DNA of 51,495 nt from Bdellovibrionales bacterium (GTDB lineage: Bacteria; Bdellovibrionota; Bdellovibrionia; Bdellovibrionales; UBA1609), in contig JADZEO010000009.1 of NCBI GenBank assembly GCA_020850475.1, forward strand, positions 1-51,495, written 5' to 3'. Made by a program: the position numbers and the translations under genes. Of the stretch, positions 1 to 51,495 are shown piece by piece; position 1 is the stretch's first letter, and every line of letters begins with the position of its first letter. A model generated the notes under the pieces. That model saw only the letters and a program-made list of their open reading frames with translations. It was not told the DNA's origin and ran no database searches.

Positions 1-681
1 AACGGCGAGGTCCAACTCACCTTGGAACATTCGCACAAGTTGGGAAAGTTTTTGGGCCTCAACGAAAGCGAACACCAGTACCTCCTCACCCTGATTCAGT
101 ATGCGCGCGCCGGGACTCCGGACCTGCGAGATTATTTGCTTAAGCAACTGACCGACTTACAAGAAAAATTCAACCAACTGTCGACGCGTTTGTCTCAGCA
201 AAAAACCAAACTCGACGAGCGTGGAACACAACTCTACTGTCGCCATTGGAGCTATCCGGCGATACATATAGTCCTCAACATCCCTCGCTATCGGCGGCCC
301 GAGGCCATCGCCGAGCTTCTCACCTTGCCTGTTGCCCAAGTGGTGCAGGTTCTGGCCGATCTTAAGGATCTGGGCCTGGCCAAAAAGGTGAGAAACGAAT
401 GGGCGCCTGGCGAGGCAAGCCTTCATATCCCCAAGGGCTCCCCGTCGGCGCCATTTATTCACGCCAATTGGCGCTATCGTACGATTGGCAAAATCTTAGA
501 GCGTCCTCACGACGGCACTCACTATTCAGGAGTGCACGCCATGGAGGCCAAGACCTACCGCAAAATTAAATCCGAGCTGGTTGAAATTTTGGCGCGCTTT
601 CGCAGTGAAATCGCCGACGCCAAGAGTGAGGAATTGGTGTTTATGAGCGTTGATCTCTTTCAGTTCGGTAGCGATGCTTGA
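1..681 (+). CDS. TIGR02147 family protein, 5' end outside window
   Basis: The reading frame is open from base 1, so the gene starts upstream; 226 residues of its C-terminal part are visible. The opening stretch (HKLGKFLGLNESEHQYLLTL) and the following YARAGT-like segment match the core of TIGR02147 proteins, which carry a small helix-turn-helix-like N-terminal region (cut off here) and a helical domain of unknown function. The family is abundant in Bdellovibrio relatives and Fibrobacter, so it is a useful lineage marker. A TTG at base 22 is only an internal codon. The gene ends 68 bp before the convergent uracil phosphoribosyltransferase-like gene. Its precise function is unknown; a regulatory role is usually assumed. 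Confidence 0.75.
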   Translation, partial: NGEVQLTLEHSHKLGKFLGLNESEHQYLLTLIQYARAGTPDLRDYLLKQLTDLQEKFNQLSTRLSQQKTKLDERGTQLYCRHWSYPAIHIVLNIPRYRRPEAIAELLTLPVAQVVQVLADLKDLGLAKKVRNEWAPGEASLHIPKGSPSAPFIHANWRYRTIGKILERPHDGTHYSGVHAMEAKTYRKIKSELVEILARFRSEIADAKSEELVFMSVDLFQFGSDA

Positions 682-749
682 TGGCGCATCCAAATGACGC
701 TCAAGTCACTTTTGCAACCGACAGTCTTCTTCCGGTAGCTCTGAAAACT

Positions 750-1526
750 TTATACCCAGGAGTTGTTCATCAGCTCGCCGAGCCCGCCGCCACCGGGGAC
801 AATGTAATGATGATCGTCGAGGCCGCGCTCTTCACTCCAGCGCAAACCCAACTCGCTCTCGAGCACCTCGGGCGAACTTAAGCCGCGATCCAAGCGAAGG
901 GCATACACCGCGAGGTCAGGATGAGCCCGCGACACCCGCGCCAAGTACTCGGGTGTCACAATCAAGTGCATGGCAATAAACTTGCTGGCAGTTCCACCGA
1001 CCTCTGTTTTGTAATAATCGAGAGCACTCACGATGGTGCCACCGGTCGCACCCATCGGATCCGGAAACAACACCACCCTGCCGTCAATGCTGCCACCAAT
1101 TTTGCTCGCACCAAAATCAGTACCGGTCACAGCTCCTTGGGCATTGGTTACTCGCGCCGCCATGATGTGATCTTGGCGAACCAACGAAGGATTGAGAACA
1201 AAATTAAGATTTTGATAGCACACATAACTCGGCAGAGTGCCGGCTCGGGCCAAATTGACCACGACCGCCGGTTGATCCCCTTGGATGAGAGCACCACGAT
1301 AAAGCTTACCGGGATGAACCGAGGTCATTCGTGTGGGGACCGCCACTTGCTGAGTGGGAAACTCACGATCGACGACCCACTCAAGAAGTCCAGCATAGAG
1401 TTTCTCGACCAACTGATTCACGAGAGGTTGATGAGTTTCGGGGCTGCACAGTCGACTCAGCCAAGTCAGTAACCGGCGGTGATCTGCCAAGTGGACGTGC
1501 TTGCCGTAATGGTGCTTCAGCTCCAT
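750..1526 (-). CDS. upp: Uracil phosphoribosyltransferase-like protein
   Basis: The product (258 aa) is a type I phosphoribosyltransferase. The PRPP-binding loop DPMGATGGT is at residues 156-164 and a UPRT-like NLARAG segment at 91-96. The C-terminal YIVPGGGG resembles the YIVPG uracil-recognition segment of UPRTases. These enzymes make UMP from uracil and PRPP in the cytoplasm. It is about 50 residues longer than the usual 208-aa bacterial enzyme, with extra N-terminal helical sequence, and its end (GELMNNSWV) is unlike the classical GDAGDR tail, so another base could be the substrate. The start ATG has a strong GGAGGGG ribosome site. It lies 12 bp after nuoN and may be the last gene of the ferredoxin-nuo operon. 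Confidence 0.75.
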   Translation of the reverse strand: MELKHHYGKHVHLADHRRLLTWLSRLCSPETHQPLVNQLVEKLYAGLLEWVVDREFPTQQVAVPTRMTSVHPGKLYRGALIQGDQPAVVVNLARAGTLPSYVCYQNLNFVLNPSLVRQDHIMAARVTNAQGAVTGTDFGASKIGGSIDGRVVLFPDPMGATGGTIVSALDYYKTEVGGTASKFIAMHLIVTPEYLARVSRAHPDLAVYALRLDRGLSSPEVLESELGLRWSEERGLDDHHYIVPGGGGLGELMNNSWV

Positions 1527-1538
1527 GGCCCCTCCAAA

Positions 1539-2927
1539 TTAAAAGACCGGGACTACACCTAGCAGGATCGTACCGATTAAGGCAAGGCCCAAGGCCATGC
1601 GGGGCATCCAGCTCATCTGGACGCGGACCTCTGACCCATCGGGAGCTTCGATATACATTTGGCGAACGATCCGCAAATAATAATAGAGTGATACGGTCGA
1701 GTTAACCGCCGCCGCCACAACCAACCAGTAATATCCCGCCTTAGCGGCCGCACTGAACAAAAAGAACTTACCGGTAAAACCTGACAAGGGAGGAATCCCG
1801 GCCAAACTAAACAGTCCCAGCATCATAATCAAAGCCAAGCCCGGATGGGTCCGCGAAAGACCGCGGTACTCCGAGATATTCTCGCGACGAGTGGATGACG
1901 AATAAAGAATGATCACTCCGAACACCGTCAAGTTTGAGACCGCATAGACGAGAAGGTAAAACAAAATTGCCACGACACCTTCTTGCGTCGGTCCCAAAAA
2001 GCCCATCAAAATGTAGCCGGCCTGGGAGATACTGCTAAAGGCCATAAAGCGTTTGACGTTCTCTTGGACGATCGCCACGAGATTTCCCAGAGTCATGGTC
2101 ACAAAGGCGGCGATGGCCAAGACCGGCGACCAGTCGGGGATGAGTTCGATGAAGACGCGAATATAAAGATGAAACAAAACGCCCACGCCGGCGGTTTTGG
2201 AGGCCACACTCAAAAAAGCCGTCACTAAAGTTGGTGCCCCTTGGTACACGTCGGCGGCCCACATATGAAACGGCACCAGTGTTACCTTAAAACCGACGCC
2301 GGCGGTGACCATGGCGAGCCCCACCCACACCAGCGGATGAGTGGCATACTCGGCATCGAGTTGAGTCAACTCCATGACTCCAGTCACCCCGTAAATCAAA
2401 CTCAAACCATAAATCATAAAGCAACTGGCCAAAGCTCCGGAGATCAAATATTTCATCCCGGCTTCTTCCGACAGCTCGTCGCGCTTTGACCAAGCAGTGA
2501 GCACAAAAAGTGGAATGGTTGCGAGCTCCAGACTGACATACAAGGTCACCATGTCTCGGCTCGACACCAAGTACAGCATTCCTGACAGGGTAAAAAGAAT
2601 GACGGCCAAAAACTCGGCCGCTGAATCAAGAACCATCTTTTGATCTTGAATGCGACCACTTAAAAGATCGGCCGAGAACCCGACCACCAAAAGCCCTGCC
2701 ACTAAAAATACCAACTTAAACCACCAAGTGATTTGATCCATCACAAAGCGGCCTCCGAGCAAGGTTGCGTCTTGGGGAAGCAGGAGCAAGGACCCCAATG
2801 CGCCCACCAGGCCCAGCAGCGCCAAAAGCGCACCCCACTGGCGCATCGTCGTCTTAGGTAAAAAGAGATCACCGAGCAAAATCACGAACGCCAGACTCAA
2901 TAAAATAAATTCAGGCAACATGGCCAT
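1539..2927 (-). CDS. nuoN: NADH-quinone oxidoreductase subunit N
   Basis: A 462-aa polytopic membrane protein of the proton-antiporter-like family (about 14 membrane segments), one of the three proton-pumping subunits of complex I. It has the typical lysine-bearing segments, including KYLISGALAS and VPFHMWAADVYQGAP, and the late segment FSLAGIPPLSGFTGKF. Length and position at the end of the nuo series agree with NuoN. It starts 17 bp downstream of nuoM with ATG after a GAGGTGAT ribosome site; a second ATG two codons later is also possible. Confidence 0.95.
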   Translation of the reverse strand: MAMLPEFILLSLAFVILLGDLFLPKTTMRQWGALLALLGLVGALGSLLLLPQDATLLGGRFVMDQITWWFKLVFLVAGLLVVGFSADLLSGRIQDQKMVLDSAAEFLAVILFTLSGMLYLVSSRDMVTLYVSLELATIPLFVLTAWSKRDELSEEAGMKYLISGALASCFMIYGLSLIYGVTGVMELTQLDAEYATHPLVWVGLAMVTAGVGFKVTLVPFHMWAADVYQGAPTLVTAFLSVASKTAGVGVLFHLYIRVFIELIPDWSPVLAIAAFVTMTLGNLVAIVQENVKRFMAFSSISQAGYILMGFLGPTQEGVVAILFYLLVYAVSNLTVFGVIILYSSSTRRENISEYRGLSRTHPGLALIMMLGLFSLAGIPPLSGFTGKFFLFSAAAKAGYYWLVVAAAVNSTVSLYYYLRIVRQMYIEAPDGSEVRVQMSWMPRMALGLALIGTILLGVVPVF

Positions 2928-2944
2928 GAAACAATCACCTCAAG

Positions 2945-4495
2945 TTAATTGGAACCCACTAGGGTTCCCGCTTGGAGTATGCGATTCAAAATGGGATACA
3001 CCGAAGTCTCAATCATGTCGGTTAAAAACCACGGCACCAAACCAACCACGAACAAGGCGACAATCAGGGTGCCGGTAGAAAATTTCTCAAACCACTTGGC
3101 ATCGGTGAGATGTTCAAATTCGTGGTCGACAATGGGGCCTTGAAAGGCCTGCGCTAGACCTCGCAAAACATAAACGGCCGTCACCACCACCGACATCGTC
3201 GCAATCACCGTCAAGGCGCGCGTCACTCCCGCATCGAACCACTGATTACCAAAAAAACCTCCCAGGAAGACATGACTCTCGGCTACAAAGCCGCTCAGTC
3301 CCGGCAACCCCAACGAGGCCAATCCGCCAATATAAAAACACACCGCTAGCCACGGCATCACTTTGGCAAGCCCGCCCATCTCGGGAATCATCCGCGTGTG
3401 AGTGCGCCCATAGACCATCCCAATCAACGCAAAAAAGAGTCCCGTCATGATTCCATGACTGAACATCTGCAGGACCGCGCCCTTCATGCCCATCAAGTTC
3501 AGCGTGCAAATCCCAAAAAGGACAAAGCCGCAATGACTGACGGACGAATAGGCGGTGAAATATTTGAGATCCTTTTGCCGAATGGCCCCAAAGGCACCGT
3601 AAATAATATTGATGGTCGTGAGCACCATTAATCCCAGGGCCCACTGAATCGCGCCCTCGGGAAGCAGATAGACTCCCACGCGCAAAATTCCATATCCTCC
3701 GAGTTTCATCAACACTCCGGCGTGGAGCATTGACACCGCCGTGGGTGCAGAAGCATGGCCGTCGGGCGACCAAGTGTGAAAGGGAAATAAAGCGCCGAGC
3801 ACACCAAAACCAAAAAAGAAGAGTGGGAACACCCAGGTCTGCATGTCCACGGGATACTGCACTTGCGACAGTTGAATGAGATCAAAAGTGGTGATCCCGG
3901 CGTAGTGATAAACCGCCAAAATCCCCGCCAGAATGAGAGCCGAACCCACCATGAGCATCAGAGTCAACTTCATGGCCGAGTACTCTTTGGGCCCAGTTCC
4001 CCAAACACCAATGAGGAGGTACATCGGAAGTACGGCGACTTCATAAAAGACAAAAAATAAAAACAAATCAAAGCTAACAAAAACCCCAAACACCCCGGTC
4101 ACGAGAACAAAAAGCAGAGCGAAAAACTCTTTGGTGCGGTTCTCGACTTCCCAGCTGGCCAAAACGCCCGTAAAAATAATGATCGAGGTGAGGATCATCA
4201 TGGCCACCGACATCCCGTCGACGCCAAGATAATAGTCCACTCCAAAGCGCTCAAACCAAGTGAACTTTTCGGTCAAATACACCTCAGTCAGCAGGCTCTT
4301 GCGGTCTACCGTCACATTTTGACCAGCGGCCGCCCAAAATCGCCAAGTCATGAGCGCTGTCAGAAGCAGGTGCAAAGCCGTCGACGCCAAACAAATCCAG
4401 CGGATGCGTTGCCACTTTTGTTCGGGCACCAGCACCACGATGAAGGCCGTCAGTAAGGGTAAAAAAACTAAAACGCTTAGAATTCCCATTGCCAC
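2945..4495 (-). CDS. nuoM: NADH-quinone oxidoreductase subunit M
   Basis: A 516-aa antiporter-like complex I subunit with about 14 membrane segments. The motif FPFHTWSPDGHASAPTAVSM and the following HAGVLMKLGGYGILR are diagnostic for NuoM. The protein conducts protons across the cytoplasmic membrane, coupled to quinone reduction. The assigned start is GTG one base after the nuoL stop; the ATG two codons further in, preceded by AGGGTGG, is an equally good start. It sits between nuoL and nuoN, as in most bacterial nuo operons. Confidence 0.95.
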   Translation of the reverse strand: MAMGILSVLVFLPLLTAFIVVLVPEQKWQRIRWICLASTALHLLLTALMTWRFWAAAGQNVTVDRKSLLTEVYLTEKFTWFERFGVDYYLGVDGMSVAMMILTSIIIFTGVLASWEVENRTKEFFALLFVLVTGVFGVFVSFDLFLFFVFYEVAVLPMYLLIGVWGTGPKEYSAMKLTLMLMVGSALILAGILAVYHYAGITTFDLIQLSQVQYPVDMQTWVFPLFFFGFGVLGALFPFHTWSPDGHASAPTAVSMLHAGVLMKLGGYGILRVGVYLLPEGAIQWALGLMVLTTINIIYGAFGAIRQKDLKYFTAYSSVSHCGFVLFGICTLNLMGMKGAVLQMFSHGIMTGLFFALIGMVYGRTHTRMIPEMGGLAKVMPWLAVCFYIGGLASLGLPGLSGFVAESHVFLGGFFGNQWFDAGVTRALTVIATMSVVVTAVYVLRGLAQAFQGPIVDHEFEHLTDAKWFEKFSTGTLIVALFVVGLVPWFLTDMIETSVYPILNRILQAGTLVGSN

Positions 4496-4496
4496 C

Positions 4497-6476
4497 CTAA
4501 TACGGATAAAAGGTTATCCAAATCGAAAAAATCACCAGCATTCCGCCCATAATAAACCACAAACTGTAAGTCTGAATTTGACCGGTCTGGAGAGTTCGCA
4601 AGCCCACACCCATGGCGCGAGTGGCGGCTGCGCTCAGGTTCATGAGTCCGTCCACCACCTGACGATCAAACCAGGCGACGGGCGAGGCAATAAATCGAAA
4701 GATCACCTGGTGAGTCACAAATTGGTAGATTTCGTCGACATAAAACTTACGCTTGATGAGACGATAAAGCGCACCGGCGGCGCGGGCTACCGCCGTCGCC
4801 TTCACCTTCTGCCCGAGATAGAGAACGGCCGACCACCCAATGCCTATCACGGCCGCACCGCTGGCTAACAAGGGCACGCGCGAATCGTGGTCAACCATAT
4901 ATTGAAACCCAGAATTGACATAATCATCAAAGTGCACCCACCCAGCCACCACCGATAAAATCGCCAGCACGTTCATGGGTACAATCATCAGCCAAGGACT
5001 CTCATGGGCGTGTTCCGCGGCCTTTGATGATGGCGGACGGATAAAGGTCACCCAATAGAGACGAAACATATAAAACGCCGTCAGTCCGGCAACCAACAAC
5101 CCAATGCCAAAAACCCAAGTGTGCCCACTGGTGAGCGCCGCCAAGAGGATTTCGTCCTTGGAATAAAACCCGGCAAAGGGCGGAATACCGGCGATGGCCA
5201 AAGTCGCGATGAGAAAAAATGCGTGAGTAAAGGGCATCTTCTTAGCCAGCCCCCCCATGTCCCAAATATTGTTTGAGTGCACGGCATGAATCACTGAGCC
5301 GGCCCCTAAGAACAACAAGGCCTTAAAGAAGGCATGGGTAAAGAGATGAAAGGTCGAAGCCGTAAACCCGAGGGGAAAGGCCGGAGATGCCACGCCCAAC
5401 GCAAGCATCATGTAGCCCAACTGACTCAAAGTTGAAAAGGCCAAAATGCGTTTGATGTCATCTTGAGTGCAGGCAATCGAGGCCGCAAACAAACTGGTAA
5501 AGGCACCCACAACCATGACCAACTCCAGGGCCGAAGGCGATCCAGCAAAAAGCGGAAACAGCCGCGCCACCAGATACACCCCCGCCACTACCATGGTCGC
5601 GGCGTGAATCAAGGCGGAAACCGGTGTGGGACCTTCCATCGCATCCGGCAGCCAAATGTGGAGCGGAAACATCGCGCTCTTACCTGCTGCACCCATAAAT
5701 AGCAGCACCAGCGCCACCGTCAAAACCGTTCCACCTTGAAGCTCCATGAAACGATTAACCACGGCCAACGAAGTCAAATACTCAAAGTCCAGGACCTGGA
5801 GGCCTGCCGACGTATAAGCCCCGCTTTGCAGGCTATCGAGATCTTGAAACATCAAGAACCCGTAGTAGGCAAGCAACAAAATGCCGAGCAAAAATCCCAG
5901 ATCAGCAAAGCGAGTCACAATGAAGGCTTTTTTGGACGCGGCCACAGCCGAAGGCTTGGTATAATAAAAACCAATCAAAAAGAAAGAGCTGGCTCCGACC
6001 AACTCCCAAAACACAAACATTTGCAAAAGATTGGGAGCAATCACTAAGCCCAACATCGAGAAGGTAAACAGATTCAGAAAAGCAAAATATCGGCTAAAGC
6101 CTGAGTCGCCTGCCATGTATCCCAGAGAGTACAGGTGCACGAGTGTGGAAACTCCTGTCACCACCACCATCAACATCAAGGACAAAGGGTCAATGAGTAC
6201 GCCGACGGAAACCTTGAGCAATTCCTGATAGGATACCCACGGCAAACTCCAAGCCACCACAGTCGGGCCCTTGCCGCCGATTCCGAAGTATCCAAAATAC
6301 GTCCAAGCGGTGGCGACTGCCAGTCCCGCAGCCCCGCCCACCAACAAGGTGGCGAGCCATCCCGAGAGTTTTTCCCCGAGCCAGCGTCTTCCCAACCCAA
6401 CCAACACGAACCCCAGCAGCGGGAGTCCCGGGATCAGCCAACTCAACTCCGATAAACACTTCCAGTTCTCTTCCAC
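4497..6476 (-). CDS. nuoL: NADH-quinone oxidoreductase subunit L
   Basis: A 659-aa antiporter-like subunit, the largest membrane subunit of complex I. It carries the NuoL segments YSLGYMAGDSGFSRYFAFLN and FPLHIWLPDAMEGPTPVSAL and a long C-terminal extension ending in the lateral helix and last membrane span, which distinguishes it from NuoM and NuoN. The apparent start is GTG, 4 bp after the nuoK stop. There is no sign of a frameshift or truncation. Confidence 0.95.
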   Translation of the reverse strand: MEENWKCLSELSWLIPGLPLLGFVLVGLGRRWLGEKLSGWLATLLVGGAAGLAVATAWTYFGYFGIGGKGPTVVAWSLPWVSYQELLKVSVGVLIDPLSLMLMVVVTGVSTLVHLYSLGYMAGDSGFSRYFAFLNLFTFSMLGLVIAPNLLQMFVFWELVGASSFFLIGFYYTKPSAVAASKKAFIVTRFADLGFLLGILLLAYYGFLMFQDLDSLQSGAYTSAGLQVLDFEYLTSLAVVNRFMELQGGTVLTVALVLLFMGAAGKSAMFPLHIWLPDAMEGPTPVSALIHAATMVVAGVYLVARLFPLFAGSPSALELVMVVGAFTSLFAASIACTQDDIKRILAFSTLSQLGYMMLALGVASPAFPLGFTASTFHLFTHAFFKALLFLGAGSVIHAVHSNNIWDMGGLAKKMPFTHAFFLIATLAIAGIPPFAGFYSKDEILLAALTSGHTWVFGIGLLVAGLTAFYMFRLYWVTFIRPPSSKAAEHAHESPWLMIVPMNVLAILSVVAGWVHFDDYVNSGFQYMVDHDSRVPLLASGAAVIGIGWSAVLYLGQKVKATAVARAAGALYRLIKRKFYVDEIYQFVTHQVIFRFIASPVAWFDRQVVDGLMNLSAAATRAMGVGLRTLQTGQIQTYSLWFIMGGMLVIFSIWITFYPY

Positions 6477-6480
6477 CGTC

Positions 6481-6813
6481 TCAATCCTTCATGGCTGCCA
6501 CCTGGGTGACATCCAAAGTTTTGCGCCGATTAAACAAGGTCACAAAAATGGCCAAGCCCACGACCACTTCAGCCGCCGCCACGGCGATGACAAAAAGTGC
6601 GAAGACCTGTCCATCGGCTCCTTTCGGAGCAATGTAACGATTAAATACAATGAGGTTAAACACCGCCGAGTTCAGCATGATCTCGATCGACATCAAAACA
6701 CTGATGGCATTTTTTCGGGCCAAAACGCCATACAAGCCGATCGCAAAAAGAGCCGAGGATAAAATCAACCAATGCTTCAAAGTCGGGGCGTGAGCCGCCA
6801 GCCAATCGATCAT
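6481..6813 (-). CDS. nuoK: NADH-quinone oxidoreductase subunit K
   Basis: A 110-aa protein with three membrane segments. The segment GLYGVLARKNAISVLMSIEI leads into MLNSAVFNLI, the NuoK signature with the conserved glutamate of the proton path. Its start overlaps the nuoJ stop by 4 bp, indicating translational coupling. Slightly longer than the usual 100 aa because of a short N-terminal extension. Confidence 0.95.
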   Translation of the reverse strand: MIDWLAAHAPTLKHWLILSSALFAIGLYGVLARKNAISVLMSIEIMLNSAVFNLIVFNRYIAPKGADGQVFALFVIAVAAAEVVVGLAIFVTLFNRRKTLDVTQVAAMKD

Positions 6814-7346
6814 GTGGGCTCCTCTCGGCGCTGTCCGCCTTTGCGAGCAATCACCAACCCGCCAATGAGGGCCACTAGCAAGAGCACAGAAATCAACTCA
6901 AAGGCCATCACATAACCGGATTTGCCGAAGTTAAGCAAAAGCTCCCCAATCACATCAGCCCCAGGAAGAGCCACTGCTTCGTGAGAAATCTCGGGCAGAG
7001 CAGAAAACTGCAGAACACCAAACACCGGCAAAAAGAAATTGAGGGCTCCAAGACCTGCCACCACCTGGCGCCCAAAGGACGGCGTGTCCTCCATTAAGCC
7101 CAGAGATCCAGTGAGCATTACCACAAACACGATGAGGACTACGACTCCACCAACGTAAACGAGAAGTTGAATTCCAGCGAGAAACTCCGCCCCGAGTAAA
7201 AAATAAAACCCCGCAGTCGCCGCTAAGACCGCCATCAAGGCCACCGCCCCACGGAAGATGCGTTTACTCCCCACCACAATCGTGGCAAAGAACAAAGCCA
7301 AGGCGCCCAGCAAATAAAAAAACACCGTGCTCATTGCAACTGCCAT
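6810..7346 (-). CDS. nuoJ: NADH-quinone oxidoreductase subunit J
   Basis: A 178-aa protein with five predicted membrane segments. The AGIQLLVYVGGVVVLIVFVV region is the conserved NuoJ third helix. NuoJ forms part of the membrane-arm channel next to the quinone site. The start ATG overlaps the stop of nuoI by one base, and the end overlaps nuoK, so nuoI-J-K are translationally coupled. Confidence 0.95.
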   Translation of the reverse strand: MAVAMSTVFFYLLGALALFFATIVVGSKRIFRGAVALMAVLAATAGFYFLLGAEFLAGIQLLVYVGGVVVLIVFVVMLTGSLGLMEDTPSFGRQVVAGLGALNFFLPVFGVLQFSALPEISHEAVALPGADVIGELLLNFGKSGYVMAFELISVLLLVALIGGLVIARKGGQRREEPT

Positions 7347-8041
7347 CAGATATCATCCTTCTTCATCGTGCTGGGAGGGGCCACACTCACTCCGGGTCCA
7401 GAGGCCACTCCAGCGGCAATGCCCAAAGGAGTCGGAGCCTCAAAGGGCTGACGCCCCACTTTTAGCCTCTCGCGGTCCGCACTACTCTCGATCTTTTCAA
7501 AGGCTTTCTTGGTGGGCCCCGCATAGCGATTGAGCTGGTAGGTCAAGAGCCGCTTATCGTAAACCGAGGATTCAAACTCGTTGGACATCTCGAGCGCATC
7601 AAAGGGACACACCATCACACAGATGTTACAAAAGGTGCAAATATCCATGCGCCACACAAACCGATCGATTTCCTTTTTCCCGGACTCACCCCGCATATCA
7701 ATCACTTCAATTGAGGCATTGGGACACTGTACATCGCAAATTTTGCAACCGGTGCAGTTATGTTCTCCGTTTTCGTCGTACTTCAGACGCAGTTGCGCTC
7801 GGAAGCGCTCCGGAATTTTGAGGTGCTCACGATTTTCTGGGTACTGTTGAGTTACAATCGACGATGGCCGGGAAAAGTACCGCCACGTCACTCGCATGCC
7901 ATTCCAGAGAGAACACAAGGCTCCCCAAACCGTCGCCACTTGGCTGGTGCGCTGAGGTCGCGGCGCCTGAATAATAGTCAGCTGCTTACCACCGACCTTT
8001 ACTTGCTGCTGCTTTATGCCTTGGCGATTAAACAAAGCCAC
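7346..8041 (-). CDS. nuoI: NADH-quinone oxidoreductase subunit I (2[4Fe-4S])
   Basis: A 231-aa iron-sulfur subunit of the complex I connecting arm. Two CxxCxxCxxxCP motifs are intact: C96, C99, C102, C106 and C135, C138, C141, C145, which bind clusters N6a and N6b passing electrons toward NuoB. The N-terminal 75 residues hold one amphipathic or membrane-proximal segment, and the C-terminal 50 residues are a low-complexity Ala/Pro/Gly tail beyond the family core. The start is GTG. In a complex without NuoEFG this subunit would be close to the site where an external donor such as ferredoxin delivers electrons (inference). Confidence 0.95.
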   Translation of the reverse strand: MALFNRQGIKQQQVKVGGKQLTIIQAPRPQRTSQVATVWGALCSLWNGMRVTWRYFSRPSSIVTQQYPENREHLKIPERFRAQLRLKYDENGEHNCTGCKICDVQCPNASIEVIDMRGESGKKEIDRFVWRMDICTFCNICVMVCPFDALEMSNEFESSVYDKRLLTYQLNRYAGPTKKAFEKIESSADRERLKVGRQPFEAPTPLGIAAGVASGPGVSVAPPSTMKKDDI

Positions 8042-8047
8042 CCCACC

Positions 8048-9130
8048 TTAGCTAAAAAAATAAAAGCCCGACAACACCACTGCGGCTCCAACCAGCAAAT
8101 TAACTAAGCTGACCGGCAACAAAAACTTCCACTCCAGCGCCATGAGTTGATCCACCCGAAGTCGCGGAAAGGTCCAACGAAACCACATGAACAAAAAAAC
8201 CATAAAAGAGGTTTTGCCGACAAACCATAGGAGCGGCGGGATCCGGTCCATGACCGCATTGAAAGCCTGCCAATCACCCAGGTGAAAAGGCATCCAGCCG
8301 CCTAAAAAGAAAGTGGCCGCAAAGGCCGACGCCAACACCATATTGATAAACTCAGCCAAAAAGAACAGGCCAAAACGCAGGCCGGAATATTCGGTGTGAA
8401 AGCCTCCAGTCAATTCACTCTCCCCTTCCGATAGATCAAAGGGGGCGCGATTGAGTTCGGCGACAGAGGCGATGACGTAAACCAAAAATGCAACCAAGCC
8501 CACACCATGAGCCCGCCAGATCCACCAACCCGCCGCCTGACTCTGAATGATCTCGCTCATTTTAAGAGAGCCGGAAAACATCACCACCACCAGGAGGGCC
8601 AAGGTGAGGGACACTTCATAGGACACAATTTGAGCTGCGGCTCGCATGGCGCCCAGCATGGACCACTTGTTATTCGAACTCCATCCACCGAGGAGGACGC
8701 CAAAAACCCCGAACCCGCTGACGGCCGCAAGAAAAATCACCCCCATATCGAGATCAATAATTTGAATCTCGGGGCTCACGGGTAACACCAGAATCGCCAG
8801 GAACATTCCCAAAATGCAAAAAAACGGCGCCAAGACAAACAACAAACGATCCGCTTCCGTGGGAATGATATCTTCTTTGAGGAACAATTTGATTCCATCA
8901 GCTATCGGCTGGAGGACGCCGTGCCAACCCACTCGCATCGGGCCCAACCGGCACTGAAAGTGGGCCGCCACTTTGCGCTCAGCATAGACCAACACGAGCC
9001 CGAGCAGCGACACCGCCGCCACAGTTGCGGCCAGCCCCCCGCCCAAAAAAATGCCGGCGCGAACAAAATCCTGATTCAAGAGAGACTCTTGAATTCGCGC
9101 TGCCAAGGTTGTCACCTGCCACATGTCCAT
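8048..9130 (-). CDS. nuoH: NADH-quinone oxidoreductase subunit H
   Basis: A 360-aa membrane protein with about eight helices that forms the quinone chamber with NuoB and NuoD. Conserved loops are visible, including ERKVAAHFQCRLGPMRVGWH and FDLSEGESELTGGFHTEYSG. The frame is open upstream to 9205, but the ATG at 9130 has a GGGAAG ribosome site and starts 13 bp after the nuoD stop, so I chose it. The QxRLGP and EGESEL charged loops are intact. Confidence 0.94.
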   Translation of the reverse strand: MDMWQVTTLAARIQESLLNQDFVRAGIFLGGGLAATVAAVSLLGLVLVYAERKVAAHFQCRLGPMRVGWHGVLQPIADGIKLFLKEDIIPTEADRLLFVLAPFFCILGMFLAILVLPVSPEIQIIDLDMGVIFLAAVSGFGVFGVLLGGWSSNNKWSMLGAMRAAAQIVSYEVSLTLALLVVVMFSGSLKMSEIIQSQAAGWWIWRAHGVGLVAFLVYVIASVAELNRAPFDLSEGESELTGGFHTEYSGLRFGLFFLAEFINMVLASAFAATFFLGGWMPFHLGDWQAFNAVMDRIPPLLWFVGKTSFMVFLFMWFRWTFPRLRVDQLMALEWKFLLPVSLVNLLVGAAVVLSGFYFFS

Positions 9131-9143
9131 GCCCACTTCCCTA

Positions 9144-10304
9144 TTACCGATCGACGTCCGGAATGACCAAATCGAGGGTCGATACAATGGCGACCAAATC
9201 TGCAATCTTTCCGCCCACTGCTGTCTTGGTTACACTCCACAAATTATTAAAGTTGGGGCTGCGAAAATGGCAGCGGTGCGGGATATCCTCGCCCGTGCCC
9301 TGCAGGAACACCCCGAGTGAACCCCGAGCGGTCTCAATTTGTAAATAAAATGAACCTGCCGGGAGCTTTAACTTCGCGGCGGGCTTCATCTCCATAAACT
9401 TGCCGTCTGGAATATTATCAATCAACTGTTCGATGATACCGAGTGATTGGCGCATCTCTTCGATCCGAATCCAATAACGATCCCAACAGTCGCCAACGGT
9501 GCCGACCGGCACGGAAAACTCCACCTGGTCGTAGACTCCGTAGGGCTGTTGTTTTCGTAAGTCCAGCGGGATACCACTGGCACGCAACACCGGACCGGTC
9601 GCGCCGTAGCCAATGGCGTCTTCGGCCGACAGCACACCCACGTTGCGCAAGCGCTCTTGTAAGATCACATTTTCGCTCAACAAGGTCTCGTACTCATCGA
9701 GCTTGGGACGAAAGTACTTGATAAAGGCTTTTACTCGCGGAACAAAGTTCGGGTGCAGGTCAAACATCAAGCCGCCCGGCTGAATGTAATTCATCGTGAG
9801 CCGTGCGCCGGTGGTTTCTTCTAAGATGTCAGTGATTTCTTCGCGATCCCGAAAACCATAGAAAAAAGAGGTGAGCGCTCCCAGATCCAAACCGAGCACT
9901 CCCCACCACAATTGATGGCTTTGCACCCGCTGCAGTTCGCAGATCAGGGTGCGGATGGTTTCAATGCGCGGGTTGGTTTGAACGCCCATCGCAGTTTCCA
10001 CCGCCCGCGACACCGCCCAATTATTGGCTAGTGCACTCAGATAATCCATGCGGTCAGTGAGGTGAACAATTTGACGGCCGTGAAGATACTCCGCCATTTT
10101 CTCGATGCTGCGATGAATGTAGCCGAGAACGGGAATCACTTCTCGGATCGTCTCACCGTCCATTTTGAGAACCAAGCGCAGCACGCCGTGAGTGGCGGGG
10201 TGTTGCGGGCCCATGTTGACAAAATACTCTTGAGTGGACAGAGGACTGTCCGCCGTTTGCGGAGGGTTCATGATTTCACTCAGAGTGCGGATCTCGAGAC
10301 TCAT
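9144..10304 (-). CDS. nuoD: NADH-quinone oxidoreductase subunit D
   Basis: A 386-aa 49-kDa-type subunit, evolutionarily related to the [NiFe]-hydrogenase large subunit but without the nickel-binding cysteine pairs. The N-terminal NMGPQHPATHGVLRLVLKMD motif holds the His loop of the quinone site, and the protein ends in the usual DLVIPDVDR. nuoC and nuoD are separate genes here, overlapping by ATGA. It is the quinone-binding subunit of the connecting arm. Confidence 0.96.
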   Translation of the reverse strand: MSLEIRTLSEIMNPPQTADSPLSTQEYFVNMGPQHPATHGVLRLVLKMDGETIREVIPVLGYIHRSIEKMAEYLHGRQIVHLTDRMDYLSALANNWAVSRAVETAMGVQTNPRIETIRTLICELQRVQSHQLWWGVLGLDLGALTSFFYGFRDREEITDILEETTGARLTMNYIQPGGLMFDLHPNFVPRVKAFIKYFRPKLDEYETLLSENVILQERLRNVGVLSAEDAIGYGATGPVLRASGIPLDLRKQQPYGVYDQVEFSVPVGTVGDCWDRYWIRIEEMRQSLGIIEQLIDNIPDGKFMEMKPAAKLKLPAGSFYLQIETARGSLGVFLQGTGEDIPHRCHFRSPNFNNLWSVTKTAVGGKIADLVAIVSTLDLVIPDVDR

Positions 10305-10765
10305 TCCGGCATCTCCAACATGAAATAGTCTTTATAGTCTTTGCGTAAGGGGAACCCCACCCAATCATCTTCGAGAAATAAACGGCGCAAGTCTGGGTGC
10401 CCTTCATAAAGAATTCCGAACAAATCAAAAACCTCGCGCTCCTGGTACTGAGCAATGGGCCACAAACGGCTCATGGTCAAAGCATAAGGGCTCTCTCGAG
10501 AAATCCGGGTGTGAACGGCCAACAGCAAATCGTGTTCGATGGAGTAAAGTTGATAGACGAGCTCAAATTCATTTTTTTCCGGCCAGTCCATCGCCAGATG
10601 ATCCAACAATTGAATAAAGCGGAGGTCGGGCCGACTCTTCAACTTCCCCATAAAGGCGAGCAAGAAGCCGACCGGAACTTCAACGGCCAAGGGTCGGCAA
10701 TTCGGTAGCTGCACCACCCGCGCGTCGACTTCCTGAAGCTTGGCGAAGAGTTCAGCGTCGGTCAC
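10301..10765 (-). CDS. nuoC: NADH-quinone oxidoreductase subunit C
   Basis: A 30-kDa-type complex I subunit of about 154 aa. The family signature REVFDLFGILYEGHPDLRRL is followed by LLEDDWVGFPLRKDY in slightly varied form near the C-terminus. I chose the GTG at 10765, just after the nuoB stop and preceded by AGGAGAGG; a TTG at 10789 would add eight residues. It is structural and has no cofactor. Its stop overlaps the nuoD start. Confidence 0.93.
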   Translation of the reverse strand: MTDAELFAKLQEVDARVVQLPNCRPLAVEVPVGFLLAFMGKLKSRPDLRFIQLLDHLAMDWPEKNEFELVYQLYSIEHDLLLAVHTRISRESPYALTMSRLWPIAQYQEREVFDLFGILYEGHPDLRRLFLEDDWVGFPLRKDYKDYFMLEMPE

Positions 10766-10767
10766 GG

Positions 10768-11394
10768 TCAGTACCTCTCCTTTTCCCAACGATTATTGTG
10801 AGCGGCCTTGTCCACATCAATCGTGGCGTGAGCTTCGAGAAACTCGGCAATCTCTTTTTGGAGCTGAGCTTGAGTCATTCCGGGCGGCAGGGCTGCCGTG
10901 ATCGGCCGGCGCCGCTGATAGGGCTGCCCATAGGCCTCACCGGTTTTGATCATTTTTTGCAACGTCATGATTCCATAAATGAGAGCCTCAGGGCGCGGCG
11001 GACATCCCGGCACAAAAACGTCCACCGGAATGATCTCGTCGGCTCCGCGAACAGTCGTGTAGGAGTTGTAGGTAAAAGGACCACCCGAAATCGTGCAAGC
11101 ACCGGTGGCAATGACATAACGAGGCTCGGGCATTTGCTCGTATAAAACCCGCAGGGGTTTAGCCATGCGCTTAACAATCGTACCGGCTAAAATCAGCAGA
11201 TCGGCTTGGCGAGGGGTGGGCCGAACGACCTCAGCCCCAAAGCGCGAAAGATCATGGCGAGAGGCCATCGAGGACATCATCATTTCGATGGCGCAACAGC
11301 TCGTTCCAAACGCCAGCGGCCACAGGCTGTTGGCGCGAGCCCAATTCATGATCCGATCCATGCTGGTGAGCACGTAAGAGCTCTGACCGGTCAT
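10768..11394 (-). CDS. nuoB: NADH-quinone oxidoreductase subunit B
   Basis: A 208-aa subunit that binds cluster N2, the last electron carrier before quinone. The four ligands are in place: the adjacent pair C33-C34 in GTSCCAIEMM, C100 in ATGACTISGG and C131 in VPGCPPRPEAL. The ATG at 11394 overlaps the nuoA stop (ATGA), which favours it over the GTG two codons upstream. The C-terminal 50 residues extend past the family core. Confidence 0.96.
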   Translation of the reverse strand: MTGQSSYVLTSMDRIMNWARANSLWPLAFGTSCCAIEMMMSSMASRHDLSRFGAEVVRPTPRQADLLILAGTIVKRMAKPLRVLYEQMPEPRYVIATGACTISGGPFTYNSYTTVRGADEIIPVDVFVPGCPPRPEALIYGIMTLQKMIKTGEAYGQPYQRRRPITAALPPGMTQAQLQKEIAEFLEAHATIDVDKAAHNNRWEKERY

Positions 11395-11741
11395 ACCCAC
11401 TCGAGCGCTCCCTTTTTCCAGGCGTAGAGCAAACCCACGCCGAGAACGCCGACGAAAATGAGGACTTCCAGGAATCCCACCCAGCCAGCACCGCGGAAAG
11501 CGAGTGCCCAGGGAAACAAGAAAGCGGCTTCCACGTCAAAAACGAGAAATAATAAGGCGAGCAAATAGTAAGCGACATTAAATTGAACCCAGGCCGGGCC
11601 CACACTCTTGTTGCCGCACTCGTAAGGGCGATTCTTGACTCGCCCGGGACGATGAGGGGCGACGAGACGAGAGGCCACCAGGCCTCCTGTCACAAACAGC
11701 GCCGCTAAGAGAATAAAGAGGAAGATGAAGAGAAATTCCAA
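11391..11741 (-). CDS. nuoA: NADH-quinone oxidoreductase subunit A
   Basis: A 116-aa protein with three membrane helices. The loop after helix 1 contains the NuoA motif YECGNKSVGPAWVQFNVAYY, and helix 2 has the FLVFDVEAAFLFPWA signature with its acidic residues. The start is TTG preceded by GAGGGA. It is the first nuo gene, 42 bp downstream of the ferredoxin gene, with a hairpin in between. Confidence 0.94.
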   Translation of the reverse strand: MEFLFIFLFILLAALFVTGGLVASRLVAPHRPGRVKNRPYECGNKSVGPAWVQFNVAYYLLALLFLVFDVEAAFLFPWALAFRGAGWVGFLEVLIFVGVLGVGLLYAWKKGALEWV

Positions 11742-11757
11742 GTTGCCGTCCCTCTTA

Positions 11758-11779
11758 AGCTGCCGCTTAGGTGGCAGCT
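11758..11779 (-). other. Intercistronic hairpin between ferredoxin gene and nuoA
   Basis: AGCTGCC at one arm and GGCAGCT at the other form a perfect 7-bp stem around an 8-nt loop in the 42-bp gap between the ferredoxin stop and the nuoA start. No T-run follows on the minus strand, so it is not a standard intrinsic terminator. It could protect or delimit a more abundant ferredoxin mRNA. Confidence 0.5.
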
Positions 11780-11783
11780 CGGA

Positions 11784-12068
11784 TTAATGTAAATGCGAAG
11801 GCGGATTGTCGCCAAAGTCCTCATCAGGATGGATCTTCTTCACTTTAGCAACCAACTGGTCTTTGCTTTCTGGGCGTGCTTCATCAGGAACGCAGCAATC
11901 GACGGGACAAACATCCGCGCATTGCATAGTATCGTGAAAGCCCACGCACTCCGTGCAGAGATCGGGATTGATCACAAAAATGCCGTCACCTTCAGAAATG
12001 GCGCCGTTCGGGCACTCGGGTTCGCAAGCACTACAGCTGGTGCATTCGTCAGTAATCTTCAGAGCCAC
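11784..12068 (-). CDS. fdx: 2[4Fe-4S] ferredoxin, Allochromatium type
   Basis: A 94-aa soluble ferredoxin. The first cluster motif is C9, C12, C15, C19. The second is C38, C41, then an eight-residue gap to C50, C54, the insertion that defines the Alvin-type ferredoxins, which have very low potentials. Two more cysteines (C58, C59) follow. The ferredoxin that feeds Thauera benzoyl-CoA reductase belongs to this class (established knowledge). Here the gene leads the nuo operon and directly follows the bcr gene train, so a role as donor to BcrCBAD and/or partner of the nuo complex is a reasonable inference. The start is GTG with AGGAG six bases upstream. The C-terminal tail is acidic and His-rich. 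Confidence 0.9.
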   Translation of the reverse strand: MALKITDECTSCSACEPECPNGAISEGDGIFVINPDLCTECVGFHDTMQCADVCPVDCCVPDEARPESKDQLVAKVKKIHPDEDFGDNPPSHLH

Positions 12069-12106
12069 AGGTCACTCCTAAAAAGATAAGTTTTTGGTTT
12101 TCTCTA

Positions 12107-12136
12107 TTTGTACCAATACTTTGCGTGGCAAATCAA
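12107..12136 (-). promoter_or_regulatory. Candidate sigma70-type promoter for fdx-nuo
   Basis: In the 165-bp gap upstream of the ferredoxin gene the minus strand reads TTGATT (12136-12131), 18 bp, TACAAA (12112-12107), about 40 bases before the start codon. The match to consensus is only moderate, and an overlapping TTGCCA/AATAGA pair is an alternative. The rest of this gap holds a short TGAAGC/GCTTCA hairpin near 12210-12230 without a T-run. Confidence 0.35.
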
Positions 12137-12233
12137 AAGCTATTCTGAAAGAAACCGGGATAACCAAAGAGATTTCACGATCCGCGGACACGGTTGGTTC
12201 ATTGCCGGTCCTTCTGAAGCATTGCTTCAAAAA

Positions 12234-13580
12234 TTACTTCGATGCCGCCGAGGCCTCAATTTCCCACTGTGAGCGGGTTTTAAACTCAAGCCGAGCCGCG
12301 CGAACAAGCTGCCAAAATTGATGAAGGGCTTGCGCCACGACCACCCCCGCACCTAAATGATAAAGACTCTCATGAACCCAGGGGCTCAGCACAAAAATGC
12401 CCAAAGATCCCAAATGAAGCCACCATTGGCGGCGCACCACCTCATCTCCCAGGATTTGTTTCATGTGGGGGACCTTCTTGCCGAGCAAGGTCGGGTGGCG
12501 GGTGGTGTGAGCGTGCAAATGAAACCACACCAAAAAGGGCACAATTTTAAACAGCATGCCTTGAATCACCGAAACAGCGCCACCCCAAATCGCCAGTGCA
12601 CCGATGGTCAGCTCCGTCTTAGACTGAAAAGTCTCGACCAGGCCTTCGAGGCCAAACAACACTGCACCTAATGCCGCAAGACTCGCACTCCCGAGGGCCA
12701 AAAACCAAAAGCGCAGAGTCGGGTCCTTGATCTTGCGCTTGCGCCTGCGGATTCGTGCCGCAGTGATCGCCGCGTACGATAAACAGCTCAGGGCCAGTCC
12801 ACCAATTAAGAGTGCCAGACTCCAAGCCACATACGCAGGCCGCCCGACTTGAACTTCCATCCAGGTGACGAGCGACAGCAGAGCCAGCATTCCCACTACC
12901 AGCGGCGCCAGCAAATCCTTGAGCCAATTGGGATAGGGTGACGTCACATAAAACATAGGGATCACTTGGTAACTGACGCCAACGATCAACAAAAACACCC
13001 AGCCCCACAATCCCCAAACGATATGAAGCCGAGTTCCCAAGGGACGCCACAAGCTCCACCAACCGACATGACCGCCCAACAAAAGCAAGCCCACCGTCAC
13101 AGCGATCGCCAGGGCAATCACCGCCCACCGCATCGCCACCGCTGTGGCATAAGCCGAACGAGAACGGAAAAAACACTCCAAAAAAACCGTCACCAGAATG
13201 ACGGTCGCCAGCGACAATAAAACTCCTCCCACGGTCAAGAGTTCGGCGACACTCCAGCGAAAGCCATTGGCAAGACTCAATACCCCCGCCACCCACAACA
13301 CCTGGACGGTACCGCCAAAAAGCCGAGGGCGCGCCACCGGCGCTCCGATCACCACGGGAAGCATTTGAAACAAAGCCCCTATCATCACCATGGCCATAAA
13401 CCCGAGCACGATCAGGTGAGTCGTCGCCAGCCACACGGGTGACCACCGCGTGACAAGTTGTTCGGTGGGAGCGAAGAGCCAAAGACCACCGGCCAAGAGC
13501 GCCATCAAGGGCGCGGTTAAAAAAAATCGTAAAGGGACTGAAAACGGGGGCGCTTGTTCGAGCGAAAGCCCTTGGAACAT
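12234..13580 (-). CDS. NnrS / heme-copper-oxidase-like polytopic membrane protein
   Basis: A 448-aa integral membrane protein with about 12 hydrophobic segments. Conserved-looking histidines lie inside or at the edge of helices: THLIVLGFMAMVMIGALFQM, LHIVWGLWGWVFLLIVG and VWFHLHAH. The pattern recalls NnrS and the CcoN/NorB heme-copper fold, but I see no full set of metal ligands, so catalytic oxidase or NO-reductase activity should not be assumed. It follows hemerythrin and DUF2249 genes, a combination often found with denitrification or NO-stress genes. It is the last gene of the 23-kb train, 6 bp after the DUF2249 gene. Confidence 0.6.
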   Translation of the reverse strand: MFQGLSLEQAPPFSVPLRFFLTAPLMALLAGGLWLFAPTEQLVTRWSPVWLATTHLIVLGFMAMVMIGALFQMLPVVIGAPVARPRLFGGTVQVLWVAGVLSLANGFRWSVAELLTVGGVLLSLATVILVTVFLECFFRSRSAYATAVAMRWAVIALAIAVTVGLLLLGGHVGWWSLWRPLGTRLHIVWGLWGWVFLLIVGVSYQVIPMFYVTSPYPNWLKDLLAPLVVGMLALLSLVTWMEVQVGRPAYVAWSLALLIGGLALSCLSYAAITAARIRRRKRKIKDPTLRFWFLALGSASLAALGAVLFGLEGLVETFQSKTELTIGALAIWGGAVSVIQGMLFKIVPFLVWFHLHAHTTRHPTLLGKKVPHMKQILGDEVVRRQWWLHLGSLGIFVLSPWVHESLYHLGAGVVVAQALHQFWQLVRAARLEFKTRSQWEIEASAASK

Positions 13581-13586
13581 GAAGGA

Positions 13587-13877
13587 TTACCCTGCTGATT
13601 TGCGAGTCATCGGGCGGCCCACTTTAGCTTCGATCGCCCGTCGACTGGTCTCGTCGCCCTCGCGCCAAATATAAACTTCACAGCGTCCGTCTTTATCGCA
13701 GGCGATCCAGTAAGCACAATTGAGATTGGGAAGCCTTGGTAGAAGCGCACAAGGTTCACGTCGGTGAATCAAACAAAGGTACCTGCCGAGTCCGAGGTCG
13801 TCGATCGCCGCTAAGGCCTTCTCGAGTGGTTCGGGAGGCACCATCTCGCGCACATCTAATAGCACTTCTTGTACCAC
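13587..13877 (-). CDS. DUF2249 domain protein
   Basis: A 96-aa cytoplasmic protein. The start VLLDVREMVPPEPLEKALAA and the later YLCLIHRREPCALLPRL segment match the DUF2249 pattern (DVRxMxPxxR, followed by a HxxxPxxLYxxL-like stretch). The family is SirA/TusA-like and often sits beside hemerythrins and nitric-oxide-related genes; its biochemical role is unknown. The start is GTG after a GGAGGG site. Downstream gene spacing is 6 bp. Confidence 0.65.
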   Translation of the reverse strand: MVQEVLLDVREMVPPEPLEKALAAIDDLGLGRYLCLIHRREPCALLPRLPNLNCAYWIACDKDGRCEVYIWREGDETSRRAIEAKVGRPMTRKSAG

Positions 13878-13920
13878 TGGGACCCTCCTTGGAGTTTCGC
13901 CGTCTCCACGAAACCGCCTG

Positions 13921-14361
13921 CTACCCGCGCACTTCTTGAATCTTCCCTAACAGTTCGCTGCCCTCTTCGCCTAAGGCTTCATCGCACAGCGGGTAAAGAA
14001 CTTGTACTTCCTTCATATTGTGCTGTTGGATCATAATCATCAAGGTTTCTGCCGCACTGAGGAAAGCATTCTGGTCCTGGTCTTGAATCGCGAGCGTCAT
14101 CTCTTCGACTAAGGCTCGCATCTGCTGGTGCTCGCTGCGCATGACCATGGTGGGGCCGACCGGTCCCCCCATCCGCTCTTCAAGGGCCGGAAACAAGACC
14201 TCTTCTTCCCGATCAAGATGGCGGCGAAAGGCATTGGCAAACTTCTCGGTTTCGAGTCGAGCTTCTTCCCACAGGCTTTTGGCTGCCGCCTCTTCGGCTT
14301 TAGCAAACAAATCATCACAACTGCGATGGTCATCGATCATAAATTCACTGATTTGAGTCAC
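13921..14361 (-). CDS. Hemerythrin-like (HHE) domain protein
   Basis: A 146-aa four-helix protein with the hemerythrin iron-ligand pattern: DDHRSCDDLF in helix 1, FRRHLDREEEVLFPALEE in helix 2, SEHQQMRALVEEM in helix 3 and IQQHNMKEVQVLYPLCDE in helix 4. Such proteins bind a diiron centre and sense or scavenge O2 or NO. In an operon built around the very oxygen-sensitive benzoyl-CoA reductase, a protective or NO-related role is plausible but unproven. Its GTG start overlaps the end of xdhC by 17 bp. Confidence 0.85.
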   Translation of the reverse strand: MTQISEFMIDDHRSCDDLFAKAEEAAAKSLWEEARLETEKFANAFRRHLDREEEVLFPALEERMGGPVGPTMVMRSEHQQMRALVEEMTLAIQDQDQNAFLSAAETLMIMIQQHNMKEVQVLYPLCDEALGEEGSELLGKIQEVRG

Positions 14362-15118
14362 GGTTCCAGCTCCTTAACAATTGGGCCGCAATGCTGATGG
14401 CGATTTCCTGCGGCGTTTCTCCTCCAATATCAATTCCCACCGGGCAGGTCACGCGCCTTAAGGCGTCTGACCCGACGCCACTTTCCAGCAACTGAGACTG
14501 AAAGCGGGCCCACTTGGTACGACTGCCAATCAGACCGACAAAGGCCAGGGGTCGCTGAACCAAGTCGCGCACCAATTCTCGGTCTTCGTCATGACTGGGA
14601 GTCACGATGACGGCAAAGGTCTTTTTGGCATCAAAGTGCGCCTCGCCGACAAACTTGCGCCAAGGTGAAAGGTGGCGAGTCACTTCAACTGGCAAACGTG
14701 CGTGATCAATCCACTCAGGACGCTCATCGATCACATGCACATCAAACGCCGTTTCTACCAGAGTCCGGCACAGGGCCTGACCCACATGACCCGCGCCAAA
14801 AATATAAACGCGGGGTCCTTGATTTTCGATTTCCAAAAAAACCTCCGTTGAACCGCCACAGCACTGGCCCGTGCGCGGACACAAGTCAAAGCGAGCCAGC
14901 CGCGGGCTACCCTCGCCCAATACTTTGGCGGCTTCCGCCAGTACCAATACTTCGAGTTGCCCGCCCCCAATCGTACCCCAAAACTTGCCGTTCTCGTTGA
15001 TCAACATTTTGGTGCCTGGTTTACGAGGTGTGGAACCGAGACTCTTAACGACCGTCGCCACCACAAAGGGCCGCCCCGACTCCGTCAACTCCCGATACTG
15101 GTCCCACCACTTCCACAT
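14345..15118 (-). CDS. xdhC: XdhC family molybdenum cofactor insertion protein
   Basis: A 257-aa XdhC/CoxI family protein. The N-terminal part has the TVVKSLGSTPRKPGTKMLI and GTIGGGQLE motifs. The C-terminal half is a Rossmann domain with VYIFGAGHVGQALCRTL and ends with VTCPVGIDIGGETPQEIAIS. XdhC binds the molybdopterin cofactor, helps add the sulfido ligand and inserts it into xanthine-dehydrogenase-type enzymes. It starts 4 bp after hcrB, so its client here is most likely 4-hydroxybenzoyl-CoA reductase. Confidence 0.9.
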   Translation of the reverse strand: MWKWWDQYRELTESGRPFVVATVVKSLGSTPRKPGTKMLINENGKFWGTIGGGQLEVLVLAEAAKVLGEGSPRLARFDLCPRTGQCCGGSTEVFLEIENQGPRVYIFGAGHVGQALCRTLVETAFDVHVIDERPEWIDHARLPVEVTRHLSPWRKFVGEAHFDAKKTFAVIVTPSHDEDRELVRDLVQRPLAFVGLIGSRTKWARFQSQLLESGVGSDALRRVTCPVGIDIGGETPQEIAISIAAQLLRSWNRDSNQ

Positions 15119-15122
15119 CGAC

Positions 15123-16103
15123 TTAATTTCCTTCCCACAAGCGCTTGAGCAAAACCGCGATCATTTCTCGCTTGTACTGAGGTGGGAAAAAATCTTGCTT
15201 CAAAGGCACCACACTCTTCTTGCTCACTTGGGCCACGTTTTGCCAGAAGTCGTCCCGAGTTGCAAACTGGCTGGGCCGAAAGGTTAAACTCACCGGCCGC
15301 GTGTCGACGCCAGTCAGACAAACATCGAGGACTTCACTGCCACCCTCATCGCGGACCGAAAGGGCCACTCCGAGCGAGGGAAAATCAATGGCCTGACGAA
15401 TGCGCAGCTTTTCATAGCGAATTTTACCGACCAGCGGCAGGGGGATTTCCAGTCGAGTGAGAATCTCTCCGGCGTTCAAACGGGCTCCATAGAGCCCCTC
15501 ATTGTGATACAGATCTTTTAGGGCGATTCGTCTTTCGCCTTGTGGGCCCTCGATCACCAATTCACAATGGGCCAGAATGAGGACCGGCGCCAAATCCGAC
15601 ACAAATCGGGCGCGGCAAACCGGTGCCGAGGTGCGAGTGGCGTTGGGGATTAGGTGACAAACGGCACCTCCGGCCTTAAAGCAACCACCGTGCGAATGCC
15701 GATCCACTTCGCTTTGGTTATAATACTTGCAACGGTTATCCACCATGATGTTGCCCCCCACCGTCGCTTGATTGCGAATTTGTGGGCTGGCCACCAAGCC
15801 CGCCACTTGACCGAGGACGGCAAAATGCTGCTGGATGAGCGGCTCGCGCGAGAGCTGCGCCAACTTTGTGAGAGGCCCGATGAGCAAACGGTCTTTCGTG
15901 GGTGACATCTTCACCCCCGCCAACTCCCGAATCTGCGACAAGGCCACCAGCAGCTCGGGCACTCGCCCTTGCCGCTTAAGGGCCGGCACCAGATCCGTTC
16001 CCCCAGCTAGAAATTGAATCGTGCCCGTCGAGCTTTGCTTGAGACGCGCACGTAACTCGGCGAGACTTTGAGGGCGCCAAACGCAGGTGTTTTCAAGGAG
16101 CAT
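15123..16103 (-). CDS. hcrB: 4-hydroxybenzoyl-CoA reductase beta subunit (FAD, extra [4Fe-4S])
   Basis: A 326-aa FAD-binding subunit of the xanthine dehydrogenase family. FLAGGTDLVPALK near residues 31-43 and TVGGNIMVDNRC near 114-125 are FAD-binding motifs. Unlike ordinary family members it has a cysteine-bearing insertion with C125, C141, C149 and C163. The first three spacings (16 and 8) equal those remembered for the Thauera HcrB cluster ligands (C122, C138, C146, C155). That extra [4Fe-4S] cluster is the hallmark of 4-hydroxybenzoyl-CoA reductase. I chose ATG 16103, with GGGAGG upstream and an 11-bp overlap with hcrA; the frame extends to 16136. Confidence 0.9.
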   Translation of the reverse strand: MLLENTCVWRPQSLAELRARLKQSSTGTIQFLAGGTDLVPALKRQGRVPELLVALSQIRELAGVKMSPTKDRLLIGPLTKLAQLSREPLIQQHFAVLGQVAGLVASPQIRNQATVGGNIMVDNRCKYYNQSEVDRHSHGGCFKAGGAVCHLIPNATRTSAPVCRARFVSDLAPVLILAHCELVIEGPQGERRIALKDLYHNEGLYGARLNAGEILTRLEIPLPLVGKIRYEKLRIRQAIDFPSLGVALSVRDEGGSEVLDVCLTGVDTRPVSLTFRPSQFATRDDFWQNVAQVSKKSVVPLKQDFFPPQYKREMIAVLLKRLWEGN

Positions 16104-18480
16104 GGGCACCTCCCGCATGTTGCCGGAGTGCCTCAAGCACTTTGTCGGGAGTCAGTGGCACACTGTAAAGACGTACGCCCACGGCATCATAAATTGCGTT
16201 CGCCACTGACGGAATAAAGGGAGCAAGGGCACCCTCACCCACTTCTTTAGCCCCGAATGGCCCTTCACATTCGTCACCGCTGCCAGGCACGATGACCACC
16301 TCAGGCATTTCAAACGGCGACGGAATTTTATATTCCAAGAGCGAGGCGTTTTGGACCGCGCCGTCGTCGTAGCGCATACCTTCCATCAAAGCTTGACCGA
16401 GCCCCATGTGGATAGAACCCTGCAGCTGTCCCTCGACCGCGAGAGGATTGAGGGCTTGTCCATAGTCGTGAGCACAGGTGACGCGATCGACTTTGACGAA
16501 ACCCGTAGCGGGATCCACGGTGACTTCGGAAATAAAAGCCGTGTAACTGTAGCTGGGGCTGAGCCCAGCGCCAGCCCCCTTAAAAGAGCCACCCATCTTC
16601 GGCGAAACATAACCGCCCTTGCTTTGCAGAGCTCCTTGAAAGTCCAAGGCCTTGCGGACGGCATCCAAATATTTTACTTCCCGTCCGTCAGGGGCCACGA
16701 TTTTTTCATCAACGAACAAATAGCCGTCCTCATAGTTGGGGTTTGCTCCCAAATAAAGAGCGCCATAATCCGGTGGTCTGCCGCCTTGTCGGAAAAAGTT
16801 CTCCGGCTCACCGGGTGGAGTCGGGATCGGAGCTTCGCACTCAAGCAACTGGCAAGCCGCTTCGAGCAACTGACGACGCATCCGAATGGCCGCATTGCGA
16901 GCGGCGTTGCCGGCCATAAAAGTGACTCGTGAGCTGTAGCTCCCATAGTCAATTGGGCAGTGACGAGTGTCCGCGGCCAACACCTTGATCATCGTCATCG
17001 GCAGTCCTAAGACTTCCGCCGCCATTTGCGCAAGCATGGTGTTGGAACCCTGACCAATATCCGAAGCGCCTGAATAAAGACTCACCCCTCCGTCATAATC
17101 AATTCCCAGGCGCACCGTCGACTGAGGCATTTCGTTCCAGTGAATCGGTAAGGCACTCCCCGAAATAAAAAAGCCGCAGGCCACACCAATACCTTTGCCG
17201 AAGGGAAGCTTTTGGTATTTTTGGCTCCACCCCGAGGCGGCCATGGCATTTCTAAGACCATGATGAATTCCCACCGAGGTAATGCGAAACTCATTAATGG
17301 TCTTTGAGTTCGGTTGATGAAAATGTTTGAGCCTCATTTCGCAAGGATCAATTTTTAGCCGCACGCAGGCTTCGTCAAACAGCACTTCTGAGGCAAAACG
17401 AGGATTCACTCCGCCGTGACCGCGCATGGCGCCACACATGGGCTTATTGGTATAAACTCGATCGCAATGAAAATTAATATTCGGAACATTGTATGGCCCT
17501 TGTAGCAAAACCCCATTGTAGTAGGTGGTGACCACACCAAAACTGCCGTAAGCGCCCCCGTCAATCAGCATGTAACCGTCAAGAGCCTGGATGCCGGCGT
17601 CGCGACTCACACCCAACTTCATGCTGATTTTGGTTGGATGCCGCCCATGGTGAGAATAAAAAACTTCTTCACGCTCAAACGCCAACCGAATGTTGCGCCC
17701 GGTTTTGAGCGCAGCTTTGACCGCAATCATTTCGTGCGGAAAGGGATCGCTCTTGCCCCCAAAGCCACCCCCGAGATGGGGTTTCACCACTCGCAAACGG
17801 TGCATCGGAAGCTCCAACACTTCCGCTAGCGCGCGATGGAGGTAATGGGGCACTTGCGTGGCCGAATAAACCGTGAGGTTTTCGCCTTCCCACTCCACCT
17901 GGGTCGCATGCGGCTCGGTAAAGGCGTGGGTAACGGACTCAAACTCAAACTGATGTTCCACCACCACGTCGGCTGAGCGCAGTCCTGCCACGACATCCCC
18001 AAACGACTGATTGACCGACTTATGGAGATTATTCTTTTTGCCCAACTCGGGGTGAATCAGATCGGTGGACTCATTGAGCGACTTTTGCGGATCCAAGTGG
18101 GGTTTGAGCACTTCATAGTTGACTCGGACCAAGCGACTCGCTTGGACGGCGGCGCGCTCACTTTCGGCAATGATTGCCACCACCGGCTCGCCAACATAAC
18201 GAACCCGCTCTTTGGCCATCGCCGGCTCGTCCTTGCTAATGGGCAACACGCCAAAGGTGTGACGAAAATCAGCGCCCACCACAAAATCAACCACTCCCTC
18301 CACCGCTCGGGCGGCGCTCAAATCAATTCCGACAATTCGCGCGTTGGCGTATGGCGAACGAACAATTTTGACTCGCAAGGGGTGGTGAAGACGCAAATCA
18401 TCGGTGTACTTTGCCCGGCCGGTGACCTTGTCTACCGCATCGACATAGGGAGTCTTTTTGCCAACGATTCGGTAGCTCAC
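16093..18480 (-). CDS. hcrA: 4-hydroxybenzoyl-CoA reductase alpha subunit (molybdopterin)
   Basis: A 795-aa catalytic subunit of the molybdenum hydroxylase family. Visible motifs are HLGGGFGGKSDPFPHE, the GAMRGHGGVNPRF loop around the Mo site, SGASDIGQGSNTMLAQ, and near the C-terminus GPFGAKEVGEGAL, whose glutamate is the conserved active-site base. With HcrB and HcrC it removes the para-hydroxyl of 4-hydroxybenzoyl-CoA to give benzoyl-CoA, using low-potential electrons, in the cytoplasm. Without the HcrB cluster insert it could be read as a generic xanthine-type dehydrogenase; the context and insert support HcrA. Its start overlaps hcrC by 4 bp. Confidence 0.88.
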   Translation of the reverse strand: MSYRIVGKKTPYVDAVDKVTGRAKYTDDLRLHHPLRVKIVRSPYANARIVGIDLSAARAVEGVVDFVVGADFRHTFGVLPISKDEPAMAKERVRYVGEPVVAIIAESERAAVQASRLVRVNYEVLKPHLDPQKSLNESTDLIHPELGKKNNLHKSVNQSFGDVVAGLRSADVVVEHQFEFESVTHAFTEPHATQVEWEGENLTVYSATQVPHYLHRALAEVLELPMHRLRVVKPHLGGGFGGKSDPFPHEMIAVKAALKTGRNIRLAFEREEVFYSHHGRHPTKISMKLGVSRDAGIQALDGYMLIDGGAYGSFGVVTTYYNGVLLQGPYNVPNINFHCDRVYTNKPMCGAMRGHGGVNPRFASEVLFDEACVRLKIDPCEMRLKHFHQPNSKTINEFRITSVGIHHGLRNAMAASGWSQKYQKLPFGKGIGVACGFFISGSALPIHWNEMPQSTVRLGIDYDGGVSLYSGASDIGQGSNTMLAQMAAEVLGLPMTMIKVLAADTRHCPIDYGSYSSRVTFMAGNAARNAAIRMRRQLLEAACQLLECEAPIPTPPGEPENFFRQGGRPPDYGALYLGANPNYEDGYLFVDEKIVAPDGREVKYLDAVRKALDFQGALQSKGGYVSPKMGGSFKGAGAGLSPSYSYTAFISEVTVDPATGFVKVDRVTCAHDYGQALNPLAVEGQLQGSIHMGLGQALMEGMRYDDGAVQNASLLEYKIPSPFEMPEVVIVPGSGDECEGPFGAKEVGEGALAPFIPSVANAIYDAVGVRLYSVPLTPDKVLEALRQHAGGAHAP

Positions 18481-18974
18481 TTTTGACCTCGTTGTCGGTC
18501 GGCGGCCAAGGCGATGGACTCTTCAATCTTGGTGTAACCGGTGCAGCGACAAATCGTTCCCGAAATACATTCTTTGATTTCTTGGGCCGAAGGGTTGGCC
18601 TGGTGGTTCAACAAGGCGACGGCGTTGAGAACCATCGCGGGCGTGCAGTAACCGCATTGCAACCCACCTTCATCCACGAACGCCCGCTGAACGGGATGTA
18701 ACTCTTGGCCTTTGGCCAAGCCTTCAATGGTGGTGATTTCGCGTCCCTGAAAATCAACCGCCAAGGCTAAGCAGGAAAGCACGGGATCGCCGTCTGCCAA
18801 AACGGTACAACAGCCGCAGTCGCCGACATCACAACCCTTCTTGGTACCAGTGAGTCCCAGCTCCTCACGCAGATACTCGACGAGTGTCATGGTCGCGGGA
18901 ACGAATCTGCGCACGGTGAGACCATTCACCTGCAAAGTCACAATCATTTCTTTATCAGTTGATTCTTTATCCAT
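18477..18974 (-). CDS. hcrC: 4-hydroxybenzoyl-CoA reductase gamma subunit (2x[2Fe-2S])
   Basis: A 165-aa small subunit with both [2Fe-2S] clusters of the family. The plant-ferredoxin-type cluster has C48, C53, C56 and C68, and the helical C-terminal cluster has C107, C110, C142 and C144 (QCGYCTPAM and TICRCTGY motifs). Order here is C-A-B on the minus strand. It starts 15 bp after the upstream thiolase gene and overlaps hcrA by ATGA-type coupling. Confidence 0.9.
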   Translation of the reverse strand: MDKESTDKEMIVTLQVNGLTVRRFVPATMTLVEYLREELGLTGTKKGCDVGDCGCCTVLADGDPVLSCLALAVDFQGREITTIEGLAKGQELHPVQRAFVDEGGLQCGYCTPAMVLNAVALLNHQANPSAQEIKECISGTICRCTGYTKIEESIALAADRQRGQK

Positions 18975-18989
18975 ATTCTCTCACGTTCG

Positions 18990-20123
18990 CTAGGACACGC
19001 GCTGAACTAAGGTCGCAATTCCTTGTCCGTGTCCGATACACATACTGACCACGCCCCATTCACTATCCAAACGCTCCATTTGATTAAGAAGAGTCACCAC
19101 CAGCCGGGTTCCCGTGCAGCCGAGGGGATGGCCGAGAGCAATGGCCCCTCCTGCCACGTTGACTCGATCCGCAGGAAGGTTGAGCTCTCGCTGGCAAGCC
19201 ACCGCCTGACTTGCAAAGGCTTCGTTGAGTTCAAATAAATCAATATCCGCCACGTTCATTTTTTGACGGCGCAACAGCTCGCGAATTGCCGGAATAGGCC
19301 CCAAGCCCATCGTCAGCGGATCCACCCCGACGACAACAAAATCAACCACTCGCGCCCGCGCCCGCAAATTCAATTCCTGGCAAGATTTTTGGTTTGCTAA
19401 GAGTGTGAGGCTGGCGCCATCACTCATCGGCGAACTATTGCCAGCGGTCACGGTGCCGTTTTCTTTAAAAACCGCTTTGAGTTCCGCGAGAGCGCCGAGC
19501 GAGGTTTCGGCCCGCGGCCCTTGGTCTAAGCTCAGCGTTTCGCCGTTGACTTTAACTGCCATGATTTCGTTTTGGAAAAAACCCTGCGCTTGAGCTGTCA
19601 CCGCGCGCCGATGGCTTTCCACCGAAAACTGATCTTGTTCCGCGCGCGAAATCCCGAACTGTTCGGCCACTCGCTCGGCGGTTAACCCCATGTTGGTAAA
19701 GGGAAACTCATACCGCGAAAGGAGTCCCTGATGGTAATCCAGCGCTGCCGTCATCGGCACGTGATGCATGTGTTCCACTCCGCCGGCTGCAACCAGCTGT
19801 TGGACCCCAGACGCCACCGCCAGCGATGCAAAGTGAAAGGCTTGTAAACTCGAAGCACACAAACGATTGATGGTCACCCCCGGTACGCGTTCTGGGTAGC
19901 CCGCCAAGAGCGCACTCAAGCGAGCGATGTTTTTGCCTTGCTCCAGATGTTGGCCTACGCAGCCCACCATCACGTCCTCGATGAGACGAGGGTCGATTTT
20001 TTGCGCCAGGTTTTTAAGTAATTGAGCCAACAATTCATCAGCCCTCAGGTCGCGAAAAATTCCCTTGTCCTTGTGGGACCGACCGATCGGGGTTCGTTGG
20101 GCCTCAACGATCAAAGCATCCAT
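18990..20123 (-). CDS. Thiolase (acetyl-CoA acyltransferase)
   Basis: A 377-aa thiolase, a little short of the usual 390. The nucleophile cysteine is in [14 protein letters not shown], the His/Asn segment is [12 protein letters not shown], the [17 protein letters not shown] motif is intact, and the second catalytic cysteine is in [12 protein letters not shown]. It should cleave 3-oxoacyl-CoA with CoA. In this operon the expected substrates are 3-oxopimelyl-CoA (to glutaryl-CoA and acetyl-CoA) or acetoacetyl-CoA; the two thiolases here could split these. It starts 9 bp after the SDR gene with a GAGGTGAG site. Confidence 0.85.
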
Positions 20124-20132
20124 CAGCTCACC

Positions 20133-20888
20133 TCAGAGCGATAAAATTCCGCAACTTTTGCCGCCATCCACATGCAGGATCTGACCCGAAATAAACTGGG
20201 CTCGATCAGAACTCAAAAAAGCCACCGCTGCGGCAATGTCCTGGGGTTGTCCCATTTTGCCCGTGGGTTGCATCTTAATCAGGCGTTCGCGGGCCTTTTC
20301 CGGCATCGAACGCGTCATCGGGGTATCAATAAATCCAGGCGCAACACCATTGACCTGAATTTGATCGCGGGCCAATTCAAGGGCCAGGGTGCGGGTCAAA
20401 CTCACCAACCCGCCTTTACTGGCTGAATAGTTGCTCTGGCCGATATTACCCAGCCAGGAGCGCGAAATGATATTGATGATCTTGCCACTTTGCTGAGCTC
20501 GCAGCGTCGGCACCACCGCACGACAAACGAGAAAGGGACCCTTCAAATTGACCTTGAGGACTTGGTCCCAATCTTCTTCCGTCAGCTTGGTTAAAAAGTT
20601 ATCACGAATAATTCCCGCATTGTTGACTAAAATGTCGATGCGGTTCCAGTCCTTGAGCAACTCGGCAACCAACTTTTCGAGAAATGCGGCATCGGTGACG
20701 TCGCCCGAGAAAACTTTTGACGTCCAACCTTGTTCCGCAAACTCTTTGGCCGCCGTTCGCAGTTGCTTCTCGTCGCGGTCCACCAGCGCCACTCGAGCTC
20801 CCCACTGAGCAAGCTCTTGACTGATGGCGCGGCCAATTCCCTGCGCCGCGCCCGTGACAACGGCGATCTTGCCTTGCAAATTGATCAT
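20133..20888 (-). CDS. Short-chain dehydrogenase/reductase, FabG-like
   Basis: A 251-aa classical SDR. The cofactor loop is TGAAQGIGRAI with an acidic VDRDE after beta-2 (favouring NAD), NNAGI marks beta-4, and the catalytic Ser plus YSASK are in SRSWLGNIGQSNYSASKGG. The SDR lies between two thiolase genes, so I infer oxidation of 3-hydroxypimelyl-CoA or a similar 3-hydroxyacyl-CoA. A 3-oxoacyl-ACP reductase role cannot be excluded from sequence alone. Its start overlaps the preceding thiolase stop by 4 bp. Confidence 0.8.
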   Translation of the reverse strand: MINLQGKIAVVTGAAQGIGRAISQELAQWGARVALVDRDEKQLRTAAKEFAEQGWTSKVFSGDVTDAAFLEKLVAELLKDWNRIDILVNNAGIIRDNFLTKLTEEDWDQVLKVNLKGPFLVCRAVVPTLRAQQSGKIINIISRSWLGNIGQSNYSASKGGLVSLTRTLALELARDQIQVNGVAPGFIDTPMTRSMPEKARERLIKMQPTGKMGQPQDIAAAVAFLSSDRAQFISGQILHVDGGKSCGILSL

Positions 20889-22141
20889 AGAGCCTCGACC
20901 ACCATGGCAATGCCCTGGCCGCCACCAATACAGGCCGAAGCCACCCCGAGTTTTCCACCGCGAGCACGCAATCCTTTCAGCAAGGTCGTGACCAAACGCT
21001 GGCCAGTTGCGCCCAGGGGATGACCGATCGCGATGGCCCCACCATGAACGTTCAACTTGTTTTCATCCAGTTCCAAGGCTCTGGCCACACCCAAACATTG
21101 GGCTCCGAAGGCTTCGTTAATTTCAAACAAATCAATTTGACCCATGTTGAGCTTGAGCTGACCTAACAAGCACTTGATCGCCGGCACCGGCCCCAGTCCC
21201 ATGACGTTCGGATCCAAGCCGGAGGCGCATACTCCCAGGACTCTGCCTATGGGTTTGAGCTTGCGCTTTTGCACATACTCATCACTCGCGATTAAGACCG
21301 CACAGGCTCCGTCGACAATACCTGAGGCGGAGCCGGCCGTGGTCGGACCCTCCTTGGAAAATACGAACGGGAGTTTGGCGAGCTGGTCCAGCGAAGTTTG
21401 GCGGGGATGCTCATCGTCGGTGAGTTTTTCGACACGGTTCAATTTGAGTTTCCGCTTATGAAAGTTCCCGGCTTCAATTACCAAATTCTCGACCGGCGTG
21501 ATTTCATCGGCAAAAAAGTTCTTCGCCTTAGCGGCCTGGTAACGCTCTTGGCTGCGGTTGGCAAAGGCGTCGACTTCTTCGCGTTTGAGCGCATATTTTT
21601 TAGCCACATTGTCGGCCGTCATTCCCATCGGTACGGCTGCGGTGTCATTGAGAGCTTCCCATAGCAGATCAACAAACTCGGGCTTGCCCAATTGAAATCC
21701 CTGACGGGCTCCAAACGACACGAGGGGAAACCGGCTCATGGTGTCGGTTCCGCATCCCAGTACCAACTGGGCCTTCCCGAGCGCAATTTGTTCGGCGGCC
21801 TGCCCGATCACTTCAATCCCTGACCCGCAGATCCGCTGCACGAGTGAAGCCGGCGCCTCGAGTGGTGCTCCGGCGTAAAGCCCGATGTGGCGAGGCAAGA
21901 AAAAGGCATCGGCACTGCCTTGCCCGATATTGGAGACAATCACTTGATCAATCTCACTGGCCTCGACCCCCGACTTTTTGATAACCGCTCGGGAGGCCAC
22001 AATCCCAAGATCCGTCGGCGTTACCGTCGAGAGGGCTCCGGTGTACTTGCCAAAGGGTGTCCGTTGGCCTTCCACCACCAGCACTCCGTCAAACAAGGTT
22101 CCAACTCCCTCTTTTGTACAAAAACCCTTAGCTGATTTCAT
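20885..22141 (-). CDS. Thiolase (acetyl-CoA acyltransferase)
   Basis: A 418-aa thiolase with a roughly 20-residue N-terminal extension before the usual VEGQRTPFGKYTGAL start. The nucleophile cysteine is in QRICGSGIEVI, followed by NEAFGAQCLGVAR, GGAIAIGHPLGATGQRL and the second cysteine in ASACIGGGQGIA. All catalytic residues are present. It is 10 bp downstream of the fused dehydrogenase/hydratase gene, so the pair may act in sequence in pimelyl/glutaryl-CoA beta-oxidation. The two thiolases of the operon are clearly distinct proteins, not a recent duplication. Confidence 0.87.
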   Translation of the reverse strand: MKSAKGFCTKEGVGTLFDGVLVVEGQRTPFGKYTGALSTVTPTDLGIVASRAVIKKSGVEASEIDQVIVSNIGQGSADAFFLPRHIGLYAGAPLEAPASLVQRICGSGIEVIGQAAEQIALGKAQLVLGCGTDTMSRFPLVSFGARQGFQLGKPEFVDLLWEALNDTAAVPMGMTADNVAKKYALKREEVDAFANRSQERYQAAKAKNFFADEITPVENLVIEAGNFHKRKLKLNRVEKLTDDEHPRQTSLDQLAKLPFVFSKEGPTTAGSASGIVDGACAVLIASDEYVQKRKLKPIGRVLGVCASGLDPNVMGLGPVPAIKCLLGQLKLNMGQIDLFEINEAFGAQCLGVARALELDENKLNVHGGAIAIGHPLGATGQRLVTTLLKGLRARGGKLGVASACIGGGQGIAMVVEAL

Positions 22142-22151
22142 CTCCTACTCC

Positions 22152-24158
22152 TTACATACCCTTGTAAACGGGACGTTGACGTTGAATGACACTCTCCAGA
22201 CCGGCCCGCGCGTCGTGAGTGGCAAAAATTGCTTTGAGCCCTTTTAGTTCCAAACCCAAACCCTCGGACAGAGTGACTTTGTCTCCTTGCTCGATGAGCT
22301 CCATGGCTTTTTGTAAAGCCACCGGCGCTTTGGTTTTGAGTATCTTCTCAAACGATCCCAGCCCCATTTGGTTCAACTCGGTGGCGTCTTGTGACCCATG
22401 GTAATTGGCAAAGCCGCGAATCTCGGCGACCTCGATTTTACCTTTTTGCCGCTGAGGAAGTGGGCGCTTCTCAAGGTCAGCGAAACTGCCGACGCGTTCG
22501 ACGATCTCATCGATGAGCCCCAGGGCCAAGGCCTCTTCGGCCTTCATCATTTTGCCGGTGGCGACTGCGTACTTGGCTCCGGCTTTACCGATCAGACGAG
22601 TGGTTCTTTGGGTCCCGCCCAGCCCCGGATAAATACCGATGCCGGTCTCCGGGAACGCCAATAAACTTCGCGACGTCCCCAGGCGATAGTGACAAGCCAG
22701 GGCCAGCTCCAAACCTCCGCCCAGAGTCAAACCATCAAGGTAAGCAATGCTCGGTTTGCGACTGGATTCGATCTTTTCCAAGACTTGGTGGCCAAAGGCC
22801 GTAAACTGATAAATCCTTTCCAGATCTTTTTTATCCATGTTGTCGATAAAAAACTTGATGTCGGCGCCGGCCACGAAGGCCTTACCCGCCCCCAGCAAGA
22901 TCACGCGGCTGACCCTTGGGTCACTCTCAAGTCGATCCCATTGGTTGCTTAATTGCTCGACGACTTCCTCATTGAGCGCGTTCATGCTGTCCGGGCGATA
23001 GAATTGCAAAAAGCCCGTCGAGCCTTGCACCCAACTCTTAACAAAATCGATCTCGACCTTGCCGCCCTTGGGAATTTCGTTGAGCAAGGCGGGCATCGCC
23101 AACTTCCACTTTTTAAACAAAGACTCGGTGGCCAGGCGAACTTTCTCGACGCCAATGGTGTTCATCATTTCAAAGGGGCCCTGAAACCACCGCAGACCAA
23201 TTCGCGCTCCGAGATCCGTTTCACTGGTGGTCGTCACTTCTTCGCTCACCATTTGGGCGGCGACTCCGAGACTGGCCGCCCACAACCGCTCGGTGACGGC
23301 CTTTTCATCATTCTTGCCCGAGTAAGGTGCCGCGAAATCCCAGTCTTGGCGGGTCGCGACCTGAGCTTTCAGGCGTTCGGCCGGGGCGTAAAAAGCTCCG
23401 AACTTTTCGGCCAACCCCTCACAGGCATGTTGGGCCACTGGCACACCGGTGGCGTTCATCAATTTAAAAGGCCCCATGCCGATTTTAAAAACCCGCTCGG
23501 CCGTTTCATCAATAAAGCTCGGCGAGCCCAGGCCTTCTTCGTGCAGGCGCACGGCCTCGTTCAACCAAGGGACAAAAAAGCGATTCACCGCGAACCCCGC
23601 AGCGTCTTTGACGACAATCGGAATCTTGTCGACAAAGTTGTAAAAGTCGCGCACCACCTCGACCAAACGCAGATCAGTTTCTTCTCCCGGAATCACTTCG
23701 ACCAATTTATTTTTAGCCGCATGATAGAAATAATGAACTCCAACAAAGCGATCGCGTTTTTTTAAGGCTTCAGCCAAGTCCGTGACCGAGTAAGACGAAG
23801 TGTTGGTCGCTAAAACACAATCGGCCGCAACCAGGGGCTCAATTTTCCGGAACAGATCCACTTTAACTTGGAAGTTTTCAAACACGGCCTCAATGACAAA
23901 TTGGCATTCCGCCAGACTCTTAAAGTCGGTGGTGGTGCGAAGCCGAGCGAACAGCTGATCTTTTTCGTCCGGCTTCATGATCTTGCGTTGAATTGCTTCA
24001 TCGAGGCTGGTCGCAATCCGCTCCCGCCCCTTGGCCAAGCCGGCGTCGTTAACGTCGATCAGGCAAACTTGCAGCCCCTTCATCAAGAAGTGCTGAGCGA
24101 TCGCCGCCCCCATGTTGCCCGCTCCGATCACACCCACTTTGCGAATATCTTTGCTCAT
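22152..24158 (-). CDS. Fused 3-hydroxyacyl-CoA dehydrogenase / enoyl-CoA hydratase
   Basis: A 668-aa bifunctional enzyme with the dehydrogenase first and the hydratase last, the FadN-like order, opposite to E. coli FadB/FadJ. The NAD loop VGVIGAGNMGAAI is at residues 8-20 and the catalytic His is H142. The hydratase half starts near residue 380 and keeps both crotonase glutamates, in LGGGLELALAC and PETGIGIYPGLGGTQR. Around H142 the sequence reads VHYFYHAAKNKLVEVI instead of the usual HFFNPVxxMxLVEV, so the acyl pocket differs. I chose ATG 24158, 7 bp after the previous stop and preceded by AAGGTG. Likely role: hydration/oxidation of pimelyl-CoA-derived intermediates. Confidence 0.85.
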   Translation of the reverse strand: MSKDIRKVGVIGAGNMGAAIAQHFLMKGLQVCLIDVNDAGLAKGRERIATSLDEAIQRKIMKPDEKDQLFARLRTTTDFKSLAECQFVIEAVFENFQVKVDLFRKIEPLVAADCVLATNTSSYSVTDLAEALKKRDRFVGVHYFYHAAKNKLVEVIPGEETDLRLVEVVRDFYNFVDKIPIVVKDAAGFAVNRFFVPWLNEAVRLHEEGLGSPSFIDETAERVFKIGMGPFKLMNATGVPVAQHACEGLAEKFGAFYAPAERLKAQVATRQDWDFAAPYSGKNDEKAVTERLWAASLGVAAQMVSEEVTTTSETDLGARIGLRWFQGPFEMMNTIGVEKVRLATESLFKKWKLAMPALLNEIPKGGKVEIDFVKSWVQGSTGFLQFYRPDSMNALNEEVVEQLSNQWDRLESDPRVSRVILLGAGKAFVAGADIKFFIDNMDKKDLERIYQFTAFGHQVLEKIESSRKPSIAYLDGLTLGGGLELALACHYRLGTSRSLLAFPETGIGIYPGLGGTQRTTRLIGKAGAKYAVATGKMMKAEEALALGLIDEIVERVGSFADLEKRPLPQRQKGKIEVAEIRGFANYHGSQDATELNQMGLGSFEKILKTKAPVALQKAMELIEQGDKVTLSEGLGLELKGLKAIFATHDARAGLESVIQRQRPVYKGM

Positions 24159-24165
24159 GAGCACC

Positions 24166-25122
24166 TTAGCCTCCCACTTCATAATGTTTAGATACATAGG
24201 TATCAAGAATGATCGCCCGCTCAAGATTCTTGATGAGATAATAAATTGTTTGAATCACCGGAACGTCGAGCTTTTTTTCTTCGGCGTAACGAAACATTTG
24301 TCCGCAGTGAAATTCATTTTCCGTGACATGACCCCGTTCGATATCCATTAACATCGATGGCTTGTGATCACCGCCCTTAGACAAATAGGTCACCGCCGGT
24401 TCGAAAAACTCCCGCAAGTGGTAACCACGGGTTTCACCCACCGATATCGACTCACGCAGCAGCTCTCGCACCATGCGCACCAATTCTGGCTCCTCCATGA
24501 CTTGCTTCATCGTCATCCGGGTCAAAGCGCAGACCGAACCCAGGGCCGAATTAAGGATCGCCTTCTTGAAAACCTCTTCCTTGTAATTCTCCACCACCTT
24601 GATCGGCAGTCCGGCACTCGTGAGGGCTTCGGCGATTTTTTTATCCCACGGTTGGCACTCCTTTTTTGCCGACAAAACTTGCTCGTAACAAAAGGCCACA
24701 AACACATCCGAGCGATTAACGAACTGAACGCCAAAATTAAGAATCATTCGCAAGGTGCGATTTGAGCCAAAAACTTCGGCTAGAATTTCTTCCACATCAA
24801 TCCCGTTTTGGCAGGAAACAAAGATCGTCTTAGCATCAACCCCATGGGCCTTCATTTGCCGAGCGACTTCGCGAGTGGTGCAACTCTTGACACAAAATAA
24901 AATCACTTCGGGCTTGGTCGCGACAAAGTCGCCCATGTCCGTGTACAATTCACTCAGTTGCGCCGTTGCCTCGAGCTGTCCGGTGATTCGCAAGGGGTGG
25001 CGGCGCAAAACCTCCAACTTGTGAGCGACCGCATCCAAGCAAGAAACGCGATGCCCGCCTTTTTTTAAATGGGCTGCAAACAAGGCGCCCACCGGCCCTA
25101 ATCCTACAACTCCAAAATGCAT
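24166..25122 (-). CDS. Ketopantoate reductase family (ApbA/PanE) oxidoreductase
   Basis: A 318-aa NAD(P)-dependent oxidoreductase. The N-terminal Rossmann loop is FGVVGLGPVGALFAAHLKKG, the middle KSCTTREVARQM and SCQNGIDVEEIL segments match ketopantoate reductases, and the C-terminal helical domain contains EEVFKKAILNSALGSVCALT with the conserved Lys and Asn. Family members reduce 2-ketopantoate, but many in catabolic operons act on other 2- or 3-oxo acids. Its place between an acyl-CoA ligase and a hydroxyacyl-CoA dehydrogenase (3 bp and 7 bp gaps) suggests a catabolic task rather than pantothenate synthesis; the substrate is unknown. Confidence 0.75.
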   Translation of the reverse strand: MHFGVVGLGPVGALFAAHLKKGGHRVSCLDAVAHKLEVLRRHPLRITGQLEATAQLSELYTDMGDFVATKPEVILFCVKSCTTREVARQMKAHGVDAKTIFVSCQNGIDVEEILAEVFGSNRTLRMILNFGVQFVNRSDVFVAFCYEQVLSAKKECQPWDKKIAEALTSAGLPIKVVENYKEEVFKKAILNSALGSVCALTRMTMKQVMEEPELVRMVRELLRESISVGETRGYHLREFFEPAVTYLSKGGDHKPSMLMDIERGHVTENEFHCGQMFRYAEEKKLDVPVIQTIYYLIKNLERAIILDTYVSKHYEVGG

Positions 25123-25125
25123 ATC

Positions 25126-26895
25126 CTACTCCGTTTCACCCTCAGGGTCCCCGTCGGGGTCTTTTACCTCTACTAGATAGGAATTCTCAGGAACTTGCTT
25201 ACCGACATTTTGTAAGGACAAAATATAGGGAGCATAATTCTTCTCCACCGTCCGCGGCACCAACTTAAAAGAGGGAGTGAGTTCATTTTTATCTAAGCTC
25301 AACTCTTGCTGCACCACCAAGGCCCGATCGATCCGCTCAAAGCGCACGGGATTGGAGGCATTGACGTTGGAGATGCACTGGCGCAAACAACGAGCCAATT
25401 CCCCACTGCTGCACGGGTTGCTGCAGCTTTCGCCCTCAACGCTGGCCACTTCCTTGGCCTCAACCAGCTCCATATTAGGAAACAACAGGGCGAGTGGCGC
25501 CTGCTGACCACTACCAAACACATAGGCATGCTTGATAAACCGGCACTTGGTTCGCAGACGTTCCTCAATGCCGGCGGGAAAGACCTTTTCGCCGTTGCTC
25601 AATTTGAAAATTCGGTCCTTACGTGACAAAATTTTAACTCCAGCCTCGGTGATCTCACCGACATCACCGGTGTGAAACCACCCATCCGCTTCGAGCACTC
25701 GCTCACTGGCCTCGGGATTGCGAAAGTAACCCGACATCACATTCGGTCCACGAACTAGAATTTCTCCGTCCTCAGCGGTTTTGACTTCCACCCCAGGAAT
25801 GGGAAAGCCCACCACTCCCACTTGGCGCTCAAGCGACAGTTCGGTGAGAGTACAGCAGGGAGAAGTTTCCGTGAGGCCCCAACCTTCGGCTACGGGAACA
25901 CCCTTTTGTGAGAAGACGTTGGAAACACTCAAAGGCAAGGGTGCGGCCGCGGTAAAGACAAACTTTAGATCCGGGTGAAAAAAGGTTTTTTCCGCTTGAG
26001 GTGAAGTCAGCACGCGGCCAATAATTTCCTGGTAGATTTTGGGTACACTAAAATAAACATGGGGTTTGATTTCCGCAAAATTGGTAAACAACTTGTCGAC
26101 GTCTTTGCCAAGCGAATCGTCGACGGCCAGGCAGCCACCCGTGCTCAAGGCAAAAAAGCGCTCAAACAACCCCCCAAAACTGTGGTGCCAGGGAAGATAA
26201 CACAAAAAGCGCATTCCCGACTGAGGTTTCCACAACTGCTGCAAGGCCACCTGCTGAGACATTATGTTACGATGAGAAAGCATCACCCCTTTTGGAAAAT
26301 TCGTTGTCCCCGAGGTAAACATGATCATGGCCAGATCATCGACTTTCACCTGCGCGATGGCCGCGAGGAGGTCCTTCTCGGCGGGCGGGCGGGTGCGCTC
26401 TCGAATTTGCGAAAACCCGTGCACTTGAGACTTTCCGTGACTCCACTTTTGCTCCACCGCCCCTTTTAGGACAATGATTTCGCGAGGCCAAAGAGCCGTC
26501 TGAAGTTGCTTGAGCTTTTCGCCGTTTTCAACCACCAACCCCTGGAGATCTGAAAACTCAACTAATTGGTTCAAAAAATCCTTGGCGTAGCCGATAAAAA
26601 TCGGCACGCTCACGCAGCCCACGGCCATCGTCGCCATTTCGGCAATCAAACGAGCATAATTGTTGCCGGCCACAACTCCGATTCGATCGCCCGGCTTGTA
26701 GCCTGCGTCCTTCAAATATTGGCAGAAGGAGATCAGGTCGCGCTTGAGTTCAGCCCAAGTCCAGAAGCGATACTGAGATCCGTCTCGCTCGGCAAAGGCC
26801 GCGCTTTTAGCGTAGCGTTCACCGTTGGCCAGGAGCATTTGCCCGACTGTGAACTGAACCTCACCCAACTGCTGGCGACTCTTCATGGCCTTCAT
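25126..26895 (-). CDS. AMP-forming acyl-CoA synthetase with Cys-rich insert
   Basis: A 589-aa ANL-family ligase of the long-chain (FAA1/FadD15-like) branch. The AMP/phosphate loop is MFTSGTTNFPKGVM, the A5 motif GWGLTETSP, the A7/A8 region GWFHTGDVGEI and RIFKLSNGEKVFP, and the catalytic A10 lysine is in ELTPSFK. It would activate a carboxylic acid to its CoA ester. It does not look like classical benzoate-CoA ligase, so the acid is uncertain: aromatic, alicyclic or fatty. A short insert carries four cysteines, C491, C495, C503 and C507, absent from usual relatives. The acidic tail DPDGDPEGE is also unusual. Its start overlaps the bcrD stop by one base. Confidence 0.82.
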   Translation of the reverse strand: MKAMKSRQQLGEVQFTVGQMLLANGERYAKSAAFAERDGSQYRFWTWAELKRDLISFCQYLKDAGYKPGDRIGVVAGNNYARLIAEMATMAVGCVSVPIFIGYAKDFLNQLVEFSDLQGLVVENGEKLKQLQTALWPREIIVLKGAVEQKWSHGKSQVHGFSQIRERTRPPAEKDLLAAIAQVKVDDLAMIMFTSGTTNFPKGVMLSHRNIMSQQVALQQLWKPQSGMRFLCYLPWHHSFGGLFERFFALSTGGCLAVDDSLGKDVDKLFTNFAEIKPHVYFSVPKIYQEIIGRVLTSPQAEKTFFHPDLKFVFTAAAPLPLSVSNVFSQKGVPVAEGWGLTETSPCCTLTELSLERQVGVVGFPIPGVEVKTAEDGEILVRGPNVMSGYFRNPEASERVLEADGWFHTGDVGEITEAGVKILSRKDRIFKLSNGEKVFPAGIEERLRTKCRFIKHAYVFGSGQQAPLALLFPNMELVEAKEVASVEGESCSNPCSSGELARCLRQCISNVNASNPVRFERIDRALVVQQELSLDKNELTPSFKLVPRTVEKNYAPYILSLQNVGKQVPENSYLVEVKDPDGDPEGETE

Positions 26896-27731
26896 TAATG
26901 AGTGGCCTCACTGAGACGAACATGGCGAAAGCCCCCCCAGATGGCGGAGCCAATGGCGCCAGCAAATGGGGCTAGCTCATGAGATCGCACGTTGACCGCA
27001 GGTCCCTTCTTGTCGTCTTGAATCAACTCTTGCATCGCGGTGGTGAGGCCCACGTCGCGAGACAACCCGCCAGTTACGAGCACCTCACCTTCGGCCTTAA
27101 TCATGCGCAAAAGGTTCACCAGGCGACGGGCCATCGACAGATGAATTCCCTTTAGAATATTCCCTGCGGAAATTCCCCGGCTGACCATATTAATCACATC
27201 GGTTTCAGCAAGCACCGCACAAATGCCTGACACGACTTCGGGATTATCCGCGGTTAAGGACTTGGGTCCAACATCTTCAATGCCGATACCCAGGTAGCGG
27301 GAAATGTTCTCCAGGAATTGCCCCGAGCCTGAAGCGCACTGAGAGGTCATTCGATAACCCAACACCTTGGACCGCTCATCCATAATCAAGGCCCGCGAGT
27401 GCAAAGCCCCCGCATCAACCACCGCACGTGCTTGAGGGTTCAAAAAGATCGCTCCTCTGGCATGTGAAGTCATCGTATAAAAATGGCCGCTTCGAAAATC
27501 CACTAACTCGCCTTCACCCGTGGTCGCCAAATAAGATACCTCTTTGGCCTTAATTCCATGGGTCTCAAGTAAGTGATCATAGGTCATCTGAATGACCTCT
27601 TGGGTGTCGCGCTTGCGGATTTTATTTAAAGTTGTTCCAATCAGCTTTTCTCCACCACCACTTGAGTCAAACGACATCAAGGCACATTTGATGGCACTCG
27701 AACCAACGTCAATTCCCACTGTGTAAAACAT
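26895..27731 (-). CDS. bcrD: Benzoyl-CoA reductase subunit D (ATPase/electron activator)
   Basis: A 278-aa ASKHA-fold protein. The ATP phosphate loop is GIDVGSSAIKCAL, and the two cysteines that hold the subunit-bridging [4Fe-4S] cluster are C132 (SQCASGSGQFLENI) and C171 (SGICAVLAETDVINMVSRGI). Segments TTGEGE, HFYTMTSHARGAIFLNP and AETDVINMVSRGIS agree closely with remembered Thauera BcrD (282 aa). With BcrA it forms the ATP-hydrolysing module that drives electrons from ferredoxin into the BcrB/BcrC active site. Gap to bcrA is 20 bp. Confidence 0.93.
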   Translation of the reverse strand: MFYTVGIDVGSSAIKCALMSFDSSGGGEKLIGTTLNKIRKRDTQEVIQMTYDHLLETHGIKAKEVSYLATTGEGELVDFRSGHFYTMTSHARGAIFLNPQARAVVDAGALHSRALIMDERSKVLGYRMTSQCASGSGQFLENISRYLGIGIEDVGPKSLTADNPEVVSGICAVLAETDVINMVSRGISAGNILKGIHLSMARRLVNLLRMIKAEGEVLVTGGLSRDVGLTTAMQELIQDDKKGPAVNVRSHELAPFAGAIGSAIWGGFRHVRLSEATH

Positions 27732-27751
27732 AGGTCCTGCTCCCTTAAAGC

Positions 27752-29113
27752 CTAGTGGCTTGCCACTTTCTTGGTGAGTTTGCTTAAATCCAGTTTTGCC
27801 ATTTCGCCGGAGCGATCCCGCTTAGCGAACAAGGCGGCACCGAGGGCGCCCGTGTAAATACTGTCGGGGCTGATGTTTAAAATCCGCGTCCCGTAATTCT
27901 CCTCCACGAGTTTTTTGAGCGCCGTGACCGCCGCCTGGTTTTTGGCAACTCCACCGGTAAAGGTAAATTCATCGTCAATTCCTCCAGAGCGCGCCAAGAG
28001 CGACATCGCCCGAAGAATCATCGCCCGATGGAGACCCGCCAAGATGTCCTCGCGCTTTTCCCCGAGGGAGAGGCGTTCCCGCAATTCGGTTCCGGCAAAC
28101 ACCGTGCAGGTTGAGTTGATCTTGACTTGCTTATGGGACTTCATCGCCATGGGTCCCAGCTCGTGAACGCCCATGTTCATTTCGTCAGCAATGTATCCCA
28201 AGTAACGCCCACAGCCGGCGGCGCAGCGATCGTTCATTTGAAAATTAGTGACGATCCCTTCGGCATCAACTTGAATAGCCTTGGTGTCTTGACCGCCAAT
28301 ATCCAAAACCGTCCGCGTGTTAGGAAACATATAGTGAGCGCCCAAACCGTGGCACAAAATCTCGGAGCGAATCTGCTCCTTAGGAAAGGGCAATCGTTGA
28401 CGACCGTAACCCGTGCCGATGGTGTTCAGTGGATTGAACTCCAGGGCCGACACCCGGGAAGTCACTTCCCGGACTTGCGCTTCGTACTTTTTAAATTGCG
28501 GGAGGCGAACCACTTCTTCGCAAGCCCACTGAATGTACTCATCGAAGCCGCTGGCATAACTTCTGCTCTCGACTTTTAAAATCGCGCGGTCGTAAATGGC
28601 GATGAGCTTGTCAAAAAGCTTAGAATCATTTTTGGCGAGCGCTTCAACGTGGGCCATAAAACCGCTTGAGGCCATGTCACGAAAAAAATCACTGCGCGAT
28701 TTAGCATTCGGCAAAAAGATCTCGACCGCCTCCGTGCGCATCTGCGCAAAAATCTGGTCCAATAATTTGGGAACATGGGACCACTCTTTGGCTTGCTTCA
28801 CTTCCTCAGCATCCGCCAAGCAAGTCTCAGTGAGCGCCGTTAACTGCTTCAGGTGCTGGGCCAATTTGTACTTGGCCTCGAGCCACGCCAACAACTCCTC
28901 CGACACCGCCTTGAGCGTCACATCGGCCTGCACCCAACGCTTCAGCAGCGCAAAGCGCGAATTGATCTCCGCTTCTTCACTCGCCACCTGGCAGGCAATG
29001 TCGTAATTGCTCCGCGAGTTGGTAATGCCGCGACCGAGGATCTTTTCATCGGCATCAATATAAATAGCCTTCGTGGTGGTCGATCCGAGGTCAATTCCGA
29101 TATAGCAGTCCAT
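27752..29113 (-). CDS. bcrA: Benzoyl-CoA reductase subunit A (ATPase/electron activator)
   Basis: A 453-aa ASKHA protein with the large helical insertion typical of BcrA (438 aa in Thauera) and absent from HgdC-type activases. It has GIDLGSTTTKAIYID at the start, GTGYGRQRLPFPKEQIRSEI and LDIGGQDTKAIQ in the middle, and cluster cysteines C297 (RCAAGCGRYLG) and C336 (STCTVFAGTELRERL). The conserved stretches are near identical to what I recall from Thauera. It pairs with BcrD. The extra insert region (residues about 50-210) is more divergent. Start ATG is 15 bp after the bcrB stop. Confidence 0.94.
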   Translation of the reverse strand: MDCYIGIDLGSTTTKAIYIDADEKILGRGITNSRSNYDIACQVASEEAEINSRFALLKRWVQADVTLKAVSEELLAWLEAKYKLAQHLKQLTALTETCLADAEEVKQAKEWSHVPKLLDQIFAQMRTEAVEIFLPNAKSRSDFFRDMASSGFMAHVEALAKNDSKLFDKLIAIYDRAILKVESRSYASGFDEYIQWACEEVVRLPQFKKYEAQVREVTSRVSALEFNPLNTIGTGYGRQRLPFPKEQIRSEILCHGLGAHYMFPNTRTVLDIGGQDTKAIQVDAEGIVTNFQMNDRCAAGCGRYLGYIADEMNMGVHELGPMAMKSHKQVKINSTCTVFAGTELRERLSLGEKREDILAGLHRAMILRAMSLLARSGGIDDEFTFTGGVAKNQAAVTALKKLVEENYGTRILNISPDSIYTGALGAALFAKRDRSGEMAKLDLSKLTKKVASH

Positions 29114-29128
29114 CGACAGCTCCCTTCT

Positions 29129-30433
29129 TTACAGCGTCGACTCGGGGGCCCTGCGCCCACCGCGTTTGGCTTCAACCATCTGAAAATAAGACTCGAGGCG
29201 ATTCTTAATGTTGGCCGCACTAAAGTAGCGGGGATCCACCAAGTCGGACTCAATAAAACCGCCGGCCCTTCCGGTACGGTTTTCGAGCTCACGCAACATC
29301 ATGAGTTGTCCGGCGGAAAAGGAGTTACAACTCTTAATGGAGTTAATCACAAAACCATCAGCGTCGTAGTCCTTGATGTACTTCTCCAGAATCCCCACGC
29401 GATCGGACAAATTGTGGTTGGTGTAGCAACCCAAGCAATACTCAGCCAGACTCTCGAGAGGATACTTTCCACTGTGGCGAAAACCTTCTGAGTAATAGCC
29501 GCCCACTTTGGTGTAAGTGGAGCCCACCACCACCGCTCCTTCATCGTAAAACATCTTCCAAAATTCGCGAAAGCTGGTCCAGTTGGGTGGCCCCTCGACC
29601 ACCAGGCGATACTTCTCTTGCTTCATAACTCCGTCGGGGGTGACCGGCCCCAGCCCCAACCGCACGCGCTCTTCGACTTCTCGACGCAAGGTCTGGTAGT
29701 AGATCTCGGCTTCCGGCAATCCACGAAAGGCCGAGAAGATAGGTCCAATATAATAGACGCCACCAAAATAAGCGTCGATCGGCGACGGCTTATTCTTGGC
29801 CGACTCCCACACCGCAACCAAATCGTTTTCGGCGCGGCCCGAAGACTCGAGGAAAGTCCCTAAGCGATCCAGATCCAACTTGTTACCGGAGATTTCTTCC
29901 ATTTTTGGAATCACAACTTCTTTGAGTTGTTTAACCACGTAATCGCGCATTTGCGGAGTGACTTTGCCTTCCGCTTGATAAGGGACGTGCAACATCACCA
30001 CCGGACAATTGTACTCTTCTTTGAGCAGTTCAAACCACTTCATGAAGGTAAAACACCCGGTGTAACTGAGAAGCAGCAAATCCGGCTCCGGCAGCGGGTC
30101 GCCCGTGGGGCCGACATTTCCCCGCCTCATCATGCCGATGTCGCACTTGACGTAAGTGCAAACATCTTCGGAGTGACCCGCCTTTTCAGCTTCCAAGATA
30201 TAGCCGCCACTTTTTTTGCGCATCGCCGATTGCAGAGCATTGATTTCTGGGTGCACCGGCAGCATGTCCAGGGCCCAGATCAATTCATTGAGGTTTCCCG
30301 GAACAAAGGTGTAGACCACTTTTTTATTGTTCTCTTTGGCTTTGGAGAGCGCCTTAAAGTGGTCGGCAATCATCTGCTTCTGCAGCAGCATACTCTCTTC
30401 TTTTTCAACTGACTTGTCGTTAACTTCACTCAT
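29129..30433 (-). CDS. bcrB: Benzoyl-CoA reductase subunit B
   Basis: A 434-aa subunit of the catalytic module, homologous to 2-hydroxyacyl-CoA dehydratases. Three cluster-ligand cysteine sites are visible: EDVCTYVKCDIGMM, LSYTGCFTFMKWFELL and NSIKSCNSFSAGQLMM. With BcrC it reduces the benzene ring of benzoyl-CoA by two electrons to cyclohexa-1,5-diene-1-carbonyl-CoA. I chose ATG 30433, which overlaps the bcrC stop as ATGA; the frame extends four codons further to a GTG. Length agrees with Thauera BcrB (about 438 aa). Confidence 0.93.
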   Translation of the reverse strand: MSEVNDKSVEKEESMLLQKQMIADHFKALSKAKENNKKVVYTFVPGNLNELIWALDMLPVHPEINALQSAMRKKSGGYILEAEKAGHSEDVCTYVKCDIGMMRRGNVGPTGDPLPEPDLLLLSYTGCFTFMKWFELLKEEYNCPVVMLHVPYQAEGKVTPQMRDYVVKQLKEVVIPKMEEISGNKLDLDRLGTFLESSGRAENDLVAVWESAKNKPSPIDAYFGGVYYIGPIFSAFRGLPEAEIYYQTLRREVEERVRLGLGPVTPDGVMKQEKYRLVVEGPPNWTSFREFWKMFYDEGAVVVGSTYTKVGGYYSEGFRHSGKYPLESLAEYCLGCYTNHNLSDRVGILEKYIKDYDADGFVINSIKSCNSFSAGQLMMLRELENRTGRAGGFIESDLVDPRYFSAANIKNRLESYFQMVEAKRGGRRAPESTL

Positions 30434-31599
30434 GAATGCCCCCACAATTTGATTGAGTCGGCAAAGGTTCCGGTTTGTTCCTTAAACACACTAAATTGCC
30501 CCGTATTTTCAGAATAATTAAAGCTCGTATAGGGAATCTTTTCCCGGGTGAGCGCATCGGCCAGCATCGGACGCTCCAGGAGGGCCGGGTCACAAAAGCT
30601 CGGGGCACAAAAAATCACGCCCTCGGCTTTGAGCCGGCGCACCTGGTCCACTAAGAAGGCACCCTTTTCATGCTGGTCTTCGTACTTAGAGGCATTGGCC
30701 ACCGCATGAAACAGGTAGGCTTGGGCTAAGCTCTCATAGGGATCGGCGGCGAGCTGCACGTCACCTTCGATGTAGCGAGCGCCCAAGACCCAATCGTCCT
30801 CGACAATGTAACAACCGGACTGTTCCAGTCCCTTGATCAAGGCCAAGGGGGGCTGCTCGCAAAAAGCGCCCGAGACCACCACTCGAATATTGTCCATCTT
30901 GTGGCGTTTTTCTTTGGTCACATCATGCAAATACCGGCGAACCAATTGCGTGTGTTCCTCGACGTCCATGACAATTCCGGCCCGCAAGAGCAAATAAGCT
31001 TCACTGGTCATCACCAAATGGGGTTGTTCCGCGCGAAGCTTGTACAAATCGGCGATCGCCCGGCGGTTGTCATTGTACAGCTGAATGGAGCGATTGAGGT
31101 GGTCGGCCGTCACCGGCTCACCGCCAAGATGAGCCAAGTCCTCCGCGAGAGTTCGCATTTCAAATTTGTAAAATTCCCCACCGATGGTCTTATCGAAGTT
31201 CTGCGGCAGGTCCAGATACTTAACGTACTTGTCTTTAAACAGCATCTGCCACATGCCACTCAAATTGCGAATCACATCGCAAATCGCCGGAAACAACATT
31301 CCATCCAGAACATTGAGCTTGCCCGACACCCCTAACTCAATCGTCGAGCGCGGGATATGGCAAATATAAGACTGAAAGTAAGCGTCGCCTTTGATAATTT
31401 CAAGATCAGCGCCGCCCCCCATGATCCCCACTGGGAGCATTCCGGCGGCGTGAATCACTTCGCGAGGCACATACACCGGCATAAAGCCGACGGCCTTTTT
31501 CCCCGTCCGCTTTTTCCACTCTTTAACATAACTAAAATCAAGATCGTTAAAGAGCCTTTCGCACTCATCGATGATTTGCTTAACACTCACCTGACTCAC
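30430..31599 (-). CDS. bcrC: Benzoyl-CoA reductase subunit C
   Basis: A 389-aa partner of BcrB and member of the 2-hydroxyacyl-CoA dehydratase family. Conserved parts include VYVPREVIHAAGMLPVGIMG with a following GGADLEIIKGDAYFQSYICH, MLFPAICDVIRNLSGMW and VIFCAPSFCDPALLERP; these carry the cluster cysteines. Gene order C-B-A-D is the Thauera/Rhodopseudomonas class I arrangement, and not the Azoarcus bzdNOPQ order. The start is GTG, six bases after the TetR gene stop. Confidence 0.93.
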   Translation of the reverse strand: MSQVSVKQIIDECERLFNDLDFSYVKEWKKRTGKKAVGFMPVYVPREVIHAAGMLPVGIMGGGADLEIIKGDAYFQSYICHIPRSTIELGVSGKLNVLDGMLFPAICDVIRNLSGMWQMLFKDKYVKYLDLPQNFDKTIGGEFYKFEMRTLAEDLAHLGGEPVTADHLNRSIQLYNDNRRAIADLYKLRAEQPHLVMTSEAYLLLRAGIVMDVEEHTQLVRRYLHDVTKEKRHKMDNIRVVVSGAFCEQPPLALIKGLEQSGCYIVEDDWVLGARYIEGDVQLAADPYESLAQAYLFHAVANASKYEDQHEKGAFLVDQVRRLKAEGVIFCAPSFCDPALLERPMLADALTREKIPYTSFNYSENTGQFSVFKEQTGTFADSIKLWGHS

Positions 31600-31605
31600 C
31601 TCTCC

Positions 31606-32280
31606 TTAATTGACTTCCGCTAGAAAAATCTTAGTTTTGTTCGCCTCGTAAATGCGCCGGACATCATCGGCTTCGCTGAGCTTGGATCGACCCACGAGAA
31701 GCCCGCGCAAAAAGAGCGAGTAAATATCTTCAATCAAGTCATCTGCCGGCCCATGCGATCGCGGGCTGTACCAACCAAATACCCAGTTCATCATTCCAAA
31801 CAACAACATGGTTTTTTTCTCGAGATCTTTTCGCGACAGGCGTTTACCGGTCTTTGCGCTGTAGACTTCATCCACAATGGACTGAACTTGAATCCGGTAG
31901 TCTTCCTTTAGCCCGTTAATGGTCGAGGATTTTTCCACATCGAGATTTTGGGTTCCCAACATCAGCACCCTCATCTCCCCCATGTGCGCAAGAAAGTATC
32001 GGATGTGATTATAGATGACCGCGTACAACCGTGCCTCAGGCTCCACCACTGACTCCAGCATCCCCCTGAGAGTCGTGGAAATGGCCGAAAAGCCGTGAAG
32101 GTTAATCAAAAACAGCAGCTCATCTTTACTCTTAAAATAATTGTAAAGACCCGAAAGACTGTAGCCCGTCGCCTTCGCCAGATCACGCATACTTGTCCCG
32201 TGATAGCCCTTTTTGGACATCAAGTGACTGCAGCGATTGAGAATCTCCTCTAAGCCTTCCTTCAATGGGCATCCTTCCAT
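31606..32280 (-). CDS. TetR/AcrR family transcriptional regulator
   Basis: A 224-aa regulator. The N-terminal helix-turn-helix is typical (TSMRDLAKATGYSLSGLYNY then FKSKDELL). The ligand-binding C-terminal domain is about 160 aa and contains no obvious cysteines for redox sensing. It is embedded between dch and bcrC, overlapping dch by 19 bp at the assigned ATG (a TTG at 32265 is possible). Because it lies inside the benzoyl-CoA operon I infer it controls that operon, perhaps responding to a CoA thioester as other TetR regulators of acyl-CoA pathways do. Known anaerobic benzoate regulators are of other families (BzdR, BadR). Confidence 0.88.
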   Translation of the reverse strand: MEGCPLKEGLEEILNRCSHLMSKKGYHGTSMRDLAKATGYSLSGLYNYFKSKDELLFLINLHGFSAISTTLRGMLESVVEPEARLYAVIYNHIRYFLAHMGEMRVLMLGTQNLDVEKSSTINGLKEDYRIQVQSIVDEVYSAKTGKRLSRKDLEKKTMLLFGMMNWVFGWYSPRSHGPADDLIEDIYSLFLRGLLVGRSKLSEADDVRRIYEANKTKIFLAEVN

Positions 32281-33059
32281 TTGGGCTCGCGCTTTTCCAA
32301 AAAGGCCTGAATCCCCTCTTTGGCGTCGCTGGTCGCCATCAGCTCGTTAAGATACAAGCGTTCAAGGGAGCCGATGTGCTTTTTATACAGTTCCGTAAGG
32401 ACATAACGACAAGCACGGTGAGCATAACGCAAAGACTGACTGCTCTTTTTGGCAAACTCATTTTCAAAAAACTTGTTCACCATTTCATCCAGCGCCCCGG
32501 CCCCGGCCACCTGATTGACCACCCCATACTGATGAAGCGTGTTGGCGTCCCACTGCTCACCACCTAAAATCACGCGATTGGCCAGCACCTCAGACATTTT
32601 GAGCGGCAAGAGCACGCAAGCCACCGGCGGGAACACTCCCAATTGGATTTCGGGTACGGCAAACTTGGCCTTTTCGTCGGCAAAAAGGTAAGTGCAGGCC
32701 ATCGCCACCTCAAACCCTCCGCCCAAACAGACTCCTTTGACCTTGGCCAGAGTCGGCACATGGGACTCGAGGATTTTTCCGCACAAACGATGAAAGCCCG
32801 GCAGCATATCATCCACCAATTCGGGTTTGTGTTCTTCCACACTGGCCCCAAAACTAAAGTGCTTGCCTTCGCCTTCGATGGTGATGAGTTTACACTCAGG
32901 TTTGGCCTGGAGTTCCATGAGGGCCGACTCCAACTCCAACATCATTCGCGCCGTGATGACATTTCCTGGAGGTGAGGCCAGAGTAATTTCACCCACCTGC
33001 CCCACCTGACTCATTTTGATTTTCAACAGTTCAAAAGCCATGCTGTTACTTCCAATCAT
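32262..33059 (-). CDS. dch: Cyclohexa-1,5-diene-1-carbonyl-CoA hydratase
   Basis: A 265-aa crotonase-fold enzyme. The segment FSFGASVEEH at residues 68-77 is the signature of Dch, and GVCLGGGFEVAMACTYLFA plus AVPEIQLGVFPPVA follow at the oxyanion and active-site region. It adds water to the diene made by benzoyl-CoA reductase, giving 6-hydroxycyclohex-1-ene-1-carbonyl-CoA. Its ATG overlaps the oah stop (ATGA); a second ATG at codon 7 is an alternative. Length matches the 258-aa Thauera enzyme. Confidence 0.9.
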   Translation of the reverse strand: MIGSNSMAFELLKIKMSQVGQVGEITLASPPGNVITARMMLELESALMELQAKPECKLITIEGEGKHFSFGASVEEHKPELVDDMLPGFHRLCGKILESHVPTLAKVKGVCLGGGFEVAMACTYLFADEKAKFAVPEIQLGVFPPVACVLLPLKMSEVLANRVILGGEQWDANTLHQYGVVNQVAGAGALDEMVNKFFENEFAKKSSQSLRYAHRACRYVLTELYKKHIGSLERLYLNELMATSDAKEGIQAFLEKREPKWKDAH

Positions 33060-34132
33060 TTAGGCATGATCGCCCGGTAAAGATCGTCATTCCACGGATG
33101 GGCCTGAGCCAATTGGCGGCGCAGTTCCAAAAAGTCGACTTCGCGATTGTCCTTCGGCCCCTCGTTAAACGCGCGAAAGCCGGCTTTGGCTTCGGTCATC
33201 ATGTTGAGGGCCAACCAAGAACGATTGGTCTCACAATTGCGCTGCCAGTGCTCCAGTTTCTTTTTGCGAACAGACTCGATCGTCTTGGCCAAGCAATCAG
33301 GCATCGTCATGGCCAAACGATAGGCCATTTTGTTCACTTCTTGATCGAGCAAACTCAGATCAGTCGTGCACTCGGCTAGAACTTGTTTGCCCTTTTCCCA
33401 TTCCGCCCCGGTTTTAAAATTCCCATAGCTGGGATTTCCCCAAGCATCATAAGGAGTCAAATTGACCAAGGGATTAGAGATATACTCTCCACTTTTGTGT
33501 TTCAGCACGGGAACAATCTTGTTCAGCAGTCCGATCGCCATGGCTCGGTGAGCTGACCAGTGGTCACAGAGAGTGCAAGACTCCATCGCCAAGGTAAAAC
33601 CCGTGTAGAGCGGCAAAAAGTCGGTGGATCCGCCATCGGGCGCCGAGCCATGCTTAGGACCCGCCTGGCCGAAGCGAGCAGTGTCCGAAGCAATGCTAAA
33701 ATCACAGGCCATGCCGATTTCCTGCCCGCCACCGATTCTCATCCCGTTCACCCGATTGATGACGGGTTTGTCGGTCATCAGAATGGTTGTGACCATGTCG
33801 TTAAACAATCGCATGTATTGCTTGTATTCTTGAGGATTGCCCGCATAGTACTCGGCATACTCTTTGGTGTTGCCACCGGTGCAAAAGGCTTTGTCGCCGA
33901 CGGCAGTAAAAACCACGCTCACACAGCTGCGATCGCAAGAAGCTTGGCGAAACGCCAGGATGACTTCCTTGACCGCTTCGGTCGTATAACTATTAAATTG
34001 GGCCGGGTTGTTTAAGATGATCCAGTAATTAAACAGACCTTTGACCTCTTGACCCTGGGAATCTAACAGGGGTCGCTTTTCCACGATAATTTCGCGATAT
34101 TTATAGTCAGAAATAAGATGATGATTTTTCAT
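33056..34132 (-). CDS. oah: 6-oxocyclohex-1-ene-1-carbonyl-CoA hydrolase
   Basis: A 358-aa ring-opening hydrolase of the crotonase family, larger than hydratases because of its N- and C-terminal additions. Diagnostic segments are FCTGGNTKEYAEYYAGNPQE, NRVNGMRIGGGQEIGMACDF and GQAGPKHGSAPDGGSTDFLP. It adds water to the 6-oxo compound and opens the ring to 3-hydroxypimelyl-CoA. The final EVDFLELRRQLA and HPWNDDLYRAIMP tail also matches the family. It starts 32 bp after had. Confidence 0.93.
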   Translation of the reverse strand: MKNHHLISDYKYREIIVEKRPLLDSQGQEVKGLFNYWIILNNPAQFNSYTTEAVKEVILAFRQASCDRSCVSVVFTAVGDKAFCTGGNTKEYAEYYAGNPQEYKQYMRLFNDMVTTILMTDKPVINRVNGMRIGGGQEIGMACDFSIASDTARFGQAGPKHGSAPDGGSTDFLPLYTGFTLAMESCTLCDHWSAHRAMAIGLLNKIVPVLKHKSGEYISNPLVNLTPYDAWGNPSYGNFKTGAEWEKGKQVLAECTTDLSLLDQEVNKMAYRLAMTMPDCLAKTIESVRKKKLEHWQRNCETNRSWLALNMMTEAKAGFRAFNEGPKDNREVDFLELRRQLAQAHPWNDDLYRAIMPK

Positions 34133-34164
34133 GTTCTAACCCTCATTCGTTAAAAAAATAAAAA

Positions 34165-35226
34165 TCAAGGAACAAAAATAGCCCGCTTGGTGAGTTGGTG
34201 TTTCATTGCCATTTCAATCACGCGATTGATCTCACTTAAGGCAAACTCTTGGATGTTTTCGCGCAGCCGAACTCGCTTCGCCAAAACCTCGGCCAGTACG
34301 GGTGGGTAATACTGAGGGCGGCAGCCCCAGTTACCAAACATCTGGGCGTCGAAGGCCATGAGATTACTGAGCCGCACCGGTGTTTTTTCCATGGTAAAAC
34401 CGACGATACCGACAGTTCCGCCAAAGCTGAGCAGCGAAAATGCCGTTTGCTGTCCCGCCGCCGTACCGCTGGTTTCAAAAACCTTCCAGAACGAGCGCGG
34501 TAATTTGTTGGTTTTGACCAGTTCTCGAATGCCATCTTTGAGGTCTTTCTCGGATTTGCCTTTTGCCGAGAAAATAAAATCCGCACCTTGCTGTTGCGCC
34601 ACTTGCAACTTTTGCTCGTCCACGTCGATTGCAATCACTTTAGCGCCCGCATTTTTGGCATGTTGAACCATATAAATGCCGATTCCGCCCACCCCGATCA
34701 CCACCGCCAAGTCTCCCGCTTTAAGGCCACTGCGCTGCAAACTCTGATAAGGAGTCGTGATCGCATCGGCAATAACCGAGAGTTGAGCAAGTTCAAAACC
34801 ATTGAGTTGGTCGGGGACTTCACAGAGAAATCGAAAGGGAACTTTCAAGTGGGTGGCAAAGCCGCCATGAAAATCATTGCCCGGCATCAGCTGCTTTTGG
34901 CAGATATTCTCGCGCTCGTTTTTACAGAGCTCGCACTCACCGCAAGGAAGAACTGCCGGCACGATCACTTTTTTGTTCAGCCAATTGCGACCCATCGAAC
35001 CGGTGGCCACCACCGTTCCAGAGATTTCGTGTCCCAAGATCAAAGGCATGGGATGTTTAGGGGTGACCTGACCTGAGTAAAAGGTAATATCGGTGTGACA
35101 AAGTCCACAACCCGAGACCTTCACCACCACCTCAGCGTCTCCCACCTGATCGATGGTGAACTCACGCCTTTCCAGGGGGCGGTTAAACTCCGTCAGAAAA
35201 TAGCCTGTCGCGGTGATCGGCTCCAT
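34165..35226 (-). CDS. had: 6-hydroxycyclohex-1-ene-1-carbonyl-CoA dehydrogenase
   Basis: A 353-aa zinc-dependent medium-chain dehydrogenase. Catalytic zinc ligands are C43 in GLCHTD and H66-E67 in LGHEISG; the structural zinc is held by C95, C98, C101 and C109. The NAD loop is VIGVGGIGIYMVQHAKN. The segments MPGNDFHGGFATHLKVPFRF and FGNWGCRPQYYPPVL fit Had. It oxidises the Dch product to the 6-oxo compound with NAD. It is the first gene of the 23-kb minus-strand train and has an AAGGAG site six bases before ATG. Confidence 0.9.
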   Translation of the reverse strand: MEPITATGYFLTEFNRPLERREFTIDQVGDAEVVVKVSGCGLCHTDITFYSGQVTPKHPMPLILGHEISGTVVATGSMGRNWLNKKVIVPAVLPCGECELCKNERENICQKQLMPGNDFHGGFATHLKVPFRFLCEVPDQLNGFELAQLSVIADAITTPYQSLQRSGLKAGDLAVVIGVGGIGIYMVQHAKNAGAKVIAIDVDEQKLQVAQQQGADFIFSAKGKSEKDLKDGIRELVKTNKLPRSFWKVFETSGTAAGQQTAFSLLSFGGTVGIVGFTMEKTPVRLSNLMAFDAQMFGNWGCRPQYYPPVLAEVLAKRVRLRENIQEFALSEINRVIEMAMKHQLTKRAIFVP

Positions 35227-35280
35227 GACATACTCCTTAAATGCACTCGACTTTGGTCTTCAAGGGGAAGCTTAAACGCA

Positions 35281-35296
35281 GCGAACGTTCGTTCGC
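35281..35296. promoter_or_regulatory. Palindromic operator candidate near had start site
   Basis: GCGAAC at 35281-35286 and GTTCGC at 35291-35296 form a 6-bp inverted repeat with a 4-bp spacer, the size expected for a TetR-family operator. It lies just downstream of a candidate -10 box for had, so a bound repressor would block transcription. No second copy of the full palindrome was found by eye in the other promoter gaps of the window. Confidence 0.5.
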
Positions 35297-35306
35297 AATT
35301 CCTTTA

Positions 35307-35336
35307 TTTACAATTGCTGTGGGGAGCCATAGTCAA
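35307..35336 (-). promoter_or_regulatory. Candidate sigma70-type promoter for had-oah-dch-bcr operon
   Basis: On the minus strand TTGACT (35336-35331), an 18-bp spacer and TGTAAA (35312-35307) lie about 80 bp upstream of the had ATG in the 212-bp divergent gap. The -35 matches consensus at five of six positions, the -10 is weaker. Transcription would start near 35295-35300, inside or next to the palindrome. Confidence 0.5.
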
Positions 35337-35438
35337 TTTGTGATATCTTAATTTTTGTCAGTTGTTTTAAGGAAATAGGCGGGCTCGAGTTCTTCAACCG
35401 TAAGGACTGAGGGCGGCCTGAAACAATGCGGAGGTAAG

Positions 35439-36101
35439 GTGGAAAAACGCTTCTCTTGCATCCTCCTGGGGGGTGGGAAATCAACGCGAATGGGAACACC
35501 CAAGGGTTTACTCCCCTATCAAGGCCGAAGTTGGCTACAGTGGCAATTGGAGCAACTCAGTCACCGTGGTTTAGATTCCGTGGTGTTAATATTGGGGCCG
35601 GATTTTTCTCAATACCTCAAAGTCCTCCCCGAACTTGGGGCGGCTCAAAATCAATGGTGCAATTGGCGCGGTGACTTGACCCTCCGATTAGTCATTAATC
35701 CCGAGGTCGAACGCGGTCCATTTTCGTCTCTTCAATGTGGACTCAAATCCTGGGCAACCACACCGCCCGCTTGTTTTGTCCTCCCCCTTGATACCCCTTG
35801 TGGTGACGCATCGACGTGGCAGTTGTTAAAGGACTACATGAATAAATCAGACTATGATGTCACAATTCCAACTCTTCACGACAAGGGTGGTCACCCTGTT
35901 TTGCTTTCTGCACATTTTTTGCGCCACCTCTCTGGCGTGGATCCCTTGGCACCTGAGGCCCGCTTGGATCTTCAGATCCGCCAGCTTGCCCCCGAGAAGA
36001 TCGCTCGCCTGCCGGTAACGGATAAAAAGGTGCTTATCAATCTAAACACGCCGGAACAATGGCAGGCATTTGCCGGATCGGGTGAATTGCGGGAAAGTTG
36101 A
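35439..36101 (+). CDS. MobA/MocA-like molybdenum cofactor nucleotidyltransferase
   Basis: A 220-aa NTP-transferase. The nucleotide loop LLGGGKSTRMGTPKGLLPY is at residues 9-27, GPFSSLQCGL and VLPLDTPC follow at the middle, and GGHPVLLSAHFLRHL in the C-terminal part is more like MocA, the CTP:molybdopterin cytidylyltransferase, than MobA. Hydroxylases such as 4-hydroxybenzoyl-CoA reductase use the cytosine dinucleotide cofactor, so a MocA role serving HcrABC is a good inference. The start is GTG with GGAGG four bases upstream. It leads the plus-strand operon divergent from had. Confidence 0.72.
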   Translation: MEKRFSCILLGGGKSTRMGTPKGLLPYQGRSWLQWQLEQLSHRGLDSVVLILGPDFSQYLKVLPELGAAQNQWCNWRGDLTLRLVINPEVERGPFSSLQCGLKSWATTPPACFVLPLDTPCGDASTWQLLKDYMNKSDYDVTIPTLHDKGGHPVLLSAHFLRHLSGVDPLAPEARLDLQIRQLAPEKIARLPVTDKKVLINLNTPEQWQAFAGSGELRES

Positions 36102-36148
36102 AACACTGATACGTAAGAGTAGTGAAGCGATTTGAAGTGAGGTGGCTC

Positions 36149-37366
36149 GTGGCAAAAATCGAAGCAAACAAACAGCTCAAGCAATACTTGAAGGAATACT
36201 TCCAAGGTTTCTTTCCGCCCGCAGGCCCTCGCCCCAAAGTTGCTTGGTGCACGAGCGTGGGACCAGCTGAGCTTCTCATCTCTTTGGGCTTTCAAGTGTA
36301 CTATCCGGAAAATCATGGCGCCCTGCTAGGGGCCACGCGGGCGGCAGAAAAGTACATCCCGGTGGCCAACGCGGGCGGCTACTCCCCGGAAATTTGCTCG
36401 TATTTAACTTCTGATATCGGGGCCTTTCAACAACACGAAACGCCACTCAAAGAAGCCTATGGAATCCCCTCGGTGCCGCCGCCGGATGTGTTGATTTACA
36501 ACACCAACCAATGCCGTGAGGTTCAGGACTGGTTTGCCTACTATGCGCGAAGCTTTAAGGTCCCTTCGTTGGGAGTCTTTTCTCCCTGGAAGATCGACCA
36601 ACTCAATCGCGAACAGATTGGCTATGTCAGCCACCAAATTGAAGCGATGATTCCCGAGCTCGAGCGCATCAGCGGTCGCACCTTTGACCTCGATCGGCTT
36701 AAAGAGGTCATCGCCCTCTCGCGACGAACCAGTGATCTGTGGCTTGAGTTTTTGCAGACCGCGAGGCAGCGGCCCTCGCCGATTACCTTTTTTGACGGCT
36801 GTATTCAAATGGCCCCCGCGGTCGTTTTACGGGGCACGGTAGCCGCGGTGGATTACTATGAACTGCTCAATCGCGAAATGAAGGGGCACCTCGCGCGCCG
36901 TGAAGGTGCGGTTGAAAAGGAAGTGGTGCGCCTCTACTGGGAAGGAATGCCGGTGTGGGGTAAACTGCGCTTCTTCTCTGACCTATTGGCCAGATTCGGT
37001 GCCAACGCGGTGGCCTCGACTTATTGTGACTCGTGGATCTTTACCGATTTTGATCCCGCTGATCCCTTTGTCAGTATGGCCGAAGCCTACACCAAAATCT
37101 TTATCAATCGTTCTGAACGGGTGAAGGAAACCATCTTGGCAGAAAAAGCGGCAGAGTATGAAATCGACGGAATCATTTACCACGACGCCAAGACCTGCCC
37201 TTACAATTCCAATTCTCGGTTTGGCCTTCCTCAGCGCGTGACGGCTAAAACTGGAATTCCCCATTTGATTTTTGACGGCGATGTGAATGATCTGCGTTGC
37301 TTTTCAGAGGAGCAAACGACGACCTCTCTCGAGTCGTTTGTTGACCAGATTAAAGAGAATCACTGA
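36149..37366 (+). CDS. 2-hydroxyacyl-CoA dehydratase family, double-cubane-like reductase
   Basis: A 405-aa protein of the HgdB/BcrB/BcrC family. Cysteines C83 (EICSYLTSDIGAF), C122 (NQCREVQDWF) and C350 (AKTCPYNSNS) align with the three cluster ligands of BcrB. Extra cysteines are C34 (VAWCTSVGPAELL), C218, C293 (STYCDSW) and C384. C34 and C293 fall where I recall cysteines in E. coli YjiM, a double-cubane-cluster-type protein, but not in BcrB or BcrC. So this may be a single-gene catalytic subunit with an 8-iron cluster. No partner subunit gene follows, only one activase. GTG 36149 has GAGG upstream; the frame extends to GTG 36122. Substrate unknown. Confidence 0.75.
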   Translation: MAKIEANKQLKQYLKEYFQGFFPPAGPRPKVAWCTSVGPAELLISLGFQVYYPENHGALLGATRAAEKYIPVANAGGYSPEICSYLTSDIGAFQQHETPLKEAYGIPSVPPPDVLIYNTNQCREVQDWFAYYARSFKVPSLGVFSPWKIDQLNREQIGYVSHQIEAMIPELERISGRTFDLDRLKEVIALSRRTSDLWLEFLQTARQRPSPITFFDGCIQMAPAVVLRGTVAAVDYYELLNREMKGHLARREGAVEKEVVRLYWEGMPVWGKLRFFSDLLARFGANAVASTYCDSWIFTDFDPADPFVSMAEAYTKIFINRSERVKETILAEKAAEYEIDGIIYHDAKTCPYNSNSRFGLPQRVTAKTGIPHLIFDGDVNDLRCFSEEQTTTSLESFVDQIKENH

Positions 37367-37376
37367 GGTTTGGGAC

Positions 37377-38162
37377 ATGAGCAAATATTTTGCGGGTTTG
37401 GATTTGGGTTCTTCCTTCGTCAAGGGGGTCCTGCTTGATGAAGATCGTCAGGTTCTGGCGCAGGTGGTGGAACGAACCGGTATTAGCTTTGCTGAAACTG
37501 GTAAGAAGATCCTCGAACAGCTAAAGACCCAAGCGGGCCTTCCCCAAACAGCGCTGCCGGTGGTAAGCACCGGCATCGGCCGCAATAACGTGGCGGCAAT
37601 CGAATTTTCCAAGCCCGAGATCAATTGCTTTGGTAAGGGCAGCTTTTTTCTCTTCGGCGGCCCCTGCACGGTGGTGGATATCGGCGGGCAAGACAACAAA
37701 ATCATCAAGCTCGATTCCGCGGGTAAGCAAATCTTCTTTCGGATGAATCGCAAGTGCGCCGCCGGTACGGTCAGCTTTCTGGAAGAAATCGCCTTTAAGC
37801 TCAACTTGAAAACTTCGCAAATGAACCAAATGGCCTCTCAAGCCACGGCCGCAGTCCCCGTGGGCAGCTACTGCACTGTCTTTGCGGCCACCGAAATCAT
37901 TCATCATCTCCGTCGTGGGGAAAACACCGAGGGCCTCATGCGAGGGGTCTATGAATCGGTCACCAAGCGGATTATGGAGATGGCAACACTCGATGAACAA
38001 GTGATCCTAACCGGCGGAGCGATTGCCACCAACCCCGTCTTAGTGGATCTTTTTAAAGAAAAAATCCCCAATCCCGTTCAGGTGCCGGCCGCACCCCAGT
38101 TTGTTGGAGCCTTGGGTGCTGCCCTTTATGCCATTGAGGCCAGCGAGGAGAGCGCCCCATGA
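37377..38162 (+). CDS. Acyl-CoA dehydratase activase (ASKHA, HgdC-like)
   Basis: A 261-aa homodimer-type activase. ATP loop GLDLGSSFVKGVLL at residues 7-20, VVDIGGQDNKII at 99-110, and cluster cysteines C127 (KCAAGTVSFLEE) and C166 (SYCTVFAATEI), the same numbers as in the Acidaminococcus HgdC protein as I recall it. It would couple ATP hydrolysis to single-electron transfer into the adjacent dehydratase-like protein. It lacks the BcrA insertion and differs from BcrD, so it is a separate system. ATG 37377 lies 10 bp after the previous stop with a GAGG site; its stop overlaps the next start as ATGA. Confidence 0.88.
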   Translation: MSKYFAGLDLGSSFVKGVLLDEDRQVLAQVVERTGISFAETGKKILEQLKTQAGLPQTALPVVSTGIGRNNVAAIEFSKPEINCFGKGSFFLFGGPCTVVDIGGQDNKIIKLDSAGKQIFFRMNRKCAAGTVSFLEEIAFKLNLKTSQMNQMASQATAAVPVGSYCTVFAATEIIHHLRRGENTEGLMRGVYESVTKRIMEMATLDEQVILTGGAIATNPVLVDLFKEKIPNPVQVPAAPQFVGALGAALYAIEASEESAP

Positions 38163-38608
38163 AGATCTACGAACGCAATCTTAATTCTTCGGTTCGCAAA
38201 ATCGACGAGACCCACATTCTGGTCGAGACCTCAATGCTGGACCTTAATCACAGCATGCGAGTTGAGTTAAAGATCAACACCCAAACGAATGTGATCGAGG
38301 AAGCCGTGTCGGAGACCACCAAGGTGCCGCTAAAAGCCTGTGCGGTACCTCAGAACCTGATCAAACAGGTGGTGGGTTTAAAAATTGAACGCGGGATTAA
38401 CCGCAAACTCATTCAAATTCTCGGCGGCGGCGAAGGCTGTACACACCTCTATGAACTGACTCTCACCTCGGTGCGACTCACCTTCAACGTGTTGATGGGG
38501 CTTCGTTACGATTGGGAACAGTGGGTGTCGCGCTCACTGTCGGATGAAGAATTCACCCAACAGGCGACGCCTCATTTAAAAGGCAGCTGCTACCCGTTTA
38601 AAAAATAA
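38159..38608 (+). CDS. DUF2889 domain protein
   Basis: A 149-aa cytoplasmic protein. The pattern of a short Leu/Asp-rich strand region, then VVGLKIERGINRKLIQILGG leading into GEGCTHLYEL, is the DUF2889 signature (LVG, GG, GCTHL). The conserved Cys-Thr-His could bind a metal or ligand; the function is unknown. It is coupled by an ATGA overlap to the activase gene and ends the plus-strand operon, overlapping tail-to-tail by 11 bp with the next minus-strand gene. Confidence 0.75.
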   Translation: MKIYERNLNSSVRKIDETHILVETSMLDLNHSMRVELKINTQTNVIEEAVSETTKVPLKACAVPQNLIKQVVGLKIERGINRKLIQILGGGEGCTHLYELTLTSVRLTFNVLMGLRYDWEQWVSRSLSDEEFTQQATPHLKGSCYPFKK

Positions 38609-39254
38609 ACTTGTAGTAGCCCATGAGGTAATTGACGTCGAGATCCGATACCATGGGATGGCGAAGCTCGGCGCCAAAGGCCGCACCGCCAAGATTGTGT
38701 TCGTAGCCACCGAGAACGGTGAGTCCGAACTTGGAGTCCGAGGCACCCCCACCCGAGGCATTGACATACGTTAGGCGCGCACCGCCCACGAGCTTTCCCG
38801 AGGCGGTAATCGGAAAGTGGTAATCAACCCCGCCTTCGATACTAATCACCGTAACCGATGCGCTCTGGACCGAATAGCTCCAATAACTGCCACCAAAATC
38901 CAGAAGCAAATTGGGATAGCCAATCGGCAAGGTGTAATCAGCGCCGAGAATAAAGGGTGTATCGCCCTCAGCACCTAGAACCAAACCGGCGCCGGCTTTA
39001 AGCCCACTGCTCACTACGCTGGCCCGAGAACTCTCGCCCGCAGACGAAGAGGACGAACCCCCTCGACGTCGACTGCGTTTTTTAGTGCGGCGGCGGGTGT
39101 TTTGGGCCAAGGTTGTCGTTGAGCCAAGCTCACTGATACCTGTCGAGGGTTCCTCTTGAGGCGCTTGGAGGATTTCTTCGGCGGCTGAAGTCCAAACAAA
39201 AATGCAGGTCCCCAGGAACAACGTCCATCGCTGCCAATGAGCCATCCTCTGCAT
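38598..39254 (-). CDS. Secreted beta-barrel-like outer membrane protein
   Basis: A 218-aa protein with an N-terminal signal segment (WTLFLGTCIFVWTSAAEE), then a basic and Ser-rich linker (RRRTKKRSRRR, SSSSSAGESS), then about 135 residues of alternating strand-like sequence ending YYKFIF, with the C-terminal Phe typical of outer membrane barrels. No known family recognised. The first ATG has a GGGGAG site six bases upstream. It follows the 894-aa secreted gene on the same strand with a hairpin between them. Confidence 0.6.
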   Translation of the reverse strand: MQRMAHWQRWTLFLGTCIFVWTSAAEEILQAPQEEPSTGISELGSTTTLAQNTRRRTKKRSRRRGGSSSSSAGESSRASVVSSGLKAGAGLVLGAEGDTPFILGADYTLPIGYPNLLLDFGGSYWSYSVQSASVTVISIEGGVDYHFPITASGKLVGGARLTYVNASGGGASDSKFGLTVLGGYEHNLGGAAFGAELRHPMVSDLDVNYLMGYYKFIF

Positions 39255-39337
39255 GCACTGCTCCCCTGTAATGCCGTAGCTGCGTGATCGAGAGTTAGGA
39301 TATCAGGTTAAGGGGCTCAGCTCGAATGAAAATCCGC

Positions 39338-39370
39338 CCAACCTTTGGTGAGATCTCAACCAAAGGCTGG
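39338..39370 (-). terminator. Hairpin, possible terminator downstream of 894-aa gene
   Basis: Arms CCAACCTTTGGT and ACCAAAGGCTGG pair with one mismatch, and the centre GAGATCTC is itself palindromic, giving a long stem. On the minus strand GCGGATTTTC follows, with a short T-run of four. The structure is strong but the T-run weak, so termination is likely rather than certain. A second GGCGCC/GGCGCC hairpin lies nearer the stop at about 39398-39414. Confidence 0.5.
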
Positions 39371-39426
39371 TCCATTGAGTTTTGACAATCGACCGGCGCC
39401 TAAAGTCACGGCGCCAGCCCTTTACG

Positions 39427-42111
39427 TCATTCCGGAAGGCGAAAGCTCTTGGAAGTGACGATCGGTCCGAAGTGTTGACCATCAAGACTGATTTGCACTC
39501 CGACTTCGTATGTTTCGCCCTTTTTTAGACCGCGCGAAAGCGCTCCTGCAAAGCCTTCGGTTGTCGAACCCAGTTGGATTTCGATCTGGCCGCCAGTCGG
39601 GAAGGCGTCATGGCGTGATTCATCCTCGCGACTGTTGCGCACCAAAACTTCGCTGACAATTTCGCGATTCCAGCTCCAGCCCGAAGCTTCTTTAACATAA
39701 ATGCGCACCAAGTGGGGTCGTGGGCCAAAACTGAGATTCAAGTCGACTCCACGTCCGTTGGCTTGGGCCTGTACCCCGGCCAGTGTCGCATTGGGATCCA
39801 TATCAAGGTAGATCCGGGGAATATCAAAATTTTGCGCGCGCGCGAATTTATCGCGAAGGGCATTGATCCCATAAATATCGAATTGGCCGCCGGCCTCGAT
39901 GGGTTTGCCAAATGCGCCACTTTGAAAGTTCAGCTCATAGTTCAAACGATCGCCCTCCAAGGCCAACACCAACACTCGCGCAAACTCGTAACCAAACTGA
40001 GTGCGACGAAACATCTTGCGGAAGTTTTCAACGACCGCCTTAGGCTCTCCTCGATTGGCTTTGGCCTCAACCCAATTGGAGTAAAACTCGTCCATCGCCG
40101 CCCAAGCTTTACACGTTTTGCAATTAGAGGTGATGAGGCTCACCGGCAGGGTTAAAAACCCCGTGATGTATTTGCCTACCCGCAGCTCCGTCGGAGACAG
40201 AGTCTTCATTTCCGCGTTGACATATTCGCTGAATACTTCGCGAATGATCTCCCGCATTTTGGTTTCGTCGACTTCCAGGAATTTGGCCAACTGGGCCCGA
40301 GTAAAGCCGATCGCCAATTGCGCGCGAGTTCGACCGTAATTGATCGCCTCTTCGACCGGCCATCCCTTCTCACTCGGTGCTCGGTCCTCGGGACTCACCG
40401 GATAAGGCGGGTGGCTCGAGTAAGCGATCTTAGTCATCGGCATCGACGGAACGATCTCGGGATTTTGCAGGACGTTTCGAACGATTCCACTGTAGCGGGC
40501 CAGTTCCCAACCGCTGGTTTTGCGATCCTCGAGGTAGCCAACGGCATACATCCCGTACTGGTCGCTTTCGCGCCGGGGATCATTGAGATCACGAACATAA
40601 GCGCCTTCAAAATGGAAAGAGTAAATCTTAGAGTCCGCGAAAAAGCCGCCGTCAAAGAGCGCGCCAATCAAGCCCGACTCCTCCATGCGACACATGGCTT
40701 GGCCGCGAATCTCCAATTGTTTGCCGGCGGGAAATTCAATAATCGCATCGGTGATGTCGTCTTGACAACGACGCCCGCGCTTGACCAAGAAGGTGGCTTC
40801 AAACTCCGAGCTGGCGATCCGCGCCCGTTGGGTGGCGGTTTTGCCAAAGATCTTTCGTACCGGGGCTTGCTCACCCTCGTTAAAGTGAGCCAGAGCCAGT
40901 TGATCAGCATAATGAGTCAGACCGATCGCCGCCATTTCATATGCTTCGCGAGCTTCGGCTCGGGTTAAGTCAAACTCATAGCCCACTTCGAAAATCTCGG
41001 AAATCTGCCGAGTCACACTCTTGTTGATTGGGACAAAGTTGACGGTGTAGAGGTCGGCAACAAACTGAGCAATCTTATCGCCACCCACTTGGGAACTGAC
41101 TTTGGCTTTGGCCGCATCGGCATCGGCACCCATTTTTTGCATGAGCACAAAGCCATCGATATCGGTCGTGCTGCGCCCACCGATGCTTGCTTGAACACCC
41201 TTGGTCTTGGCTTGACTCACCTTGAGCCAGACGCGCTCTTGCTTTTTACCGTTAAGAACACGCATGATCGAAATTTCAAAGCGTCCGTTGACGAAGGCCC
41301 CAATACTCGCCGCCAGGCGCAGATTGAGCGGTTCAAAGTTCCAACCAACGGAAGGACCAAAACTCACGCCGCCGTGCCCTTCGTACTTCATCACTTCATA
41401 AAGACCCATGCGGTTGATCCACGCAGCCTTTAAGGGAATCCGCATCGGGAAGGCAATACGATTGAGCACTCGATGGTAACGGGCGTGGCGAAGCGGGTCG
41501 ACCGCAACCGAACCCAGATGGGAACTCTCGGCGTGGGGGTTGACCAAAAAGTCTTCGTCCACTCCAAACTCGTCTTTGGCGGATTTGTACCATTCTTCTT
41601 TGCGAATATTATCAACAACCAATTTGAGGTCGCCGTCGTCCTTGCGAAGTTTCATCATATCCCCACGACGGACTTGGCGAATATTGGTCATTTTAATACC
41701 GCCAGAAAGACCAATCGAAAAACTCACCGGGAGTTCGGCGGTGACGAGTTTTCCCACGGAAGCACTAAAGATGGGAAGGCTCAAGGGAACTTCAATGCGA
41801 TCGTAGACCGTAAAAGTCTCACCATTGTTGTCGTCGTCCACCTGCCGCTGCAAACGCATCCCAAAGTGCAAGCGACCCACCTCAGAGGAATAAAGATCGA
41901 GATCAGAAAACTTATCCCAAATCCTCTCACTCACGGTGTAGCCCGCCTTACTGAAGCCATCGAGCCCCTTGATTTTGATGTCACCGGCGAACTCAATGGT
42001 GTCGCCCTTGAGATCACGAAATCGGGTCGAAAGATCAGCGCTGGCTGACGGCGCCGTAATGCCAATACCAAGGGAAAGGGCAAAAACCCAGCAACGAACA
42101 GGTTTAATCAT
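39427..42111 (-). CDS. Large secreted protein of unknown function
   Basis: A protein of 894 aa with an N-terminal signal peptide (VFALSLGIGITAPSASA, cleavage after about residue 25). I do not recognise a family. The body is rich in strand-forming and charged segments, with repeated phrases such as SFSIGLSGGIKMTN and GGVSFGPSVGWNFEPLNLRL that look barrel-like, a CKTCKAW pair near the middle-to-late part, and a C-terminal domain of about 130 aa that could be a beta-sandwich. The frame is open to 42186, but ATG 42111 has GAGGAG upstream and gives the signal peptide. Periplasmic or outer-membrane location is inferred. Confidence 0.7.
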   Translation of the reverse strand: MIKPVRCWVFALSLGIGITAPSASADLSTRFRDLKGDTIEFAGDIKIKGLDGFSKAGYTVSERIWDKFSDLDLYSSEVGRLHFGMRLQRQVDDDNNGETFTVYDRIEVPLSLPIFSASVGKLVTAELPVSFSIGLSGGIKMTNIRQVRRGDMMKLRKDDGDLKLVVDNIRKEEWYKSAKDEFGVDEDFLVNPHAESSHLGSVAVDPLRHARYHRVLNRIAFPMRIPLKAAWINRMGLYEVMKYEGHGGVSFGPSVGWNFEPLNLRLAASIGAFVNGRFEISIMRVLNGKKQERVWLKVSQAKTKGVQASIGGRSTTDIDGFVLMQKMGADADAAKAKVSSQVGGDKIAQFVADLYTVNFVPINKSVTRQISEIFEVGYEFDLTRAEAREAYEMAAIGLTHYADQLALAHFNEGEQAPVRKIFGKTATQRARIASSEFEATFLVKRGRRCQDDITDAIIEFPAGKQLEIRGQAMCRMEESGLIGALFDGGFFADSKIYSFHFEGAYVRDLNDPRRESDQYGMYAVGYLEDRKTSGWELARYSGIVRNVLQNPEIVPSMPMTKIAYSSHPPYPVSPEDRAPSEKGWPVEEAINYGRTRAQLAIGFTRAQLAKFLEVDETKMREIIREVFSEYVNAEMKTLSPTELRVGKYITGFLTLPVSLITSNCKTCKAWAAMDEFYSNWVEAKANRGEPKAVVENFRKMFRRTQFGYEFARVLVLALEGDRLNYELNFQSGAFGKPIEAGGQFDIYGINALRDKFARAQNFDIPRIYLDMDPNATLAGVQAQANGRGVDLNLSFGPRPHLVRIYVKEASGWSWNREIVSEVLVRNSREDESRHDAFPTGGQIEIQLGSTTEGFAGALSRGLKKGETYEVGVQISLDGQHFGPIVTSKSFRLPE

Positions 42112-42120
42112 GTGATAGCT

Positions 42121-42150
42121 CCTCACTTTTGAAACCAAGAAGTAGTGAGG
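42121..42150 (-). promoter_or_regulatory. Hairpin covering the ribosome site of the 894-aa gene
   Basis: In the minus-strand mRNA CCTCACT (42150-42144) can pair with AGTGAGG (42127-42121), a 7-bp stem with a 16-nt loop. The second arm contains the GAGG of the GAGGAG ribosome site of the gene starting at 42111. Folding would hide the site, so translation may be conditional. Confidence 0.4.
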
Positions 42151-42191
42151 GGAAGCAGAAATTAGGCCAAGCCAAGGCGGTCTCATGGCGT

Positions 42192-42197
42192 ATTATA
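42192..42197 (-). promoter_or_regulatory. Perfect TATAAT -10 box upstream of the 894-aa gene
   Basis: The minus strand reads TATAAT about 80 bp before the start codon, a perfect -10. No convincing -35 is seen at 16-18 bp (GGCGTG at 17 bp), so promoter strength or an activator need is open. Confidence 0.4.
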
Positions 42198-42260
42198 TTG
42201 AAGAACTAAGGTCCCACGCCGAGGACGCTCACGAAATTGGGAATGTGGTGCCAATTTATG

Positions 42261-43130
42261 TCAAGCGATATGCGTTCTGAGTTGGAGCTGCTGGGACATT
42301 CCCAACAAGCAGTGCCCCAGCTCTTCTTGGTTCTCGAGGTGGGCATAGTGACCGCAGCGCGACCAGGATTCCACTCGGGTTTGGGGATTGATGCGCAAAA
42401 AACTTTCGATCCCGGAGCGGTCGCTCAAGGGATCATCAATGCCGGTAATGATTTGAATCGGATGAGGCAATGAACTGACCTGCAGGTAAGAAAATTCCCA
42501 ATAGAGATCTTGAAGAACGGCTCGCCAAGCCTTGAGGTCAACAACCGCCCGTGCATCTGAAGCAAGGGCCAATTGCCACTGCGTCCAGGCCTCTTGGTTG
42601 CGCCAAAAGTACAACGGCAGCTCGCTGTCGGCCATCGCAAATTCTAAAGCGCGAATCATCGCGGCATCAAAGGGTTCTCGAGAGGACTCCATTTGCTCAT
42701 CAAGATCCCGCACGAGTTTGGAACGGGTCCGCACAAGATTTTTTCGCGCCCGTTTTAGAGTGCGGCGATAGGCTTGGGACAAATCAAAGATGGGCGAAAT
42801 CAAAATCAAGCCATCAAGTTTTTGTTGATGGCGATTGGCAATTTGCAGCAGTGGAACACAGGCAAACGAATGAGCCACCACGACCAAAGGAGTCGACCCT
42901 TTGAGCCAGTGGGACATCAAGAAATTTTCAGCCGAAGCCATCCAGTTGCGAAAGGCTTGCTCAGAATCAAAGTGGTCACTGTGCTCAGGACGTAGATTCG
43001 AGGGCTCATTCCAAAAATGCAAATCAAACTCACTTTGAACGGAACTCAAAAGTCGTTGATCGGGAAAGCTCGAGAGCCCGGGGCCGCCATGAAAGTAAAG
43101 AAATCGGGGGGTCGGTAAGTTGGCTGGCAT
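42261..43130 (-). CDS. Alpha/beta hydrolase
   Basis: A 289-aa alpha/beta-hydrolase-fold protein without signal peptide. The oxyanion-region motif FLYFHGGPGLSSFPD is near the N-terminus, the nucleophile Ser is in VVVAHSFACVPLL, the acid is probably the Asp in ITGIDDPLSD, and the catalytic His is in WSRCGHYAHLENQ. The HGGPG motif recalls proline iminopeptidases, but the cap region differs. Substrate unknown. It is a single gene between unrelated neighbours. Confidence 0.8.
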   Translation of the reverse strand: MPANLPTPRFLYFHGGPGLSSFPDQRLLSSVQSEFDLHFWNEPSNLRPEHSDHFDSEQAFRNWMASAENFLMSHWLKGSTPLVVVAHSFACVPLLQIANRHQQKLDGLILISPIFDLSQAYRRTLKRARKNLVRTRSKLVRDLDEQMESSREPFDAAMIRALEFAMADSELPLYFWRNQEAWTQWQLALASDARAVVDLKAWRAVLQDLYWEFSYLQVSSLPHPIQIITGIDDPLSDRSGIESFLRINPQTRVESWSRCGHYAHLENQEELGHCLLGMSQQLQLRTHIA

Positions 43131-43370
43131 AGGGTCCTCCTCCTATTGAGTTCCTGCCACTTTCAAGGAGCAAATCCAACACCAGCCTAAACCCTTGAAA
43201 CCTCTAGCCCATGGGCCCTGGCAAAACCGACCCGGCGAGGAACGGCAACCCCCTGCCCAATCTCTATCCACCGCCCCACCCTATTGCCATCTCAACCGCG
43301 TCAAGATACTAATTGGCCCAGAGGGCGTTGGGAAGTTTGTAAGTTGTCAACTGATTGAGGGGGTATCAAG
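43131..43370. other. 240-bp gap between divergent genes
   Basis: The gap contains the upstream regions of the hydrolase (minus) and the small secreted protein (plus). I see GC-rich, C-run-containing sequence but no convincing promoter pair, terminator or riboswitch. Confidence 0.4.
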
Positions 43371-43784
43371 ATGGCGGCAGTGAAATTAGTTTTGTCACTG
43401 GTGGTTGCGATTGGAGCGCTGGCTTCTTCGCCTCAAGTGTTCGCAAATGAGCTGAAGGTTTACCAGGTAGAAGGCTTTTTTGAGCAAGAAGTATGGGGAA
43501 GCCTCACTTTGGAGCCCGGTCAGGTGATTCGACTGCGCGCCGATCACGTCGATCCTTGGTCTCGGCGCAATCACACCCCTCAACAGGAATTTACTTGGGT
43601 GTTGCGCGGTTTTGACTCCGGCACCCTCGAGGTCTTTGACCCGAATTGGCGCTATGAAAGTGAGCACTTCCGACTGCTATTTAACGAAGTTGAATTTCGT
43701 GTTCCCGATAACATCAAGACCGAAAGATACTCGATCGAGATTCGCGATCGCACGATTGGCCACCAGTTTATTTGGCTTTATTGA
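43371..43784 (+). CDS. Small secreted protein of unknown function
   Basis: A 137-aa protein with a clear Sec signal peptide (KLVLSLVVAIGALASSPQVF, cleavage after A25). The mature part is about 110 residues, strand-rich, without cysteines, and ends HQFIWLY. It could be a small immunoglobulin-like or cupredoxin-like sandwich, but I see no metal-ligand pattern and no family. A GAGGGGG site lies upstream of the ATG. Periplasmic location is inferred. Confidence 0.6.
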   Translation: MAAVKLVLSLVVAIGALASSPQVFANELKVYQVEGFFEQEVWGSLTLEPGQVIRLRADHVDPWSRRNHTPQQEFTWVLRGFDSGTLEVFDPNWRYESEHFRLLFNEVEFRVPDNIKTERYSIEIRDRTIGHQFIWLY

Positions 43785-43822
43785 TTTTTAAGTTCGGGAC
43801 CGTTGACTAAGGCATGGACTGA

Positions 43823-44254
43823 TTAAGGGAGAATCCACTCTGAAACAGTCGTGCCGAGGCCTTGAGCCGCGAGATTCTTGGCGTCGCAATTGGCTTTGCC
43901 ACTCGTCGCGGTCCAGTCGTCAACGTAGTAAAAGTACCGCACTTCTGCCTCGGTGCCTTTGTCGGTGACACACACTCCGACTAATTGATTGGTTGAACAC
44001 GGAGTTTTGCTAAAAATTCCATTGCTGAGTTTCGTGCAGCTTTGTTCAAGATCTTCGGCTCCCCAAAAATCACCAATCCACTCGCGACACAACCGACTTT
44101 CGGGATCGATGTGGCCGGTGTGATCACAGGTTCCCCAACGCTCGATCGAATCGAGGGGGTTAAGACTTGCTCCGGAATGGTAGTGACCTGCGGAATCGCA
44201 GCCCAAGCTCAGTAGAAGAGTGGCCACCAATAGGCCTAAGCGCACATTAACCAA
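43823..44254 (-). CDS. Small predicted lipoprotein, cysteine-rich
   Basis: A 143-aa predicted lipoprotein. The signal segment ends LLLSLGC with the lipidated Cys at residue 19. The mature part has seven more cysteines and several His/Asp/Trp residues, which suggests disulfides. No family recognised. The assigned start is TTG after GGGGG; a GTG three codons later also works. It stands alone downstream of the lipoprotein at 44510 and its terminator. Confidence 0.6.
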   Translation of the reverse strand: MVNVRLGLLVATLLLSLGCDSAGHYHSGASLNPLDSIERWGTCDHTGHIDPESRLCREWIGDFWGAEDLEQSCTKLSNGIFSKTPCSTNQLVGVCVTDKGTEAEVRYFYYVDDWTATSGKANCDAKNLAAQGLGTTVSEWILP

Positions 44255-44436
44255 TTCAAACCCCCGTTCAAATCCCCACCCTTATCAGAAAGCAAAGGCT
44301 GGGCCTGAACCATCCTGAATGGCTCGAATTGAGGCGAAAAAAGCCAAACACTTCTCGGGGCTTATTGGGACACCCAAAAGACTTAAAATAGATCGGGTGT
44401 CAAATCATCTGAGGTCGACCAGAGGTTTGACGGCTC

Positions 44437-44479
44437 AAAAAATGTCAAAGCTCTCAACCCCAGTATGAGTCGAGAGCTT
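44437..44479 (-). terminator. Rho-independent terminator of the beta-propeller lipoprotein gene
   Basis: On the minus strand an 11-bp stem (one G-T pair) is formed by arms 44479-44469 and 44458-44448 around a 10-nt loop, followed by TTTTTT at 44442-44437. It lies about 30 bp after the stop codon of the gene at 44510. A further long-range inverted repeat GACACCC/GGGTGTC (44369-44401) lies next to it and may be chance. Confidence 0.75.
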
Positions 44480-44509
44480 CAACTTTCCTCTACGGATACC
44501 AATATAGAA

Positions 44510-45922
44510 TTAGTAGCAAAGTCCCGCGCCCGATACATTGAGGTCCTGCGGCTGGGCCGACAACTCACTCAACTGTACCGACACTCCTACCAAGCGTGAC
44601 GAAAGCTCGACGAGGCTCCCTCGTCCACTCACCAAACCTGCTGAGGAGGCGCGCACAAATTCGCAATCAGAAAAATCTTGATCCAGTCGTACCAGCGCCA
44701 TCGAGGTCAAGCTGCCGTCAAGCCCAGTGCTGGAAATCGCCACTCGGGAGCCACTCTCTCCCCCGATCAGACTCTGCCCGCCTAAAAAGCTCGACTGTTG
44801 GCCACCCAACAAGGACTGGCCAATGCTCAGTCCACCTGCTGACAACCGGTAAGTGAGGACGTTACGAGTCCCGGAATCATTTAACATACTTCCCGCAACA
44901 ACAATTTGACCTGCTTGATTTAGGCTCACGGCTTGAAACCGTCCCTCACCTTCCGAAATCGAAACCCACTCAAGACCGCCGCTCGCGGACAGCTTGGCAA
45001 CAAATCCGTGTTCAACACCACGGTTACCAACAGCGCCCGCAACTAAGATCCCGCCGTCGCCAGCAGAAGCAGCCGCCAACGCTTGGGTGCTTTCTCCCAG
45101 TCGAAGTCCTTTGACTCCCACAAGTTGCCCACCCAAGGTGAATCTCGCGATGAGAGCCGACGCCTGACCGCGATAACCTACAGCAATGATCTCAGTCGGC
45201 AGCTGGGTTACCGCGAGAAATTCGCCCGACTCAACTCCTCCCAGTCTGTTACTCCAAAGAACCTGATGATTTTTGTCGAGACTCACAATAAGTGGGGACT
45301 TGACTTCACTGCGAACCGAGTCCGAGGTAAAGCCCACCACGACCGTATCCGCGCCAGCAGCACTCGCACTGAGACTCGTTACCACTCCGGCAGAAATGAG
45401 CTTAGAACTCATGCGCCCGTTGTCATCGACCAGCAATAGGCCGGATCGATCATACCCTGAATCGATGGTTCGCCGTGAGCTTCCAACAGCAATCAAACGC
45501 CCTTGGGCATCGACCGCTTGACCACGGAGTTCTTCTTGACCGTCACTATTAATTACTGTCGCTGACTTAAGCTCCCCGCTTGCACTAAAACGAAGGATTG
45601 CCGCATCTTTGCCTTCGGCGTTTTCAACTGTCCCGCCGATGAAGATTTGATCATTTCCTTGAGACAAGCCTGCTGGTACCAGGCGACCAGCGGTGCGCAC
45701 CACGCTCACCGATGGTGCTCCACGAGCCCCAAAGCCAAACGACTCCGCCAGAGTCACTTTACGAGGAGTATAACCGGCGGTCGTGTTACCGGTATTGGCC
45801 GTACCCTTCTTTGAACAGTTTTGAAAAACACTCAACGATAAAAACAAACCGATAACGATACCCAGTATGGTTACCCGTTGAGCCCATTGGACGACCGTTC
45901 TTTTGTCTTTATTAAATGCCAC
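44510..45922 (-). CDS. Predicted lipoprotein with beta-propeller-like repeats
   Basis: A 470-aa protein. The N-terminal basic and hydrophobic segment ends VFQNCSKKG, with Cys36 the likely lipid site; the FQNC form is common in Bdellovibrio lipoproteins. The rest is a series of six or more repeats of about 45-50 residues with a common core (hydrophobic run ending in G, then a strand and xxxGxL turn), for example IFIGGTVENAEGKDAAILRF and GILVAGAVGNRGVEHGFVAK. This resembles the SBBP/delta-60-type propeller repeats. No enzymatic motif is visible. Likely an outer-membrane or periplasmic surface protein. Confidence 0.7.
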   Translation of the reverse strand: MAFNKDKRTVVQWAQRVTILGIVIGLFLSLSVFQNCSKKGTANTGNTTAGYTPRKVTLAESFGFGARGAPSVSVVRTAGRLVPAGLSQGNDQIFIGGTVENAEGKDAAILRFSASGELKSATVINSDGQEELRGQAVDAQGRLIAVGSSRRTIDSGYDRSGLLLVDDNGRMSSKLISAGVVTSLSASAAGADTVVVGFTSDSVRSEVKSPLIVSLDKNHQVLWSNRLGGVESGEFLAVTQLPTEIIAVGYRGQASALIARFTLGGQLVGVKGLRLGESTQALAAASAGDGGILVAGAVGNRGVEHGFVAKLSASGGLEWVSISEGEGRFQAVSLNQAGQIVVAGSMLNDSGTRNVLTYRLSAGGLSIGQSLLGGQQSSFLGGQSLIGGESGSRVAISSTGLDGSLTSMALVRLDQDFSDCEFVRASSAGLVSGRGSLVELSSRLVGVSVQLSELSAQPQDLNVSGAGLCY

Positions 45923-46053
45923 CGTATATCCCCTTGCCTTTAACGCCGACTGCCGGCAGACGAGACGCAGCCAATAAAAACCACCAACACTGAGGCTGTG
46001 TCTTCCATCAGTCTTGCATAAAATCTCACGAGACTGCCAGCACTTAGCTTGGG

Positions 46054-46068
46054 CGTTGTCTCACAACG
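46054..46068. promoter_or_regulatory. Short perfect palindrome in the 242-bp gap before icmF end
   Basis: CGTTGT, three bases, ACAACG. It lies about 130 bp upstream of the propeller lipoprotein start, in a 242-bp gap otherwise without gene or clear promoter. An operator role is only a guess. Confidence 0.25.
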
Positions 46069-46164
46069 AGGCATGACTCAGGGCTCACCGCGACGGTGTT
46101 AGAATTCTGACATCACCTAGACTACTGATTTGACACTTGGTTGCCGGAAAGTTGCGTTTGCCTG

Positions 46165-49100
46165 TTAAATATTCCGACGATACTGGCCGCCGACTTCGAA
46201 AAGGGCCTCGGTCATTTGGTACAAGGTGCAGTATCGAGCCGCTTCAACGAGAGCTTCAAAGACATTGCCGCCGGCCAGGGCGACTTTTTTCAGGTGAGCG
46301 AGCGCCTGCGCCCCTTTGTCGGCATTCACTTTTTTGAATGACTCCACCTGCTCGAGCTGTTGCTGCTTTTCTTGGGTCGTCGCCCGCGCCATTTCGATGC
46401 GCGGCGGGACGTAGCCCTCACGCAAAGTTTGCGGATCAATAAAAGTGTTAACTCCCACGATGGGCAACTGGCCCGAGTGTTTTAGGTGTTCGTAGTAGAG
46501 TGATTCTTCCTGAATTTTTGAACGCTGGTACTGAGTCTCCATTGCGCCTAGCACTCCGCCACGCTCACTCAAACGCAGAAATTCTTCCAGTACCGCTTCT
46601 TCCACCTGATCCGTTAGCCACTCGACAAAGTAACTGCCTTGGGTGGGGTTTTCGTTCTTCGTCACTCCGAACTCGCGATTAATGATCATTTGAATGGCCT
46701 GCGCTCGACGGACCGACTCCTCCGTCGGCGTGGTGATCGCTTCGTCATAGGCATTGGTGTGAAGAGAGTTGCAGTTGTCCTGAATAGCCAACAAGGCCTG
46801 AAGGGTGGTGCGAATATCATTAAAGGCGATCTCTTGAGCGTGCAAAGAGCGCCCGCTGGTCTGAATATGATACTTGAGCTTTTGCGAACGCTCGTTGCCG
46901 CGGTAGAGATCGCGCATCGCGATCGCCCAAATGCGCCGGGCCACCCGGCCGATCACGGTGTACTCCGGATCCAAACCATTGGAGAAGAAAAACGACAAGT
47001 TTGGTGCGAAATCGTCGATCTTCATGCCGCGACTTAAATAATACTCGACATAGGTGAACGCATTACTGAGAGTTAAGGCCGTCTGGGTGATGGGATTGGC
47101 TCCCGCTTCGGCAATATGATAACCCGAGATACTCACTGAATAAAAATTGCGCACCTGATGGGCCGAAAAATACTCTTGAATGTCGCCCATCATTTTGAGG
47201 GCAAAATCAATTGAGAAAATGCAGGTGTTTTGCCCCTGATCTTCTTTGAGGATATCGGCCTGAACGGTTCCTCGCACCGACTGAAGAGTCGCCGCCTTGA
47301 CCTGTGCGACTTCAGTAGCCGTCAAGGCTCGCCCCAATTCCCGTTGACGCTTTTCGATTTGTTGATCGAAGGCCACGTTAAAGAAAAAAGCCAAAATCAT
47401 GGGCGCTGGACCATTGATCGTCATACTCACACTGGTCTTGGGATCACAGAGATCAAAGCCGGAGTAGAGTTTTTTGAGGTCATCAAGAGTCGCGATGCTC
47501 ACACCGCTTTCGCCGACTTTGCCATAAATATCGGGCCGCGGATTCGGATCATGACCATACAGAGTGACGCTATCAAAGGCCGTCGAGAGTCGGACAACCT
47601 TAGAACCTTGGCTCAAAAAATGAAAGCGGCGATTGGTTCGTTCGGGTGTTCCTTCGCCAGCGAATTGCCGAATGGGATCTTCGTCGTCTCGTTTGAGCGG
47701 GAAAACTCCCGCGGTGTACGGAAAGCCTCCGGGTACATTTTCCAATCGCAAAAACCGCAGGCGATCACCCCAGTCAGCCAACTGTGGTAACACCACTCGC
47801 GGAATCTTAAGCCCACTCAGTGATTCGCGCTTAAGTGGTGTGCGCACTTCACGATCACGAACTTGGTAAACAAAGTCGTCGCCTTGATAGCACTGGTGCA
47901 ACTCGTCCCACCCCTCAAGCATCTTGAGCTCATCAGGCGCAAGATTTTTGCGGGCCTCGGACTCGAGCCGGGAGCGGTCGTCGGATTTTAATGACGACGT
48001 TAACTTGTTCACTGCTCCCAGCCGCGACGCCCACTCAGCTGCTTCTTCGGTCCGACTCTTGTACTTGCGAACCGTCGAGGCAATTTCGGCCAAATAAGCC
48101 TGGCGCTCAACCGGCACCAACGTTTGTTTTTCAGAGCCGCGCAAAACCTGACGTTCTTTATCGGTGCGCTTCCAAAAATTTTTTCGCGGGCAGCGCTCAG
48201 CAAGGATATCGGAGATTCCCCAAAATAGCTGGTTCACTCCTTGGTCGTTAAAATTCGAGGCTTGAGTCAAGTAGACCGGCAACTGACCCTTAAAATCAAA
48301 AAGCTTTCGCGAACGACGGTACTGCTTTTCGACATCGCGCAAAGCATCGGCCGAGCCACGGTGATCCGCCTTGTTGATCGCAATCACGTCGGCGTAGTCG
48401 ATCATGTCGATTTTTTCGAGCTGCGACTGGGCCCCAAACTCCGAGGTCATCACATACATCGTAAAATCAGCGATACTGGTGATGGCGGTAGAGGCTTGAC
48501 CAATGCCAGAGCTCTCAGCAATCAACAAATCAAAGTCTAAGCCTTTACAGAAATCTAAAAATCGCGGCAAGGCTTCGGCGATTTCGTTGCCGGAGCCACG
48601 CGAAGCGACCGAACGCATAAAGGTTCCGGGGCGACTCAAGGAATTCATTCGAATCCGGTCACCCAGCAAGGCCCCGCCGGTCTTGCGTTTGGTGGGATCC
48701 ACACAAATGACCCCAATCTTGATTCCCGGATAAGTGTTCAGAAAACGCTGGAGCAACTCATCAATCAAACTGCTCTTGCCGGCGCCGCCGGTACCGGTGA
48801 TCCCTAAGACCAAAGGTGCCTGGGGCCGAGGATTCTTAAAGGCCGACAACCGCTCAGACCACTCCGCGACGGGTTCTCCATTTTCCAAGGCTGTGAGAGC
48901 CAGCCCCAGTTCTCGGTGTGGTATGGGATTTTGGGGTTCAAGTCTTTCGCCGATGAGCCCTCGACTTTTAGTCACCAAGGAAAACTGGCAGCCTTCAACA
49001 ATTTGGCGAATCATTCCCTCTAAACCCAAGCGCCGGCCGTCGTCAGGATGAAAGATCTGCGCGATGCCGTACTTTTCCAGCTCCGATTTTTCTTCGTGGA

Positions 49101-49404
49101 TGATCACTCCGCCACCGCCGCCATAGATCCGCACATGAGGCGCCCCTGCTCCCACCAGCAGATCACGCATGTACTTAAAGTACTCCATGTGCCCGCCCTG
49201 GTAGGAACTCACGGCAATGCCCTGAGCCCCTTCTTGCAGAGCTGCCACAACCACGTCACGCACCGAGCGGTTGTGCCCCAGATGAATCACCTCAGCGCCC
49301 TGCTCTTGCAAAATACGCCTCATGATGTTGATGCTGGCATCGTGACCATCAAAGAGTGAAGCGGCTGTGACAATGCGGACAGGATGGCGCGGTGAGCTCG
49401 TCAT
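46165..49404 (-). CDS. icmF: Fused isobutyryl-CoA mutase (IcmF)
   Basis: A 1079-aa adenosylcobalamin enzyme. Order: B12-binding domain (residues about 8-140, lower-ligand His21 in [13 protein letters not shown]), MeaB-like GTPase (about 195-460, P-loop [13 protein letters not shown] at 201-213, and AINKADH), then the mutase domain. The mutase residues support isobutyryl/butyryl-CoA rather than methylmalonyl-CoA: [10 protein letters not shown] has Phe where MCM has Tyr, and DQGQNTCIF replaces the Arg-containing MCM segment. It interconverts isobutyryl-CoA and n-butyryl-CoA, and related enzymes also isomerise pivalyl- or isovaleryl-CoA. It starts 6 bp after the crotonase gene in one operon. Confidence 0.93.
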
Positions 49405-49410
49405 ATCACA

Positions 49411-50187
49411 TCACTCTCCGGTAAATCGTGGAGCTCGTTTTTCGATGAAGGCTTTAATCCCTTCGCTGTGGTCTTTGGTCCTAAAGGTGTCGGCAAACAA
49501 CTCAGCCTCAAGCTTGAGTGCTTCCCATTGATTCCCATCAAAGCCCTCGTGAATCGCGCGTTTGGCGAGGCTTAAGGCCGCCGGTGAACGCGCCGCAATC
49601 TTTTCAGCGATTTGTAAGCACTCGCTCAGGAGTTGAGCAGGAGGTACAACTTTGACCACCACTCCCCAAGCGTAAGCTTGCTCGGCCGAGTAGATATCGC
49701 CGGTCAGAGTTACAAACCGCGCCTTGCCTTTGCCGATCGCCCGGCCCAAACGCTGAGTGCCTCCGTAACCAGGAATCAACCCGAGACTCACTTCAGGCAG
49801 ACCAAACTTGGCGTTTTGGCTTGCAACAATAAAATCACAAGCCAGGGCTAACTCAAACCCACCACCTAAGGCAAAACCATTAACTGCGGCGATCACCGGT
49901 ACGCGACAGGTTTCGATTCGATCAAACAGAGCTTGTCCTCGTTGGGCTTGCTTGTGGGCTTGGTCGGGAGTGCTGCTCTCCATCTCCTTGATATCGGCCC
50001 CGGCAACAAAGGCCTTTTCGCCCTCACCGGTTATGATCAGACAACGCAAACCCTTGGGGAAAGCATCAAAGAAACCTTCCAGCTCCGTCAGGACTTGTGC
50101 ATTGAGCGCATTGAGTGCTTTCGGACGGTTCACCTTGAGAATGCCAATGGTGCCCTGCTGTTCAAAGCTCAGTGTTTCCATGTCCAT
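49411..50187 (-). CDS. Enoyl-CoA hydratase (crotonase)
   Basis: A 258-aa crotonase. The oxyanion segment AFVAGADIKEMESS and both catalytic glutamates are present, in ALGGGFELALACDF and LPEVSLGLIPGYGGTQRLG. It hydrates short-chain enoyl-CoAs, most likely crotonyl-CoA to 3-hydroxybutyryl-CoA. It lies between 3-hydroxybutyryl-CoA dehydrogenase and icmF (12 and 6 bp gaps). The start ATG has an AGGAGAGG site. Confidence 0.92.
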   Translation of the reverse strand: MDMETLSFEQQGTIGILKVNRPKALNALNAQVLTELEGFFDAFPKGLRCLIITGEGEKAFVAGADIKEMESSTPDQAHKQAQRGQALFDRIETCRVPVIAAVNGFALGGGFELALACDFIVASQNAKFGLPEVSLGLIPGYGGTQRLGRAIGKGKARFVTLTGDIYSAEQAYAWGVVVKVVPPAQLLSECLQIAEKIAARSPAALSLAKRAIHEGFDGNQWEALKLEAELFADTFRTKDHSEGIKAFIEKRAPRFTGE

Positions 50188-50199
50188 TCTTGCCTCTCC

Positions 50200-51054
50200 T
50201 CATTCGTTGTACTTGTAAAAACCACGACCCGACTTGCGTCCCAACCACCCGGCTTCGACGTATTTAACCAAGAGCGGACAAGGACGGTATTTGGTATCTC
50301 CCAACCCGTCATGCAGAACATTCATGATCGCCAAGCAAGTATCGAGGCCAACAAAGTCAGCCAAAGTCAGTGGGCCCATCGGCTGATTGGTACCAAGTTT
50401 CATGGCTGCATCAATTCCTTCGACCGAAGCAATGCCTTCGTGAAGTGCGTACACGGCTTCATTAATCATCGGCATCAAGATGCGGTTGACGGCAAATCCC
50501 GGCATGTCTTTGGCTTCGACCCAGGTCTTGCCCAGTTGCTCGGCAAAATTTTTGACCCTCTGAAAAGTTTGATCTGACGTCTGCAAGCCCCGAATGCCCT
50601 CAACCAATACCATGAGCGGCACGGGATTCATAAAATGCATGCCACACACTTTTTCCGGGCGACGAGTCACCGAGGCAATTTTGGTAATTGAGATCGACGA
50701 GGTGTTCGATGCCAGTAAGGTTTCCGGTCCACAGACCTCATCGAGTTGCCGAAAAATTTTGAGTTTGAGATCCACATTTTCAGTCGCCGCCTCGACGACA
50801 AAATCACAAGATTTGAGGGTTTGCATATCGGTGGTAGTTTGAATCCGACTCAGCAGCTGACCTTTTTCTGCTTCGGTCATTTTTTCTTTTTTGATCAAGC
50901 GATCGCAACTTTGGGCGATGGTCTTTACCCCACGCTCCAAAGCCGATTCGGCTACGTCCATCATCATCACCGAAATTTGGTGGGAGGCCACGACTTGAGC
51001 AATCCCGTTGCCCATTTGCCCCGCACCGATGACTCCGACTTTTTTGAAAGACAT
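50200..51054 (-). CDS. 3-hydroxybutyryl-CoA dehydrogenase
   Basis: A 284-aa protein of the usual length. NAD loop KVGVIGAGQMGNGIAQ at residues 5-20, SNTSSISITKIA, the catalytic-His motif GMHFMNPVPLMVLVEGIRG, and PGFAVNRILMPMINEAV are all standard. It oxidises 3-hydroxybutyryl-CoA to acetoacetyl-CoA with NAD(P). I chose ATG 51054, which has AGGAGG five bases upstream; the frame extends to 51090. First gene of the icmF operon. Compare the fused dehydrogenase in the bcr operon, whose active-site motif differs. Confidence 0.93.
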   Translation of the reverse strand: MSFKKVGVIGAGQMGNGIAQVVASHQISVMMMDVAESALERGVKTIAQSCDRLIKKEKMTEAEKGQLLSRIQTTTDMQTLKSCDFVVEAATENVDLKLKIFRQLDEVCGPETLLASNTSSISITKIASVTRRPEKVCGMHFMNPVPLMVLVEGIRGLQTSDQTFQRVKNFAEQLGKTWVEAKDMPGFAVNRILMPMINEAVYALHEGIASVEGIDAAMKLGTNQPMGPLTLADFVGLDTCLAIMNVLHDGLGDTKYRPCPLLVKYVEAGWLGRKSGRGFYKYNE

Positions 51055-51091
51055 GTCGTCCTCCTGCGTTATCCTAGGATTTAAAAGCAAT

Positions 51092-51120
51092 TTTATACCT
51101 TGTCAGCAGAGGCCGAGCAA
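51092..51120 (-). promoter_or_regulatory. Candidate promoter of the 3-hydroxybutyryl-CoA dehydrogenase-icmF operon
   Basis: The minus strand reads TTGCTC (51120-51115), 17 bp, TATAAA (51097-51092), about 40 bp before the ATG at 51054. The -10 matches five of six consensus bases and the -35 three of six. Confidence 0.45.
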
Positions 51121-51187
51121 ACAGTAGACCTCATTCATAACTCTGCGCCCCATGCGCGGCTCCACGAGACTGATTTGCAGGGTTCGA

Positions 51188-51495
51188 CTACCTCCCGCGA
51201 GCTTCATCCCGACTGCCGGAGGACCCGCCCTCCGACCCCGCCTCCGACTCCGACTCCGACTCTGACTCCGCCTCCGACTCCGACTCCGACTCTGCCCTTA
51301 AACCCTGCCTCTTAATCCTGTCCGCTGTCCCCGCGGTGTCCGCCGAGTGAGCGCCCGGGTGGTCACGCAACTTCATTTTTGCGTTATCACTAAAAACTGT
51401 TTGACTCGATTTTTTCACCAAAATCAATTTGCAGCGCAAAGCCAACAACCTTCGATAGCTGCCTGCCAGGCGCTCGAGTACGGCCTTGGTTGCAT
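51188..51495 (-). CDS. Open frame running off the right edge, acidic Ser/Glu tail
   Basis: On the minus strand a frame stays open from the window edge to a TAG at 51188, giving at least 101 residues without a visible start. The beginning (VLERLAGSYRRLLALRCKL) looks protein-like; the last 35 residues are an acidic Glu/Ser run produced by a hexamer repeat. No family recognised. It may be the 3' end of a real gene or a chance open frame in repeat DNA. Confidence 0.3.
   Translation of the reverse strand, partial: ATKAVLERLAGSYRRLLALRCKLILVKKSSQTVFSDNAKMKLRDHPGAHSADTAGTADRIKRQGLRAESESESEAESESESESEAGSEGGSSGSRDEARGR
51241..51300. repeat. Two copies of a 30-bp unit made of CTCCGA-like hexamers
   Basis: 51241-51270 and 51271-51300 are direct repeats, identical over the first 24 bp, and each is built from imperfect CTCCGA hexamers. 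The repeat is in the reading frame of the partial minus-strand ORF, where it encodes alternating Glu and Ser. Confidence 0.85.

Follow-up and report, generated by a model that had tools for sequence, protein, structure and literature searches.

An orphan alpha-type subunit with its own activase, divergent from a benzoyl-CoA operon in a Bdellovibrionales bacterium, is a candidate aryl-lactyl-CoA dehydratase

The window, which is the whole 51,495-nucleotide stretch of DNA analysed here, encodes an orphan HGD-D protein and an HgdC-type activase divergent from a benzoyl-CoA operon. From its sequence and predicted fold the protein is an alpha-subunit of the 2-hydroxyacyl-CoA dehydratase/benzoyl-CoA reductase superfamily for which no second subunit was found, and it would most simply be a homodimer. 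The preferred reading, to which a probability of roughly 45% is given, is that this orphan homodimeric subunit and its activase may dehydrate (R)-aryl-lactyl-CoA and deliver the product to the benzoyl-CoA pathway.

The module consists of the genes for the HGD-D protein, the activase and a DUF2889 protein (36149-38608), preceded by a mocA-like gene (Table 1). The sequence-only reading had named the dehydratase-family subunit, the activase and the DUF2889 protein, the ATGA overlap of the last two (38159-38162), the back-to-back arrangement with had and the numbering of C34, C83, C122, C293 and C350, all of which proved correct. It had also started the module at 35439; this position opens the MobA/MocA-like gene, which had been overlooked. 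The gap shared with the benzoyl-CoA genes is present (35227-35438), but the mocA-like gene, and not the reductase, comes first on the plus strand, and had opens the divergent benzoyl-CoA operon. The HGD-D gene has an alternative GTG start at 36122. The KPR dehydrogenase and the AMP-forming acyl-CoA ligase belong to the benzoyl-CoA operon, and BcrD was assigned from position and from similarity to BcrD at other loci. TIGR03194 was the best family for the hcrA-like gene, yet its score lies below the equivalog cut-off of 994 bits.

Table 1. Features of the window discussed in the text, with model scores where available
Feature	Position	Strand	Evidence
4-hydroxybenzoyl-CoA reductase-like Mo-hydroxylase (hcrC, hcrA, hcrB) and xdhC	14345..18974	-	TIGR03194 804 bits; XdhC domains
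Beta-oxidation set: HBDH/enoyl-CoA hydratase fusion, two thiolases, SDR	18990..24224	-	
KPR (ketopantoate-reductase-like) dehydrogenase and AMP-forming acyl-CoA ligase	24166..26895	-	TIGR00745 149.5 bits, above cut-off; acyl-CoA synthetase models
bcrCBAD, class I benzoyl-CoA reductase	26895..31599	-	BcrC 550, BcrB 713, BcrA 586 bits, all above cut-off
TetR-family regulator	31606..32280	-	TetR_N and TetR_C_24
oah, 6-oxocyclohex-1-ene-1-carbonyl-CoA hydratase	33056..34132	-	TIGR03200 524.7 bits, cut-off 464.5
had-type zinc alcohol dehydrogenase	34165..35226	-	ADH_N/ADH_zinc_N; synteny
Palindrome GCGAACGTTCGTTCGC, putative operator	35281..35296	.	Between had and the mocA-hgdD operon
mocA/mobA-like NTP transferase	35439..36101	+	PF12804 99 bits; MocA_YgfJ 88.7 bits, under equivalog cut-off
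HGD-D alpha-type subunit, 405 aa	36149..37366	+	PF06050 201 bits
HgdC-type acyl-CoA dehydratase activase, 261 aa	37377..38162	+	BcrAD_BadFG; TIGR00241 190.5 bits, cut-off 125.4
DUF2889 protein	38159..38608	+	PF11136 59.7 bits, cut-off 25

The family to which the HGD-D protein belongs has at least 80 members, found in Geobacteraceae, Desulfobacterales and other groups and widespread among anaerobic aromatic degraders; full-length relatives sharing 51-71% identity were collected from 80 loci. In an alignment of 82 members C83, C122, C293 and C350 were invariant (82/82) and C34 was present in 81/82. Because of these 80 full-length relatives and five near-invariant cysteines, the orphan HGD-D family is judged to be far beyond chance occurrence. 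No assigned function for it was found in the literature.

Profile scores for the HGD-D protein were 208 bits for HadB, 156 for BcrB (cut-off 486.6), 89 for BzdO (cut-off 449) and 46.5 for DCCP (NCBIfam NF040772, cut-off 350). The tree separated an alpha side (HadB/BcrB/BzdO) from the beta subunits and DCCP with support of 100/100, and the AF2 model of the protein (pLDDT 91.8) matched the fold of HadB (Z 49.4, rmsd 1.9). Owing to this tree and predicted fold, the family is assigned to the catalytic alpha-subunit type and not to DCCP; placement on the HadB side rather than the BcrB side is weak, with 82/79 in one tree and a BcrB-side position in another. In alignment, C83, C122 and C350 correspond to the cluster cysteines of HadB, and E54 and S36 to its E55 and S37; the three-cysteine [4Fe-4S] site and catalytic Glu and Ser of 2-hydroxyacyl-CoA dehydratase alpha-subunits are thus predicted in the protein. 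Glu54 is conserved across the family, and the RG and EGxPxW motifs of CoA-binding alpha-subunits are also retained.

The HadB counterparts of C34 and C293 are Ser and Pro. Six double-cubane ligands are known in BzdN (PMC11971306), and in alignment the five conserved cysteines correspond to five of the six in BzdN and DCCP. The suggestion that C34 and C293 occupy double-cubane places holds for C293, which shares a column with BzdN ligand C263, whereas C34 is shifted by one column from C36; a counterpart of the sixth ligand, BzdN C293, is absent from all aligned family members. C34 and C293 would probably provide an extra metal or cluster element, a partly retained double-cubane site. A variant DCCP-like protein, giving very low-potential electrons or reducing small molecules and using no CoA ester, would account for a single catalytic subunit with one activase gene of its own, as in DCCP/YjiM (6eno, 7yyl), and for the five shared cysteines. 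However, the DCCP score is far below cut-off, grouping with DCCP was rejected (AU p 1.3e-41) and the sixth cysteine is missing, while the alpha-subunit Glu and CoA-type motifs are kept and beta-oxidation genes lie nearby. DCCP membership was ruled out by score, missing ligand and tree, the earlier label of a double-cubane-like family was not supported, and a DCCP-like role appears very unlikely.

To our knowledge, all characterised 2-hydroxyacyl-CoA dehydratases are heterodimers; no separate beta-subunit was found for the HGD-D protein. Three HGD-D genes only are present in this genome, encoding BcrC, BcrB and the orphan protein. In three MAGs (G155, G160 and G168) the orphan protein is the sole HGD-D gene product and no second subunit was found, and the complete genome of Desulfonema magnum has as HGD-D genes only those for the orphan protein and a DCCP, with no BcrC/HadC-type gene. 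As several genomes carry the protein without a second subunit, it is regarded as an orphan alpha-subunit, which probably forms a homodimer. Substitution for BcrB in a pairing with BcrC, or with another beta-subunit, would suit the group A genomes, which encode exactly BcrB, BcrC and the HGD-D protein, but is difficult to reconcile with the MAGs and D. magnum or with an activase gene that adjoins the HGD-D gene in most loci, and is considered highly improbable. A partner encoded elsewhere was likewise rejected, there being only BcrB and BcrC on offer in this genome and none in several others. The sequence-only reading had taken a placement firmly inside a dehydratase clade, combined with such a partner, as counting against its view; the alpha-subunit side was found, but several genomes have no partner subunit, and its proposal of an activase-driven, single-subunit system tied to aromatic metabolism was supported. 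C127 and C166, the two cluster cysteines expected of an HgdC-type activase, were invariant in 71/71 activases adjoining an HGD-D gene. The activase would spend ATP to inject one electron into the HGD-D protein.

Among known systems, HadBC/HadI (PDB 3o3m), the (R)-2-hydroxyisocaproyl-CoA dehydratase, and FldBC/FldI, the phenyllactyl-CoA dehydratase, share with this system the HadB fold, the three-cysteine cluster site, the Glu55/Ser37 equivalents and an HgdC-type activase. The HGD-D protein differs from HadBC and FldBC in its lack of a second subunit, its additional C34 and C293, an identity of 28-29% and its location in benzoyl-CoA islands. Among class I benzoyl-CoA reductases, BcrBC, BzdNO (8s02) and MbdON (9g87) resemble it in alpha-subunit fold, CoA-site motifs and dependence on an activase, and its extra cysteines recall the double-cubane ligands of BzdN; here, however, there is one catalytic gene and one activase gene instead of two of each, with catalytic residues and extra ligands on a single chain. 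Two genes, as against the four subunits of BcrABCD/BzdNOPQ, and BcrB and BzdO scores below cut-off do not correspond to a class I benzoyl-CoA reductase.

Another explanation is ring reduction instead of alpha-dehydration: the protein could broaden the substrates of the benzoyl-CoA pathway as an aryl-CoA reductase driven by ATP, or else as a dehydroxylase or dehalogenase acting reductively. In the trees BcrB, MbdO and BzdO fall with the HGD-D protein on the alpha side, a palindrome is common to bcr and the module, and occurrence is accessory, since G035 has bcr and hcr without the HGD-D enzyme. The PEN motif and Val125 nevertheless match HadB and neither BzdO His131 nor the BcrB residues, and neighbouring KPR, ACD, aminotransferase and beta-oxidation genes are ill-suited to ring reduction; this explanation is regarded as unlikely.

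In group A, had is back to back with the module in 7/7 loci; in group B loci (e.g. L017, L020, L026 and L043) had-dch lies directly upstream of activase-hgdD. KPR is in the same directon in 40/81 loci and an ADP-forming acyl-CoA synthetase in 51/81, and thiolase, HBDH, PaaK and IorAB are further neighbours. The order is hgdD-act-KPR-aminotransferase in L014 and hgdD-act-aminotransferase in L011; within the window the aminotransferase does not adjoin the module. KPR-related enzymes include D-2-hydroxyacid dehydrogenases (PMC4230899). Because aminotransferase, KPR, acyl-CoA synthetase, beta-oxidation and IorAB genes are neighbours, the loci elsewhere favour an aryl-lactyl-CoA dehydratase feeding benzoyl-CoA. 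Phe or Tyr would pass through an aminotransferase, a KPR-type D-2-hydroxyacid dehydrogenase and CoA activation to (R)-aryl-lactyl-CoA, and the most likely HGD-D reaction would be ketyl-radical dehydration of this to a cinnamoyl-type CoA. Beta-oxidation of the latter would then yield (4-hydroxy)benzoyl-CoA for Hcr and Bcr, encoded across the gap. A single HGD-D gene of strain BzS1, 30% identical to FldB, has been noted as a phenyllactyl-CoA dehydratase candidate, and the HGD-D enzyme is a candidate for this step as discussed for a sulfate reducer (PMC13416013). According to a published account (PMC1924859), Geobacter metallireducens lacks an HGD-D catalytic gene, and the enzyme is therefore not essential to the benzoyl-CoA pathway. 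Against the dehydratase reading, IorAB, PaaK and KPR might belong to a different branch of the same island, and G035 retains KPR although it lacks the enzyme. The non-adjacent aminotransferase of the window, the heterodimeric make-up of characterised dehydratases, the absence of C34 and C293 from HadB, the low hcrA-like score and the weak HadB-side placement also count against it.

The palindrome core GAACGTTCGTTC occurs at the same place in six of the seven close relatives (L007, L008, L009, L010, L011 and L154). It was found nowhere else across 1.33 Mb of loci, and a genome-wide search revealed no second exact copy in its own genome. The TetR regulator of the operon probably uses the palindrome as its operator and would act there as a ligand-responsive repressor. 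As the palindrome is kept between the HGD-D module and had, the module and the benzoyl-CoA operon are probably regulated together.

A homodimeric double-cubane protein that lost a sub-cluster has been proposed as the ancestor of benzoyl-CoA reductases and hydroxyacyl-CoA dehydratases (PMC11971306), and a single-subunit enzyme with five of the six ligands would offer a direct test of this proposal. We suggest, tentatively and with some doubt, that the protein represents a third type of low-potential enzyme driven by ATP: a homodimer combining the alpha CoA-ester site and a pared-down, five-cysteine double-cubane-type cluster in one chain, which would be intermediate between DCCP-like ancestors and the heterodimeric enzymes and would feed aromatic amino-acid carbon to the benzoyl-CoA pathway.

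The DUF2889 protein matched no solved structure by sequence or sequence profile, and no function was seen in the literature covered, where the family is rarely mentioned. Its AF2 model (pLDDT 84) gave ISCU2/IscU as the first ten VIA matches, at borderline Z of 8.0-8.8, but no match of any kind by Foldseek at E <= 0.001. H31, C61, C94 and H96 were invariant in an alignment of eight diverse sequences, and are presumably topological equivalents of the IscU metal-site residues. The predicted strand-helix layout and the placement of these four residues may resemble IscU/SufU, whereas identity is approximately 9-14% and the linkage is to Mo-cofactor genes. A dedicated iron-sulfur scaffold for the enzyme's unusual cluster would agree with this predicted fold and with the ATGA coupling to the activase; yet DUF2889 is missing from 28/43 genomes with the HGD-D enzyme, adjoins xdhC and mocA (xdhC-DUF2889-mocA) in L153, a relative with bcr and without the HGD-D module, and elsewhere neighbours thioesterase-like or acyl-CoA dehydrogenase genes, making such a scaffold quite improbable. 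A fixed partnership, as supposed earlier, was ruled out by co-occurrence. Because its predicted fold is IscU-like and it tracks xdhC and mocA in a relative that lacks the module, DUF2889 is apparently not an HGD-D partner, and more likely belongs to the Mo-hydroxylase set. The mocA-like protein probably acts in molybdenum-cofactor maturation, outside the HGD-D machine, and the Hcr-like Mo-hydroxylase is the likely client of both; they would then serve the molybdenum enzyme of the proposed route. DUF2889 thereby gains a first testable role, in sulfur or Fe-S transfer near Mo-hydroxylases.

The 405-aa HGD-D protein encoded by hgdD was assigned to the alpha-subunit side of its superfamily. Family model scores were 208 bits for HadB, 156 for BcrB and 46 for DCCP, and an AF2 model (pLDDT 91.8) gave fold matches to HadB (Z 49.4), BzdO (44.8), MbdO (41.4), DCCP (33.0) and HadC (31.4). 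A careful tree placed the HGD-D family among the alpha-subunits as a single clade (100/100), separated from beta-subunits and DCCP at 100/100. Union of the family with DCCP was rejected by tree test (p 1e-41). The double-cubane-like (DCCP) label of the sequence-only reading thus fails on model scores, fold ranking and tree. The nearest alpha-subunit was HadB (82/79) in the careful tree versus BcrB/MbdO (88) in the other.

A scan of 84,980 genomes yielded 157 confirmed stretches, of which 80 were retained; these relatives, full length and 51-71% identical to the window protein, came from Geobacteraceae, Desulfobacterales, Myxococcales, Oligoflexia, Ignavibacteria and others. C83, C122, C293 and C350 were invariant among the 82 aligned members and C34 was kept in all but one, locus L051 (10001-11209), which has Val there and retains C293. 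The [8Fe-9S] cluster ligands of BzdN are C36/73/100/263/293/327 (PMC11971306); cysteines of the HGD-D protein occupy the columns of C73, C100, C263 and C327, the counterpart of C36 is shifted by one column, and C293 has none. Glu54 and Ser36 correspond to Glu55/Ser37 of HadB and Glu65/Ser44 of BzdO. Activase C127 and C166 were conserved in 71/71 members.

Among 24 genomes checked, a second HGD-D gene was absent from G155, G160 and G168, which are MAGs and possibly incomplete; the complete, finished Desulfonema magnum genome harboured an hgdD homologue and one protein grouping with DCCP. The window's genome encodes only BcrC, BcrB and the hgdD product. On these inventories the enzyme requires no second subunit, unless a partner comes from another family. 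It is genuine and conserved, and represents an uncharacterised variant, with a single subunit, within an enzyme superfamily that is already known. Three Geobacteraceae-type genomes (L095, L097, L098) carry BcrB/BcrC of class I benzoyl-CoA reductase in addition to it. The nearest outgroup seen comprised Desulfobacterales alpha/beta pairs (33-36% identity), L140 6001-8324 adjoining thiolase and HBDH, and L141 5495-7817 adjoining SDR, with IorAB-like genes on the opposite strand.

Block 35439-38608 comprises four genes. The module start proposed earlier, 35439, is that of an NTP transferase gene which that reading lacked. Across a 212 bp gap lie the opposite, - strand genes had-oah-dch-tetR-bcrC-bcrB-bcrA-bcrD-ligase-KPR-HBDH/ECH-thiolase-SDR-thiolase-hcrC-hcrA-hcrB-xdhC, with bcrD between bcrA and the ligase gene. 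BcrA, BcrB, BcrC and Oah passed curated cut-offs; the hcrA-like protein scored below its own (804 vs 994 bits), and its naming as 4-hydroxybenzoyl-CoA reductase therefore follows the best-scoring family.

Features of the window and palindrome counterparts in other loci
Feature	Position	Strand	Remark
MobA/MocA-like NTP transferase	35439-36101	+	
HGD-D protein	36149-37366	+	
Activase	37377-38162	+	
DUF2889	38159-38608	+	IscU-like predicted fold; conserved H31, C61, C94, H96
KPR	24166-25122		part of benzoyl-CoA operon
Palindrome, core GAACG(T/A)TCGTTC	35281-35296		L007 8874, L008 8171, L009 9868, L010 1189, L011 9217, L154 5468

All seven loci of the close-relative group that had flanks (window, L007, L008, L009, L010, L011, L014; L008 and L003 are the same genome) showed hgdD-activase divergent from had, and six of these contained the palindrome core GAACGTTCGTTC in the gap. 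All six occurrences of GAACGNNCGTTC in 1.33 Mb of fetched loci lay upstream of had, among them that of G035, where bcr is present and hgdD absent. Counting the window, the palindrome thus preceded had in seven benzoyl-CoA operons from distant bacteria; the window's own genome held no further exact copy, and a looser pattern was not commoner there than the control. The palindrome is a probable TetR operator, and we infer binding by the operon's TetR protein. The HGD-D enzyme is probably co-regulated with benzoyl-CoA degradation.

Same-directon partners of hgdD, counted over 81 loci of the wider family, were activase (66), ADP-forming acyl-CoA synthetase (51), KPR-type dehydrogenase (40), PaaK (22), IorA (21), ACT (18), thiolase (13) and HBDH/FadJ (12); had or dch shared the hgdD directon in six or seven. 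Gene order was hgdD-activase-KPR-aminotransferase in L014 and hgdD-activase-aminotransferase in L011. D-2-hydroxyacid dehydrogenases are among KPR-related enzymes (PMC4230899), which together with these neighbours outlines an aryl-lactyl-CoA route. An aromatic amino acid would yield arylpyruvate, then (R)-aryl-lactate and aryl-lactyl-CoA; the HGD-D enzyme would form a cinnamoyl-type CoA, and beta-oxidation would give (4-hydroxy)benzoyl-CoA. Judged from gene neighbourhoods, the most likely reaction of the enzyme would be this putative aryl-lactyl-CoA to cinnamoyl-type CoA step. In strain BzS1 a lone HGD-D gene (30% identity to FldB) has been named as one candidate for such a dehydration (PMC13416013). 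The main rival is ring reduction by the HGD-D enzyme itself. Seen in the window and in most group B loci, KPR is part of the benzoyl-CoA operons and, in distant phyla, directly adjoins activase-hgdD.

The partnership with DUF2889 proposed earlier did not hold, the gene being missing from 28/43 genomes carrying the enzyme and sitting with xdhC and mocA in enzyme-free G035. There DUF2889 (L153 10008-10460; 56% identical) is flanked by xdhC on one side and by a divergent mocA-like gene on the other; G035 has bcr and an hcrA-like gene, and its HGD-D proteins are BcrB and BcrC only. Of 59 relatives, just three (G000, G051 and G035) carried DUF2889, and out of 148 no others gave an HGD-D match to the window protein. 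An IscU-like residue pattern was recognised ahead of any fold search; the DUF2889 model (pLDDT 84) had ISCU2/IscU as top fold matches (Z 8.0-8.8, rmsd 2.3-3.0), and Foldseek alone gave no significant match with it. That DUF2889 may be a sulfur or Fe-S carrier for the molybdenum enzyme is offered as a suggestion, not a result. A second copy, 85% identical, was found at L149 470-1078 (G051:C48), in the same genome as L003.
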